Shown here piece by piece: positions 1-47,991 of a DNA stretch of 47,991 nt. The stretch is from positions 1 to 47,991 of the forward strand of contig CABZPR010000008.1 of assembly GCA_902527545.1 (NCBI GenBank), read 5' to 3'. The notes under the pieces are model-generated. The model saw only the letters and a program-made list of their open reading frames with translations, searched no databases and had not been told where the DNA came from. Source of the DNA: an uncultured Alphaproteobacteria bacterium. Lineage in GTDB: Bacteria > Pseudomonadota > Alphaproteobacteria > HIMB59. The position numbers and the translations under genes were made by a program. The number at the start of each line of letters is the position of its first letter. Position 1 is the stretch's first letter.

Positions 1-68
1 CCAAATCTATTGAAGAAGCAGTTTCCTCAAAATATAAATTATTTTTGGAAACTGCCTTGCAAGAATAA
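1..68 (+). CDS. 3' end of an unidentified gene
   Basis: One frame stays open from the window edge to a TAA at 66-68 and encodes a 21-residue tail ending KLFLETALQE. The other two plus frames give either an early stop or an unlikely peptide. The next gene lies on the opposite strand and ends at 102, so this would be the convergent end of an upstream gene. Too little is visible to name a family, and it could be chance read-through. Confidence 0.4.
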   Translation, partial: KSIEEAVSSKYKLFLETALQE

Positions 69-101
69 TTTGAGAGAGTTTTATTAATTTTATCTAACAA
101 A

Positions 102-827
102 TTAATTTTTTTGTTTTGTTAAATTCCCCTCTGCATGAAAATGTTCTACTGCGTAATAAGTCGAAATAGATATTTTTAAAGATGCTCCTTTTAATTTACC
201 TTTTTTTGCCCAAACGCTTGGCATGATTGTATTAGATGAACTAGGTGCGACATTTCTATAATCTTCACCAGTTTCAATTACAGCATCTTCTTTATCCATT
301 AACTGCACTTTTACTTTTACTTTTTCAATATAGGTATCACTTATGTTTCTTACAGATATTCTTGTTTCTATAGTTCTTTCATCAGAATTATCATCTTCAT
401 AAGGTTTATGCATTAGAATATAAATCCCATGTATTCTGATGTCTCCAGTTTCCTTTGAATAATCACTTTTGATCGGAGTCGTGTGGTCTTGAGGACAGTC
501 AAATTCACCTAGTTTAAAAAACTCTCTCCTAAAAGTTGTAATATCCACGATAGTTTTCATTTTATCTAGATCTCCAACATGTTTGGGGTGGTCTATGTAT
601 GGTGAATACTCTATATTAAAAGACTCTCCAGTCTCGGCGAAAGAGTCCTCTTCTCGTTCTGACTCGTTTCCAATTACAATACCTTTTTCATCTAGCAAAA
701 GAGCGTATCCTTTGCTCATTTCAATAGTGCTTTCGGATTTATTTTCAACACTACATTTGATTGAAGTATATGCTGAACTTCCTTCTTCATCTGAAGGAGG
801 TGTATAGGTTGCTTCTGTTATCTTCAT
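102..827 (-). CDS. Cytosolic protein with two FxLYD-like beta-sandwich repeats, function unknown
   Basis: I do not recognise a named family. The 241-residue product has no signal peptide or membrane segment. It seems to hold two related halves: residues about 15-105 and 130-230 each contain a beta-rich stretch of the type V-x-N-x-S-x-x-x-I-E followed by L-x-D-(K/E)-x-x-x-V-I, as in FxLYD/DUF3426-like domains. I place the start at the ATG at 827 because GGAGG lies just upstream with good spacing; a TTG four codons earlier overlaps that ribosome site. The strong ribosome site is unusual for this genome and suggests high translation. It is divergent from the aldehyde dehydrogenase across about 90 AT-rich bases. 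Confidence 0.7.
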   Translation of the reverse strand: MKITEATYTPPSDEEGSSAYTSIKCSVENKSESTIEMSKGYALLLDEKGIVIGNESEREEDSFAETGESFNIEYSPYIDHPKHVGDLDKMKTIVDITTFRREFFKLGEFDCPQDHTTPIKSDYSKETGDIRIHGIYILMHKPYEDDNSDERTIETRISVRNISDTYIEKVKVKVQLMDKEDAVIETGEDYRNVAPSSSNTIMPSVWAKKGKLKGASLKISISTYYAVEHFHAEGNLTKQKN

Positions 828-916
828 AATTTCCTCCAATTTAATTTTACTAATAAGTTATTTATATGTAAATATTATAAATCGACCATTTATGAATTTA
901 TGTTTATAATTGAAAA

Positions 917-2347
917 ATGCTTGATAAAAGAAAATTCTATATAAATGGTGAGTGGGTGACTCCATCAAAAACTTCAGATTTTAATGTAATTAATCCAGCT
1001 ACAGAAGAACCCTATGTAACTATATCTTTAGGTAATGAGGATGACACTAACATGGCTGTAGTGGCGGCAAAAAATGCTTTTACTTCATGGAAAAATACCT
1101 CTGTAGAGGAAAGAATAACTTTACTTGAAAAACTCTTAAAGATTTACAAGAGAAGATTTAATGAGATGACCCAAGCCATTTCAACTGAACTTGGTGCGCC
1201 CTTAGATTGGGCTTCATCTGCACAAACAGCCTCTGGAGAATCACATATTGAAGATTTCATATTGAGATTAAAAAAATTTGAATTTGAAACAAAATTTGAT
1301 GAAAGTTCTGATAATTATATAGTTTATGAACCTATTGGTGTGTGTGGTCTTATCACACCATGGAATTGGCCTATTAACCAAATAGCTCTTAAAGTAATAC
1401 CAGCTTTTGCCACTGGCTGTACCATGATTTTAAAACCATCTGAAATGGCGCCTCTCTCTGGTTTGTTATTTGCTGAAATGATACATGAAGCAGGTTTTCC
1501 TAATGGTGTTTTTAATTTAGTAAATGGAGATGGGGCAGGCGTTGGATCTCAAATATCGAGTCATCCTGATATAGATATGGTTTCTTTTACTGGTTCGACC
1601 AGAGCAGGTAAATTAATTTCAAAAAGTGCAGCTGACACAATTAAAAGAGTTTGTTTAGAGCTTGGTGGTAAGGGAGGTAATATTATTTTTGCTGATGCAT
1701 ATCCCAATGCTGTGAGAGATGGTGTAAGGAATATAATGAGTAATTCTGGTCAATCATGTGATGCACCTACACGAATGTTAGTTGAAAAATCAATTTATGA
1801 AAAAGCTGTTGAGGAAGCTGCAGATGAAGCTAAAAAGATAGGTGTAGATTTACCATCTAAATCAGGAGATCATATTGGCCCTGTAATTAATAAATCTCAA
1901 TTTGAGAAAATTCAGTCGTTAATTCAAAGTGGTATTGACGAGGGTGCTACACTTGTAGCTGGTGGAGCAGGTAGACCATCAAATCTTGAAAAAGGCTACT
2001 ATGTAAAACCAACTGTATTCACAAATGTTAGTAATGATATGAGAATTGCTAAAGAAGAAATATTTGGTCCAGTGCTGTCAATTATCCCATTTGAGTCTGA
2101 AGAAGAGGCTATTTCTATAACTAATGATACACCTTATGGATTAGGTAATTTTTTACAAACTGAGAATAAAGAAAGAGCTAGAAGAGTTGCAAAACAATTA
2201 AGGGCTGGTGTAGTTCAAATCAATGGAAATGCTCCCGACGCTGGAACACCTTTTGGAGGTTACAACCAATCTGGTAATGGAAGAGAGGGTGGAACGTGGG
2301 GTCTGCATGAATATTTGGAAGTTAAAGCAATTAGTGGTTGGAAGTAG
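917..2347 (+). CDS. NAD(P)-dependent aldehyde dehydrogenase
   Basis: A full-length (476 aa) aldehyde dehydrogenase superfamily enzyme that oxidises an aldehyde to its acid in the cytosol. Visible signatures are TPWNWP with the oxyanion Asn at 150, the cofactor lysine in LKPSE at 173, FTGSTRAG around 224-231, the general base Glu248 in LELGGK, the nucleophile Cys281 in SGQSCDAP, and EEIFGPV near 380. Nothing is missing. The substrate cannot be read from sequence. The gene is first of a tight three-gene run with a VOC protein (directly abutting) and a homocysteine-methyltransferase-like protein, so the aldehyde probably arises in the same pathway. Confidence 0.93.
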   Translation: MLDKRKFYINGEWVTPSKTSDFNVINPATEEPYVTISLGNEDDTNMAVVAAKNAFTSWKNTSVEERITLLEKLLKIYKRRFNEMTQAISTELGAPLDWASSAQTASGESHIEDFILRLKKFEFETKFDESSDNYIVYEPIGVCGLITPWNWPINQIALKVIPAFATGCTMILKPSEMAPLSGLLFAEMIHEAGFPNGVFNLVNGDGAGVGSQISSHPDIDMVSFTGSTRAGKLISKSAADTIKRVCLELGGKGGNIIFADAYPNAVRDGVRNIMSNSGQSCDAPTRMLVEKSIYEKAVEEAADEAKKIGVDLPSKSGDHIGPVINKSQFEKIQSLIQSGIDEGATLVAGGAGRPSNLEKGYYVKPTVFTNVSNDMRIAKEEIFGPVLSIIPFESEEEAISITNDTPYGLGNFLQTENKERARRVAKQLRAGVVQINGNAPDAGTPFGGYNQSGNGREGGTWGLHEYLEVKAISGWK

Positions 2348-2728
2348 ATGATAGGTTTTGTCATGGTTGGAACAAACGATCTTGATAAAGCTATTGGGTT
2401 TTATGATACCCTTCTTGATATTATTGATTTAAAGAGAATTGAAAAAACTGATACTTATGGCTCCTACGCCCCTAAATCAAATCCAGAAGCAGTAGAATTT
2501 TATGTTACAACTCCTTTCAATGAAGAAAAAGCAACTGTTGGTAACGGAACTCAAATTTCTTTTTATATAAGTAATAAAGACACTGTCGATACATTTCATT
2601 CTACTGCAATAAGATTAGGTGCAAAAGATGAAGGCGCCCCAGGTGAGAGATATGAGGGTGAGTATTATTCTTATATCAGAGATTTAGATGGCAACAAAAT
2701 TTGTGGTTACACTTACCTAAATAAATAG
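2348..2728 (+). CDS. VOC (glyoxalase/dioxygenase fold) family protein
   Basis: This 126-residue protein has the single-domain vicinal-oxygen-chelate layout: an opening strand with MVGTNDLDKAIGFYDTLL, a central strand carrying EFYV, and a closing strand with FYSYIRDLDGNK-like character (here SYIRDLDGNKICGY). Members include glyoxalase I, fosfomycin-resistance proteins and ring-cleavage dioxygenases; many small ones are lactoylglutathione-lyase-like. The ATG follows the aldehyde dehydrogenase TAG directly, so the two are surely cotranscribed. The reaction is not determinable from sequence; a role beside an aldehyde dehydrogenase, on a small carbonyl compound, would fit. Confidence 0.8.
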   Translation: MIGFVMVGTNDLDKAIGFYDTLLDIIDLKRIEKTDTYGSYAPKSNPEAVEFYVTTPFNEEKATVGNGTQISFYISNKDTVDTFHSTAIRLGAKDEGAPGERYEGEYYSYIRDLDGNKICGYTYLNK

Positions 2729-2745
2729 AAACTTATTTTATCTTA

Positions 2746-3666
2746 ATGTCCTATTCTGATATTGAAAATAAATTGAATTCAGGAAAAATTATTATTCTTG
2801 ATGGTGGGATGGGTGCTGAACTAGAAAAACTTGGAGCTTCTATGGATAATGATCTTTGGTCAGGTAGATGTTCTGTAGATAATCCTGAAATCGTATACAA
2901 AGCCCATCAAAATTTTATTCAATCAGGCTCTGATATTATTACAACTAATACTTACGCTAGTACTCCAATTTCAATGAGAGAATATGGATATGAAAATTAT
3001 ATCGAAGAATGGAATCAAGCGAGTGTAAAAATAGCCAAAAAAGTTATTGATAATTCAAATTCTAATGTATGCGTAGCTGGTTCAGTTTCTACATATGGTA
3101 GCTGGGATAGAATCGAACCAAAATTTTTAAAACCAGGTTTTTTAAAACAATTAAGTATTTTATCTGAAGCAGGTGTTGATTTAATTATCCTTGAAGCAAT
3201 GACTTCATCAACAAGAACAATCGAGACACTATTAGATTGCTCAAAAGAATTTGATATTTCAGTATGGCTCTCTATATCGTGTGCATTGGACAGAGAAAGA
3301 GATAAACTTATGCTTGGATATCAAGAAAGTATAAGTAATTCTGAGGCGTTTTTTTACGATGATTTTGAAAATTCAATTAATAAATTTAAAAAAATTCATG
3401 ATGGCCCTTTATTAATAGCTCATTCCGATATAAAGGTCATAAATCAAGGAATTCAAATAATTAAAAGTAATTATAATGGTATTATTGGTGCATATCCGAA
3501 TAACGGTTTTTTTAAAAAACCAAATTGGAATGTGGTAGAGAGTATTTCTCCAGAAGAGTATTATGAAGAAGCTAAATTATGGGTTGAAAGTGGAGCACAA
3601 ATTATAGGTGGTTGCTGTGGAGTCAGCCCTAGTCATATTAAAGCATTGTCAGTTTTAAAGAATTAA
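2746..3666 (+). CDS. Homocysteine S-methyltransferase-family protein (paralogue 1, altered zinc site)
   Basis: A 306-residue TIM barrel of the MmuM/BHMT family: DGGMGAELEKLG near residue 19, TTNTYAS near 66, and the C-terminal zinc motif GGCCGVSPSHI with Cys290 and Cys291. Classical members move a methyl group from betaine, S-methylmethionine or dimethylsulfonium compounds to homocysteine. The third zinc cysteine, normally in an N-C pair shortly before the YPN-G motif, is not present: the region reads LLIAHSDIK with His226 there, before AYPNNG. Cys179 in SISCA is the only other nearby candidate. So the enzyme may use His-Cys-Cys zinc or a different acceptor. It is the last gene of its cluster and ends 3 bases from the convergent enolase gene. 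Confidence 0.85.
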   Translation: MSYSDIENKLNSGKIIILDGGMGAELEKLGASMDNDLWSGRCSVDNPEIVYKAHQNFIQSGSDIITTNTYASTPISMREYGYENYIEEWNQASVKIAKKVIDNSNSNVCVAGSVSTYGSWDRIEPKFLKPGFLKQLSILSEAGVDLIILEAMTSSTRTIETLLDCSKEFDISVWLSISCALDRERDKLMLGYQESISNSEAFFYDDFENSINKFKKIHDGPLLIAHSDIKVINQGIQIIKSNYNGIIGAYPNNGFFKKPNWNVVESISPEEYYEEAKLWVESGAQIIGGCCGVSPSHIKALSVLKN

Positions 3667-3669
3667 TTT

Positions 3670-4794
3670 TTAAGTAAATTCTGTTTCTTTATAAGAAAAT
3701 GTATCTTTCATTAACAATTTAGTATCAATATTTATACCTAAACCTTCATTGTCTTCTATTTTGACAAATCCATCTTTTATTTCAAAGTTTTGATTACTAA
3801 ATTTTAATGAGTATGGAATATATTCAGGAAAAAATTCTGCCATCTCTGTATTTGCAAAACTCATACATACGTGTACCATCGCGGATGCTGCAATTGACAT
3901 AGAATTCCAACAATGAGGAGAAACTACAACTTTTTTTTCTTGAGATAATTTGATTATTTTTATCATATCAATTATTCCCCCAACACCTGAAATATCTGGA
4001 TTGAAAATATCTACTGCATCCAAAGCTAAAGTTTCAATAAAATGATTTAATCCACATTGCTTTTCACCTGAAACAATTCTCAAACTTGTTTTCTCTCTGA
4101 TATCTTTAAGTGATCTTGTTGCTTCACCATCAACTGGTTCTTCAAACCAGTAAGGTCTAAATTCCTCAACAAGTGAAGCTAGTTTTAATGATTCATTTGT
4201 ATCTTTAGGGCAGGCTAGATCTAACATAAGAGGTATTTTATAACCTAAAACATCTCTTATTTTTGAAACACATGTTGCTGCTTGTTCAACAGTTCTATTT
4301 TGAAGTGGATATATTTTAATTCCCCCATAACCATCACTTAGCGTTTCTATACATCTTGATGATAATATTTCATCATTTTTAAAATCCTCACTCCATATTG
4401 TTGCATAAACAGGGACTTTTTCTCTATAATCCTTTGATAATATTTTATAAAGAGGTTTTTTTTCTTTCTTCCCCTCTATATCCCAAAGACTCATTTCTAT
4501 TGCACTAGTGGCAGCGGAAAAGTCAATTCCACGATGTCCATCAGCTATTAAATTTGACTCTGTATAAAATCTATCTGGTGTTATGTCTTTTACATGAGAT
4601 AAAGAGCTAATTAAATTATGAATAATTTCTACAATTGCATTTTCTCTTGCAGGTAATGAAAAAGACTCACCCCAGCCCTCAAAACCATCAGAGTTAGTTA
4701 TTTTTAAAAATATAAATGGTTTTATTTGTGACCATCCATCTTCAGTTTGTTTTGACTTAGTTATCCATGTCTCCACTTTTCTTATGAATGTCAT
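3670..4794 (-). CDS. Enolase-superfamily (mandelate racemase/muconate lactonizing type) enzyme
   Basis: The 374-residue product has the capping domain (1-125) and barrel of the mandelate racemase subgroup, whose members abstract the alpha proton of a carboxylate with Mg2+ bound, giving racemisation or dehydration, usually of sugar acids. Predicted metal ligands are Asp192 (MLDLAC), Glu218 (WFEEP) and Glu244 (VSGEKQ). The His-Asp dyad appears as Asp267 (NPDISGVGG) and His294 (VSPHCW), with Glu320 in MAEFFP. The base motif is KIY (Lys160, Tyr162) rather than the usual KxK. It is the last gene of the five-gene minus-strand operon. Substrate unknown. Confidence 0.9.
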   Translation of the reverse strand: MTFIRKVETWITKSKQTEDGWSQIKPFIFLKITNSDGFEGWGESFSLPARENAIVEIIHNLISSLSHVKDITPDRFYTESNLIADGHRGIDFSAATSAIEMSLWDIEGKKEKKPLYKILSKDYREKVPVYATIWSEDFKNDEILSSRCIETLSDGYGGIKIYPLQNRTVEQAATCVSKIRDVLGYKIPLMLDLACPKDTNESLKLASLVEEFRPYWFEEPVDGEATRSLKDIREKTSLRIVSGEKQCGLNHFIETLALDAVDIFNPDISGVGGIIDMIKIIKLSQEKKVVVSPHCWNSMSIAASAMVHVCMSFANTEMAEFFPEYIPYSLKFSNQNFEIKDGFVKIEDNEGLGINIDTKLLMKDTFSYKETEFT

Positions 4795-4797
4795 TAT

Positions 4798-5784
4798 TTA
4801 ATATTTTTCAATTAATTTCTTTAAATGATTATCACTTACACCACAACATCCACCAATGATTTGTATTTGATCATCAATAAATTCTAGGCAAGAATTTGCA
4901 AATTCATCTTCATTACATGTAACTATAGCTTCATGTGTGCTTGTATCAAATTTATGTATTTCTGGATAAAACATCATAGGGCCACTCCAATGATCTTTTA
5001 TAATTTTCAAGCCACCATAGCTATCTTGAAACCACGTGTGCATAATACCATAAACATCTCCACCAATATTTGTTAATTTTTTTATAATATCTTCAAATAA
5101 AATTATATCATCCTCAGGTAAAAATTTCGGTTGTTCTTGATATATTTTTTCATCATAAATTAGTGACTTTTCTTTTTCAGCTCTAAAATTTCTTCCAACT
5201 ATCGTGTTATCATATTTATTTACACAACAACTTAATCCAACCCATACAGGTAAACCAGTTTGCATAGCAGCATTCAATAATAACTGAGAATGATTTATGT
5301 CTAATAACATTTCTAATATTAAAATATCTACACCAGAATTTTTTAATGTGTTAGCTGCCTCTATATAATTCTTTTCTTCTTGTTTAAATGACGGAATAAA
5401 CTTTGTATCAGGTACAAATTCATTTTCCTTTAAAGCAAAAAAATTAGAGAGACTCCCAGCTATAGCAACCTGATTTTCTTTATTACAGTTTTTTAATGCT
5501 TTTCTTGCTAATTCGACAGATCCAGTTAAAAATTCTATAGTTTCATTTTCACGATTTAAACTTTGTAAAACATGTCTATTGGTAGCAAAAGTGTTAGCGG
5601 TAATGATATCACATCCAGCATTGATGAAGTTTTCATGAACTTTTACAACAATATCAGGAGATGTTATTGTTGATAATGCTGCAAAAGCAGGGCTCATATC
5701 TCCACCTAATTTAGCAATCTCAGAACCATTTCCACCATCGAGGAAAATTTTTGAATTGTTATTTAATTTTTCTTTATAAATCAT
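4798..5784 (-). CDS. Homocysteine S-methyltransferase-family protein (paralogue 2, altered zinc site)
   Basis: A second, divergent MmuM/BHMT-type barrel of 328 residues: FLDGGNGSEIAKLGG at 14-28, ITANTFAT near 61, and IIGGCCGVSDNH carrying Cys313 and Cys314. As in the paralogue at 2746-3666, the canonical first zinc cysteine is missing and His249 (in GIMHTWF) stands in that place ahead of the YP motif (FYPEIHKFD). Both paralogues also share SC after VW (here Cys186). The paralogue also carries an extra segment around residues 195-225. The gene overlaps the exporter gene upstream by 4 bases and is 3 bases from the enolase gene, implying one operon. Confidence 0.83.
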   Translation of the reverse strand: MIYKEKLNNNSKIFLDGGNGSEIAKLGGDMSPAFAALSTITSPDIVVKVHENFINAGCDIITANTFATNRHVLQSLNRENETIEFLTGSVELARKALKNCNKENQVAIAGSLSNFFALKENEFVPDTKFIPSFKQEEKNYIEAANTLKNSGVDILILEMLLDINHSQLLLNAAMQTGLPVWVGLSCCVNKYDNTIVGRNFRAEKEKSLIYDEKIYQEQPKFLPEDDIILFEDIIKKLTNIGGDVYGIMHTWFQDSYGGLKIIKDHWSGPMMFYPEIHKFDTSTHEAIVTCNEDEFANSCLEFIDDQIQIIGGCCGVSDNHLKKLIEKY

Positions 5785-6674
5785 GATTTTTTTGTGTTTG
5801 GCGCTAGTACTACTGCTAAAATTCCACCAAGCACAATCATTGAACTTCCTAATATTTCACGCCAGCCAAAAGGCTCATCTGTCAAAATACTAGAACTAGT
5901 CACACCAACAAGTATCTCTGATAAAAAAAGAATGGAACACAAACCTGCACCTAATTTGCTAGGAGACCAGAATATTACTATACCTGTGGGTATAAAATAA
6001 AAAACAGATATAAAGAAAAGAAATGAAGACATTGCAACGAAAGAGTCCATTGTAGGCATAGGTCCTAAATAATCTTTCAAAAAGAAGCCAGCGACAATGT
6101 TAAATAAAGTTCCATAAAAAAAGAAAGAAAAAATTGTTGGGAATACACCATCTGTCTTTGCGATTTCTAATTTTATCATCCCGCCAGCAAATAATGCCCC
6201 TCCAGCAAAAGCTAACCAATCACCAGCATTCTCTGGTAAAGGGATTATCGTTTGCTTGCTAAATACCACCCACAGCCCCCCCAAAGCTAAACCAAGTGTT
6301 AAAGCTCTTTCGATCCCAGGTCTTTTTTTTAAAAATAAAATTTCAAAAATAGTAGTCCATATTGGTGTCATGTAAAAAAGTATTAATGCTCGAACTACAT
6401 CAGTTAAAAGAAAACTCAACGCATAACAAATAAAGCCGCCCCCACAAAGTAAGCCTGTTATCGGTAGCTCTAAACCAAAAGTTCTTCCATTAATTTTACG
6501 CCACACTGCAATTGGAGATAAAATTAAAACTCCAATAATCATTTGTGCGATAGTTCCCCAACCACCAGTAAGACCACCGTCTTCTAATATTCTTTGTGGT
6601 AACCAATATATACCCCATGATCCAGCTGATATAGCAAGGGCAGCTGCTATTTTATAATGATGAGGGTGCCTCAT
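5781..6674 (-). CDS. DMT-family (EamA) inner-membrane transporter
   Basis: A 297-residue, strongly hydrophobic protein with about ten predicted membrane helices arranged as two EamA repeats (roughly 5-140 and 150-290). Repeat boundaries show the usual LFYMTPIWTTIFE and LSEILVGVTSS type helices. EamA proteins carry metabolites, often exporting amino acids or related compounds. It lies between the amidase and methyltransferase-like genes with 5-base spacing and a 4-base overlap, so it likely moves a substrate or product of this operon. Direction of transport cannot be read from sequence. Confidence 0.88.
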   Translation of the reverse strand: MRHPHHYKIAAALAISAGSWGIYWLPQRILEDGGLTGGWGTIAQMIIGVLILSPIAVWRKINGRTFGLELPITGLLCGGGFICYALSFLLTDVVRALILFYMTPIWTTIFEILFLKKRPGIERALTLGLALGGLWVVFSKQTIIPLPENAGDWLAFAGGALFAGGMIKLEIAKTDGVFPTIFSFFFYGTLFNIVAGFFLKDYLGPMPTMDSFVAMSSFLFFISVFYFIPTGIVIFWSPSKLGAGLCSILFLSEILVGVTSSSILTDEPFGWREILGSSMIVLGGILAVVLAPNTKKS

Positions 6675-6679
6675 TATTA

Positions 6680-8095
6680 TTAATCTAACAGAGGTTTAAA
6701 CTTACTAAAGTTAAATATTTCCTCATATTTTTTTGCAAAAGCAAATAATTGTAAATCACTTTTCCTTTTTCCAATTATCTGCATACCCATTGGCATACCA
6801 AGTTCATCAAATCCGACAGGGATAGTGAATGTCGGTAATTCAAGAAGACTAGACAATATAAAAATTTCTAACCAACGGTGGTAAGTATCTAACTGAAAAG
6901 AATTTATTTTTTCAGGAAACTGTTGATTTTTATCAAACGGAAATAGTTGTGCAGAGGGTAAGGCTAGAAAATCAAAATTTTTAAAAATATTTTCAATTTG
7001 TTCTTCACACCTTTTTTTTTGTTTATAAGCACTATCTAAGTCTTCATTTTTTATATTTTTTCCGTGATTGTACTCCCATATTGCTTGGTAAGTCATTGTA
7101 TTAATATCTTTTATCTTCATTGCTAAAGTATCTTCGTAAATACTTTTTGATCTAAATGTAATCCAACTATTCCATAGAGCTTCATTATCAAAATCTGGTT
7201 TTAATCTTTCAATTTTTACATACAAGTTTTCTAATTTTTTAAGTTGAGATTCACACATATCTAATATTTTTGTTTCAATTTTATAATTATTATTCATATT
7301 AGATAACCAACCTATTTTGATATTGGTTAAATCTTCATCTTTTATTTTTTGATTTTTAAAAAGTTCTTTTAAATCAAAAGAATAATTATCCCTTGTATCA
7401 CTTCCAATCATTTCATCTAATAAAAATGCCATATCACTTGGTGATTTTGCTAAACAACCAGGTGTTGTGAGTATTGGAATTTTTGATAATTGGGTCCCTC
7501 TATCAACTGAAATTAAGCCAGGTGTAGGTCTGTATCCATAAATATTTGCATATGCTGCTGGTCCTCTGCATGATCCCATTTGATCAGTGCCGTCTGCAAA
7601 TGGTATTAGTCCTGCTGCCACAGCAGTACTGGCTCCTCCACTTGATCCTGCTGCAGATTTTGTATTATCATAATAATTAGAAGTTGGGCCAAACAATCTG
7701 TTTATTGTATGTCCACCAACACCTAATTCTGCTGTGTTAGTCTTTCCAATTATAATAGCTCCGCTTTTAATAAGACGTTCAACAAACAATGAATTTTTTT
7801 TGGGAAAATAATCTTTTGTTCCAGGATAGCCATATGTTGTTTTAATGCCAACTACATCACTTAAATCTTTAATAGCTATGGGAATTCCATCTAAAGTCTT
7901 CTCAGATTGAGTTGAATTATCTTTATATATAGCTTCTTTTATAAGATCCCCTCTATCCTTGAGAAGAACTATTGCATTTAAATCTGGATTAAATTTTTCA
8001 ATTCTATCCAAATAGTATTCCATTACCTCTTTAATAGATATTTGTCGCTGATTTATATTGTGTATTATTTCTTCAACAGATTGATCCTCAAGCAT
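6680..8095 (-). CDS. Amidase-signature family hydrolase
   Basis: A complete 471-residue amidase-signature enzyme hydrolysing a C-N amide bond in the cytosol. The Ser-cisSer-Lys triad is visible: Lys76 in GIPIAIKDL, the cis-serine Ser151 in AAGSSGG, and the nucleophile Ser175 in TDQMGSCRGPA, 24 residues later as usual. The nucleophile loop is QMGSCRGPA rather than the common TGGSIRIPA, so it is not a typical GatA, and no gatB or gatC is adjacent. It is second in the operon, 6 bases after the alcohol dehydrogenase. The substrate is probably an amide imported or formed in this pathway. Confidence 0.9.
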   Translation of the reverse strand: MLEDQSVEEIIHNINQRQISIKEVMEYYLDRIEKFNPDLNAIVLLKDRGDLIKEAIYKDNSTQSEKTLDGIPIAIKDLSDVVGIKTTYGYPGTKDYFPKKNSLFVERLIKSGAIIIGKTNTAELGVGGHTINRLFGPTSNYYDNTKSAAGSSGGASTAVAAGLIPFADGTDQMGSCRGPAAYANIYGYRPTPGLISVDRGTQLSKIPILTTPGCLAKSPSDMAFLLDEMIGSDTRDNYSFDLKELFKNQKIKDEDLTNIKIGWLSNMNNNYKIETKILDMCESQLKKLENLYVKIERLKPDFDNEALWNSWITFRSKSIYEDTLAMKIKDINTMTYQAIWEYNHGKNIKNEDLDSAYKQKKRCEEQIENIFKNFDFLALPSAQLFPFDKNQQFPEKINSFQLDTYHRWLEIFILSSLLELPTFTIPVGFDELGMPMGMQIIGKRKSDLQLFAFAKKYEEIFNFSKFKPLLD

Positions 8096-8101
8096 ATAGG
8101 C

Positions 8102-9292
8102 TTAGCGAGCTTGTTTTATACTTTGAGTAACAATGTCTTTCATTTGCAACAATGATGCTTCTTTTGGATTTGTTGCATAGGCTTGATCCTGCATAGCTTT
8201 TTTTGCAATCCTTTCAGCACAGTCTTCAGGAACATCAATTTCACTTAAACTTTTAGGGATATTTAATCTATCAAGTAACAATTCAATATTTTGAGTAAAT
8301 GCATTTACTGTATGATTTTCAAATTGCATGGCTTCTGACATTCTTTGAACTTTTTCATCCATACCTGGTAAATTGAAATGAAGAACAGGCGGTAAAACAA
8401 TAGCATTCGTTAAACCATGATGAGTATTAAATTCTGCTCCAACCATGTGGGATATTGAATGAACATTACCTAATCCCTTTAAAAAGGATATTCCTCCCAA
8501 ATATGATCCTATGATCATTGCACCTCTTGCCAACAAATTATTTGGTTCTTCTACAGCTAAAACAAGAGATTTTGAAATTAAATTAAGACTTTCCAAAGCA
8601 GCTCCATCACAAAGTGGATGAAAACCTGGCACACAGTATCCCTCGATACTATGTACAAGAGCATCGACACCTGTCCACGCTGTTAATTTTGGAGGTAATT
8701 CTAATGTTAACTCTGGATCTACTAGTGTGAATATAGGTCTTACATCTGGATGCCAGATGCAAAATTTCATTCCTTTTTCTAAATGTGTAACCATTGCTGT
8801 TATTTCTGTTTCAGCCCCGGTTCCTGCAGTTGTTGGGACAGTTATTATTTTTGGAAATGCATTTTCTTTTGTTATTTTTGGTACTGGTTGTTCAAACTCA
8901 AAATCCCATAATGGGGTTTCACTATTAACAGTTAAACATATAGACTTACCACCATCCATAGCACTACCACCACCAATAGCTATGATTGAGTCGTGACTTC
9001 CATTTTTAAACTGGTCACATCCTTTTGATATCTCATCATCTCGTGGGTTAGGCGATATATTATAAAATAAATCTGATTTAATATTATTTTTAGATAATAA
9101 TGCTATTAACTTCTTAATAAAAGGAAGATCCTTGCTGCCACTATCTGTTACAATAAGAGGATTTTTAATATCAAATTCCTCACAAAATTTTGCAATTTCA
9201 TTAAATCTCCCTGGTCCGTAATATGTGGTTGTCGGAAAAGTCCAGTCTTGGTTAGAGAGGATATCTTTTTCGTTTAGTTTAAAGTTTTTCAT
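8102..9292 (-). CDS. Iron-type (group III) alcohol dehydrogenase
   Basis: A 396-residue member of the Fe-ADH family: the nucleotide motif GGGSAMDGGKS at 107-117, VPTTAGTGAE at 152-161, and metal ligands Asp210 and His214 (GVDALVHSIEGY), His278 (GLGNVHS) and His292 (NTHHGL), spaced as in FucO. It interconverts an alcohol and an aldehyde or ketone with NAD(P)H. It is the first gene of the minus-strand operon 9292-3670; the promoter must lie in the 41 bases shared with the divergent transporter at 9334 or inside that gene. Maleylacetate reductase and hydroxyacid-oxoacid transhydrogenase are related alternatives. Confidence 0.92.
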   Translation of the reverse strand: MKNFKLNEKDILSNQDWTFPTTTYYGPGRFNEIAKFCEEFDIKNPLIVTDSGSKDLPFIKKLIALLSKNNIKSDLFYNISPNPRDDEISKGCDQFKNGSHDSIIAIGGGSAMDGGKSICLTVNSETPLWDFEFEQPVPKITKENAFPKIITVPTTAGTGAETEITAMVTHLEKGMKFCIWHPDVRPIFTLVDPELTLELPPKLTAWTGVDALVHSIEGYCVPGFHPLCDGAALESLNLISKSLVLAVEEPNNLLARGAMIIGSYLGGISFLKGLGNVHSISHMVGAEFNTHHGLTNAIVLPPVLHFNLPGMDEKVQRMSEAMQFENHTVNAFTQNIELLLDRLNIPKSLSEIDVPEDCAERIAKKAMQDQAYATNPKEASLLQMKDIVTQSIKQAR

Positions 9293-9333
9293 TTAGAATA
9301 ATAAAGTTTATAACAAGTTAATAGTGATATGAA

Positions 9334-10245
9334 ATGATTAATTTTATTTATAATCAAAAAAATACATTTCTTGCAATCTCTGCAATGGTTATTGGAGTTA
9401 TATTCATAGATATACATGGATTGATTGTAAAATATTTAGGAGGTGAGTATTCTACAATTCAACTAGCTCTTTTTAGAAATACTTTTGCGATAATCCCCCT
9501 AATACTTTTACTAATTTATAATAAAGAAAGCTCAGACCTTTTTAAAAATTTAAATAAAAAATTTATTTTATTTTGTTTTATCAGAGGTTCTTGTTTTTTG
9601 GCTATTAATATCTTGTATTACATTGCAATAAATAATATGGAATTTGCTACAGCATCTACACTAACTTTTTCCTCTACATTTTTTATAGTAATTTTATCAA
9701 TCTTCTTTTTAGGAGACAGAGTGGGTATATATAGATGGTCAGCTGTTATAATTGGCTTTGTTGGAGTTGTAATGATTATGAAACCTAATAGTAGTATTTT
9801 TTCTTATTATTCCATTTTACCAATACTAGTTGCTTTCTTATGGGCTGTCCAAGTGATAGTACTAAAATTTATACCAGATAATTTTTCTACAGGAAAAATT
9901 CAATTCTATTCTCTCTTTTCATCTTTTCTTGGTTCATTAATATTTATTTTTTTTACAACTGGTCATACATATATTGAGAGCAATACTGACTTTTTAATTT
10001 TATCATTAATTGGTATTTTTGGAGGAACAGCTGCAATTCTATTTATTTACTCTTATAGGTTAATAGCAGCTAGTAAAATCGCAGTTTTTGAATATTTAGC
10101 AATACCCTCATCTTTTATTCTAGCATGGATATTTTTTGGTGAAGCACCTTTTGATCAACTTTTCCCTGGAGTTTTATTAATAGTTTTTGCTGGAATGATT
10201 ATTATTTGGAGAGATAAAAATAAGAAAATTAATAAACCAAACTAA
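9334..10245 (+). CDS. DMT-family (EamA) inner-membrane transporter
   Basis: A 303-residue protein with about ten membrane helices in two EamA repeats (roughly 10-145 and 155-295). The first repeat ends in a helix followed by LGDRVGIYRWSAVIIGFVGV, a pattern typical of S-adenosylmethionine/RhaT-like exporters; the second ends FFGEAPFDQLFPGVLLIVF. It is divergent from the alcohol dehydrogenase operon across 41 bases and convergent with the ATPase gene ending at 10255. Substrate unknown. It is only distantly similar to the exporter at 5781-6674. Confidence 0.88.
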   Translation: MINFIYNQKNTFLAISAMVIGVIFIDIHGLIVKYLGGEYSTIQLALFRNTFAIIPLILLLIYNKESSDLFKNLNKKFILFCFIRGSCFLAINILYYIAINNMEFATASTLTFSSTFFIVILSIFFLGDRVGIYRWSAVIIGFVGVVMIMKPNSSIFSYYSILPILVAFLWAVQVIVLKFIPDNFSTGKIQFYSLFSSFLGSLIFIFFTTGHTYIESNTDFLILSLIGIFGGTAAILFIYSYRLIAASKIAVFEYLAIPSSFILAWIFFGEAPFDQLFPGVLLIVFAGMIIIWRDKNKKINKPN

Positions 10246-10254
10246 ATGTTTATA

Positions 10255-11289
10255 TCATTTAGATTTCATAGACTTCATGACTATGGTTCGATCAATTTCT
10301 CCAACTAACTCACCAGATTGTGCATTTATTATAGGGTAGGCTGTATCATCCTCACATATCTGGTCAATTAATGTTTCAATTTTAGCATTTTCATCTATGC
10401 ATTTAGTTTTATCTGAAAATAATTTCTTTGACTCATCAGAACATTCCTTACGCATAACTTTTCCAGCACTTAATACTTTATATTTTGGAACATCTTCACA
10501 AAAATCTTTAACGTATTTGTCAACTGGATTTGCCACAATTTCTTCAGGTGTTCCAACTTGAGAAATCTCTCCATCTTTCATGATAGCAATATGATCGCCC
10601 ATTTTTATTGCCTCTAAAAAATCATGAGTAATAAATACCATAGTGCGTTGCAATTTTTTTTGAATGTCTAATAGCTCGTCTTGCATTTCTCGTCTAATTA
10701 ATGGGTCTAAAGCAGAAAATGGCTCATCAAATATTAAGATTTCTGGTTCAACTGCCATCGCTCGTGCTAAACCAACTCTTTGTTGCATTCCTCCCGAGAG
10801 TTCTCTTGGATAATTATTATGCCAACCTTTTAAACCAACAAGATTTAAAGACTCTGTAGCCTTGTCTAATCTTTCTTGTTTTTTTTCTCCCCTAATTTCT
10901 AAACCATAAGAAATATTTTCAAGAACTGTCCGATGTGGAAAAAGACCAAAGTGTTGAAATACCATACTCATTTTATTTCTTCTAAGATCTAGAAGGCTAT
11001 TTCTACTTATTTTTGTAATGTCAGTATCATCAATAATTACCGATCCAGATGTAGGTTCAATTAATCTAGTTAAACATCTTACTAAAGTTGATTTTCCACT
11101 ACCTGATAATCCCATTACAACAAAGGTTTCACCTTTTTGAATGGAAAAGCTGACATCTTTTACAGCTACTACATGTCCAGTTTTTTCTTGGACTTCGTCT
11201 CTACTTAAATTTGGATCTAAATTGTCTAAAATTCTTTTTTCATCATTGCCAAAAATTTTCCATATATTTGAGCAAATAATTTTATCCAT
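10255..11289 (-). CDS. proV: Quaternary-amine/betaine ABC importer, ATPase subunit (ProV/OpuAA type)
   Basis: The 344-residue ATPase has an N-terminal extension typical of ProV (about 40 residues before the core), Walker A GLSGSGKST at 60-68, the Q-loop FQHFGLFPH at 111-119, signature LSGGMQQR at 164-171 and Walker B LIFDEP at 185-190. The tail (280-344) looks like one shortened CBS-type regulatory segment instead of two full CBS domains. It energises uptake of a glycine-betaine-like compound. It is divergent from the permease gene across 97 bases, so subunits are split between two transcripts, with the binding protein further away at 18848. Confidence 0.92.
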   Translation of the reverse strand: MDKIICSNIWKIFGNDEKRILDNLDPNLSRDEVQEKTGHVVAVKDVSFSIQKGETFVVMGLSGSGKSTLVRCLTRLIEPTSGSVIIDDTDITKISRNSLLDLRRNKMSMVFQHFGLFPHRTVLENISYGLEIRGEKKQERLDKATESLNLVGLKGWHNNYPRELSGGMQQRVGLARAMAVEPEILIFDEPFSALDPLIRREMQDELLDIQKKLQRTMVFITHDFLEAIKMGDHIAIMKDGEISQVGTPEEIVANPVDKYVKDFCEDVPKYKVLSAGKVMRKECSDESKKLFSDKTKCIDENAKIETLIDQICEDDTAYPIINAQSGELVGEIDRTIVMKSMKSK

Positions 11290-11386
11290 ATTATTCAGGT
11301 TTAAGGCTATTATAATTGTGAATTAATACTATTAAAATAAAATTATTTTTATAAATTCTTATATAGTTGATTAAATATAATTTAAT

Positions 11387-13510
11387 ATGTCTTTAGATCA
11401 AAATACAGCCATTAAAAATAAATTAAATAAAAATATAATCTTTTACATAAGTATTTTTATTATTGGGGCAGTAGCATATTATCTGTCGATTATTAATGAA
11501 GATCCTACAGTATTTCCTAAATCTATTACTGATGAATTTAAATTTACTGCATGGATAAATGCCGGAGAGGATTATTTAAAAGATAACTATAGATGGATAA
11601 CGAGATTATTTGCATCTTTTTTACAAGCTGGTTACATGGCCTTGGAAAATTTCTTTGTTGAGTCTCCATGGATTTTAATAATGTCTTTAATGGCTCTTCC
11701 AGCTCTAGCATATGGAGGTATAAAACTAGCCCTATTTTGTATGTTTACAGTTTATTTTTGGGGAGCTGTGGATATGTGGGAAGTCTCAATGCAAACATTA
11801 GCATTAATGGGCTTATCAGTAATTTTATCTGTAATTTTTGGAGTTATCCTAGGAATACTCAGTTCTCAAAGTGATAGATTTGAAAATTTTCTAAAACCTA
11901 TTTTAGACACCATGCAAGTAATGCCTGCCTTTGTATATTTATTCCCCGCTATGTTCTTTTTTGGAATTGGTGGTGCTCCAGCAATACTTGCTACATTAAT
12001 TTATGCTATGCCTCCAATTATTAGGTTAACAAATTTAGGAATAAGACAAGTATCTAAAGAAACAATAGAGTCAGCTGAGTCTTTTGGATCTAATAAATTT
12101 CAGCTTTTATTTAAAATTAAAATTCCAATGGCCTTACCAAGTATTATGATGGGTGTTAATCAAACAATTATGATGGCATTAGCTTTAGTTGTTCTTGCTA
12201 CTTTTATTGGTGCTGAGGGTTTAGGTGGTCAAGTATGGCAAGCAATTAGAAAATTAGATGTTGGTTGGGCAATGGAAGGGGGCTTGTGTATTTTATTTAT
12301 GGCAATAATGTTTGACAGAATAAGTAGTGCTATTAGTAAAGAAAAAGAAACCTTACCAGATGATGTAGAAAAATTTTACTTATTACCGCAAAATTTACAC
12401 AGAAACCCCATCGCAAACTTAATTGAGTTACCCTTGAGAATATCTGTAAAGCTTATAAATATATTTTTTAGAACTATTATTAATGTCTTTGCTAATATAA
12501 TTGCTAGCTTAATTTCTCTTTTTAATAAATCTAATAATAATTCAATTAAAAATTTTATAAATCAACGATATTTTTTATTCTCATCATTTTTAATTTTTAT
12601 ATTCATTTTTATTTTTGATGCATACATTTATACTATAGGAACTTTCCCAGAAACTTGGACAATTGATATCCAAAAACCAATAGAAGATACTGTTAAGGCA
12701 ATGACTCTTGATCCTGGTTTTATATCATTTGCGAAAGGTATGAAGTATTTTGTTTACTTGTATTTACTAAACCCATTAAATTTATTTCTTACTCAGATAC
12801 CTTGGTGGTATACAATGATTGTTTTCATACTTATTGGATATGTGACTGTAGGAATAAAGTTTGCCACAATTACTGCGATATTATTAGCCTTTATTGGAGC
12901 TACAGGTATGTGGGTGCATTCAATGATTACGTTATCTTCAGTATTGGTTTCAGTATTAATTTGCTTTGTTATAGGTGTACCGCTTGGAGTAATAGCATCC
13001 TACAATAAATGGTACAGAGATATCCAAAATGTTGTTTTAGATGCAATGCAAACTTTGCCTTATTTTTGCTATTTAATTCCTGTTTTAATGTTTTTTGGTG
13101 GAAATATAGTATCTGCAGTTATTGCAACTGTTATATATTCTGTACCACCAATAATAAGATTAACAGCTCTTGGTTTGTCACAAGTGTCAGGAAGCTATTC
13201 AGAGGTATCTAAATCTTTTGGAGGAACAGGAATTCAAACTTTAAATAAAGTAAAATTTCCATTAGCTGTACCCAGTCTCGTTATGGGTTTTAATCAAACT
13301 GTAATTATGGCTTTCGCAATGCAAATTGTTACACCATTGATTGGAGGAAAAGGTCTAGGACTCCAAGTATTTAACGCACTTCAAAGATCAGATACAGGTA
13401 GAGGTCTATCAGCTGGTTTGGCTATCGTTCTTCTTGCTATTATCATAGATAGGATAACCCACGCCTGGACTAAGAAGCAAAGACAAGCCCTTGGATTAGA
13501 TAAATCCTAA
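11387..13510 (+). CDS. proW: Betaine-type ABC importer permease, two ProW domains fused
   Basis: This 707-residue membrane protein contains two consecutive BPD_transp_1 domains. The first (about 130-310) holds the EAA-like loop IKIPMALPSIMMGVNQT and the second (about 510-700) the matching loop VKFPLAVPSLVMGFNQT; both are followed by I-G-x-x-G-L-G-x-Q-V. ProW is normally a single domain (about 350 aa) working as a homodimer, so here both halves of the pore are one polypeptide, and each begins with its own N-terminal helices. The stop TAA shares a base with the next ATG, so the molybdoenzyme is translationally coupled to import. Confidence 0.93.
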   Translation: MSLDQNTAIKNKLNKNIIFYISIFIIGAVAYYLSIINEDPTVFPKSITDEFKFTAWINAGEDYLKDNYRWITRLFASFLQAGYMALENFFVESPWILIMSLMALPALAYGGIKLALFCMFTVYFWGAVDMWEVSMQTLALMGLSVILSVIFGVILGILSSQSDRFENFLKPILDTMQVMPAFVYLFPAMFFFGIGGAPAILATLIYAMPPIIRLTNLGIRQVSKETIESAESFGSNKFQLLFKIKIPMALPSIMMGVNQTIMMALALVVLATFIGAEGLGGQVWQAIRKLDVGWAMEGGLCILFMAIMFDRISSAISKEKETLPDDVEKFYLLPQNLHRNPIANLIELPLRISVKLINIFFRTIINVFANIIASLISLFNKSNNNSIKNFINQRYFLFSSFLIFIFIFIFDAYIYTIGTFPETWTIDIQKPIEDTVKAMTLDPGFISFAKGMKYFVYLYLLNPLNLFLTQIPWWYTMIVFILIGYVTVGIKFATITAILLAFIGATGMWVHSMITLSSVLVSVLICFVIGVPLGVIASYNKWYRDIQNVVLDAMQTLPYFCYLIPVLMFFGGNIVSAVIATVIYSVPPIIRLTALGLSQVSGSYSEVSKSFGGTGIQTLNKVKFPLAVPSLVMGFNQTVIMAFAMQIVTPLIGGKGLGLQVFNALQRSDTGRGLSAGLAIVLLAIIIDRITHAWTKKQRQALGLDKS

Positions 13511-15855
13511 TGGGTTTTAAGAAAGATCTTCCCTTAACTAGTTCGCATTGGGGAACTTATAGAGCAAAAGTAAATAATGGGAAAGTTACAGAATTAATTG
13601 GATGGGAAAATGATAAAGATCCATCACCAATAGGTCCAGGTATAGTAGACATTCACGATAATAAAACGCGAATTGATAAACCTATGATAAGAAAAAGTTG
13701 GATTGATAATGGACCAGGAACAAACAATAACTTAAGAGGGATTGATCCTTTTGTAGCTGTATCTTGGGATGAAGCTGAAAATATAGTGGCAAAAGAATTA
13801 AATAGAGTAAGAGAAAACTTTGGTAATTCCTCAATATTTGGTGGATCTTATGGCTGGGCTAGTGCTGGAAGATTTCATCATGCTCAAAGTCAACTACATC
13901 GTTTTTTAAATTGCATTGGTGGCTACACAAGATCAAAGTTTACTTATAGTTTTGCAGCAGCAGAAGCAATGGTTCCCCATATACTTGGAAGTTATAGAGC
14001 CTATCTTGATACTTGCACTAGTTGGGACTCAATCGAAGAAAACACAGAACTATTTGTATGTTTTGGAGGAGTTCCTTTAAAAAATGGTCAAATTGCCCAA
14101 GGTGGTACTGGAAGTCATAATCAAAAAGAAAAACTTATTAGTTCCGCTAAAGCTGGCATAAAATTTGTAAATTTGAGTCCATTGAAAAGTGACTTGTTAG
14201 ATGAGGTTAAAGGAAAGTGGTTACCTTTAAGACCTAATACTGATGTAGCAATTATGCTCGGTCTAGCACACACTCTATACAAAGAAAATTTATATAGTGA
14301 AATATTTATTAAAAAATACACAGAAGGTTTTGATATTTTTTTACCATATCTTTTAGGAGATTTAGATGGAGTTGTAAAAGATGCTAATTGGGCTTCAGAA
14401 ATAAGTGAAATCTCATCAGATGAAATTATTTCTTTGGCAAGAGACATGTCCTCAAAGCGAACTATGATATCTGTTAGTTGGTCTTTAACTCGCCAAGATC
14501 ATGGTGAACAGCCTTTTTGGGCAGCAATTATGTTGGCATCAATGTTGGGTCAAATAGGTTTACCAGGTGGTGGTTTTGGATTTGGTTATAGTGCAACAAA
14601 TCACATTGGTGGTCAGTTTTCTATTATTCCTGGAGCTGCTTTTCCACAATCTGACAATAAAATTGATAATTTTATCCCAGTTGCAAGGATTAGTGACTTA
14701 CTTTTAAATCCGGGTGAAACTTTTCATTTTGATGGCAAGGAGTATGAATATCCTGATATTAAATTAATTTATTGGGCAGGTGGAAATCCATTTCATCATC
14801 ATCAAGATATTAATAAACTTTTGCTAGCTTGGCAAAAACCTGAAACTATCATTTCTAATGAATGGTGCTGGAATTCTTTAGCTAAATATTCAGATATTAT
14901 CTTACCTTGTACCACTCCACTTGAAAGACAAGATATAATGCTTACCCCAAGAGATCCTTATGTAATTTCAATGTCAAAATTAGTTGAACCTTTTAAAGAG
15001 GCTAAAAGTGATTTTGATATTTTTAAAGGAATTGCAAAAAAAATGGATGTAGAAAATCTTTTTACTGAAGGAAGAGATGAAGAAGATTGGCAAAAATGGA
15101 TTTATCAAGAAACATCAGTCAAATCAAAATCATTAAAAAATATTGATTTTCCTAGCTATCAGGAGTTTAGAAAAATAGGGTGGTTTAAAGTTCCACCACC
15201 AAAAGAAAATACAATAATGTTAAAAGATTTCAGAGAAGATCCTACTAAATTCCCGCTCTCAACTCCAAGTGGAAAAATAGAAATATATTCTAAAACAGTA
15301 GATAGTTTTAATTATGATGATTGTCCTGGTCATCCAACCTGGTTAGAACCCTGTGAATGGCTTGGTAGTAAAAATAAAAACTATCCTTTACATTTAATAT
15401 CTAATCAACCAAAAAATAAATTACATAGTCAAATGGATCACGGAGGCTATAGTAAATCTTTTAAAATTAAAGATCGTGAGCCAATTGAAATGAATAGTGT
15501 TGATGCGAGCAATCGAGGAATAAATGAGGGAGATATAGTAAAACTTTTTAATGACAGAGGTTCCTGTTTAGCTGGTGTAAACATTAATGATAATATTCGC
15601 CCTGGAGTTGTTCAAATTAGTACAGGTGCATGGTACGACCCTGAGGACTCTAAAAATTTAAAAACTATCTGTAAACATGGTAATCCTAATGTCCTTACAA
15701 AAGACAAAGGAACTTCAAAATTAGGTCAAGGTCCTATAGCACACTCATGTCTCATCGAAGTAGAATTAGTTAAAGATAAAATTTCACCTGTGACTGCATT
15801 TGATCCTCCTGTTATTATTCGTGATTATAAATCTAATAGAGTCATTGATAAATAA
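13510..15855 (+). CDS. Cytosolic molybdopterin S/N-oxide reductase (DMSO reductase family, BisC-like)
   Basis: A 781-residue bis-MGD enzyme of the DMSO/TMAO/biotin-sulfoxide reductase group. Key residues fall at the same numbers as mature Rhodobacter DMSO reductase: Tyr114 and Trp116 (SYGWAS) and the Mo-ligand Ser147 (FTYSFAAAEAMVPHILG). From memory, Tyr114 is lacking in TMAO reductase TorA and favours S-oxides. There is no twin-arginine signal and no N-terminal FeS motif, as in cytosolic BisC (777 aa). The C-terminal domain starts near 620 with YPLHLISNQPKNKLHSQ and binds the cofactor. Lying between an osmolyte permease and a folate-dependent methyltransferase-like gene suggests it reduces an imported oxide; methionine or biotin sulfoxide are alternatives. 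Confidence 0.92.
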   Translation: MGFKKDLPLTSSHWGTYRAKVNNGKVTELIGWENDKDPSPIGPGIVDIHDNKTRIDKPMIRKSWIDNGPGTNNNLRGIDPFVAVSWDEAENIVAKELNRVRENFGNSSIFGGSYGWASAGRFHHAQSQLHRFLNCIGGYTRSKFTYSFAAAEAMVPHILGSYRAYLDTCTSWDSIEENTELFVCFGGVPLKNGQIAQGGTGSHNQKEKLISSAKAGIKFVNLSPLKSDLLDEVKGKWLPLRPNTDVAIMLGLAHTLYKENLYSEIFIKKYTEGFDIFLPYLLGDLDGVVKDANWASEISEISSDEIISLARDMSSKRTMISVSWSLTRQDHGEQPFWAAIMLASMLGQIGLPGGGFGFGYSATNHIGGQFSIIPGAAFPQSDNKIDNFIPVARISDLLLNPGETFHFDGKEYEYPDIKLIYWAGGNPFHHHQDINKLLLAWQKPETIISNEWCWNSLAKYSDIILPCTTPLERQDIMLTPRDPYVISMSKLVEPFKEAKSDFDIFKGIAKKMDVENLFTEGRDEEDWQKWIYQETSVKSKSLKNIDFPSYQEFRKIGWFKVPPPKENTIMLKDFREDPTKFPLSTPSGKIEIYSKTVDSFNYDDCPGHPTWLEPCEWLGSKNKNYPLHLISNQPKNKLHSQMDHGGYSKSFKIKDREPIEMNSVDASNRGINEGDIVKLFNDRGSCLAGVNINDNIRPGVVQISTGAWYDPEDSKNLKTICKHGNPNVLTKDKGTSKLGQGPIAHSCLIEVELVKDKISPVTAFDPPVIIRDYKSNRVIDK

Positions 15856-17052
15856 ATGGGAAATTTACAAGAAGAAGCTGATCTAAACCAAACAATTCAA
15901 ATTAGTGCGCGTAGATTTGAAGAGTCTCCATTCATTCAGCGCACTAATACTTTGAACATGGTCAGAGGTGTTTATGCAGGAAGATACTTTCCTATGAAAA
16001 TTGATGAAGATCCTTCAGAAAAATATTGGCTTTTAAGACAAAAAGCTCTTTTATTTGATGTTCCAGAAAAACCGATAGAAATATCAGGAAAAGACTCAGT
16101 TTCTTTTTTGAATAAAGTACTGACAAGAGATATTTCAAAAACAAAAATTGGCAGAGGTTATTATGCACTTGCCTGTACACCAAAAGGTGGAATTTTCATG
16201 GATGGAGTTTTATTTAGATTTGATGAAGAAAAGTTTTGGTACGTTCAAGCAGATGGCCCATTTGAAGATTGGCTTATTGCTCATAGTTCAAATTATGATG
16301 TTCAAATAAAAGACCCTAAATCTAGAGTTCTTCAAATTCAAGGTCCGGCATCAATCGATATCATGAAGTTAGCTTCCAGTGGAAAGATTGATGAAAATAT
16401 GCCTTATTTTACATCTAATTTTTTTGATTTAGGAGGGCAAACTTTATATGTCTCAAGAACAGGTTTTACAAATGAATTAGGATTTGAAATTTTTTGTGAT
16501 GGTTTTAAAACAGACCATTTGGCTCTATGGGACTATCTTATTGAATGTGGTAAACCATATGGTATGAAATTTTCTGCCTCTAGAGCCATGACAATTAGAA
16601 GAATTGAGGGTGGTATTTTTGGAAATTTAACTGATATAGATACAACAATTACTCCTTTCGAAGCTGGCCTTGGGTATTTTGTGAATATGGATAAAGATTT
16701 TATCGGTAAAGATGCTTTAATTAAAAAAGATAAAAGAACTTGTTTATTTGGAATAACTTGTAAAACCGCAGTTCCTAAAGCTGGAAGTAAAATAAAAATT
16801 AATGATAAACAAGTCGGTTACATAACAGCAGGTGTACCGTCTCCAACTCTCCAACAAGGAATTGGTTATGTAAGATTTTATGAACCAAATGATTATATGA
16901 ATAAAGAGATAGAAATAATTCTCCCAGATAATTCTTCACACACCGGAGTTGTTGTGGATTTACCTTTTTACGATAAAGAAAAAAAAATTGTAAAGGGTAT
17001 AGATAGATCTATTCCCATTAAACCTGAAAGTAATTCTTTCGATGCAAAATAA
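15856..17052 (+). CDS. GcvT/DmdA-like folate-dependent aminomethyltransferase-family protein
   Basis: A 398-residue stand-alone GcvT-fold protein. Visible family motifs include LFDVPEKP near 68, SRTGFTNELGFEIF around 200, the conserved RRIEGG near 252, and TPFEAGLGYFVNMDKDFIGK around 270-290, followed by a C-terminal barrel. Relatives use tetrahydrofolate to take a one-carbon or methyl group from glycine, sarcosine/dimethylglycine or DMSP (DmdA). It has no FAD domain, unlike dimethylglycine dehydrogenase. The start abuts the molybdoenzyme stop and the end overlaps the next gene by 11 bases. I infer a demethylation step on the imported compound; the actual methyl donor is unknown. Confidence 0.87.
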   Translation: MGNLQEEADLNQTIQISARRFEESPFIQRTNTLNMVRGVYAGRYFPMKIDEDPSEKYWLLRQKALLFDVPEKPIEISGKDSVSFLNKVLTRDISKTKIGRGYYALACTPKGGIFMDGVLFRFDEEKFWYVQADGPFEDWLIAHSSNYDVQIKDPKSRVLQIQGPASIDIMKLASSGKIDENMPYFTSNFFDLGGQTLYVSRTGFTNELGFEIFCDGFKTDHLALWDYLIECGKPYGMKFSASRAMTIRRIEGGIFGNLTDIDTTITPFEAGLGYFVNMDKDFIGKDALIKKDKRTCLFGITCKTAVPKAGSKIKINDKQVGYITAGVPSPTLQQGIGYVRFYEPNDYMNKEIEIILPDNSSHTGVVVDLPFYDKEKKIVKGIDRSIPIKPESNSFDAK

Positions 17053-17830
17053 TTTCCTTAAAAATAAAAAAATTATTTTATCTGCTGGTGCTTCTGGAAT
17101 AGGTCTAGCTACTGTAAAATTATTACTATCACAAGGTGCTTTTGTATATACTTGTGATATTGATAAAAAAAACATTAATAAATTAAAAAAAAATTCATAC
17201 TTTAATAAGAAACTCTTTATATCAGAATGCGATGCTTCAAAAGAAGATGAGGTAAAGAAATTTTATAAAGAAATATCATATAAAACTAAAAAAATAGATG
17301 GACTTATAAATAACATTGGAATAGCTGGACCCACATCCCCTTTAGAGAAAATTAAATCTGATGATTGGGAAAAAACTATACATGTAAATGTAAATAGTCA
17401 CTTTTATTTTACCAAATATGCGATACCCATGATTAAGAAATCTAAAAATGGGTCAATAATCAATATTTCCTCCACAGCTGGTATTGATGGTTTTCCTAAT
17501 AGATCTCCTTATGCGGCAAGCAAATGGGCCTTAGTTGGTATTACTAAAACTTTAGCAATGGAATTAGGAAAATTTAATATACGAGTAAATGCTATATGCC
17601 CTGGTTCTGTTAAAGGTGCGAGAATGATGAGAGTCATAAAAGCGAAAGCAAAAATGCTAAAGCGATCTGTAAGATCCATTGAAAAAGATTTTGTTTCTAT
17701 GAGTTCTTTAAAACAATGGGTTTATGAAGAAGATATAGCAAAAATGTGTTCCTTTTTAATTTCTCAAGATTCCCTTAGAGTCTCAGGTCAAGTAATTTCT
17801 ATTGATGGAAATACTGAGAGAATGGATTAG
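17042..17830 (+). CDS. Short-chain dehydrogenase/reductase (classical SDR)
   Basis: A complete 262-residue classical SDR. The cofactor motif reads SAGASGIG at 14-21 (Ser replaces the usual leading Thr), Asp39 at the end of the second strand suggests NAD(H) preference, LINNIG lies at 88-93, and the catalytic set is Ser144 (INISSTAG), Tyr157 and Lys161 (YAASK). The C-terminus has SGQVISIDGNTE. It oxidises or reduces a hydroxyl/keto group in the cytosol. The start lies inside the preceding methyltransferase-like gene, so it is the fourth gene of the permease operon; its end overlaps the convergent BKACE gene by 4 bases. Confidence 0.92.
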   Translation: MQNNFLKNKKIILSAGASGIGLATVKLLLSQGAFVYTCDIDKKNINKLKKNSYFNKKLFISECDASKEDEVKKFYKEISYKTKKIDGLINNIGIAGPTSPLEKIKSDDWEKTIHVNVNSHFYFTKYAIPMIKKSKNGSIINISSTAGIDGFPNRSPYAASKWALVGITKTLAMELGKFNIRVNAICPGSVKGARMMRVIKAKAKMLKRSVRSIEKDFVSMSSLKQWVYEEDIAKMCSFLISQDSLRVSGQVISIDGNTERMD

Positions 17831-18714
17831 GTTTTTTTTAGCTTTAAATAATCTCTTGTCTCTTGGGGACTCATAATAGAGGAGCCCAACTCATGAACTA
17901 TTTTTATTGCCTTCTCAACTAATTGTGGATTAGTTGCAAGTTTTCCCTTTGATAAATATAAATTATCTTCAAGCCCAACTCTGGGATTACCGCCAAGTAA
18001 AACTGTTTGTGCAACAAAGGGCATTTCATTTCTTGAAATTGCAAAGCCTGACCAAATAGCATTTTTAGGCATGACATCTAACATTGCAATCATAGCTGTA
18101 GTTTTTGCTGGAGCTCCCCAAGGAATTCCTAAACACATTTGATATAAGGGTGGGTCGCTTAGTAGTCCTTCTTCATAAAGCTGAGCTCCAAACCACATGT
18201 TACCTAAATCAAATGCTTCAACTTCAGGTTTAACTCCAATTTCTTTTAATCGTTTTGCTGCTTTTCTTAAATCATTTGGTGTATTGACCGCCAACACAGA
18301 ACTATCACCAAAATTTAAAGTTCCAGCATCAAGTGTACATATTTCAGGTAGTAATTCCTCTACATGAGATATTCTTTCCATAATATTAGCCATATCAGTA
18401 TATGGACCAAAATCCATTGGGTTATCTCCTTCACCTATATCTAAATCACCTCCCATACCAGTTGTTAAATTAATAATTACATCAGTGTTACTCGATCTAA
18501 TTATTTCAACTACTTCCTTATAAAATTCAAATTTTCGACTAGGTGTTCCATCTTCCTCTCTGACATGAATATGAACTATAGATGCACCTGCTTGAGCAGA
18601 CTCTATTGCGGATTTTGCTATTTGTTTTGGAGTCTTTGGAAGATCAGGATGTTTTGATGCAGTGTCACCGGATCCATTAACAGCACATGTAAGAAATACT
18701 TTAGTTTTCATCAT
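17827..18714 (-). CDS. BKACE (beta-keto acid cleavage enzyme, DUF849)
   Basis: A 295-residue TIM barrel of the 3-keto-5-aminohexanoate cleavage family, which condenses a beta-keto acid with acetyl-CoA to give acetoacetate and a new CoA ester. Zinc ligands His48 and His50 are seen in VHIHVREEDG, and Glu249 in VGLEDN is the likely third ligand. One characterised branch cleaves 3-dehydrocarnitine to betainyl-CoA and acetoacetate, which would suit a betaine-type transporter and SDR next door, but the substrate class cannot be set by eye. Two adjacent ATGs are possible starts. It is divergent from the binding-protein gene across 133 bases. Confidence 0.9.
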   Translation of the reverse strand: MMKTKVFLTCAVNGSGDTASKHPDLPKTPKQIAKSAIESAQAGASIVHIHVREEDGTPSRKFEFYKEVVEIIRSSNTDVIINLTTGMGGDLDIGEGDNPMDFGPYTDMANIMERISHVEELLPEICTLDAGTLNFGDSSVLAVNTPNDLRKAAKRLKEIGVKPEVEAFDLGNMWFGAQLYEEGLLSDPPLYQMCLGIPWGAPAKTTAMIAMLDVMPKNAIWSGFAISRNEMPFVAQTVLLGGNPRVGLEDNLYLSKGKLATNPQLVEKAIKIVHELGSSIMSPQETRDYLKLKKT

Positions 18715-18813
18715 TTTGGATAGTATTACACTTAATTAACTATAAAAAAACATATTTCATAGGGTTTTGTTACCTATTGATGAATAAATTGCATATGTAC
18801 TTTGACTATTTTT

Positions 18814-18822
18814 TGCTAATAT
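18814..18822 (+). promoter_or_regulatory. Possible extended -10 promoter of the binding-protein gene
   Basis: TGCTAATAT matches the extended -10 form TGn-TAnnnT. No convincing -35 lies 16-18 bases upstream. A start of transcription near 18829 would leave a leader of about 20 bases. The element is weak evidence in such AT-rich DNA. Confidence 0.35.
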
Positions 18823-18833
18823 AAACTTTTAAT

Positions 18834-18840
18834 GGGAGGG
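18834..18840 (+). promoter_or_regulatory. Strong ribosome binding site of the binding-protein gene
   Basis: GGGAGGG sits 7 bases before the ATG at 18848 and fixes that start. It is among the strongest in the window, as expected for an abundant periplasmic binding protein. Confidence 0.8.
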
Positions 18841-18847
18841 ATAATCT

Positions 18848-19849
18848 ATGAGAATATCTAAAACAATTATTACTTTTATTCTATCCTCTATTCTTTTTAC
18901 CGCAACATTCAGTAAAGCTAATGCCGAAAAATTATTAGCAGCTATCGCTGACTGGACAGGTGGAGAGATTTCATGTCAAGTAGCTGTAAGCATACTTGAA
19001 GATGAGTTAGGATACGAAATTGATAGAATCGTATTTGCCTCAGGAACTGGCTTGTGGGAAGCTATTGCTGCAGGTGATATTGATTTTGCATGTGAGTCAT
19101 GGCCTAGTTACGCTGAAGCTGATGATGTTATGTTAAATGGCGACTTAATTCATGGTGGGGAAGTTAAAATGACTTACTCTGGTGATGGAAGTGTAAAATT
19201 ACTTGGAACTGTTGGTATTACTGGTATGTCAGATTATTATGTTCCAAAATATTGGGCTGATGCAAATCCAGATTTTTCTAGCTATGCTGATTTAAATAAA
19301 TTCAAAGAAGATTTTGCGACTATGGAGTCTGGTGGTAAAGGTCGATTAATTGGTTGTCCAGTTGCTGGTTGGAACTGTCATGATCAAAAAAGATTAGACC
19401 TACTTGGTTTAGACTTTGTTGCTGATGAATTAGGAACTGAAACAGCTGCTCTTGCTGAAGCGCAAGGTATGTACGATAGAGGTGAACCTTTCTTAATGTA
19501 TCTTTGGGAGCCTCATTGGTTCTTTGGTGTTAACGAATTAGTAGGTGTAAAATTAGCTCCAAATAAAACTTGTGATACCTTTACCGAGGCAAACAACTGG
19601 GAAACTTGTGGAGCTGACTATTGGCCAGCAACAGGTTGGGCTGTTGACTATCCAATGAACTACGGTAATCCTGATACATTTGCTAAACCAGAAAACCAAA
19701 AAGCACTTGAATTCTTTGGTAAAATGGCATTATCAAATGCAGATCAAGCAGCTATGCTCGTTAAAGTTCGTGAAGGTGGTGAACTTAATGATGTTGTTGC
19801 TGAATGGAAAGCAAACAATAAATCTACTTGGGAGAAATGGTTACCATAA
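18848..19849 (+). CDS. proX: Periplasmic glycine-betaine/quaternary-compound binding protein (OpuAC family)
   Basis: A 333-residue secreted solute-binding protein. Residues 1-26 form a signal peptide, probably cut after SKANA. The mature part begins KLLAAIADWTGGE and carries tryptophans suited to an aromatic cage for a methylated cation: Trp36, Trp85 (CESWPSY), Trp220 and Trp224 (LWEPHW). Several cysteines (43, 82, 170, 177 and two near 240-252) could form disulfides. It should feed the ATPase and fused permease at 10255-13510, though it is transcribed alone. A stem-loop follows the gene. Ligand could be betaine, carnitine, choline or a sulfonium such as DMSP. Confidence 0.92.
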   Translation: MRISKTIITFILSSILFTATFSKANAEKLLAAIADWTGGEISCQVAVSILEDELGYEIDRIVFASGTGLWEAIAAGDIDFACESWPSYAEADDVMLNGDLIHGGEVKMTYSGDGSVKLLGTVGITGMSDYYVPKYWADANPDFSSYADLNKFKEDFATMESGGKGRLIGCPVAGWNCHDQKRLDLLGLDFVADELGTETAALAEAQGMYDRGEPFLMYLWEPHWFFGVNELVGVKLAPNKTCDTFTEANNWETCGADYWPATGWAVDYPMNYGNPDTFAKPENQKALEFFGKMALSNADQAAMLVKVREGGELNDVVAEWKANNKSTWEKWLP

Positions 19850-19885
19850 TCCTAGGATAATCTAGATTTTTTATTTTATTTATTA

Positions 19886-19908
19886 GGCCCTGTATATATT
19901 GCAGGGCC
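19886..19908 (+). terminator. GC-rich stem-loop after the binding-protein gene
   Basis: GGCCCTG and CAGGGCC form a perfect 7-bp stem around a 9-base AT-rich loop, which can close further with a T-G pair. It stands out from its AT-rich setting. No T-run follows on either strand, so it is not a textbook intrinsic terminator. It may protect the abundant binding-protein mRNA 3' end or partly block transcription into the synthetase gene. Confidence 0.55.
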
Positions 19909-19933
19909 AACCTAATTACTCCGTTGATATACT

Positions 19934-21430
19934 TTGACAGACTCACTCTATTCAAATCTTGTTGAAACTAATTTAGACAATAATAAAACTTTTTTAATAT
20001 TAGATGATGGATCCGAGATTACTTATAAAAATTTCATAATTCTTGCATCAAAAATTTCTCACAAATTATCAAAGTTAGGTTTAAAATCAGGAAGTCACAT
20101 TCTTGTAAAGTCCGCCAAATGTAAAGAGACTTTAGCTCTTTATTTATCATCTATTCTTACTGGGTCAGTTTTTTTTCCACTTAATACAAGCTATACAGTT
20201 AATGAAACAATTTATTTTATAAAGGACTCAAAACCATCTTTTCTTATCTGTGATAAATCAGAAATAGATAGTTTAAAACCATTTTGCGATGAAATTGGCT
20301 GTAGAATTTTATCTTTAAATGCAAACGGAGTTGGAGAGATTACTGATGGTTTAGAAAACCTTGATAGTTTTTTTGAACCATCAAAAAGAACATATAATGA
20401 TTTAGCAGCACTTTTATATACCTCTGGGACTACAGGAAAACCTAAAGGTGCTATGTTAACTGAACAAAATTTAGTTTCAAACGCAAAAGAACTAATAAAT
20501 TTATGGAACATAAATCGCAATGATACTTTAATCCATTCACTTCCAATTTATCATACTCATGGATTGTTTGTTGCTATTAATACCTCCATGATAAGTGGGG
20601 CTACTATTAGATTTATAAAAAATTTTAATACAGACTCAATTATTGAAGCATTTAATTATTCAACTCTGATGATGGGTGTTCCAACTTTTTATACGAGATT
20701 GTTGAATGACAAAAGACTAGATAAGAAATTAACACAAAATATGAGATTATTTATATCTGGAAGTGCTCCATTGTTAAATCAAACATTTAAAAATTTTTAT
20801 AGAGTAACCGGTCATCAAATATTAGAGAGATATGGTATGACTGAAACTAATATGAATGCCTCTAATCCTTGTGATGGGGAGAGAAAAGCAGGATCAGTTG
20901 GTAAACCTTTAAAAGATATTAAAATAAGAATAAATAATATTCAAAGTGATAATAATAAATCAAAAAATGATATTGGAACAATAGAAATAAATGGTCCTAA
21001 TGTATTTAAAGGTTATCTAAATAATCCAAAAAAGACACAAGAGGCATTTACTAAAGATGGATTTTTTATAACCGGTGATATTGGATATTTTGATAATGAT
21101 GGATATCTATTCATATCTGGAAGAAATAAAGATTTAATCATAAGTGGTGGATATAATGTTTATCCTAAAGAAATTGAAGATATTATTAATCAACACGAAT
21201 TAGTTTTAGAGTCTGCTGTTTTTGGTATCCCTAATGACGATTTAGGTGAAGTACCTATTGCAGCTATAGTTATGAAGAATAATTCTACAGATTTAAATGA
21301 TCTTAAAGATTTTTTAAAAAAACACTTAGTGAAATATAAAATTCCATATAAATATATATTGTTGGATGAACTTCCAAAAAACGTAATGGGAAAAGTTCAA
21401 AAAAATACTTTAAAAGAAAAATATTCCTAA
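19934..21430 (+). CDS. matB: Malonyl-CoA synthetase (MatB-like acyl-CoA synthetase)
   Basis: A 498-residue AMP-forming acyl-CoA synthetase: YTSGTTGKPKG at 162-172, LPIYHTHGLFVA around 203-214, RLFISGSAPL at 271-280, the ERYGMTETNMNASNP block at 298-312, and the adenylation lysine near the end in VMGKVQKN. The ISGSAPL and TNMNASNP blocks are characteristic of MatB/ACSF3, which converts malonate (or methylmalonate), CoA and ATP to malonyl-CoA. The start is TTG at 19934: an in-frame stop lies three codons upstream and no better start follows nearby; no clear ribosome site is seen. It sits 85 bases after the binding-protein gene, beyond the stem-loop. Confidence 0.85.
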   Translation: MTDSLYSNLVETNLDNNKTFLILDDGSEITYKNFIILASKISHKLSKLGLKSGSHILVKSAKCKETLALYLSSILTGSVFFPLNTSYTVNETIYFIKDSKPSFLICDKSEIDSLKPFCDEIGCRILSLNANGVGEITDGLENLDSFFEPSKRTYNDLAALLYTSGTTGKPKGAMLTEQNLVSNAKELINLWNINRNDTLIHSLPIYHTHGLFVAINTSMISGATIRFIKNFNTDSIIEAFNYSTLMMGVPTFYTRLLNDKRLDKKLTQNMRLFISGSAPLLNQTFKNFYRVTGHQILERYGMTETNMNASNPCDGERKAGSVGKPLKDIKIRINNIQSDNNKSKNDIGTIEINGPNVFKGYLNNPKKTQEAFTKDGFFITGDIGYFDNDGYLFISGRNKDLIISGGYNVYPKEIEDIINQHELVLESAVFGIPNDDLGEVPIAAIVMKNNSTDLNDLKDFLKKHLVKYKIPYKYILLDELPKNVMGKVQKNTLKEKYS

Positions 21431-21463
21431 ATCCCAAAAATATTCTTTTTTTTAATAATTTTA

Positions 21464-22135
21464 ATGTATAAGTTTTATATGTCCTCTGCAGTGATATTTG
21501 GTGCTACTGGTTTAGTTGGCAGTTATTTATTAAAAAATTTAATAAATGATGAATATTATACTAGCATTAAAATTTTTACTCGTTCAGAAGTTAATATAAA
21601 ACATCCAAAATTAGAAATTATTAATACAGATTTAAAAAATGTTGAGAGTATTAAAGATCAGATTATTGCTGATTGTTGTTTTTTTTGTATTGGTACAACA
21701 AAGAAAAACTCTCCTGAAAGAAGTGAATATAGAAGGGTAGAGCTAGATTTACCCAAGGAAATAGCCCATATATGTAAATCTAACTCAATAAAGTCCTTCG
21801 TCTATATCTCATCTGGTTTTGCTGATCCTAATAATAAAGGTGAATATTTAAGGTTTAAGGGCTTAGTTGAAGAGGAGTTGAAAAGACTAAACTTTGATAA
21901 CCTTGGTATTTTAAGACCATCGTTTTTACTTGGTAAAAGAAAACAATTTAGACTTGCTGAGAAAATTGGAATACCCATTTTCAAGCTGTTAACACCATTA
22001 TTTTTAGGCCCCCTTAAAAAAATGAGACCAATTCATGCAAAAAAAGTTGCTAATGCAATGACAAATATTGTAAAGAAGAACTTAGATCAAACTACATATG
22101 AGTCTGATGAAATAGTTACGATTAGCGAATATTAA
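21464..22135 (+). CDS. NAD(P)-binding Rossmann protein (atypical SDR, HTATIP2-like)
   Basis: A 223-residue atypical SDR. The cofactor motif FGATGLVGSYLL lies at 12-23, and further family features are FCIGTT near 74, YISSGFADP near 114 (a Ser but with no Y-x-x-x-K in the classical place), and LRPSFLLGKRKQ near 150 as in NmrA/TIP30-type proteins. Such proteins sense or use NADPH, or act on unknown substrates. The ATG at 21479 (residue 6) would put the Rossmann strand at the usual distance from the start and is a good alternative. It lies 33 bases after matB and 13 before the HDAC-like gene. Confidence 0.8.
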   Translation: MYKFYMSSAVIFGATGLVGSYLLKNLINDEYYTSIKIFTRSEVNIKHPKLEIINTDLKNVESIKDQIIADCCFFCIGTTKKNSPERSEYRRVELDLPKEIAHICKSNSIKSFVYISSGFADPNNKGEYLRFKGLVEEELKRLNFDNLGILRPSFLLGKRKQFRLAEKIGIPIFKLLTPLFLGPLKKMRPIHAKKVANAMTNIVKKNLDQTTYESDEIVTISEY

Positions 22136-22148
22136 AAAATTTAAATCC

Positions 22149-23057
22149 ATGAAAAAACTAAATATTGTTTATAACGATAACTATGACATTCCTCTACCAG
22201 AGGGACATAGATTTGTTGGAACTAAATTTTCTGATTTATATAATTACATCAAAAACTCAAATTTATATACGAATTTAACAATTCATCAAAGTAAGTCAGC
22301 ACCTATAAATGATGTACAAGTAGTACACAACAGTGATTATGTTATGAATGTTGAAGAAGGTAATCTATCAAGAGATCAGGAGAGAAGAATAAATTTACCA
22401 TGGAGTGCTAGATTAGCTAAAAGATCTTTTTTAGCTATACAAGGCACACTACAAACATCTGAATTGGCGTTAAATTATGGTATTGCATGTCATTTAGCAG
22501 GTGGGACCCACCATGCTTTTAAAGATTGTGGATCTGGTTTTTGTGTATTTAACGATTTAGCCTATGCCTCGATAACTTTACTTAATCAAAAAAAAATAAA
22601 TAAAATTTTAATATTAGATTTAGATGTTCATCAAGGTGATGGAACTGCTTCTATTTGTGAAAATATTGATAATATTTTTACATGTTCAATTCATTGTAAA
22701 AATAATTTTCCATTTGACAAAAAAAATAGCAATTTAGATGTACCAATAGATGATGAAGTAGATGATGTTAAATATGTAAATATCCTCACAAAAACGCTTG
22801 ATCAAATTGAGTCTAATTTTACTCCAGATATTGTTTTTTATGATGCAGGAGTGGACGTTCACTCTAACGACGATCTCGGTAATTTAAACCTCACTGATGA
22901 TGGCATTAAAAAAAGAGATGAAATAGTATGTGAGTATTTCAAAGAAAAAAAAATACCTCTTTGTACTGTTATAGGTGGAGGATACAGCAAGAATAGACAG
23001 GAATTGGCATCTCGGCACTTCTCAATATTTGAAACTGTAAGTAAAACTTATTTATGA
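22149..23057 (+). CDS. HDAC-like zinc amidohydrolase (histone deacetylase family)
   Basis: A 302-residue arginase/deacetylase-fold enzyme. The catalytic tandem histidines are in GGTHHAF near 120, zinc ligands in LDLDVHQGDG near 156 (Asp and His) and in DAGVDVHSNDDLG near 235 (Asp), and the glycine loop IGGGYS is near 278. Bacterial members deacetylate small molecules (acetylpolyamines, acetoin-related compounds) or other amides rather than histones. The gene ends convergent with bioY with a 10-base overlap. Substrate unknown; the gene may belong with the two oxidoreductase/synthetase genes before it or stand alone. Confidence 0.9.
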   Translation: MKKLNIVYNDNYDIPLPEGHRFVGTKFSDLYNYIKNSNLYTNLTIHQSKSAPINDVQVVHNSDYVMNVEEGNLSRDQERRINLPWSARLAKRSFLAIQGTLQTSELALNYGIACHLAGGTHHAFKDCGSGFCVFNDLAYASITLLNQKKINKILILDLDVHQGDGTASICENIDNIFTCSIHCKNNFPFDKKNSNLDVPIDDEVDDVKYVNILTKTLDQIESNFTPDIVFYDAGVDVHSNDDLGNLNLTDDGIKKRDEIVCEYFKEKKIPLCTVIGGGYSKNRQELASRHFSIFETVSKTYL

Positions 23058-23605
23058 TTTTTTTGATTAACTCTCTGAATCAACCCAAAAATTATAGCTA
23101 TAGCTAATACAATCTTTAGGAATTCACTATACAAAAATGGCAATAAACCAAGATTTATAGCTTGTTCAAGACCTACAAAAAACGAAAGGTGACTAATACC
23201 ACATAAAAATATTACAAATGCACCAGCAAAAATAGTTGCAGATAACTTGATCAAACCTGTGTTTACTTCAGATTTGAGAATATATGCAATCATGAATGCA
23301 GAAATTACCATTCCGTATAAAAAACCGAATGTTGGAGAAAAAATGTAGCCAATTCCTCCACCATTAGCAAATAAAGGCAGTCCTAGCACACCTAAAACCA
23401 CATAAATTAATGTTGAATAAAACCCAATTATGCCCATTGATGCAGCTATAAAGAAAACAACCAAAGTTTGTAATGTCATTGGGACAGGGTAAAAAGGAAT
23501 AGAAATTTTAGAAGATACTGTCAGTAAAATCACTCCTAATATAGTCAAATAGTATTTAGAAAAGAAATTTGTGCCAAAGAGATTTTCTGTAATAGTTCTA
23601 CTCAT
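23048..23605 (-). CDS. bioY: BioY biotin transporter, substrate-binding S component
   Basis: A 185-residue membrane protein with about six helices and the BioY hallmarks: SIPFYPVPMTLQT near 31-43, YVVLGVLGLPLFANGGGIGY near 68-87 and SPTFGFLYGM near 90-99. It captures biotin for an ECF importer, or imports it alone as shown for some solitary BioY. No EcfA or EcfT gene is in this window. It is 8 bases downstream of the small gene at 23613-23825, so the two are probably cotranscribed. Its presence hints at biotin uptake in a streamlined genome. Confidence 0.92.
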   Translation of the reverse strand: MSRTITENLFGTNFFSKYYLTILGVILLTVSSKISIPFYPVPMTLQTLVVFFIAASMGIIGFYSTLIYVVLGVLGLPLFANGGGIGYIFSPTFGFLYGMVISAFMIAYILKSEVNTGLIKLSATIFAGAFVIFLCGISHLSFFVGLEQAINLGLLPFLYSEFLKIVLAIAIIFGLIQRVNQKNHK

Positions 23606-23612
23606 CGTATGT

Positions 23613-23825
23613 TTATCTTACTTTATCTTCGTCCTTATAAAATCTTGGATCAAATTCATCTAATTTTATACCTCTAAATGTTTTATAAAATGAGCCAAAT
23701 TTATAGCTACCAAGTTGCTCTAATGGTGTATTTGTGAACTTTGCTTTAGCTGCTTCCTCAGACTCAGCTTCAATAGTTACCTGAAAGTCATATGACATAG
23801 TCATATCAATAATAAATTTTCTCAT
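23613..23825 (-). CDS. Small conserved-looking cytosolic protein, function unknown
   Basis: A 70-residue protein with no signal or membrane segment. It reads as a beta-alpha-beta unit: MTMSYDFQVTIEAESEEAAK resembles the short DpnD/PcfM-like or dodecin-sized modules in which a strand of alternating hydrophobics is followed by an EAESEEAAKAKF helix. I cannot assign a family. GGAGGG (complement of 23831-23836) lies at good distance from the ATG and supports translation. It precedes bioY by 8 bases. Confidence 0.7.
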   Translation of the reverse strand: MRKFIIDMTMSYDFQVTIEAESEEAAKAKFTNTPLEQLGSYKFGSFYKTFRGIKLDEFDPRFYKDEDKVR

Positions 23826-23954
23826 AATTACCCTCCAATTAGTTAAATACCTTAAATATCATTATATTTAATGATTTAAACTAAAAAAATTGAGAAATAT
23901 TTATTTATTATACCTATTGGGAATGCATAAATCTTTGATATAAGAACAATAGTC

Positions 23955-24386
23955 ATGAGTAGAAAAATTTTAGTAATAAACGGTCCAAATCTTGAAATGC
24001 TCGGAAAAAGAAAAGAAAATATTTACGGTGATTTTACATTAAAAGACTTAGAGGAAGAAATTTCTAAAGAGGCTACTAAGTTAGACTGTATTGTTGAATT
24101 TTTTCAAAATAATGTTGAAGGAGAGTTAATAAACAAAATTAATGATTTGGATGAGAGTTATAATGGAATTATAATCAACCCTGGAGGATTTACTCACACA
24201 TCTGTAGCTCTTCACGACTCACTAGAAATTAAAAAAATACCAAAGATTGAGGTACATATTTCAAATATATACTCTAGAGAAGATTTCAGACAAAAGTCAA
24301 TCATTGCTCATGCTTGCCATAGTTCGATTTTAGGAATGGGCAAAAATGGATATATTTATGCCTTAAGGCATATAGTTAGTTTATAG
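23955..24386 (+). CDS. aroQ: 3-dehydroquinate dehydratase, type II
   Basis: A full-size (143 aa) AroQ, which removes water from 3-dehydroquinate in the shikimate pathway and forms a dodecamer in the cytosol. Signatures include INGPNLEMLGKRKENIYG at 8-25 with the catalytic Tyr24 and the loop arginine region, FQNNVEGELINKI near 49-61, IINPGGFTHTSVALHDSL near 75-92 and EVHISNIYSREDFR near 99-112, with the catalytic His100 in the last. It is transcribed alone, preceded by 129 AT-rich bases, and its end overlaps the convergent ATPase gene by 6 bases. Confidence 0.96.
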   Translation: MSRKILVINGPNLEMLGKRKENIYGDFTLKDLEEEISKEATKLDCIVEFFQNNVEGELINKINDLDESYNGIIINPGGFTHTSVALHDSLEIKKIPKIEVHISNIYSREDFRQKSIIAHACHSSILGMGKNGYIYALRHIVSL

Positions 24387-24983
24387 ATTTAGTATTTTTT
24401 TATTATCAATAACATCATCTTCATTATGAGTTACCATAAGTGCTATTTTGTTAAATTTTAATAAATTTTTATTAAAAAAATCTTTAGTTTTAAATTTTGT
24501 TTCTGTATCTAATCCATTAAATGGTTCATCTAATAAAATAACACTTGTTTCTAATAGCAAAACTCTTATTAACAAGACTCTACTTTTTTCACCACCAGAT
24601 ATTTTGTCAGGCATAGAATTAGCTATATGATCTAATTTGTTTTCTTTTAACAAATCAATAGCTTTTAAATTATTAGATTTATTTACAAAATTAAGATTTT
24701 GAATAATTGTCATATGTGGAAATAAAAGGTCATTTTGAAATATCATTGAAATATCTCTATCAGAAATTGATTTACTGTTTATGTGTATTTCATTAAGATA
24801 TAAATCTCCATTGTAAGAAAAATCTGACTCTTTATTTCCTAAAATATATTTTAAGAGAGTACTTTTACCTGATCCACTTGGAGCCATTAAAGTCCAAATT
24901 TCATTATGATAAATAGAAATATTAAAATTACTTATTAATTTTTTTGTTTTTAAACTAATGTTTATATTTTTACACTTTAACAT
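24381..24983 (-). CDS. ynjD: YnjD-type ABC importer ATPase (predicted thiamine uptake)
   Basis: A short (about 200 aa) ABC ATPase: Walker A APSGSGKST, Q-loop FQNDLLFPH, signature KISGGEKSR and Walker B ILLDEPFNGLD, with HNEDDV after the H-loop histidine. Size and gene order match E. coli YnjBCD. I place the start at the ATG at 24983, which overlaps the permease stop by 14 bases and begins MLKCKNIN; a longer form from 25034 would need an extra 17 hydrophobic, cysteine-rich residues read from inside the permease gene. It is the last gene of the ynjBCD operon. Confidence 0.88.
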   Translation of the reverse strand: MLKCKNINISLKTKKLISNFNISIYHNEIWTLMAPSGSGKSTLLKYILGNKESDFSYNGDLYLNEIHINSKSISDRDISMIFQNDLLFPHMTIIQNLNFVNKSNNLKAIDLLKENKLDHIANSMPDKISGGEKSRVLLIRVLLLETSVILLDEPFNGLDTETKFKTKDFFNKNLLKFNKIALMVTHNEDDVIDNKKILNL

Positions 24984-26580
24984 TGTTAAATTTAAAATAT
25001 TTAAACAGCACCAAACATGGAAGTAAATTAACAATTGCTGCTGCTGAGGACAATTGAGCTGACTCTCCTGAAAATAACACCATCACTTCATTGTTAAATA
25101 GACGTTGGTTACCATTACCAATAAATATACTTTGCAAAAATTGGTAATAACAAACACTAAATCCAATAAGAATAATAAATATAATTGTATCCTTATAAAT
25201 AGGGTAAATTATATTCTTTAAAAATTTATAATTAGATAGTTTTAGATTTTCCTTTTGTATATATAGACTTTTATATAATTCTGATGAGAATTTTTCTTTC
25301 ATTATAAAATATGTATAAGGAAAAATGAAGATTATCAGACTAAATAAATAAAAAAATAATTCACCATCTATTGGTAAATAATTTAAAATTACATTTAAGT
25401 TAATTAAAAATATATTTTGTGGAATTATTAAAATCAGTAAAATACTAATAAATAAAATATATTCTAAAAAATTACCTGTTAATTTTATTTTTAATTGAAA
25501 ATAAGTTAAAAAAATAACAATTGATAATATAGATAAAAAAATACTTATTATTATTGAATTAATAATCAAGTTTAAATTATTATCAAATATTTCTAAAAAA
25601 TTATTAATTGTAAAACCACTTGGAATTATATTTGGAAAAAACCAATTAGTGCTTAATGAATTTATTAATAAAACTATAAAGTTAGAAACAAAAATAAATA
25701 TTAAAAATAAATATAAATATTTTCCAATTAGTATTAAATTTATGTTTAATTTTCTATAAACATTATTAATAGACAGGAAACTATTTATTTGAAATATCAA
25801 ATAAATAAATAAATAGGTAAAAATAAAACTGATTATGATGAATAAACTTAAAACATTGTAATTATGTGTATTATAATGAAATTCATTTTTCCATATATTT
25901 ACTAATTCTTGATTAAGTAATTCAGGAAATTGTGTACCTAATATGAAGCTATATTCATAATTACTATAAGAGAAAGATATTATAATTAATATTGGTAAAA
26001 GCATTCTTTTTATCCATAAGGGAAAAATAACCGATAAATAAAAATTAAACTTTTTAAGTTTAAGATTTTCCGAGTGTTTTTGTAAAAAAAGAAAATTTAT
26101 TTTATTCAAAATCATAATACTTACTAATATAAAAAATGGTAGCTCTCTCATTGTTAAGCTTATTATATATAGGATTGAATATTCATTGTTGCTCATATAG
26201 CCAATTAGCGGTATTTCAGATTTATTATATAAATTCAAAAATCTATTTAATAAACCACTTGTTGAAAAAAAAAATAAAATACCAATCGCAAATGAAATAT
26301 GTGGATATGGAATAAAATATTTAAGTATTGTGTTTTTTTTATTTACAAAAAAATAAATAGATATTAAGAAACCAAAGATTACTGTGAGTAAAATAACACT
26401 AGTATTTAAAATAAAAGTTAATTTTATTGAGTTTATATATTGATAAAATAGGTTTGGTATCTTGGATAAAGTTTCTATAAAAAAGATTTTACCAATAAAA
26501 TTAAGTATTACACAAAGTATCGTGACAATTATTAAAATTAAAATAGAGTTAATTAAAGTTTTCAATCCAATATTTTTCAA
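24970..26580 (-). CDS. ynjC: YnjC-type ABC importer permease (two permease domains fused)
   Basis: A 536-residue, very hydrophobic and AT-rich protein with about 12 membrane helices in two permease halves (roughly 1-270 and 280-536), similar in size to E. coli YnjC (511 aa). The EAA-type loops are weakly conserved. It forms the pore of a predicted thiamine or thiamine-like importer. The frame begins with TTG at 26580, 32 bases inside the binding-protein gene; no ATG occurs near the N-terminus, so another non-ATG start (TTG at 26565) is possible. A short AAAT repeat near 25800 is within the coding frame. Confidence 0.85.
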   Translation of the reverse strand: MKNIGLKTLINSILILIIVTILCVILNFIGKIFFIETLSKIPNLFYQYINSIKLTFILNTSVILLTVIFGFLISIYFFVNKKNTILKYFIPYPHISFAIGILFFFSTSGLLNRFLNLYNKSEIPLIGYMSNNEYSILYIISLTMRELPFFILVSIMILNKINFLFLQKHSENLKLKKFNFYLSVIFPLWIKRMLLPILIIISFSYSNYEYSFILGTQFPELLNQELVNIWKNEFHYNTHNYNVLSLFIIISFIFTYLFIYLIFQINSFLSINNVYRKLNINLILIGKYLYLFLIFIFVSNFIVLLINSLSTNWFFPNIIPSGFTINNFLEIFDNNLNLIINSIIISIFLSILSIVIFLTYFQLKIKLTGNFLEYILFISILLILIIPQNIFLINLNVILNYLPIDGELFFYLFSLIIFIFPYTYFIMKEKFSSELYKSLYIQKENLKLSNYKFLKNIIYPIYKDTIIFIILIGFSVCYYQFLQSIFIGNGNQRLFNNEVMVLFSGESAQLSSAAAIVNLLPCLVLFKYFKFNNVKV

Positions 26581-27670
26581 TAACTTCTGTCCATGAAATA
26601 TGAGGTTCCAACATTTTTTTTACGTTATTATCTAAATTGTTATTTTGATAATCAAATTTAAATAGACTTAGTTGATCCTTATTTAACTTTTTTAAATCTA
26701 ATACTGTTGGATCACCCCAAATATGTGGATTCATTTTTAGAGCCTGATATTTTGGATTTAAAAGTTCATTAATAACTATCAAACTCCCTTCAATATTATT
26801 TGAATATTTTGGAATTGCTAGATAATGAGTATTAGCAATAGTTCCATTATTAAATATAAACGTACTTGTGTTTTCCCTTAAGTTACCGTTGATTATTTGA
26901 GCGCTCGCTTCATTAGGATTAAACGATAAAGATATAAAGATCTCTCTATTTGCAAGCATTTTCATCATTTCCATATTATTTTTTGGATATCTTTTGCCTT
27001 CACTCCACAAATATGGATTAATTTCATTCACAAAATTCAATAGTTCTTTAATTGCATTTTTATGATCATCATTCTCTGAGTTAAACTTCTTAGTCATCAA
27101 GTTATAATGACCTAATTCGTACAAAATTTGTTTTAAAAAAGTTGTTCCATGAAAGTTTGGTAATTTTGGATAAGTAAAACGACCAGGATTCATAATAATA
27201 AATTTCTTTAGATCAAATATATCTTTTGGTGGACTTTCAATAAGTTCTTTATCATATAAAAATACAAATTGAGATCTCCCCCAAGGAATTTCATAATTTT
27301 CTGTCGGTATACCAAAATCATTTATGAGTGTTTCATCATCTAGATTTATAAATTTTAAGTTATTAAGATCATTAATAGGCCCATATAGTAAATTGTTGAG
27401 TTTTAATTTTTGAAAATTTTCTCCATTTATCCAAATCAAGTCAACTTTACTTTTTTGATTAATACTTTCTGATAGAATTAAATTTACACTAGACTCAGTG
27501 TCACTTATTTTTGTGTGTTTTAAATCAATACCAGAGTCGACAAGATCCTCTCTTAAATTATCTATATAGTTATTTATATTATTTGATCCACCCCAGGCAT
27601 GAAAATTAACTTCAATGGAAGATGCATTATTACTTAAAAAAAGAAGGATTATTAAAGTTATTATTTTCAA
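26549..27670 (-). CDS. ynjB: YnjB-type periplasmic solute-binding protein (predicted thiamine uptake)
   Basis: A 373-residue binding protein with a signal peptide (about 1-18, MKIITLIILLFLSNNASS). The YnjB family is recognised by VDLIWINGENFQKLK near 81-95, NLLYGPINDL, NDFGIP and IPWGRSQFVFLYD near 127-139, and a C-terminal TVLDLKKLNKDQL. YnjBCD has been proposed as a thiamine transporter from regulon studies; this is family knowledge. It is the first gene of the operon; 58 bases separate it from nadE upstream, and I see no TPP riboswitch there. A thiL gene 2 kb away would use thiamine-derived monophosphate. Confidence 0.9.
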   Translation of the reverse strand: MKIITLIILLFLSNNASSIEVNFHAWGGSNNINNYIDNLREDLVDSGIDLKHTKISDTESSVNLILSESINQKSKVDLIWINGENFQKLKLNNLLYGPINDLNNLKFINLDDETLINDFGIPTENYEIPWGRSQFVFLYDKELIESPPKDIFDLKKFIIMNPGRFTYPKLPNFHGTTFLKQILYELGHYNLMTKKFNSENDDHKNAIKELLNFVNEINPYLWSEGKRYPKNNMEMMKMLANREIFISLSFNPNEASAQIINGNLRENTSTFIFNNGTIANTHYLAIPKYSNNIEGSLIVINELLNPKYQALKMNPHIWGDPTVLDLKKLNKDQLSLFKFDYQNNNLDNNVKKMLEPHISWTEVIEKYWIENFN

Positions 27671-27728
27671 AGTTAGAGTGTTTATATCAGACTACTAATT
27701 TTACTCAAAAATTTAAAATAAAATTTAA

Positions 27729-28460
27729 TTATTTAGGTATAATACAAACTGGAATTGGGTTCATTTTATGAATGTTATTTTTTCTAATCTCAAGATACTT
27801 ATGCCTATTTGAAGATTTCTCATTAAGCATTGCCTCTTCGATTTCAGAGTAACTCAAACCAACTTGATCTTCATCAGACCTTCCATCAGTCCATAAACCG
27901 TCTGTCGGGGCTGCATCTATTATGTCTTGGTTTATATTTAATTCCTTCCCCATATCCCATACTTCTGTTTTGAGACAATCTGCGATTGGAGAAATATCAA
28001 CTCCTCCATCGCCGTATTTTGTATAGAAACCAATTCCAAAGTCTTCAACTTTATTACCTGTACCAACAACGATTCCGTTATTGCTAGCTGCTATTTGATA
28101 CAAAGTCATCATCCTTAATCGAGCCTGTGAATTTGCATAACCGTGTTCTGAGTCATTTTTATCAAGAGCTGACTTAAAACTTTCAAATACAAGAGAGAGG
28201 TCTATTTTAAAGTCCGTTACATTACTAAAATTCTTTTTTAACCAGTCTATGTGATTTATACCTCTTTCATTAGTTGTTTTGTGATCAAGTATAGGCATGT
28301 TCGCAACAAATGTTTTCAAGCCTGTTTTTGCTGACAACGTGCTTGTAACAGCGGAGTCTATACCTCCTGAAATACCGATAACTAGAGCATCAACATTGTT
28401 CGAATGTGCATAATCTTTTATCCAATTTGATATAAATTCAATTTTTTCTTTGGTATGCAT
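27729..28460 (-). CDS. nadE: NH3-dependent NAD+ synthetase
   Basis: A 243-residue synthetase-only NadE (no glutaminase domain) that amidates deamido-NAD with ammonia and ATP. The PP-loop IGISGGIDSAV lies at 28-38, the substrate region NSQARLRMMTLYQIA near 110-124, VVGTGNKVEDFGIGFYTKYGDG near 131-152 in two conserved pieces, and a C-terminal loop with PTDGLW and DE-x-QVGLSY near 185-205. All catalytic blocks appear intact. It is on the same strand as ynjBCD and lies 58 bases upstream of it, so cotranscription is possible. It is divergent from cfa across 125 AT-rich bases. Confidence 0.95.
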   Translation of the reverse strand: MHTKEKIEFISNWIKDYAHSNNVDALVIGISGGIDSAVTSTLSAKTGLKTFVANMPILDHKTTNERGINHIDWLKKNFSNVTDFKIDLSLVFESFKSALDKNDSEHGYANSQARLRMMTLYQIAASNNGIVVGTGNKVEDFGIGFYTKYGDGGVDISPIADCLKTEVWDMGKELNINQDIIDAAPTDGLWTDGRSDEDQVGLSYSEIEEAMLNEKSSNRHKYLEIRKNNIHKMNPIPVCIIPK

Positions 28461-28585
28461 ATTTTTAATTACGTTAGCTTAATATCAAAAGTTCAACTAT
28501 TTAATTGATATTTTAATTCATTTTATCAATCAATATATGATAAAATTTTATAAATTTTGTATATTTAGATATTTATAAGAAAATT

Positions 28586-29773
28586 ATGTCTTTTAGGGTA
28601 CTTAAATTTTTAATTAAACACTTAATCAAAACAAGATCTGTTATTATAAAATTAGACGGAAATGACCATCTTATTGACAACGGCACAGATCCATTAATTT
28701 TACAGATTAATAATAAGAAATTTTTAAATAAAATTTTTTATGCGCCTTCTCTCGTGCTCACAGAAGGATATATGGATAAAGATTACGAGTTAAACAATTC
28801 GACTTTTTATGAGTTTTCTGAATTACTTATTGAAAATTATAATAAATACCTTGAAAAAATATCAAATACCCTAATATTCAGAATTATTTTAATTATCAAT
28901 CCACTATTTCAGCTAAATTTCGTAAAGAGTTCAAAAAGTAATGTCGCAAGTCACTACGACTTATCTGATAGGTTGTATGACTTATTTTTGGATGAGACTA
29001 GGCAATATTCATGTGCATACTTTGAAAATGAAAACGATACATTATCACAAGCACAAACTAACAAAATGAGCAGATTAGCTGACAAATTGTTATTAAATTC
29101 TAATGATAGAGTTTTAGACATAGGTTGTGGGTGGGGATCACTTAGTAGACATTTTGCAGATCATCATAACTGTAAGGTAAAGGGTGTTTCATTATCTGAA
29201 GAACAAATTAAATACTGTAATGACCAACTTAAAAAGTCAGATAAAAAAGAAAATTTATCCTATTTTTTACAAGATTATAGAGATGAAGAGAATTCTTATA
29301 CAAAAATAGTTTCTGTTGGAATGTTTGAGCATGTAGGAAAACCCTTCTACAAAACATATTTTAAAAAAATATATAATTTATTATCTGATGATGGCATAGC
29401 GGTAGTACATACAATTGGTAACATTAGAGTTCCGAAAATGACTCCTGCATTTATTAGGAAATATATTTTTCCTGGCGGCTATATACCATCTTTGTCTGAG
29501 GTAATGCCAGCTGTTGAAAAATCTGGACTTATAATCTCAGATATAGAGGTTCTTAGATTACATTATGCTAAAACACTTTCTCATTGGTTTAAAAATTTTA
29601 AAAAAGAAGAAAAAGAAGTTCTTAAATTATATGATGATAGATTTATAAGAATGTGGGAAGCTTATTTAAATTTAAGTGAATTATCTTTTACTAAAGGTGA
29701 TAATGTGATTTTCCAATTAGTTTTAACTAAAAAAAGAGACTCATTTCCTTTGGTAAGAAAAAAAATTAGTTAA
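28586..29773 (+). CDS. cfa: Cyclopropane-fatty-acyl-phospholipid synthase family methyltransferase
   Basis: A 395-residue Cfa/CMAS-family enzyme that uses S-adenosylmethionine to methylenate double bonds in membrane lipid acyl chains. Features are the N-terminal lipid-binding domain (1-110), SHYDLSDRLYDLFLD near 133-147, YSCAYF near 153, the SAM site VLDIGCGWGSL near 177-187, GVSLSEEQ near 200, the active-site MFEHVGK near 250 and a C-terminal region with SHWFKNF. Complete length and motifs. It is the first of a plus-strand pair with thiL, 41 bases downstream. Confidence 0.93.
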   Translation: MSFRVLKFLIKHLIKTRSVIIKLDGNDHLIDNGTDPLILQINNKKFLNKIFYAPSLVLTEGYMDKDYELNNSTFYEFSELLIENYNKYLEKISNTLIFRIILIINPLFQLNFVKSSKSNVASHYDLSDRLYDLFLDETRQYSCAYFENENDTLSQAQTNKMSRLADKLLLNSNDRVLDIGCGWGSLSRHFADHHNCKVKGVSLSEEQIKYCNDQLKKSDKKENLSYFLQDYRDEENSYTKIVSVGMFEHVGKPFYKTYFKKIYNLLSDDGIAVVHTIGNIRVPKMTPAFIRKYIFPGGYIPSLSEVMPAVEKSGLIISDIEVLRLHYAKTLSHWFKNFKKEEKEVLKLYDDRFIRMWEAYLNLSELSFTKGDNVIFQLVLTKKRDSFPLVRKKIS

Positions 29774-29814
29774 ATATCTCTGTTTTTGAATTCATATTCA
29801 ATTATATTTACTTA

Positions 29815-30759
29815 ATGTCATATGAGCAAAAAATTATTAATTATTTTGAAAAGAATTATAAGAAAATAGGTGATGATTGTGCTTATATAAACTCAACAAA
29901 ACAATTAATCTCTTCTGATACTTTAGTTGAAAATAAGCATTTTGATCTAAAGCATTTTACTCCTCAAAACATAGCTCACAGACTTTTTCTTTCAAATTAT
30001 AGTGATATTCAATCCTCAGGTGGCGTACCTAAATATGTTCTACTAAATATTAGTTTCCCAAATAAAAACTATAATTTTGTGCAACAAATAATAACTAATT
30101 TTCATAGAATATGCCTAAGAAATAAGATTGAGATAATAGGCGGGGATACTACTTCTTCTGAGAAAATATTTTTATCTTTAACAATTATTAGCGATAAAAT
30201 TAATAAAACTAAAATAACAAAGAGATCTAATGCTAAGGTTGATGATAAAATTTATACATTTTCAGGTATTGGATATTCAAAATTAGGATACCTAAGTTTA
30301 TATAGTAAGTTTAAATTACCTAATAATTTAAAAAATTTGTCAGTGAAACAATTTTTAAAACCTAAAATGTATATTTATCAAGATATATTTAGGCATCTAA
30401 ATATTACAAGTTGTACGGATTTATCAGATAGTCTTTTATCAACTTTAGAAACTATATCGTTGAAATCCAAAAAAAAAATTAAATTAAATAATCTCAACTC
30501 TGTTAATTCTAAGCTTTGTAAGTTTTTTGAAGAAGAAAAATATATTTCACTTATTTTATCCAGTGGGGAGGAGTATGTTCCAGTTTTTACCTCACCTAAA
30601 AACTTATTATATTTAAATAAAAAAAAACTTTTAATTAAAAGGGGTATTAGAATTATATGTATTGGAAGTGTAGAAAAAGGAAAGGGTGTAAATCTAAAAA
30701 AATTTAATCTTGCCAAAGTAAAAAAATTTGATCATTTTAAAAATAATTACTCTCTTTAA
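29815..30759 (+). CDS. thiL: Thiamine-monophosphate kinase (divergent)
   Basis: A 314-residue PurM-like ATPase that phosphorylates thiamine monophosphate to the diphosphate. ThiL markers are KIGDDCAYI near 17-25, SSDTLVENKHF near 33-43 (canonical TTDMLVEGVHF), SNYSDIQSSGGVP near 59-71, IIGGDTTSS near 104-112, TDLSDSLLSTL near 203-213 and LSSGEEYVPVFT near 248-259 (canonical SGEDYELLFT). The sequence is lysine- and asparagine-rich and diverged, but the metal and ATP motifs remain. Its end overlaps mnmH by 23 bases, tail to tail. Together with the YnjBCD importer it points to active thiamine diphosphate supply. Confidence 0.85.
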   Translation: MSYEQKIINYFEKNYKKIGDDCAYINSTKQLISSDTLVENKHFDLKHFTPQNIAHRLFLSNYSDIQSSGGVPKYVLLNISFPNKNYNFVQQIITNFHRICLRNKIEIIGGDTTSSEKIFLSLTIISDKINKTKITKRSNAKVDDKIYTFSGIGYSKLGYLSLYSKFKLPNNLKNLSVKQFLKPKMYIYQDIFRHLNITSCTDLSDSLLSTLETISLKSKKKIKLNNLNSVNSKLCKFFEEEKYISLILSSGEEYVPVFTSPKNLLYLNKKKLLIKRGIRIICIGSVEKGKGVNLKKFNLAKVKKFDHFKNNYSL

Positions 30760-31777
30760 TAACTCTTTTAATATTTATTAAGTTGATTTTATTTAAATAT
30801 ATCTCTTTATAAATATTACTGTCATTTTCAGCTCGAGTCTTTTTATAAGCTCTATCGTAATGATATTCAATTAACGATTTCACAAACTGAAAATACTCCT
30901 TTTTTTTTAAATTTACTTCAATAAGTTTAAATTCCTCTTTTGGAATAATTTTCTTTAATACAATAAGCGCATTTTTCATTAAATCTGGTGAATTAGTAAA
31001 ATATTTGTAATCTTTTAAAATGAATTTCACCCTCTCTGTTAAATTACTCTTTATTTTTACATTTTTACCCAAAGGCATATTTTTCCAAATTTTACTTGGA
31101 ATACTTAACTTACCCACTTTAATACTTTCTGCTTCAACCCATATATTTTTTCTTGAATTGAAAGAGTGAAGTTTTTCATAAATTAATGTTTCAAATAATT
31201 TTTGTGATGGTTGAACAGTATTTGGTATATTTCCCAAAATAGAGCCTTTATGTTTGGCCAAACCTTCAAAATCGATCACTTGATATTTTTTTGATAATTC
31301 TTTAATAAAAAGTGTTTTCCCTACACCCGTTACACCCATAATTTGGTTAAATTTAAATTTATCAGTATTATTTTCAAAAAAATCTACTACATAACCTCTG
31401 TAAGTCTTATATCCACCCTCTAATAATGTTACGTCGTAACCTATTTGTTTAAGAACTAAATATAAACTAAGTGATCTAAGACCACCTCTCCAACAATAAA
31501 TTAATGTTTTATTTTTTTTATCAAATTTTATTTTATTAATAATTTTGGAAATATTTGCACTAATAATGCTTGCTCCTTCTTTTTTGGCTAAAAAAGAATT
31601 CTCTTTATATTTCAATCCTATTTCATGACGTTGTTTATTTGTTAATACAGGATAATTTACTGATCTTGGGATATGGTCTTCATCAAACTCTAATGGGGTT
31701 CTTACATCAATTATAGTATTATAATCATCGATAGTAGTACTTTTATACGATGTTTTATTGATGCGCATATTTTTCAT
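30737..31777 (-). CDS. mnmH: tRNA 2-selenouridine synthase
   Basis: A 346-residue MnmH (SelU/YbbB). An N-terminal rhodanese domain (about 15-130) holds IDVRTPLEFDEDHIP at 23-37 and the catalytic Cys95 in YCWRGGLRS; a P-loop domain follows with GVTGVGKT at 148-155. It replaces sulfur with selenium (via a geranylated intermediate) at the wobble uridine of certain tRNAs, using selenophosphate from SelD, which is not in this window. Length is near normal. Its start lies head-to-head with the DUF3108 gene, with an overlap of 8 to 17 bases depending on which Met (31777 or 31768) is used. Confidence 0.92.
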   Translation of the reverse strand: MKNMRINKTSYKSTTIDDYNTIIDVRTPLEFDEDHIPRSVNYPVLTNKQRHEIGLKYKENSFLAKKEGASIISANISKIINKIKFDKKNKTLIYCWRGGLRSLSLYLVLKQIGYDVTLLEGGYKTYRGYVVDFFENNTDKFKFNQIMGVTGVGKTLFIKELSKKYQVIDFEGLAKHKGSILGNIPNTVQPSQKLFETLIYEKLHSFNSRKNIWVEAESIKVGKLSIPSKIWKNMPLGKNVKIKSNLTERVKFILKDYKYFTNSPDLMKNALIVLKKIIPKEEFKLIEVNLKKKEYFQFVKSLIEYHYDRAYKKTRAENDSNIYKEIYLNKINLINIKRVIKESNYF

Positions 31778-32510
31778 AATTTTTTTATTAATATATCCAT
31801 ATTACCTCAACTCTAAAGTAATAAATCTAAAATATGAAATTGATTGGAAATCAATTCACCTAGCAGACTTATTCTGGAAAATTAAAATTGAAGATAATTT
31901 ATACGAAATTGATTTCACAATTAAAAGTTATGGTGTGACTGACAAAATTTATGGGTATGAGTCAATTACAAAAGTTAGTGGAGAAATTAAAGATGATAAC
32001 TTCAATCCCATGATTTACAAAAGTAAAACAAAAAGCTCTAAACAGGATAGATTTGAAAATATTGTTTTTAACAAGAATGGCACTATATCAAATATTGAAA
32101 TTTCAAAAGAACTCTCCAGTGATCAGATTAATTTGCAAAATACTTTAATTAATAATTACAAATTTTTCACTGATCCGATATCACAATTAGTTCAATATTT
32201 TATTTTCCAAACAGATTCAAAAAGGTTAATTATTGATGGAATTAACATTTATGAATTATCATCCATTACAAAAAATACAGAAAACTTAAAACCTAATAAT
32301 CCTTCAATATACAAGGGAAACGTTGAAGTTATAGATTTAGTATTTCCATTTTTTAAAGGTCTTTATAAAGAGAATAAAAAAAATAATTTAGAAGTTATAA
32401 CGGTTTATTCATTTGAAAAAGAAATAATTAAAATTCCTGCTAAATTTAGAATTAATTCAAAAAAATTTAAAGCTAATCTTCATTTAAAAGAATATGAAAT
32501 TCTCCAATAA
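31761..32510 (+). CDS. DUF3108 periplasmic protein
   Basis: A 249-residue exported protein. The N-terminus MRIFFIIFLLIYPYYLNSK is a signal peptide or membrane anchor, followed by a beta-rich DUF3108 domain. The opening YEIDWKSIHLADLFWKIKI resembles the family's Y-x-x-x-W-x-G-x-x-x-A start, and YGYESITKVSGEI and FKSKTK-like strands follow (YKSKTKSS). DUF3108 proteins are thought to sit in the envelope; their role is unknown. I start at the ATG 31761 rather than the preceding TTG. Its stop shares a base with the DUF2061 ATG. Confidence 0.82.
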   Translation: MRIFFIIFLLIYPYYLNSKVINLKYEIDWKSIHLADLFWKIKIEDNLYEIDFTIKSYGVTDKIYGYESITKVSGEIKDDNFNPMIYKSKTKSSKQDRFENIVFNKNGTISNIEISKELSSDQINLQNTLINNYKFFTDPISQLVQYFIFQTDSKRLIIDGINIYELSSITKNTENLKPNNPSIYKGNVEVIDLVFPFFKGLYKENKKNNLEVITVYSFEKEIIKIPAKFRINSKKFKANLHLKEYEILQ

Positions 32511-32941
32511 TGAAAGTAACAAAAAATAGATCAATCTTAAAAACTATAAGTTATAGGATAGTTGGTTTTATAAATACTTTTCTGATAAGTTTTTTTGTTA
32601 TTTCTTATGGCTCAGAAAATTTTGATGTAACTTCTCCTTTTTATGTAGCTTTAATTGTTTTTATTTTAAAAATGATTACATACTATTTTCATGAAAGAGT
32701 ATGGAATTTATTCAAATATGGTAGACTTAAACAAAAAGTAATTAAGCTCAGATCATTTTTCAAGGCACTCACATGGAGATTAGCCGCATCTACAATAACA
32801 TTTATTTCTGCTATATTTATTACATCAAACTTAGATTGGACAAAATCCATTGTCATTTTTGAAATAATGAACGGTATATTAATTTATTATATTCACGAGA
32901 GAGTCTGGAATAAAATTCAATGGGGCAGAACCAAATTATGA
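32510..32941 (+). CDS. Tandem DUF2061 membrane protein
   Basis: A 143-residue membrane protein built of two DUF2061 units (about 1-70 and 78-143). Each starts with a basic stretch ending in a K-x-(I/L)-(S/T)-(Y/W)-R motif (LKTISYRIVG, FKALTWRLAA), has two helices, and ends with the repeated HERVWN motif near residues 62 and 129. Most DUF2061 proteins have one unit. Function unknown; family members are often near sulfur-assimilation genes, which is not the case here. It is linked to both neighbours by TAATG and ATGA overlaps. Confidence 0.87.
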   Translation: MKVTKNRSILKTISYRIVGFINTFLISFFVISYGSENFDVTSPFYVALIVFILKMITYYFHERVWNLFKYGRLKQKVIKLRSFFKALTWRLAASTITFISAIFITSNLDWTKSIVIFEIMNGILIYYIHERVWNKIQWGRTKL

Positions 32942-33285
32942 ATTACATATTTAAAATTGAAAATAACCTTATGGAGCTTTTTAAAGGTAATTTACCTTTA
33001 TACAAAAGTTATTGGATTTATTACGTTCTTATTAATTTCCTTATTTCGGCACCACTATTGCTCGTTACAAAAATGCATATACAAAATTTTATTTATACAT
33101 TTTCATTATATCTTGTTCTAAATTTAATCTATTACTTTACATCTTGTATTGGTGTTTGGAGAAGTTCTCAAAAATATAAAGGCAATAAAATGCTATCATT
33201 TTTAGCTAGATTAATCGTAGTAATAGGCATATCTACAACTATCTTAGAATTGAAAACTATCCTAACTATCATTTATAGTTTTTGA
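32938..33285 (+). CDS. Small inner-membrane protein, function unknown
   Basis: A 115-residue protein with three likely membrane helices (about 28-48, 56-74 and 90-112). The opening LFKGNLPLYKSYWIYYVL resembles the G-x-x-P-L-x-x-x-(F/Y)-W-x-Y-x-(V/L) start found in a group of uncharacterised bacterial membrane proteins, with CIGVWRSS in the second loop as in that group. I choose the ATG at 32938, which overlaps the DUF2061 stop as ATGA; an upstream start at 32920 would add six residues. It is the last of the three-gene run starting at 31761. Confidence 0.75.
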   Translation: MNYIFKIENNLMELFKGNLPLYKSYWIYYVLINFLISAPLLLVTKMHIQNFIYTFSLYLVLNLIYYFTSCIGVWRSSQKYKGNKMLSFLARLIVVIGISTTILELKTILTIIYSF

Positions 33286-33333
33286 TTATTTAAAAGCCTT
33301 CAAATATGAAAAAAAATCCATATTATCAATTTC

Positions 33334-33513
33334 ATGGATGATGAAACACAATTAAAAGTTAGAAAATTTCTCAAAAGGTTAGGGATTAGCTCACAACAAG
33401 AACTTAATCAATTCATTGAAAATAACCCTGATGTAAAGGATCTATCAATAAAAGTATCTTTTGAAATTAATAATAAGAATGTTTTTGAGTTTGAAGATAA
33501 AATAAATAATTAA
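33334..33513 (+). CDS. Small protein resembling DUF6494
   Basis: A 59-residue protein starting at ATG 33334 and ending at TAA 33511-33513. Residues 8-29 (K-V-R-K-F-L-K-R-L-G-I-S-S-Q-Q-E and the following helix) match what I recall of DUF6494, small proteins with an N-terminal R-K-F-L-K-x-(V/L)-G-(V/I)-(T/S)-S-Q-x-E motif and a C-terminal strand pair. The C-terminus here (KVSFEINNKNVFEFEDKI) fits that strand pair. It sits 5 bases before the DUF502 gene, indicating cotranscription. Function unknown. Confidence 0.72.
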   Translation: MDDETQLKVRKFLKRLGISSQQELNQFIENNPDVKDLSIKVSFEINNKNVFEFEDKINN

Positions 33514-33518
33514 TATAA

Positions 33519-34166
33519 ATGAAAAAAATTCAAAATCATTTTATTAGTGGCATATTAATTGTTGCTCCATTAGCTTTATCTATTTACGTTGCATGGTTAG
33601 TAGTTGGTATTGCAGATAAAATATTTAGACCTTTCATACCTCTAAATAAATTTGGTATTCCATCTGAAATACCTGGTGTTGGTTTAATAGTAGCTTTTTT
33701 ATTTTTTACAATTTTAGGAGCCATAGCAGGAAGTTTTTTTGGAAAACTTTATCATCGAGTAGTTGATGCTGTTTTATCTAAAATACCTGGTTTAAACTCA
33801 ATTTATAACACAGTAAAACAGATTATTGATACATTTGCTACGACACAGTCTAATGCTTTTAAAGAGGTAGTTCTTATTGAATATCCTCAAAAAGATATTT
33901 TTGCTCTTGCATTTTTAACAAGTGAAACAAAAGGGGAAATAGCAAAAAGAAAAAATCAAAAAATGATAAATGTTTTCATGCCATCTACACCTAATCCAAC
34001 TACAGGTTTTTTAATGTTTGTTCCATTATCAAAATGTACCAAACTTAATATGTCTGTCGATCAAGCAATCAAATACATCATTTCTGCAGGACTAGTTACA
34101 CCCAAAGCACCGGAAATTAAAAAAGCTCTTCCTAAAAAGAAAAAAATTAAAAAGTTAACTAAATAA
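33519..34166 (+). CDS. DUF502 inner-membrane protein
   Basis: A 215-residue DUF502 protein with two N-terminal membrane helices (about 7-30 and 55-78) and a soluble C-terminal domain. Family signatures are the opening NHFISGILIVAPLALSIYVA at 6-25, GFIPG-like turn GVGLIVAF near 52, IPGLNSIYNTVKQIID near 88-103, VLIEYPQKDIFALAFLT near 118-134 and PTPNPTTGF-like VFMPSTPNPTTGF near 150-162. The tail is lysine-rich (KKALPKKKKIKKL). Function is not established. The end overlaps recG (opposite strand) by 12 bases. Confidence 0.9.
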   Translation: MKKIQNHFISGILIVAPLALSIYVAWLVVGIADKIFRPFIPLNKFGIPSEIPGVGLIVAFLFFTILGAIAGSFFGKLYHRVVDAVLSKIPGLNSIYNTVKQIIDTFATTQSNAFKEVVLIEYPQKDIFALAFLTSETKGEIAKRKNQKMINVFMPSTPNPTTGFLMFVPLSKCTKLNMSVDQAIKYIISAGLVTPKAPEIKKALPKKKKIKKLTK

Positions 34167-36224
34167 TAATTTTATTGCTTCCTGCTGCTTAAAAAACATA
34201 AGTAACTTATATATATCTTTCTTAAATTTTTCATTTTCATACACTTTTCTTTCAATTAATTTTTTTACATATTGAAGTGCATCTATTATTAGTTCTTGAT
34301 CATGATAAACATTTACAAACTTGAATAATGAGTCACCACTTTGACGATATCCTAATATGTCACCAGTGCCTCTAATTTCGAGATCTTTTTCGGATAATTT
34401 AAAACCATCTAAATTTTCTTTGAATATTTTTAGTCGATTTATCGTATTGTCAGGTAAATCCTTACCATATAATGCAAAACAATAGCCTTGATTGTTTCCT
34501 CTTCCTACTCTTCCTCTTAACTGATGTAATTGAGATAAGCCAAATTTTTCTGCATTTTCAATTACAATATAATCTGCATTTTTATTATCTATACCTACCT
34601 CTACTACAGTAGTAGCAACTAATATTTTTACATTTCCTTTTTGAAAATTTTGAATAATTCTTTCTTTTTGATCACTCTTAATTTTACCATGTAACATTTC
34701 AACTTCTGAACCAAATATATTCTTCAAAGACTTAAATCGTGTTTCTATATCTTTATACTTTTGAGTCTCTGATGCTTCAACTAAAGGACAAATCCAGTAA
34801 ACTTGAGACACATTTGAAATTTTTTTCTTTAACAAAATTTCTATATCTTTAATTTTGTCAATGTTTGATACTTTAGTTATTATCGGTTTTTGAAAAGCTG
34901 GCTTTTCTTTTAGTATTACCTGTTCTATTTCACCATATTGAGCTAATGCAAGTGTTCTTGGAATAGGTGTGGCAGACATTAATAGAATATTTGTATTTAT
35001 TCCTTTTTCAGCTAAATACAGTCTTTGTTGAACACCAAATCGATGTTGTTCATCGATTATTACATATGCCAGGGATGAGAAATTTAAATTTTCTTGAAAA
35101 ATAGCATGAGTGCCAATAATAAAATTAAAAATACCTTTTTCTATTTTTTCATAAATTTCACTTTTATTTTTACTACTTCCAGTCAGCAATATAGGTTTAA
35201 CTTCTTCATTATCTAAGTGATTTAATACATTACTGTAAATTTGATTAGCTAATATTTCTGTAGGTGCCATGTAGGCAACTTGTTTATGTTTTTGAATAAA
35301 AGGGATTGCTGTTAATAAGGATACAATAGTTTTACCTGAACCTACATCACCTTGTAATAGTACTGTCTCTCGATATTGAGTATTATTATAATTATTTATA
35401 TCATTTATGATTTTATATTGATTTTTTGTCAACTCAAAAGGTAGCTCATTTATCAATTTTTCTTGTAAATTAAAATTAAGATTTAAACTTTCATTTTTTC
35501 TTTTTGTTTTTTCTTTTAAGTATCTAATAGCAAAATAATTTGATACTAATTCATCAACTGCCAACCTTTTTCTAAAATTCTCTCTACTTTCAATATCTTC
35601 TTTTACAGAGGGAAAATGCATTTTTATTAATGATTCATTGAAACTTGAAAAATTATATTTTTTTACAATATTTTCGTTCAACCATTCATCAAATTTATTT
35701 AAATGATTTTTTGCTTCATTTAAAACTATTCTGATATCTTTTAATGTGATACCCCTTGTTAAAGGATAAATATTTTCAAAAGTTCTTAACTTATCCTCAT
35801 TTTCTATCTCTTCTATGTAATCAGGGTGTGCTACACTAAGATTACTTTTATAAAATGATACTTTTCCACTAATAATTAATTCTTTGTTTTCAGGATATTT
35901 TTTTCTAAGAAAATTTCCTCTTATTGAAAAATAAATTATGTTTATAATTAAAGATCCTTTTTCACATTCAATCACGTAGGGTAGTTTAGGATTGAAAGGA
36001 AAATGATGTTTTTTTACCTTAACGAGAGTGGTAATAGTTTGTCCTTTTTCAAGATTTTTAAAGTCAATATCCTGAGTACGATCTATTGATCTAGTCGGTA
36101 AATTATAAAATATATCAATAACTGTGTTTATATTTAGATTTTTAAAATAGGACGCTTTCTTTGGACCTATTCCTTTAAGTTTTTCTACATTCTGATATAA
36201 AAAATCGAAACTATTGTCGTTCAT
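34155..36224 (-). CDS. recG: ATP-dependent DNA helicase RecG
   Basis: A complete 689-residue RecG that remodels stalled forks and Holliday junctions. An N-terminal wedge domain with an OB fold (about 1-190) begins KLKGIGPKKASYF near 16-28; helicase motifs follow: Walker A LLQGDVGSGKT near 287, DEQH box VIIDEQHRFGVQQR near 386-399, SATPIPRTLALAQYGE near 415-430 and LRGRVGRG near 572-579, then the TRG region and DLEIRGTGDILGYRQSG near 614-630. Its ATG at 36224-36222 overlaps the sdhE ATG on the other strand, so both genes start at the same spot. Confidence 0.96.
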   Translation of the reverse strand: MNDNSFDFLYQNVEKLKGIGPKKASYFKNLNINTVIDIFYNLPTRSIDRTQDIDFKNLEKGQTITTLVKVKKHHFPFNPKLPYVIECEKGSLIINIIYFSIRGNFLRKKYPENKELIISGKVSFYKSNLSVAHPDYIEEIENEDKLRTFENIYPLTRGITLKDIRIVLNEAKNHLNKFDEWLNENIVKKYNFSSFNESLIKMHFPSVKEDIESRENFRKRLAVDELVSNYFAIRYLKEKTKRKNESLNLNFNLQEKLINELPFELTKNQYKIINDINNYNNTQYRETVLLQGDVGSGKTIVSLLTAIPFIQKHKQVAYMAPTEILANQIYSNVLNHLDNEEVKPILLTGSSKNKSEIYEKIEKGIFNFIIGTHAIFQENLNFSSLAYVIIDEQHRFGVQQRLYLAEKGINTNILLMSATPIPRTLALAQYGEIEQVILKEKPAFQKPIITKVSNIDKIKDIEILLKKKISNVSQVYWICPLVEASETQKYKDIETRFKSLKNIFGSEVEMLHGKIKSDQKERIIQNFQKGNVKILVATTVVEVGIDNKNADYIVIENAEKFGLSQLHQLRGRVGRGNNQGYCFALYGKDLPDNTINRLKIFKENLDGFKLSEKDLEIRGTGDILGYRQSGDSLFKFVNVYHDQELIIDALQYVKKLIERKVYENEKFKKDIYKLLMFFKQQEAIKLLFS

Positions 36225-36471
36225 GAATAATTACTACAAAGATAAATTAAAAAAAATAAAATATCGATGTCAAACATTAGGTATAAAAGAATTAGATGTA
36301 ATTTTTGAGAGAATTTATTCAAAACTTGAAAACACTAATGATGAGGCTCTAATTGATCAATTAGATGATTTATTAAAAAATGAAACACAATACATATTTG
36401 ACGTATTTTTTAATGAGTCTTTCAAAGAAGATAGAATTAAGTACCTTAAAATTATAAATTTATCAAAATAA
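36223..36471 (+). CDS. sdhE: SdhE/DUF339 flavinylation factor (divergent)
   Basis: An 82-residue helical protein fitting SdhE, which helps attach FAD to succinate dehydrogenase. The fit rests on size, the Y-R-(x)4-G-(x)2-E-L-D-x-(I/L)-(F/L) start (KYRCQTLGIKELDVIF at 13-28), the helix IDQLDDLLKNE near 45-55 and an F-D-V-F-F-type block, and the common placement next to recG and mfd in alphaproteobacteria. The key RGxxE motif is altered to LGIKE (Leu19, Gly20, Glu23), so the arginine is lost. I start at ATG 36223 instead of TTG 36214. mfd follows 2 bases later. Confidence 0.82.
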   Translation: MNNYYKDKLKKIKYRCQTLGIKELDVIFERIYSKLENTNDEALIDQLDDLLKNETQYIFDVFFNESFKEDRIKYLKIINLSK

Positions 36472-36473
36472 TA

Positions 36474-39400
36474 TTGGAAAATCCTATTTCTAAATTTGGC
36501 AATAAATCAATTTTATTATGTGAAGATGATAAGGTAGCTCTAGACTATGAAAATATTCTAAATATACATTATCCCCATAAGAAAATATGTTATTTTCCAG
36601 CACATGACTCATTACCGTTCAGTTCTGAAAGTTCATCATCTGATATTTTACTTGATAGGTCAGAAAAATTACAGAAATTAACTCATAATGATATAATAAT
36701 TATAACTTGCAATAATCTTTTAAAAAAATTTCAGTTAAATAAAGATGCTAATCATTTTTTAACATTAACTAAAAATCAAACTATTGAAGCTAATACAATT
36801 TTAGAAAAATTAGTTGAATTTAATCATTCAAGCCAAGCAAATGCTTATAATAAACTCGAATTTTCTCTAAGAGGGGATATTTTAGATATTTATAATAGTA
36901 ATAATAATCCTTATAGAATTTCATTCTTTGATAATGTGATTGAAACAATAAAAGAATTCAATCCTCAAACACAACTTACTTTCAAAGATGAGAAAGAGAG
37001 GATTGATATATTTAACCCTAATATTGAGTTATTAGAGCCAAGTTCTAAAGATAGTTATTTTGAGGATATCGTTATGGGATATTCCATTTATACAATTAAT
37101 AGAAGTGACATAATATTAAAAGAAAAGCTAAATTTTCTTAAAACAATTTTTGATCAAGTCCAACCTGAGATCCCTTTTTCAAATTATTATTTAGAAGATA
37201 ACAAAATAAAAAATTTTAAATTTACAAATATATTATCTAGCTCACCTAAATCATTAAAAATTACATTAAATACCTCTTTAGATGAATTTTCTAAAATGAG
37301 TAATAAAATATATTTTCATAGTGGAAAAAATTACTCATCAATAGAAAACGAATTTCTTCAAAAGAAAAATATTGAACCAAATTATGGTAATAATTTATAT
37401 TTCTATAAATCTGTAATCTCAAAAGATTATCTTTTTGATGGAATCGTACACCTCAATAAAAACACTCATACTACGAAAAAAACGAATTTAGACACTATAA
37501 TCAATTTTAATGATCTCTCATTAGGAGATGCAGTTGTTCATCAAAAACATGGTATTGGTAGATTTATATCAATTGATAATATTGAAATTAATAATCGAAT
37601 TAGGGAGTTTATTAGATTAATTTACCGCGGTAACGACAAGCTTTTACTACCAATTGAAAATTTAAACTATATCTCAAGATATGGGTTTGATGATAATAAT
37701 CTACTTCTTGATAAATTAGGCACGAATGATTGGATTTTAAGAAAATCTTCAGTTAAGAAGAAAATTCGTTTTCTAGCTAATAAACTTTTAAAAAATGCAG
37801 CAAAGAGATCCACTATAAACATCAAAGAGTTTCAATATAATAATTCTGATCTTGAGAAATTTAATCAACAATTTCCATTTGTTGAAACTGAAGACCAATT
37901 AAACTCAATTGAACAATCTTTAAATGATTTAAAACAAGATAAACCATCTAATCGCCTTATATGCGGCGATGTAGGATTTGGTAAAACTGAAGTGGCTTTA
38001 AGAATTGCGTGTGCAACATATTTATCAGGTTTTCAATTTGTAATAGTCGTTCCCACCACATTACTAGCAATGCAACACACTAATACATTTAGCGAGAGGT
38101 TTTCAATTTTTAACATTAAGGTTGCATGTCTATCTAGATTTACTTCGTCAAAAGAAAAAAAAGAAATTTTAATTTCATTAAAGTCAGGTGATATTCAAAT
38201 TCTTATTGCAACACATAGTCTTTTTAAAAAAGACATAGAATTTAATAATTTAGGCACACTGATAATAGATGAAGAACAAAAATTTGGTGTCGATCAAAAG
38301 GAATATTTGATCAACAAATACCCAACTATTCATTTATTTTCATTGTCTGCCACACCTATTCCTAGAACACTTCAGATGTCTTTATTAGGCTTAAAAGATT
38401 TAAGTATTATCGGAACACCTCCATCAAATAGAATTAGTATAAGAACTTATGTTCAAAAATATGAGTCTGTTGCCCTTATTTCAGCAATAAAAAATGAATT
38501 AGAGAGGGACGGACAAATTTTTATTGTTGTACCAAGAATAAGCCATATTCCTTTTGTCGAAAATGAAATTAAAAAATTAAATATAGATCTTTCTTATGGA
38601 GTAGGTCACAGTAAAATGAAAGAAAAAGATATTGAGGATGTGTTCATATCTTTTACAAAAGGTGAGATACAGTGCCTTATTTCTACAAATATTATTGAGT
38701 CTGGAATAGATATTAAAAATGCAAACACACTAATAATATTTAATTCTAATTTGTTTGGTTTATCTCAATTATATCAATTGCGAGGTAGGGTAGGTCGTTC
38801 AAATAAAAGAGCATACGCCTATTTATTTCATGACAGTGAAAAATTAATCAATAAAACAGCTCTAAAGAAACTTCAAGTTTTAGCTAATTATGAAAATCTA
38901 GGATCAAATTTTCAGTTAGCTAATGAGGATTTAGAAATAAGAGGCGCAGGTAATTTACTAGGTGATGAGCAAAGTGGTCATGTGAAAGATATTGGAATAG
39001 AGCTTTACCAAAGTATGTTAAAAGATGAGGTTGAAAGACAAAAAAATAATAATGCAGAAATTGAAGATGATTATGATGAATTTGAATTTGATGCATTTTT
39101 TGAGTATTACATTCCAAAGAATTACATATCTGATGATATTTCTAGATTGATTATTTATCGTAAATTTACTAATTCAAAGAATATTCAAGAACTTAAGAAT
39201 GTTTTAGATGAGATATATGATCGATATGGTAATTACCCAGTTGAAGTAACTAATTTATTTAATTTACTAACTATTAAAATTAAATCTCTTACCCTTGGTA
39301 TTTCAAAAATAAATATAAAAAGAAACTTTATTGATATTACTTTTAAAAAAGCAAGTCAAAAAATACTAGATGATTTAATTCAAATGGCACAAGAAAATAT

Positions 39401-39503
39401 TATAAAAATGCAAAGTTCTAGTTCTATTCAGATTAAAAATAATGACAGTAAGGACTTATTTTACACTATAAATCTATTCTATAAAAAGTTAGGATTAAAA
39501 TGA
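36474..39503 (+). CDS. mfd: Transcription-repair coupling factor Mfd (shortened N-terminus)
   Basis: A 1009-residue Mfd, which removes stalled RNA polymerase and recruits UvrA. Visible parts are the UvrB-like module (about 1-250) with SLRGDILDIYN and PYRISFFD, keeping the residues that contact UvrA in E. coli; the polymerase-binding RID from LGDAVVHQKHGIGRF near 350; translocase motifs CGDVGFGKTEVA near 496, IIDEEQKFGVDQ near 595, SATPIPRTLQMSL and LRGRVGRSN; and the TRCF domain near 880-960. E. coli Mfd has 1148 residues; the loss is before the RID. The start is TTG at 36474, right after the sdhE stop; no ATG is available nearby. Confidence 0.95.
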   Translation: MENPISKFGNKSILLCEDDKVALDYENILNIHYPHKKICYFPAHDSLPFSSESSSSDILLDRSEKLQKLTHNDIIIITCNNLLKKFQLNKDANHFLTLTKNQTIEANTILEKLVEFNHSSQANAYNKLEFSLRGDILDIYNSNNNPYRISFFDNVIETIKEFNPQTQLTFKDEKERIDIFNPNIELLEPSSKDSYFEDIVMGYSIYTINRSDIILKEKLNFLKTIFDQVQPEIPFSNYYLEDNKIKNFKFTNILSSSPKSLKITLNTSLDEFSKMSNKIYFHSGKNYSSIENEFLQKKNIEPNYGNNLYFYKSVISKDYLFDGIVHLNKNTHTTKKTNLDTIINFNDLSLGDAVVHQKHGIGRFISIDNIEINNRIREFIRLIYRGNDKLLLPIENLNYISRYGFDDNNLLLDKLGTNDWILRKSSVKKKIRFLANKLLKNAAKRSTINIKEFQYNNSDLEKFNQQFPFVETEDQLNSIEQSLNDLKQDKPSNRLICGDVGFGKTEVALRIACATYLSGFQFVIVVPTTLLAMQHTNTFSERFSIFNIKVACLSRFTSSKEKKEILISLKSGDIQILIATHSLFKKDIEFNNLGTLIIDEEQKFGVDQKEYLINKYPTIHLFSLSATPIPRTLQMSLLGLKDLSIIGTPPSNRISIRTYVQKYESVALISAIKNELERDGQIFIVVPRISHIPFVENEIKKLNIDLSYGVGHSKMKEKDIEDVFISFTKGEIQCLISTNIIESGIDIKNANTLIIFNSNLFGLSQLYQLRGRVGRSNKRAYAYLFHDSEKLINKTALKKLQVLANYENLGSNFQLANEDLEIRGAGNLLGDEQSGHVKDIGIELYQSMLKDEVERQKNNNAEIEDDYDEFEFDAFFEYYIPKNYISDDISRLIIYRKFTNSKNIQELKNVLDEIYDRYGNYPVEVTNLFNLLTIKIKSLTLGISKINIKRNFIDITFKKASQKILDDLIQMAQENIIKMQSSSSIQIKNNDSKDLFYTINLFYKKLGLK

Positions 39504-39694
39504 TGGAAGATCAACAACTCCCAAAAACTAATGCAGAGTGGGCAAACTATTATGAGTCTATAATAGCCGAACTTACTGAAAATCAAAAAAAAATAGGTGA
39601 ACCTATTTCAATTGATGAATTTTATGAACTTCCTATAAAAAGGAAACAGAAATATATAAAAAAACTATATTTTAAAATTGGCGATGCAGAGTAA
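39500..39694 (+). CDS. Small hydrophilic protein, function unknown
   Basis: A 64-residue (or 63, two ATGs in tandem) cytosolic protein with no recognised family. It contains an acidic N-terminus, an amphipathic helix NAEWANYYESIIAELTENQ at about 10-28, a loop, and a second helix rich in lysine. Its start overlaps the mfd stop as ATGATG/TGA and its end overlaps the oxygenase gene by 11 bases. This tight linkage on both sides supports a real gene. I cannot say whether it works with Mfd or with the oxygenase. Confidence 0.65.
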   Translation: MMEDQQLPKTNAEWANYYESIIAELTENQKKIGEPISIDEFYELPIKRKQKYIKKLYFKIGDAE

Positions 39695-40661
39695 TTATAT
39701 TCCAAATATAGATTTAACGGATATTATTAATAAAGATCTTAATAGTGATGCTGCTATACAAGTATCAAATAATATTAAAAAAGCATCTGAAGAAATTGGT
39801 TTTTTTACAGTTACAAATCATGGTATTCCAATTTCAAAAATTGATAATCTTTTAAAGACTTGTAGAAAATTTTTTTATTTAAATGAGGAAGAGAAACTTA
39901 AAATTGCACCAAAAAAATGGAATCCCAATACAAACACAGTTTATAGAGGTTATTTTCCTAGTTCTGTAAATGGTAAAGAGGGTTTAGATATAGGAGATCC
40001 ACTTTTAAAGCAAAATATGGTTGATTTGTTAAAGAAGGAAAAATTTGAAGTTAATCATGATATGTCTTTTCTAGATCCAGACTGGCAAATTACGATAAAT
40101 AATTATTTTGATGACCTTCATAATTTGGGAATAACAATATTTAAATCTATTATATCTTCATTCTCTTCAGATTTATCATTAGCTGAAAAGGCTTTTCAAA
40201 GACCTAAAACATTGTCAACTCTGAGATTTAATTACTATCCCAAACAAGAAAAACCTGTTGAAGTCTCTTCACAAGACGGTGTTGCTTTAGGTTGTGAAAC
40301 CCATGTAGATAGTGGGATAATGACTATTTTATATCAAGATAAAAAAGGTGGCCTACAAGTACAAAATAGACATTCATTGGATTGGTACGATGTTCCTCAT
40401 GATCCAAATGCTTTTGTAATTAATACAGGTTTAGCTTTAGAGTATTTAACAAATGGTCAAATGAAAGCAACTAATCACAGAGTTCTTTTTAATCAGGAGG
40501 AGCGTATTTCAATACCTTTCTTTTTTGAACCCTCTTATGATTTCATTCTAGACCCAAAACATTTGGATATTTATGAAAATATCAATTATAATATTGATAA
40601 TTATGAAAATTTTCTCACCAATTCGCTTAAAAAATTTGTTGAATATGATAGGCCTGCCTAA
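39684..40661 (+). CDS. 2-oxoglutarate/Fe(II)-dependent oxygenase (isopenicillin-N-synthase-like)
   Basis: A 325-residue non-heme iron oxygenase with the DIOX_N domain (ASEEIGFFTVTNHGIP near 32-47) and the 2OG-FeII_Oxy core. Iron ligands are His207 and Asp209 (CETHVDSG) and His265 (KATNHRV); Arg274 in ERISIPFF matches the 2-oxoglutarate-binding R-x-S. Family members hydroxylate or desaturate small molecules, for example in amino-acid, purine or ethylene chemistry; the true substrate is unknown. I start at ATG 39684, two codons after a TTG. It overlaps the small gene upstream and the lipoprotein gene downstream. Confidence 0.9.
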   Translation: MQSNYIPNIDLTDIINKDLNSDAAIQVSNNIKKASEEIGFFTVTNHGIPISKIDNLLKTCRKFFYLNEEEKLKIAPKKWNPNTNTVYRGYFPSSVNGKEGLDIGDPLLKQNMVDLLKKEKFEVNHDMSFLDPDWQITINNYFDDLHNLGITIFKSIISSFSSDLSLAEKAFQRPKTLSTLRFNYYPKQEKPVEVSSQDGVALGCETHVDSGIMTILYQDKKGGLQVQNRHSLDWYDVPHDPNAFVINTGLALEYLTNGQMKATNHRVLFNQEERISIPFFFEPSYDFILDPKHLDIYENINYNIDNYENFLTNSLKKFVEYDRPA

Positions 40662-41103
40662 ATTATCTTTTTTATTTTTATTCACATTGATAACAGCATG
40701 TGGTGGTTTTAATACTGGGGTAAAAAAATCTGACACCCAAAAAGTTAACACAGTTAAATATGGAACTCTCGTTGCAGCTGAGCCTGTCAAAATTACTGGT
40801 GAAAGCTCTGGATTAGGCGCTCTTACAGGAGGTTTAGTAGGTTTTGTCGTAGGATGTGGAGAGGGTATTTTTGATGATGATTGTAGAGATGCTGCTGCTG
40901 TGGTCGGAACCATTGGTGGAGCAATAGTAGGTTATGTCGCTGGTTCATCATTAGGAGATCATACAGGATTTCAATATGTTGTAGATGTTGATGACACAGA
41001 TGATGACATTTCAATAGTTCAATCTGGCTCAGAACAAATTCCAATTGGTTCCAGAGTAACTATTGCTATTGGTACAAATACTAGAATTATTATATCTGAA
41101 TAG
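40645..41103 (+). CDS. Glycine-zipper lipoprotein (17-kDa antigen/SlyB-like)
   Basis: A 152-residue lipoprotein. From the ATG at 40645 the product starts with a short signal peptide and a lipobox LITAC, with the lipidated Cys19. A glycine-zipper segment follows (about 47-100): GALTGGLVGFVVGCGEG and TIGGAIVGYVAGSSLG, as in the outer-membrane 17-kDa/SlyB group. The C-terminus has a strand with PIGSRVTIAIG, typical of the same family. An upstream ATG at 40573 would add 24 residues and bury the signal, so I reject it. The start overlaps the oxygenase gene by 17 bases. It probably sits in the outer membrane; precise role unknown. Confidence 0.85.
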   Translation: MIGLPKLSFLFLFTLITACGGFNTGVKKSDTQKVNTVKYGTLVAAEPVKITGESSGLGALTGGLVGFVVGCGEGIFDDDCRDAAAVVGTIGGAIVGYVAGSSLGDHTGFQYVVDVDDTDDDISIVQSGSEQIPIGSRVTIAIGTNTRIIISE

Positions 41104-41116
41104 ACATAAATAAATT

Positions 41117-41419
41117 ATGTTTATTGCAATGAATCGATTTAAAGTCAAATTAGGTGAAGAGACTTATTTTGAAGAAATATGGAAAAATAGAGATACACAC
41201 TTAAATGAAGTTCCTGGTTTTAAAAAATTTAATTTAATAAAAAGTGAGTCTAATGAAGAATATACACTCTATGCATCTCACAGTGAATGGGAGTCAAAGC
41301 AAGATTTTATTAATTGGACTAAATCAGAAGCTTTTAGGATGGCTCATAAAAATGCTGGTGAACACAAAACAGTATATTTGGATCACCCACATTTTGAAGG
41401 TTTTGAGGTAGTAATTTAA
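41117..41419 (+). CDS. ABM-family monooxygenase, heme-degradation-like
   Basis: A 100-residue ferredoxin-like dimeric protein of the antibiotic-biosynthesis-monooxygenase family. Features close to the IsdG/HmoA-type group are FIAMNRFKVKLGEE near 2-15, EEIWKNRDTHLNEVPGF near 19-35, and LYASHSEWESKQDFINWT near 51-68, followed by SEAFRMAHK with a histidine that could bind heme. Relatives open heme or oxidise quinol-like compounds. It lies 13 bases after the lipoprotein gene and 24 before the DUF2721 gene. Heme cleavage for iron is plausible but not proved by these motifs. Confidence 0.82.
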   Translation: MFIAMNRFKVKLGEETYFEEIWKNRDTHLNEVPGFKKFNLIKSESNEEYTLYASHSEWESKQDFINWTKSEAFRMAHKNAGEHKTVYLDHPHFEGFEVVI

Positions 41420-41443
41420 GTAAATATCACCTATTTTTTATCA

Positions 41444-41884
41444 ATGGACATAGTAAATCACGAGATATTATTAAGTAGTAATATGTTAGGGACAATGTTC
41501 TTTGCTTGCACAATTTATATAACATTGGTTATAGCTAGGTATGCAACTCTTGCAAAATTAATTAGAGACTCTCGATCTAACATTGAAACAGATAAATTAA
41601 GATTTAAAAGTCAAAGTGAATATTCTTTTCATATCTTGCATTATGAAAAAAGACTTAAATTATTACGTTACACACTTTACTTATCTCTTTTTGGAGGGAT
41701 AGCATTGTGCACAAGCTTATTATTTTTGTTATTAAATTACAGCTTCATCTCTGCTATAAGTTTTGGTATTCATCTTATTTTAGTATTATTTGCATTAGTC
41801 ACTCTTGTATATGAACTAGCTGTATCTTTTGAGGCTTTAACTGAGCATTTAGACATAATGAGAACTTTAAAAGATAAATTTTAA
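41444..41884 (+). CDS. DUF2721 membrane protein
   Basis: A 146-residue membrane protein matching DUF2721: an N-terminal helix (about 12-35), a basic cytosolic segment with the family's ARYATLAKLIRD near 28-39, then two closely spaced helices (about 70-92 and 96-122) and a C-terminal EVSFEALTEHL-like stretch (AVSFEALTEHLD). Function unknown. It shares strand and short spacing with the ABM gene upstream. It is convergent with the gene at 41950-42312 across about 65 bases. Confidence 0.82.
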   Translation: MDIVNHEILLSSNMLGTMFFACTIYITLVIARYATLAKLIRDSRSNIETDKLRFKSQSEYSFHILHYEKRLKLLRYTLYLSLFGGIALCTSLLFLLLNYSFISAISFGIHLILVLFALVTLVYELAVSFEALTEHLDIMRTLKDKF

Positions 41885-41949
41885 TATATAAATAATATTC
41901 AAACTGTTCGACTAATTAATTTCTGCCTTTTTTTTTATTTCTTCCCTTT

Positions 41950-42312
41950 TTATCTTATAGAAACATATACACTACCACCCATACTTAAAACTTTTCCGTA
42001 GTCCTCTAGTAACTTTGCAAAATCTGGGAAATAATCATTTTTACTGGCATTTTCGACATGTCTTTGAACACTCTCCATAGATGTAAATTGTTCATTTATT
42101 GTAAATAATGTGTTTCCAGTTTCGCCCTTACTAGGATCAGTAGGGTCTTTAAATTCTGGTGCTTTAGTAAAGTAAGCATTTAATAAATGATCTGTCCCAT
42201 CAGAATAAAATTCAGTCATCCATTTTCCATGGGTGCTAAAAATATTTTCAACTTCAGCAGCTTTATCATTTGGTACAGCATAGGAAAGATTTATACATAC
42301 ACGTTCAGTCAT
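41950..42312 (-). CDS. Dimeric alpha/beta-barrel-like protein, function unknown
   Basis: A 120-residue cytosolic protein. The N-terminus CINLSYAVPNDKAAEVENIFSTHGKWM looks like the first strand and helix of a ferredoxin-like ABM or stress-response dimeric barrel, with FTINEQFTSMESVQRHV acting as the second strand-helix unit and GKVLSMGGSVYVSI as the closing strand. I cannot assign a function. AAGGAG before the ATG supports the start. It lies upstream of nothing else on its strand but downstream of tRNA-Ser, 65 bases away, and could share its transcript. Confidence 0.7.
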   Translation of the reverse strand: MTERVCINLSYAVPNDKAAEVENIFSTHGKWMTEFYSDGTDHLLNAYFTKAPEFKDPTDPSKGETGNTLFTINEQFTSMESVQRHVENASKNDYFPDFAKLLEDYGKVLSMGGSVYVSIR

Positions 42313-42377
42313 TTTTTCTCCTTTTAAATAAGATATTAATATTAATTATACATTTTGAAAATTGAAGTTAGATTAAA

Positions 42378-42467
42378 TGGCGGAAGGACTGGGATTCGAA
42401 CCCAGGAAAGAGTTGCCCCTTTGCCGGTTTTCAAGACCGGTGCTTTCAACCGCTCAGCCATCCTTCC
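42378..42467 (-). tRNA. tRNA-Ser (anticodon UGA)
   Basis: On the minus strand the sequence begins GGAAGGATGGCTGAGCGG and ends TCCTTCC-G-CCA with an encoded CCA. The 7-bp acceptor stem (GGAAGGA/TCCTTCC) is perfect. The anticodon arm ACCGGTCTTGAAAACCGG presents TGA, the variable arm is long as required for class II serine tRNAs, and the T arm has GGTTCGAATCC. Discriminator base is G, as usual for bacterial tRNA-Ser. It would read UCA and other UCN codons. Confidence 0.97.
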
Positions 42468-42487
42468 GATGTCATAAACGTCTAGAA

Positions 42488-42515
42488 TGTATATATTACG
42501 TTATTTTTAAATCAA
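42488..42515 (-). promoter_or_regulatory. Probable sigma-70-type promoter of tRNA-Ser
   Basis: On the minus strand TTGATT (complement of 42510-42515) and TATACA (complement of 42488-42493) are 16 bases apart and sit about 20 bases before the tRNA 5' end. Both boxes are near consensus, but the surrounding DNA is AT-rich, so chance matches are likely. Confidence 0.45.
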
Positions 42516-42572
42516 TCGTAATTTTATATTATTAGTTGATATATTCTTTTGCCACTCATGTTATGTTTTTAA

Positions 42573-43328
42573 GTGATTTTAAGTAATCTTCCAACATTAA
42601 CTTTTTTTTATATTTTATTAGCATATTTTATTGGTGGCATTACCCAAGGAATACTTGGTGTTGGACTAATCACAGTTGTAATTTCTTTACTCTCATTTGT
42701 CGTGGATGTAAAAGAAACAATAGCTCTTGTTATAATACCAACAATTATTACTAGTTTTTTTCAGATGATAAATGGAAATAATTTGAGGAAAATTTCTATT
42801 GATACGAAATTTTTTTTAATCTTTTCAACTCTAATCATTATTCCAGGAGTAATTTTACTTAAAACACTGCAATCGGATTTAATTTTAATATTTATAGCTA
42901 TTTTACTATTTGTTAATTCTTCACTTTTTTTATCAAATAGAATTATTTCAATACCTAATCATAAAAGTTCAATAATTCAATCGATAACAGGATCTTTTAA
43001 TGGATTTATTATTGGTCTAACAAGTATTTATACCATGCCTTTTGTATTTTTATTACAATCACTAAAATATGATAAAGAAAAAACTGTTCAATTTATGGGA
43101 TTGGCTTTTTTACTTTATAGTTTAATGCAATTTTTTTCTTTTATATTTTTAAAGCTAATAAATATGAGCACTATTATTCCCTCATTAATTGTATCCATAC
43201 CAGTTGTAATAGGTTTTTTTTTAGGAAAAATAATTAGAGGATACGTTTCAGAAATATTATTCAAAAAATTATTTTATATTATGTTATTGTTGATGAGTGG
43301 GGTAATTTTAATTAATGCTCTTTTGTAA
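42573..43328 (+). CDS. TauE/SafE-family membrane transporter
   Basis: A 251-residue protein with about eight membrane helices in two TauE/SafE repeats. The first repeat opens with AYFIGGITQGILGVGLITVV near 17-36, which carries the family's glycine-rich G-x-x-x-G-x-G-G-G-type signature in a relaxed form, and the second with SITGSFNGFIIGLTSIYTMPF near 131-151. The family exports organosulfonates, sulfite or related anions, among other roles. The start is GTG at 42573, preceded directly by an in-frame stop. It is convergent with the membrane gene at 43339. Confidence 0.87.
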   Translation: MILSNLPTLTFFYILLAYFIGGITQGILGVGLITVVISLLSFVVDVKETIALVIIPTIITSFFQMINGNNLRKISIDTKFFLIFSTLIIIPGVILLKTLQSDLILIFIAILLFVNSSLFLSNRIISIPNHKSSIIQSITGSFNGFIIGLTSIYTMPFVFLLQSLKYDKEKTVQFMGLAFLLYSLMQFFSFIFLKLINMSTIIPSLIVSIPVVIGFFLGKIIRGYVSEILFKKLFYIMLLLMSGVILINALL

Positions 43329-43338
43329 TTGAAGCTGA

Positions 43339-43884
43339 TTAATTACCTGTAGTTCCATCTATCCTATTTGTGCTGTAAATAACACCAAGCATAAAAACAA
43401 CAACTGAGGATGGAAATAAGAAATAACCAATAGTATAAGTATCTGGATAATACTGCATACCTATGTACAGAACAAATCCATTAACTAGACAAATTAAAAG
43501 GAATGCATAATTGGTTCCACTTTCGCTTAAAAATAATGAAAAAGATTTAAAGAGAGAAACTATTGCTAATAATATAAAAATAATTGCGATTATATAATTC
43601 AATATTAATGATAGTCCTAGAATTGTTATATAAAAAGGTTCACTAAGATAGAAAAGGACCGATATTACTAAGCAAAGAAAGGGGAATACTTTATTAATAT
43701 TAATGTTTAGAACTACTGAGACTACTGCACATGCAAAGGCAATGGCAGGAATGATGTTTAAAAAAATACCTGATGACTCTGTATACGTGTAATCCTCTAA
43801 AGACTCCCAAGGCAGGACCATTGAAAGAAACATCATAATAATAGACGAATAAACAAATTTTTTGCCTGTATTAGTCAAAATCAT
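43339..43884 (-). CDS. Integral membrane protein, function unknown
   Basis: A 181-residue protein with five to six predicted membrane helices (about 8-22, 38-58, 66-84, 86-110, 124-142 and 150-170). I see no family motif, cofactor site or signal peptide. Charged residues are few and lie in short loops. It is transcribed alone between two genes of the other strand. It has the composition of its neighbours, so I see no sign of recent transfer. Confidence 0.68.
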   Translation of the reverse strand: MILTNTGKKFVYSSIIMMFLSMVLPWESLEDYTYTESSGIFLNIIPAIAFACAVVSVVLNININKVFPFLCLVISVLFYLSEPFYITILGLSLILNYIIAIIFILLAIVSLFKSFSLFLSESGTNYAFLLICLVNGFVLYIGMQYYPDTYTIGYFLFPSSVVVFMLGVIYSTNRIDGTTGN

Positions 43885-43925
43885 ATGTTATTTATAACAA
43901 ATACAGTCTTTTTAGCAAAATTATT

Positions 43926-45074
43926 ATGAGATTAGATAACTGCTTAAATTTTAAAGATTTCAGGAAGTTAGCCAAAAAAAAACTTCCATCTCCCGTATTC
44001 CATTATATCGATGGTGCTGCAGATGATGAAGTAACATATAGAAGAAATACATCGGCCTTTGATGATGTTGATTTAATACCAAACGTATTAAGAGGTGTAA
44101 AAGATGTTGATTTATCTACAACTATTTTTGGAAAAAAAATAGATTTACCTTTTTATTGTTCACCAACGGCTCTCCAGAGAATATTTCATTACGAGGGAGA
44201 AAGAGCAGTAGCTAAGGCAGCTCAAAAATTTAATACTATGTTTGGTGTTTCTTCTTTGGCTACAGTAAGTATAGAGGAAATCTCAAACCTCGTGGATACG
44301 CCAAAGATGTTTCAATTTTATTATCACAAAGATAAGGGATTAAACAATTCAATTCTTCAAAGAGCAAAAGATGCTAATTTCGATGTTATGGCCTTGACTG
44401 TAGATACTATAACTGGCGGCAATAGAGAAAGAGACATAAGAACTGGTTTTACATCACCTCCTAAATTTACTTTATCAAGCATATTCAGCTATGTTACTAA
44501 ACCAACATGGGCAATTAATTATTTAACTAAAGGTAAATTTGAACTTCCACACCTTCAAGATTATGTACAAGAGGGTACTAATACAGCTATCTCAATTGGT
44601 AATTACTTTTCTACTATGCTCGATCAAGATATGAATTGGAAAGATGCTGAAAAATTATGTTCTGATTGGGGTGGTCATTTCGCATTAAAAGGAATACTAA
44701 GTGTAGAAGATGCAAAAAGAGCAGTGGATATTGGATGTACTGGAATTGTTGTATCTAATCACGGGGGAAGGCAATTAGATGGGGCGAGATCACCTTTTGA
44801 TCAGTTAGCTGATATAGTTGAAGCAGTAGGAGATAGAGTAGATGTAATTTGTGAAGGGGGTATTCAAAGAGGTACTCATATGCTTAAAGCTTTGTCATTG
44901 GGAGCTAAAGCTTGTGCTGGAGGAAGACTTTATTTATATGCATTGGCAGCTGCTGGACAAGTAGGTGTAGAAAAAGCTTTAAGTATCTATAAAACAGAGT
45001 TGGAACGAGATATGAAGTTGATGGGCTGTAAAAAAATATCTGACCTTTCAACAAATAATATTAAATTTAAGTAA
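43926..45074 (+). CDS. lldD: FMN-dependent 2-hydroxyacid dehydrogenase (LldD-like)
   Basis: A 382-residue barrel of the L-lactate dehydrogenase/glycolate oxidase/mandelate dehydrogenase family, which oxidises an L-2-hydroxyacid to the 2-oxoacid with FMN. Features include RKLAKKKLPSPVFHYIDGAADDE near 14-36, the FMN-site block YCSPTALQRIFHYEGE near 78, and the active-site motif VSNHGGRQLDGARSP with catalytic His279 and substrate Arg282, then VICEGGIQRGTHMLKALSLGA. Electrons would pass to the respiratory chain or to oxygen. No lactate permease is adjacent. L-lactate or glycolate are the likely substrates; the exact one is uncertain. Confidence 0.93.
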   Translation: MRLDNCLNFKDFRKLAKKKLPSPVFHYIDGAADDEVTYRRNTSAFDDVDLIPNVLRGVKDVDLSTTIFGKKIDLPFYCSPTALQRIFHYEGERAVAKAAQKFNTMFGVSSLATVSIEEISNLVDTPKMFQFYYHKDKGLNNSILQRAKDANFDVMALTVDTITGGNRERDIRTGFTSPPKFTLSSIFSYVTKPTWAINYLTKGKFELPHLQDYVQEGTNTAISIGNYFSTMLDQDMNWKDAEKLCSDWGGHFALKGILSVEDAKRAVDIGCTGIVVSNHGGRQLDGARSPFDQLADIVEAVGDRVDVICEGGIQRGTHMLKALSLGAKACAGGRLYLYALAAAGQVGVEKALSIYKTELERDMKLMGCKKISDLSTNNIKFK

Positions 45075-45145
45075 ATTAAATTATAGTTACTCTCGTTGTC
45101 ACTAATCTTAAAGATTTTATAATATAAACTGTTTAATAGAATCGT

Positions 45146-46201
45146 ATGTTCATCAAATTATTATTAAAATCAGTATTTATATATTTATTTGCTTTAAATT
45201 TGCATGCACATGATCCAAAAAATTGTGACGTGCTTCAAAACTATGACTTTTCAGGTTTTGAAAGCTGGAAAATTGAAGTTGTAAATAGATCGAACGAATT
45301 TGGGCTAGATGAGGATTTTGTATCAAAATTAATTGCGCCATATGAGGTAAATAAAAGAGTTATTGAAAATGATAAGTGCCAGCCAGAATTTACTTTAACT
45401 TTTTCGGAATATATTGAAAAAAGAAATTCTGACACAAGAATTCAAAATGGTCTTAATAATAAAAGTAAATACAGTAATTTATTAAATAAAATTGATAAAC
45501 ATTATAATGTTCAATCAAGATTTATTTTATCTATATGGGGTTTAGAAACTGCTTACGGAAAAATTACAGGCAATTATCCTGTATTAGAAAGTCTTTTAAC
45601 TATGTCATATGACGAGAGAAGAAGACGATACTTCACTAAAGAATTATATAATGCACTAAAAATTCTTGAGCAAGGACACATTAATGTTGCTAATTTCAAA
45701 GGTTCTTGGGCAGGAGCAATGGGTCAAAATCAATTTATGCCTTCAAGTTTTTTAAACTACGCTCAAGATTTTAATAATGATGGCAAGAAGGATATTTGGA
45801 CTGACACAGAGGACTCACTCGCTTCTATTGCAAGATATCTTCAAGGAGTAGGTTCAAACAAATGGGATCCAAATTACACTTGGGGTAGAGAAGTTATCCC
45901 CCCAGAAAATGTAAAATCTTTAGAGCCTAAATTGTTTGTAAAAAGAGAAAAAGGTTGTTTAGCAGTTAAAAAATTATCAAAGAAATTACCTTTAAATGAA
46001 TTTAGACTAATGAATTTTAAAAAGATGAATGGTAATTCTCTAGATAATTTAGATATTAATAGCTATCTATTAAGGATGGGTAGGGAAGAGGGTGATTACA
46101 GGTATTTTATTGTTTATGATAATTATTTAAATATTCTCTCATACAACTGTTCTAACTATTATGGTCTTTCTGTTGGATTGCTAAGTGATAAATTTAAATA
46201 A
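45146..46201 (+). CDS. mltB: Lytic murein transglycosylase, MltB family
   Basis: A 351-residue SLT_2-type enzyme that cleaves glycan strands in the periplasm with formation of anhydro-muramyl ends. Residues 1-21 form a signal peptide (ending NLHA). The domain has ILSIWGLETAYGKITGNYP near 127-145 with catalytic Glu134, GSWAGAMGQNQFMPSSF near 188-204, FNNDGKKDIW near 211-220 and ARYLQGVGSNKW near 231-242. There is no lipobox, unlike E. coli MltB. It is the first gene of a wall set, overlapping the RlpA-like gene by 17 bases. Confidence 0.93.
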   Translation: MFIKLLLKSVFIYLFALNLHAHDPKNCDVLQNYDFSGFESWKIEVVNRSNEFGLDEDFVSKLIAPYEVNKRVIENDKCQPEFTLTFSEYIEKRNSDTRIQNGLNNKSKYSNLLNKIDKHYNVQSRFILSIWGLETAYGKITGNYPVLESLLTMSYDERRRRYFTKELYNALKILEQGHINVANFKGSWAGAMGQNQFMPSSFLNYAQDFNNDGKKDIWTDTEDSLASIARYLQGVGSNKWDPNYTWGREVIPPENVKSLEPKLFVKREKGCLAVKKLSKKLPLNEFRLMNFKKMNGNSLDNLDINSYLLRMGREEGDYRYFIVYDNYLNILSYNCSNYYGLSVGLLSDKFK

Positions 46202-46958
46202 TATTAATAAAATACTGTTTTTAATAATTTTATCATCATGTACAATTACGTCTATTGATACTGTAGATGATAAAAAAATTGAAGAAGAGGTTGAAACTCA
46301 AGAATACTTTAAAAAATCAGAAGTTATTATATCACCACTTGATGACTACAATATTGAGCTAAGTGTTATGGAAAAGTTTGTTACAGATGAAAGAATTAAA
46401 GGCAATAATATCCATCATTCTAATTTGCCTATACCAAGCGTGGTAAAACTGTCAGATCCTAGTAACTTAGATAACAATATTATTGTCAGAAACATTAAGT
46501 TAGATACTGAAAATAGGCTTTCATTAAGTCAAGAGATTATTGATAAAATATCACTAAATACAAAAGTATATTTAGAATATTTAAAAGATGAATCAATAAT
46601 TCTAAGAAATGTTGTCGACTCAAAAGAAGAGAGCAAGGTAAAGATGGATGATACAGAAATTTCATTTGAACAGTTAGATCAAGATCAAACTGAAATCAGT
46701 GAAAAACTTGATTATGAGAAAATTAAAACTCTAGATATAAAAAATTCTATGAAACAAAACACTATATTAGTTGAAATTTATAAAGATATAAATCTTGCAA
46801 AGCTTAAAACTAATAAAATCAAGAATTTAGGATTGTTTTATGAAGAAAATGAAGAGGGAGTTAAGGTTTTTGCTGGCCCATTTCTAAAGAGTGATATAAG
46901 TCTTAAGTTAGATTTTCTAATTAAAAATGGATATTTGAATGCAAAAAAAACCCCTTAA
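46185..46958 (+). CDS. RlpA-like lipoprotein with degenerate barrel and C-terminal SPOR domain
   Basis: A 257-residue lipoprotein. The lipobox ILSSC gives lipidated Cys19. Residues about 60-120 recall the second half of the RlpA double-psi barrel: NLPIPSVVKLSDPSNLDNNI then VRNIKL and LSQEIIDKI, matching LPLPSYVRVTNL-x-NGRSV, VRVNDRGPF and the LS-x-A-A-x-x-L helix. The catalytic first half (YG-x-x-F-x-G-x-x-TA-x-GE) and the DRGPF aspartate are absent. Residues 190-257 form a SPOR-like peptidoglycan-binding domain with VKVFAGPF. The start is GTG at 46185. Between mltB and dacC is the usual alphaproteobacterial place for rlpA, so this is likely a catalytically dead RlpA. Confidence 0.78.
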   Translation: MINLNNINKILFLIILSSCTITSIDTVDDKKIEEEVETQEYFKKSEVIISPLDDYNIELSVMEKFVTDERIKGNNIHHSNLPIPSVVKLSDPSNLDNNIIVRNIKLDTENRLSLSQEIIDKISLNTKVYLEYLKDESIILRNVVDSKEESKVKMDDTEISFEQLDQDQTEISEKLDYEKIKTLDIKNSMKQNTILVEIYKDINLAKLKTNKIKNLGLFYEENEEGVKVFAGPFLKSDISLKLDFLIKNGYLNAKKTP

Positions 46959-47991
46959 TTTATTATTTATAGCAATAATTATTCTATTTCCTAAACAATC
47001 TCTTTCTATTGAAAGTTTGGCAAAAACGGCGCTTGTTATCGATTTATCAACAAACGAAGTTCTTTTAGAAAAAAACTCTAAAGCCAAAACATATCCATCA
47101 AGTATGACCAAGATAATGACCGCTCTTGTAGCCTTTGAAAAAATCAAAAATGGTACTTTATCATTAGATCAAGAGTTTTTAGTAAGTAAAAAGGCATGGA
47201 AAATGGGCGGGTCAAAGATGTTTATAGAGGTAGACAAAAGAGTAAAAGTTTATGATTTGTTACTAGGAATCATTGTTCAGAGCGGAAATGATGCCTCGAT
47301 TGCTTTAGCAGAGGGTATATCTGGCTCTGAGGAAATTTTTGCTATTGAAATGAATAATTTAGGCAAAAAAATAGGACTCACAGAGACTAATTTTACAAAT
47401 AGCAGTGGCTGGCCTGATGACAATCATTACACTACAGCTGAAGATCTTGCTAAAATAGCTCAGTACACGATTGAAAATCATTATGAATTATATCAAATGT
47501 ACAAATTAAGTGATTTTACATACAGCGGGATCAAACAAGATAACAGAAATCCACTCCTATATACATTTGAGGGGTCTGATGGCTTTAAAACAGGTTATAC
47601 AGAAGCAGCTGGCTACGGTTTGGTTGGATCTGCCGAAAGAGGGGATAGACGCCTGATTATTGTTCTAAATGGACTAGACTCTTCCAAATCAAGGGCCCAG
47701 GAGTCACTAAGATTAATGGATTGGGGTTTCAATAATTTTCAATTAGTAGATTTTTTTAAAAAAAATGAAGTTATTCAAGAAGTTGATACTTGGCTAGGTA
47801 AAGACGACAAAGTAGACCTAGTTGCTTTAAACGATATAAGTGTGAGCATTCCAAAAGCACAATTATCTTCTGCTAAAGTTAATGTGATAGTAGAGGAGCC
47901 TATTGCAACTCCTATTCAAAAAGGTGACCAAATAGCCAAACTTCAAATATCGTTTGCTGATAAGAATACTGAATTTCCTTTATTTTCAGGT
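46939..47991 (+). CDS. dacC: D-alanyl-D-alanine carboxypeptidase (PBP5/6 type), cut by window end
   Basis: The first 351 codons of a low-molecular-mass penicillin-binding protein that trims the terminal D-Ala from peptidoglycan. A signal peptide covers about 1-24. The active-site motifs are all present: Ser55-x-x-Lys58 in PSSMTK, Ser115-Gly-Asn117 in QSGNDAS and Lys217-Thr-Gly in GFKTGYTEAAGYG. The C-terminal beta domain starts near 275 (DTWLGKDDKVDLVA) and runs off the edge, so the membrane-binding tail is not visible. The ATG at 46939 lies 20 bases inside the RlpA-like gene, so the three wall genes are one operon. Confidence 0.95.
   Translation, partial: MQKKPLNLLFIAIIILFPKQSLSIESLAKTALVIDLSTNEVLLEKNSKAKTYPSSMTKIMTALVAFEKIKNGTLSLDQEFLVSKKAWKMGGSKMFIEVDKRVKVYDLLLGIIVQSGNDASIALAEGISGSEEIFAIEMNNLGKKIGLTETNFTNSSGWPDDNHYTTAEDLAKIAQYTIENHYELYQMYKLSDFTYSGIKQDNRNPLLYTFEGSDGFKTGYTEAAGYGLVGSAERGDRRLIIVLNGLDSSKSRAQESLRLMDWGFNNFQLVDFFKKNEVIQEVDTWLGKDDKVDLVALNDISVSIPKAQLSSAKVNVIVEEPIATPIQKGDQIAKLQISFADKNTEFPLFSG

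Follow-up and report, generated by a model that had tools for sequence, protein, structure and literature searches.

Much of the ocean's organic sulfur is carried by sulfonium osmolytes. The closest described system to the locus reported here is the DMSP pathway, in which DmdA is followed by DmdB/C/D and import is through DmpXWV. Our locus shares with it a folate-dependent demethylase of GcvT fold, a betaine-type ABC importer and methanethiol as a likely product, but its GcvT-like protein (GCVT) scores under the DmdA cut-off while a true DmdA lies elsewhere in the genome, and the island adds a molybdoenzyme (MOLY), an iron-containing alcohol dehydrogenase (Fe-ADH), an aldehyde dehydrogenase (ALDH) and a C-C lyase. 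DmpXWV itself is reported, in the cited part of PMC10030565, not to be co-located with known DMSP catabolic genes. The TMAO operon (TmoXVW plus Tdm) also pairs ABC import with a GcvT-type folate step; however, our island is without the DUF1989 domain, and the folate domain of Tdm retains the T-protein Asp and branches elsewhere. A betaine/carnitine island of Arctic SAR11 resembles ours in its neighbouring genes (betaine ABC, ALDH, BKACE, DMT) and also includes carnitine dehydrogenase, yet the cited part of its description mentions no molybdoenzyme or GcvT-like demethylase (PMC12421898). Finally, the BisC, DMSO reductase, TorZ and MtsZ molybdoenzymes resemble MOLY in domain set, Ser147 position, Tyr114 and Trp116, whereas MOLY falls in a clade of its own with GCVT neighbours and lacks the N-terminal extension seen in E. 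coli TorA and TorZ. We found no description of a MOLY-GCVT cluster in the open-licence literature, subscription journals being outside the scope of the search; the pairing of biotin sulfoxide reductase with SAR11 led there to a paper on saltmarsh DMSO reduction, in the cited part of which the cluster is undescribed.

Gene content of the island

The stretch of DNA analysed (the window) is 47,991 nucleotides long and derives from an uncultured alphaproteobacterium of the HIMB59 lineage. Its island comprises the following genes:

917..2347, + strand: ALDH, aldehyde dehydrogenase, HpaE/BADH-like (TIGR02299 423 bits, TIGR01804 417 bits, both under cut-off)
2348..2728, + strand: VOC/glyoxalase-like protein, 126 aa (called by likeness to the same-place ORF of SAR11 L240, which matches PF00903)
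2746..3666, + strand: HMT1, homocysteine S-methyltransferase-like (NF007020 135.6 bits, cut-off 215)
3670..4794, - strand: ENOL, enolase-superfamily protein (sugar-acid dehydratase-like, under cut-offs)
4798..5784, - strand: HMT2, homocysteine S-methyltransferase-like (top NCBIfam match NF006396 101.7 bits, cut-off 453)
5781..6674, - strand: DMT/EamA transporter (TIGR00950 44.8 bits, under cut-off)
6680..8095, - strand: amidase (PF01425 265 bits)
8102..9292, - strand: Fe-ADH, core (PF00465)
9334..10245, + strand: second DMT/EamA transporter (homologues in genus and SAR11 loci)
10255..11289, - strand: ProV-type ABC ATPase (TIGR01186 369.9 bits, cut-off 326.6)
11387..13510, + strand: fused double ProW-type permease (two PF00528 BPD_transp_1 stretches; TIGR03416 choline permease 425 bits, above 363)
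13510..15855, + strand: MOLY, cytosolic DMSO-reductase-family molybdoenzyme, core (domains, active-site residues, tree)
15856..17052, + strand: GCVT, GcvT-like folate methyltransferase, core (GCV_T and GCV_T_C; Met115 at the E. coli GcvT Asp97 position)
17042..17830, + strand: SDR, FabG-like, genus-specific position (NF009466 215.2 bits, cut-off 222)
17827..18714, - strand: BKACE (PF05853 299.8 bits)
18848..19849, + strand: SBP, OpuAC-type binding protein (PF04069 119.6 bits)
19934..21430, + strand: MatB, malonyl-CoA synthetase (NF005702 642.1 bits, above its cut-off of 558)

An earlier note on this DNA had described a run of permease, molybdoenzyme, GcvT-like protein and SDR, and the ORF list of the window agrees with it in every position and junction: the four plus-strand ORFs (11387-13510, 13510-15855, 15856-17052 and 17042-17830) meet with a 1-base overlap (permease/MOLY), a 0-base gap (MOLY/GCVT) and an 11-base overlap (GCVT/SDR). 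These four genes were correctly listed, but the ATPase, binding protein, Fe-ADH, ALDH and BKACE were overlooked. The range then considered also takes in, at 17827-18714, the separate minus-strand BKACE gene, which went unmentioned. By sequence class the betaine/choline ABC importer is complete, its ProV, ProW and OpuAC components all being present, and SBP homologues (61-66%) occur in SAR11 loci. The AlphaFold model of SBP (mean pLDDT 57.4) was too poor for structure search.

Conservation across marine lineages

Within the window's genus, the genomes with MOLY are exactly those with GCVT, 24 out of 37, and the two genes are adjacent in all save G020, where they are split over contig ends. Wherever the contig extends that far, the genus loci keep the order ATPase, permease, MOLY, GCVT, SDR, BKACE, SBP and MatB, with one additional gene between SDR and BKACE in L056. 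Permease, MOLY and GCVT are adjacent in 11/11 SAR11 loci, as are MOLY and GCVT in 10 of the 13 Roseobacter-family genomes with cluster-type GCVT. This recurrence in the genus, together with the permease-MOLY-GCVT or MOLY-GCVT order in SAR11 and Roseobacter relatives, argues that the arrangement is not due to chance. In the other three Roseobacter-family genomes (G604, G454 and G819) no MOLY adjoins the cluster-type GCVT, and MOLY therefore looks like an add-on to a GCVT core.

Outside the window's genus the core of MOLY, GCVT and Fe-ADH, which often includes ALDH, also has a CitE-like C-C lyase. Of the four-gene order first proposed, then, the importer/MOLY/GCVT unit recurs in the genus, SAR11 and Roseobacter relatives while SDR is not core, and the proposal that import, oxide reduction and demethylation form one process is favoured by this recurrence but weakened by the 3/13 Roseobacter-family genomes without an adjoining MOLY. 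Among 80 loci with MOLY relatives, compared over stretches that ended at 10 kb or the contig end, cluster-type GCVT was present in 12 (at least 4 of them on the same contigs as genomes counted elsewhere in this analysis) and absent from 68, by ORF comparison and again by tblastn; the genome of L081 carries it on another contig, outside the stretch compared. Once identity to MOLY drops under about 65%, most relatives have other neighbours, and cluster-type GCVT was found in 0/9 further alphaproteobacterial loci.

Family placement of MOLY and GCVT

MOLY belongs to the DMSO reductase superfamily by its domains (PF00384 Molybdopterin, 190 bits; PF01568 Molydop_binding, 89 bits) and scores 943.9 bits against TIGR00509 (bisC_fam), under the cut-off of 1017.55. 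Its near-full-length alignment to DMSO reductase chains has no offset at Ser113-Tyr114-Gly115-Trp116 and Ser147, and thus Tyr114, Trp116 and Ser147 are present as had been claimed. The use of Tyr114 as an S-oxide marker did not hold up, since E. coli BisC and TorZ have it too, and the residue is therefore no proof of an S-oxide substrate. A grouping of the molybdoenzyme with orthodox BisC, in genomes lacking the neighbour genes, had been named as evidence against the proposed pathway; in our tree, which leaves out 7 of the 80 loci (no MOLY ORF was picked there), E. coli BisC and TorZ fall outside the MOLY clade, and we rejected MOLY as an orthodox BisC on these grounds.

Against the DmdA profile NF009133 (cut-off 410) GCVT scores 160 bits, compared with 480 bits for the true DmdA of the window's genome (G000:C5:68792-69823). 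The GCVT clade (support 100/100) lies within a group sister to DmdA and DmdA-like proteins (100/99), apart from TdmC, DMGDH/SoxA and GcvT. The description of this protein as GcvT/DmdA-like is therefore apt as to the side of the GcvT-family tree on which it sits, but its identity as DmdA was rejected, the score being far under the cut-off and the position outside the DmdA clade. Nor is it Tdm: GCV_T and GCV_T_C were the only domains found, without DUF1989, and the Tdm profile NF053776 gave 192.8 of 1100 bits. Asp97 of E. coli GcvT, which we take to be the catalytic Asp (PDB 3a8k is titled ETD97N), is replaced by Met115 in the window GCVT and in 10/10 other aligned cluster rows, setting them apart from the glycine-cleavage protein. 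DmdA, in the adjoining clade, is also without the T-protein Asp and has Asn there; this loss is not special to DmdA, as Ser stands there in one DMGDH-type row and Cys in L070_810. The AlphaFold model of GCVT (mean pLDDT 65.8) matches T-proteins, dimethylglycine oxidase, DmdA and DMGDH to much the same degree.

Further island genes and possible C-C cleavage modules

Fe-ADH is linked to the cluster in three taxa in differing arrangements, at 70-74% in 10/11 SAR11 loci (L077 is cut), at 63% in L081, and directly after GCVT in 6/13 Roseobacter-family genomes. ALDH homologues (53-57%) lie near GCVT in 7/13 of the latter, and in SAR11 L240 (69%) and L076 (80%, partial ORF). SAR11 loci further hold homologues of the amidase (59-70% in 10/11, L077 being cut), the DMT/EamA transporter at 5781..6674, HMT1 (54-59% in L239-L241 and L244) and HMT2 (72-79% in L075, L083, L239 and L242); sulfonium-type methyl donors suit homocysteine methyltransferases. 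An ENOL homologue (41%) is present in Roseobacter-family L218, and MatB, conserved in the genus, has a 48-49% homologue near the Roseobacter clusters of L218 and L190.

SDR follows GCVT directly only in the window's genus and near kin. Its orthologue in 2/11 SAR11 loci (L077 and L241) lies away from GCVT, and no Roseobacter locus has an SDR beside GCVT (L228 has a 31% SDR nearby), so that a conserved core of four genes including the SDR was rejected. In family f2 there are SDR homologues of 53-55%, with a GMC dehydrogenase adjoining in both annotated loci. A gene resembling L-carnitine dehydrogenase adjoins the BKACE relatives of G030, L241 and 17/19 BKACE-bearing f2 genomes, three such proteins scoring 343-349 of 414 bits; this gene is absent from beside BKACE in the window, and G000 has only a distant match. 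A CitE-like lyase is found in 4/6 of one set of SAR11 loci and in L083, and none in G000 at E<=1e-20. We infer that SDR/BKACE replaces CitE in the window's genus, an idea weakened by L241, which has both modules, and by G003, which has MOLY and BKACE and a distant CitE (34%).

A proposed route and its alternatives

A methanethiol-oxidase-like gene (MtoX) follows CitE on the same strand in three Roseobacter loci, namely L079, L219 (cut by the contig end) and L220 (in pieces), out of seven bearing CitE; it is missing from L082, L225 and L227, and the contig of L217 ends there. MtoX occurs in 1/80 MOLY-relative loci, and the window's cluster lacks it. The three MtoX-like neighbours argue for a sulfur substrate and to that extent favour the S-oxide or sulfoxonium compound suggested in the earlier note, whose Tyr114 basis fails. 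A formaldehyde-activating GFA protein is encoded in L216.

Reading from gene set, conservation, family placements and key residues, we tentatively favour a role for the island in catabolism of an osmolyte with a methylated onium centre, most likely of dimethylsulfonium type, with MOLY acting on the S-oxide form and GCVT passing a methyl to folate. The block, common to some tiny ocean bacteria and their algae-associated relatives, apparently serves the uptake of an algal solute that is methylated and probably contains sulfur. SBP, fused permease and ATPase would take up the osmolyte; MOLY would reduce sulfoxonium or sulfoxide to sulfonium or thioether in the cytosol; and GCVT would hand on one of the onium methyl groups to tetrahydrofolate as DmdA does, while the homocysteine methyltransferases may also accept a methyl. 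Fe-ADH and ALDH would then oxidise the carbon side chain, which could be shortened by the CitE-like lyase (SAR11 and Roseobacter relatives) or by SDR plus BKACE (window's genus), and methanethiol may be freed and oxidised by MtoX where present. The more specific idea of a reductive entry into sulfonium demethylation in SAR11, the HIMB59-like clade and Roseobacter relatives, whereby MOLY reduces an imported sulfoxonium ahead of a new DmdA-side demethylase, is unlikely on present evidence, but were it true, oxidised sulfonium osmolytes would have a second fate in addition to their cleavage to DMSO by a lyase. In several marine lineages the island supplies a defined group of candidate enzymes: an importer, an oxide reductase, a new demethylase, dehydrogenases and a lyase. 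The question of sulfonium fate can thereby be put to the test through ligand-binding and enzyme assays.

It is conceivable, though doubtful, that MOLY instead carries out metabolite repair of accidental sulfoxides arising from a thioether intermediate, the pathway starting at the unoxidised sulfonium, which would be compatible with the other steps of the favoured scheme. The GCVT clusters without an adjoining MOLY (G604, G454, G819) fit this, as does a 52% MOLY relative in Ponticoccus among methylthioadenosine-salvage genes, where thioethers are handled; the position of MOLY immediately behind the permease (1-base overlap in the window, a spacing of one base in SAR11 L075 and L076) speaks against it. 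A nitrogen osmolyte, be it an N-oxide or something akin to carnitine or choline, we consider rather unlikely. MOLY would then reduce the N-oxide, GCVT would take an N-methyl and SDR/BKACE would form a carnitine branch. A quaternary nitrogen cannot undergo N-oxidation, the same genome has a separate TMAO operon, three clusters carry the MtoX-like gene, and GCVT groups with DmdA and not with the folate domains of TMAO demethylase, DMGDH or sarcosine oxidase. On the other hand, SBP, permease and ATPase are of betaine/choline type, BKACE relatives keep the carnitine-dehydrogenase-like company described above, and TorZ of E. coli, annotated as TMAO reductase 2, shares Tyr114. The nearest GCVT paralogues adjoin TMAO demethylase and a BetA-like GMC gene, which are nitrogen-osmolyte contexts (in G000 and G029 a 47-49% paralogue adjoins Tdm or lies close to it, beside TmoXVW-like genes), and Roseobacter loci include a GMC choline-dehydrogenase-like gene (L082) and a BetI-type TetR regulator (L218, L219). 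The Arctic SAR11 island, with its betaine ABC, CHDH, ALDH, CDH and BKACE, points the same way (PMC12421898).

Organoarsenic substrates, none of the recognised gene families being for arsenic, and DMSO itself were also considered, as were two narrower choices of substrate. Import of DMSOP, its reduction to DMSP and demethylation by GCVT to MMPA, as the earlier note had guessed, is possible but not favoured, and indeed quite improbable: the genome already has a DmdA over cut-off, so DMSP from DMSOP would need no second demethylase, and Fe-ADH, ALDH, CitE/BKACE and amidase are left unaccounted for. None of the four solved-structure matches of SBP is named as a DMSP-binding protein, and searches of the open-licence literature for DMSOP reduction or demethylation gave no paper. 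The pairing of MOLY and GCVT does fit this route, and DMSOP is an abundant marine compound, DmdA action on which is stated to be open and named as a future priority (PMC10686828). Also improbable as substrates are 3-hydroxy sulfonium acids, for instance gonyol (5-dimethylsulfonio-3-hydroxypentanoate), and their S-oxides, from which CitE or SDR plus BKACE would remove C2 and ALDH would oxidise the aldehyde left. Both cleavage modules suit 3-hydroxy/3-keto acids, but we know of no gonyol S-oxide. Methanethiol was not formed from gonyol in R. pomeroyi, and only a little in A. faecalis; nevertheless all four bacteria tested used gonyol, the authors inferring an alternative pathway, and the routes of gonyol use and of methanethiol release from dimethylsulfonioacetate are described as not yet known (PMC7221440). 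A CoA-activation gene was recognised in a single locus, SAR11 L240, where a class III CoA transferase lies beside SBP.

A conserved accessory gene cluster

The window is contig 8 of an alphaproteobacterial genome (1.30 Mb, 87% complete). The four genes that an earlier note had read as one unit, encoding a fused ProW-type permease (PERM), a DMSO-reductase-family molybdoenzyme (MOLY), a GcvT-like putative folate methyltransferase (GCVT) and an SDR, were found with the junctions it described, and are flanked by the following genes:

10255-11289, minus strand, ProV-type ATPase (ATP)
17827-18714, minus strand, BKACE
18848-19849, OpuAC-type binding protein (SBP)
19934-21430, malonyl-CoA synthetase (MATB)

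The left flank carries Fe-ADH, amidase, two DMT transporters, two homocysteine methyltransferase-like genes, an enolase-superfamily gene, a VOC-like protein and an aldehyde dehydrogenase. Elsewhere in the window, GC falls to 21% within 24001-26000, against 30-36% across the first 20 kb.

MOLY was detected in 24 of 37 genomes of the window's genus (98% identical in a close relative, a contig of an uncultured Alphaproteobacteria) and in 0 of 23 genomes of the sister family f2; the remaining matches of this search, at 24-27%, are a different and mostly longer molybdoenzyme. GCVT of the window's type occurs in the same 24 genomes, and BKACE and SBP in 25 of 37, with G008 carrying both at a contig end. 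Since a complete 1.41 Mb genus genome lacks the gene set, it is an accessory island, though many genus genomes are incomplete. Conservation of gene order, on which the earlier note's reading depended, was borne out within the genus: ATP-PERM-MOLY-GCVT-SDR-BKACE-SBP-MATB is identical in all fetched genus loci to the limits of each contig. The only insertion is an L-carnitine-dehydrogenase-like gene between SDR and BKACE in G030 (L056); L080, from a near relative, has an ORF of equal length at the same site. The part beyond ATP differs in G036 (L042), and in G020 MOLY and GCVT lie on two separate contigs.

Distribution beyond the genus

A scan of genome contigs with MOLY gave more than 80 loci, of which the best 80 were taken. 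GCVT adjoins MOLY in 12 of these: five from or very close to the window's genus, five from Pelagibacteraceae (SAR11) and two from a single uncultured Roseovarius. The SAR11 loci read amidase-FeADH-DMT-ATP-PERM-MOLY-GCVT-SBP in four cases, and the fifth (L077) begins within the permease. The permease, MOLY and GCVT of the proposed four-gene unit recur in SAR11; its SDR does not hold its place, as neither SDR nor BKACE directly follows GCVT in any of these five loci. Among 397 genomes sampled from the SAR11 family of G835, MOLY is present in seven, G835 plus six others; in all six, Fe-ADH and amidase lie upstream of PERM-MOLY-GCVT-SBP, and a CitE-like C-C lyase is found in four.

A related GCVT was found in 15 of 394 genomes sampled from the family of the Roseovarius genome, 13 of them with the window's type. 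In 10 of these 13, MOLY directly adjoins GCVT, G664 and G473 having a fragment of it where the contig ends. The other three (G604, G454 and G819) lack this adjacency, and their best MOLY-like matches (45%, 61% and 60%, respectively) are on other contigs. Fe-ADH directly follows GCVT in at least 6 of the 13, with ALDH nearby in at least 7, CitE in at least 6 and an MtoX-like gene in at least 3; these are lower bounds, several contigs being short. The cluster is real, conserved and assembled from known families, and no description of it was found in the open-licence PMC literature searched; its biochemical role is what we infer below.

Two recurrent features accompany the Roseobacter clusters:

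L218:7358-10736, L222:14856-18184, L224:3034-6406, L190:312-3690, a GMC (choline dehydrogenase-like) gene paired with a second GcvT-like gene
L217:2623-3177, L216:5766-6329, L219:2678-3262, a 184-194 aa ORF lying between Fe-ADH and ALDH, the three being possible homologues (the L217 copy has no match in Pfam or NCBIfam)

A BetI-type TetR regulator adjoins the binding-protein gene in both loci tested (L218 and L219).

The molybdoenzyme

In a rapidly built tree of 81 sequences, 73 from the best 80 loci and 8 others, the 14 GCVT-linked MOLYs form one clade (SH-aLRT 84, or 100 when L081 is included, whose genome also holds GCVT of the window's type). Its neighbours are mostly Rhodobacterales enzymes, and E. 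coli BisC and TorZ fall apart from it; MOLY is thus not an orthodox BisC. Tyr114, Trp116 and Ser147 are present as had been claimed, but Tyr114 fails as a mark of S-oxide use: all three residues also occur in BisC and TorZ, and among 12 sequences compared the Tyr is missing only from TorA.

MOLY relatives also occur in other settings. One in Sulfitobacter lies among formamidase-type genes, and one (52%) on a Ponticoccus plasmid (L034:6806-15329) belongs to a cluster that resembles methylthioadenosine salvage and includes mtnA as well as transketolase-like and RuBisCO-like genes. In Phaeobacter and Tritonibacter, plasmids that are mobilizable or conjugative (L032:9218-23797, L031:9292-23865) combine a MOLY (60% to the window's) and another DmdA-side GcvT (36-37%) with an AMP-binding ligase, crotonase, SDR, ALDH and TRAP transporter, possibly a related pathway on mobile DNA.

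The GcvT-like protein

The methyltransferase had been suspected to be DmdA-like, and a 39-row tree agrees, albeit one with a program warning of long branches and a GcvT outgroup that is not clean. Eleven cluster GCVTs form one clade (100/100); nearest are the paralogues found beside or near a TMAO demethylase and beside a GMC dehydrogenase, followed by the Phaeobacter/f2 type. This grouping is sister to DmdA plus DmdA-like proteins (100/99), with TdmC, DMGDH/SoxA and GcvT outside. Asp97 of E. coli, which PDB entry 3a8k carries in mutated form according to its title, corresponds to Met in all 11 cluster rows, to Asn in DmdA rows and to Asp in Tdm folate domains, but one DMGDH-type row has Ser and one row has Cys. 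By analogy only, this points to GCVT performing methyl transfer rather than methylene capture.

The stand-alone paralogue (47-49% to the window's) directly follows the TMAO demethylase in the window's genome (L058:8179-11716, contig C4) and lies near it in G029; the second locus, L057:8785-13778, is from a complete genus genome. TmoXVW-like transporter genes accompany the pair, and the demethylase already holds its own folate domain. In f2 (L063:4628-10276) a true DmdA and a GcvT like that of the Phaeobacter plasmids (57%) lie a few genes apart, the intervening genes including those for a TPP enzyme and an FMN-dependent dehydrogenase.

C-C cleavage and the substrate

A CitE/RipC-like lyase is present in SAR11 and Roseobacter clusters: a SAR11 copy matches PF03328, and the two Roseobacter copies scored reach 253-254 bits against NF038242 (cut-off 375). 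The window's genome has no CitE-like lyase at E<=1e-20, and a search of 24 further genus genomes found one, at 34-36%, in 4; the genus has SDR and BKACE instead. Both modules suit a 3-hydroxy acid. Because L241 holds both sets, that SDR/BKACE replaces CitE is no more than a suggestion.

Whether the methylated osmolyte is sulfur- or nitrogen-based was weighed in favour of sulfur, though not safely. An N-oxide or a carnitine- or choline-like compound would suit the betaine-type importer, the GMC and BetI-type neighbours, the Tdm-linked GCVT paralogue and the carnitine setting in which BKACE occurs: of the 19 f2 genomes that have BKACE, 17 have an L-carnitine-dehydrogenase-like gene next to it. 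The BKACE portion has a published precedent, PMC12421898 describing an Arctic SAR11 island with a betaine ABC transporter, carnitine dehydrogenase and BKACE. Counting instead for sulfur are the DmdA kinship, the homocysteine methyltransferases, GFA in L216 and the MtoX-like gene, which lies after CitE in the same orientation in L079, in L219 (where the contig ends within it) and in L220 (in pieces) and is absent in L082, L225 and L227; this SBP56/MtoX-type protein scores 690 bits against PF05694 and 159 against NCBIfam MtoX, under the cut-off of 650.

Within the favoured sulfur reading, DMSOP, the substrate guessed earlier, fares poorly: it leaves the dehydrogenases and lyase unaccounted for, and DMSP is already served by the genome's DmdA. 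Although no S-oxide of gonyol is known to us, hydroxylated sulfoniums such as this one would match the lyases.
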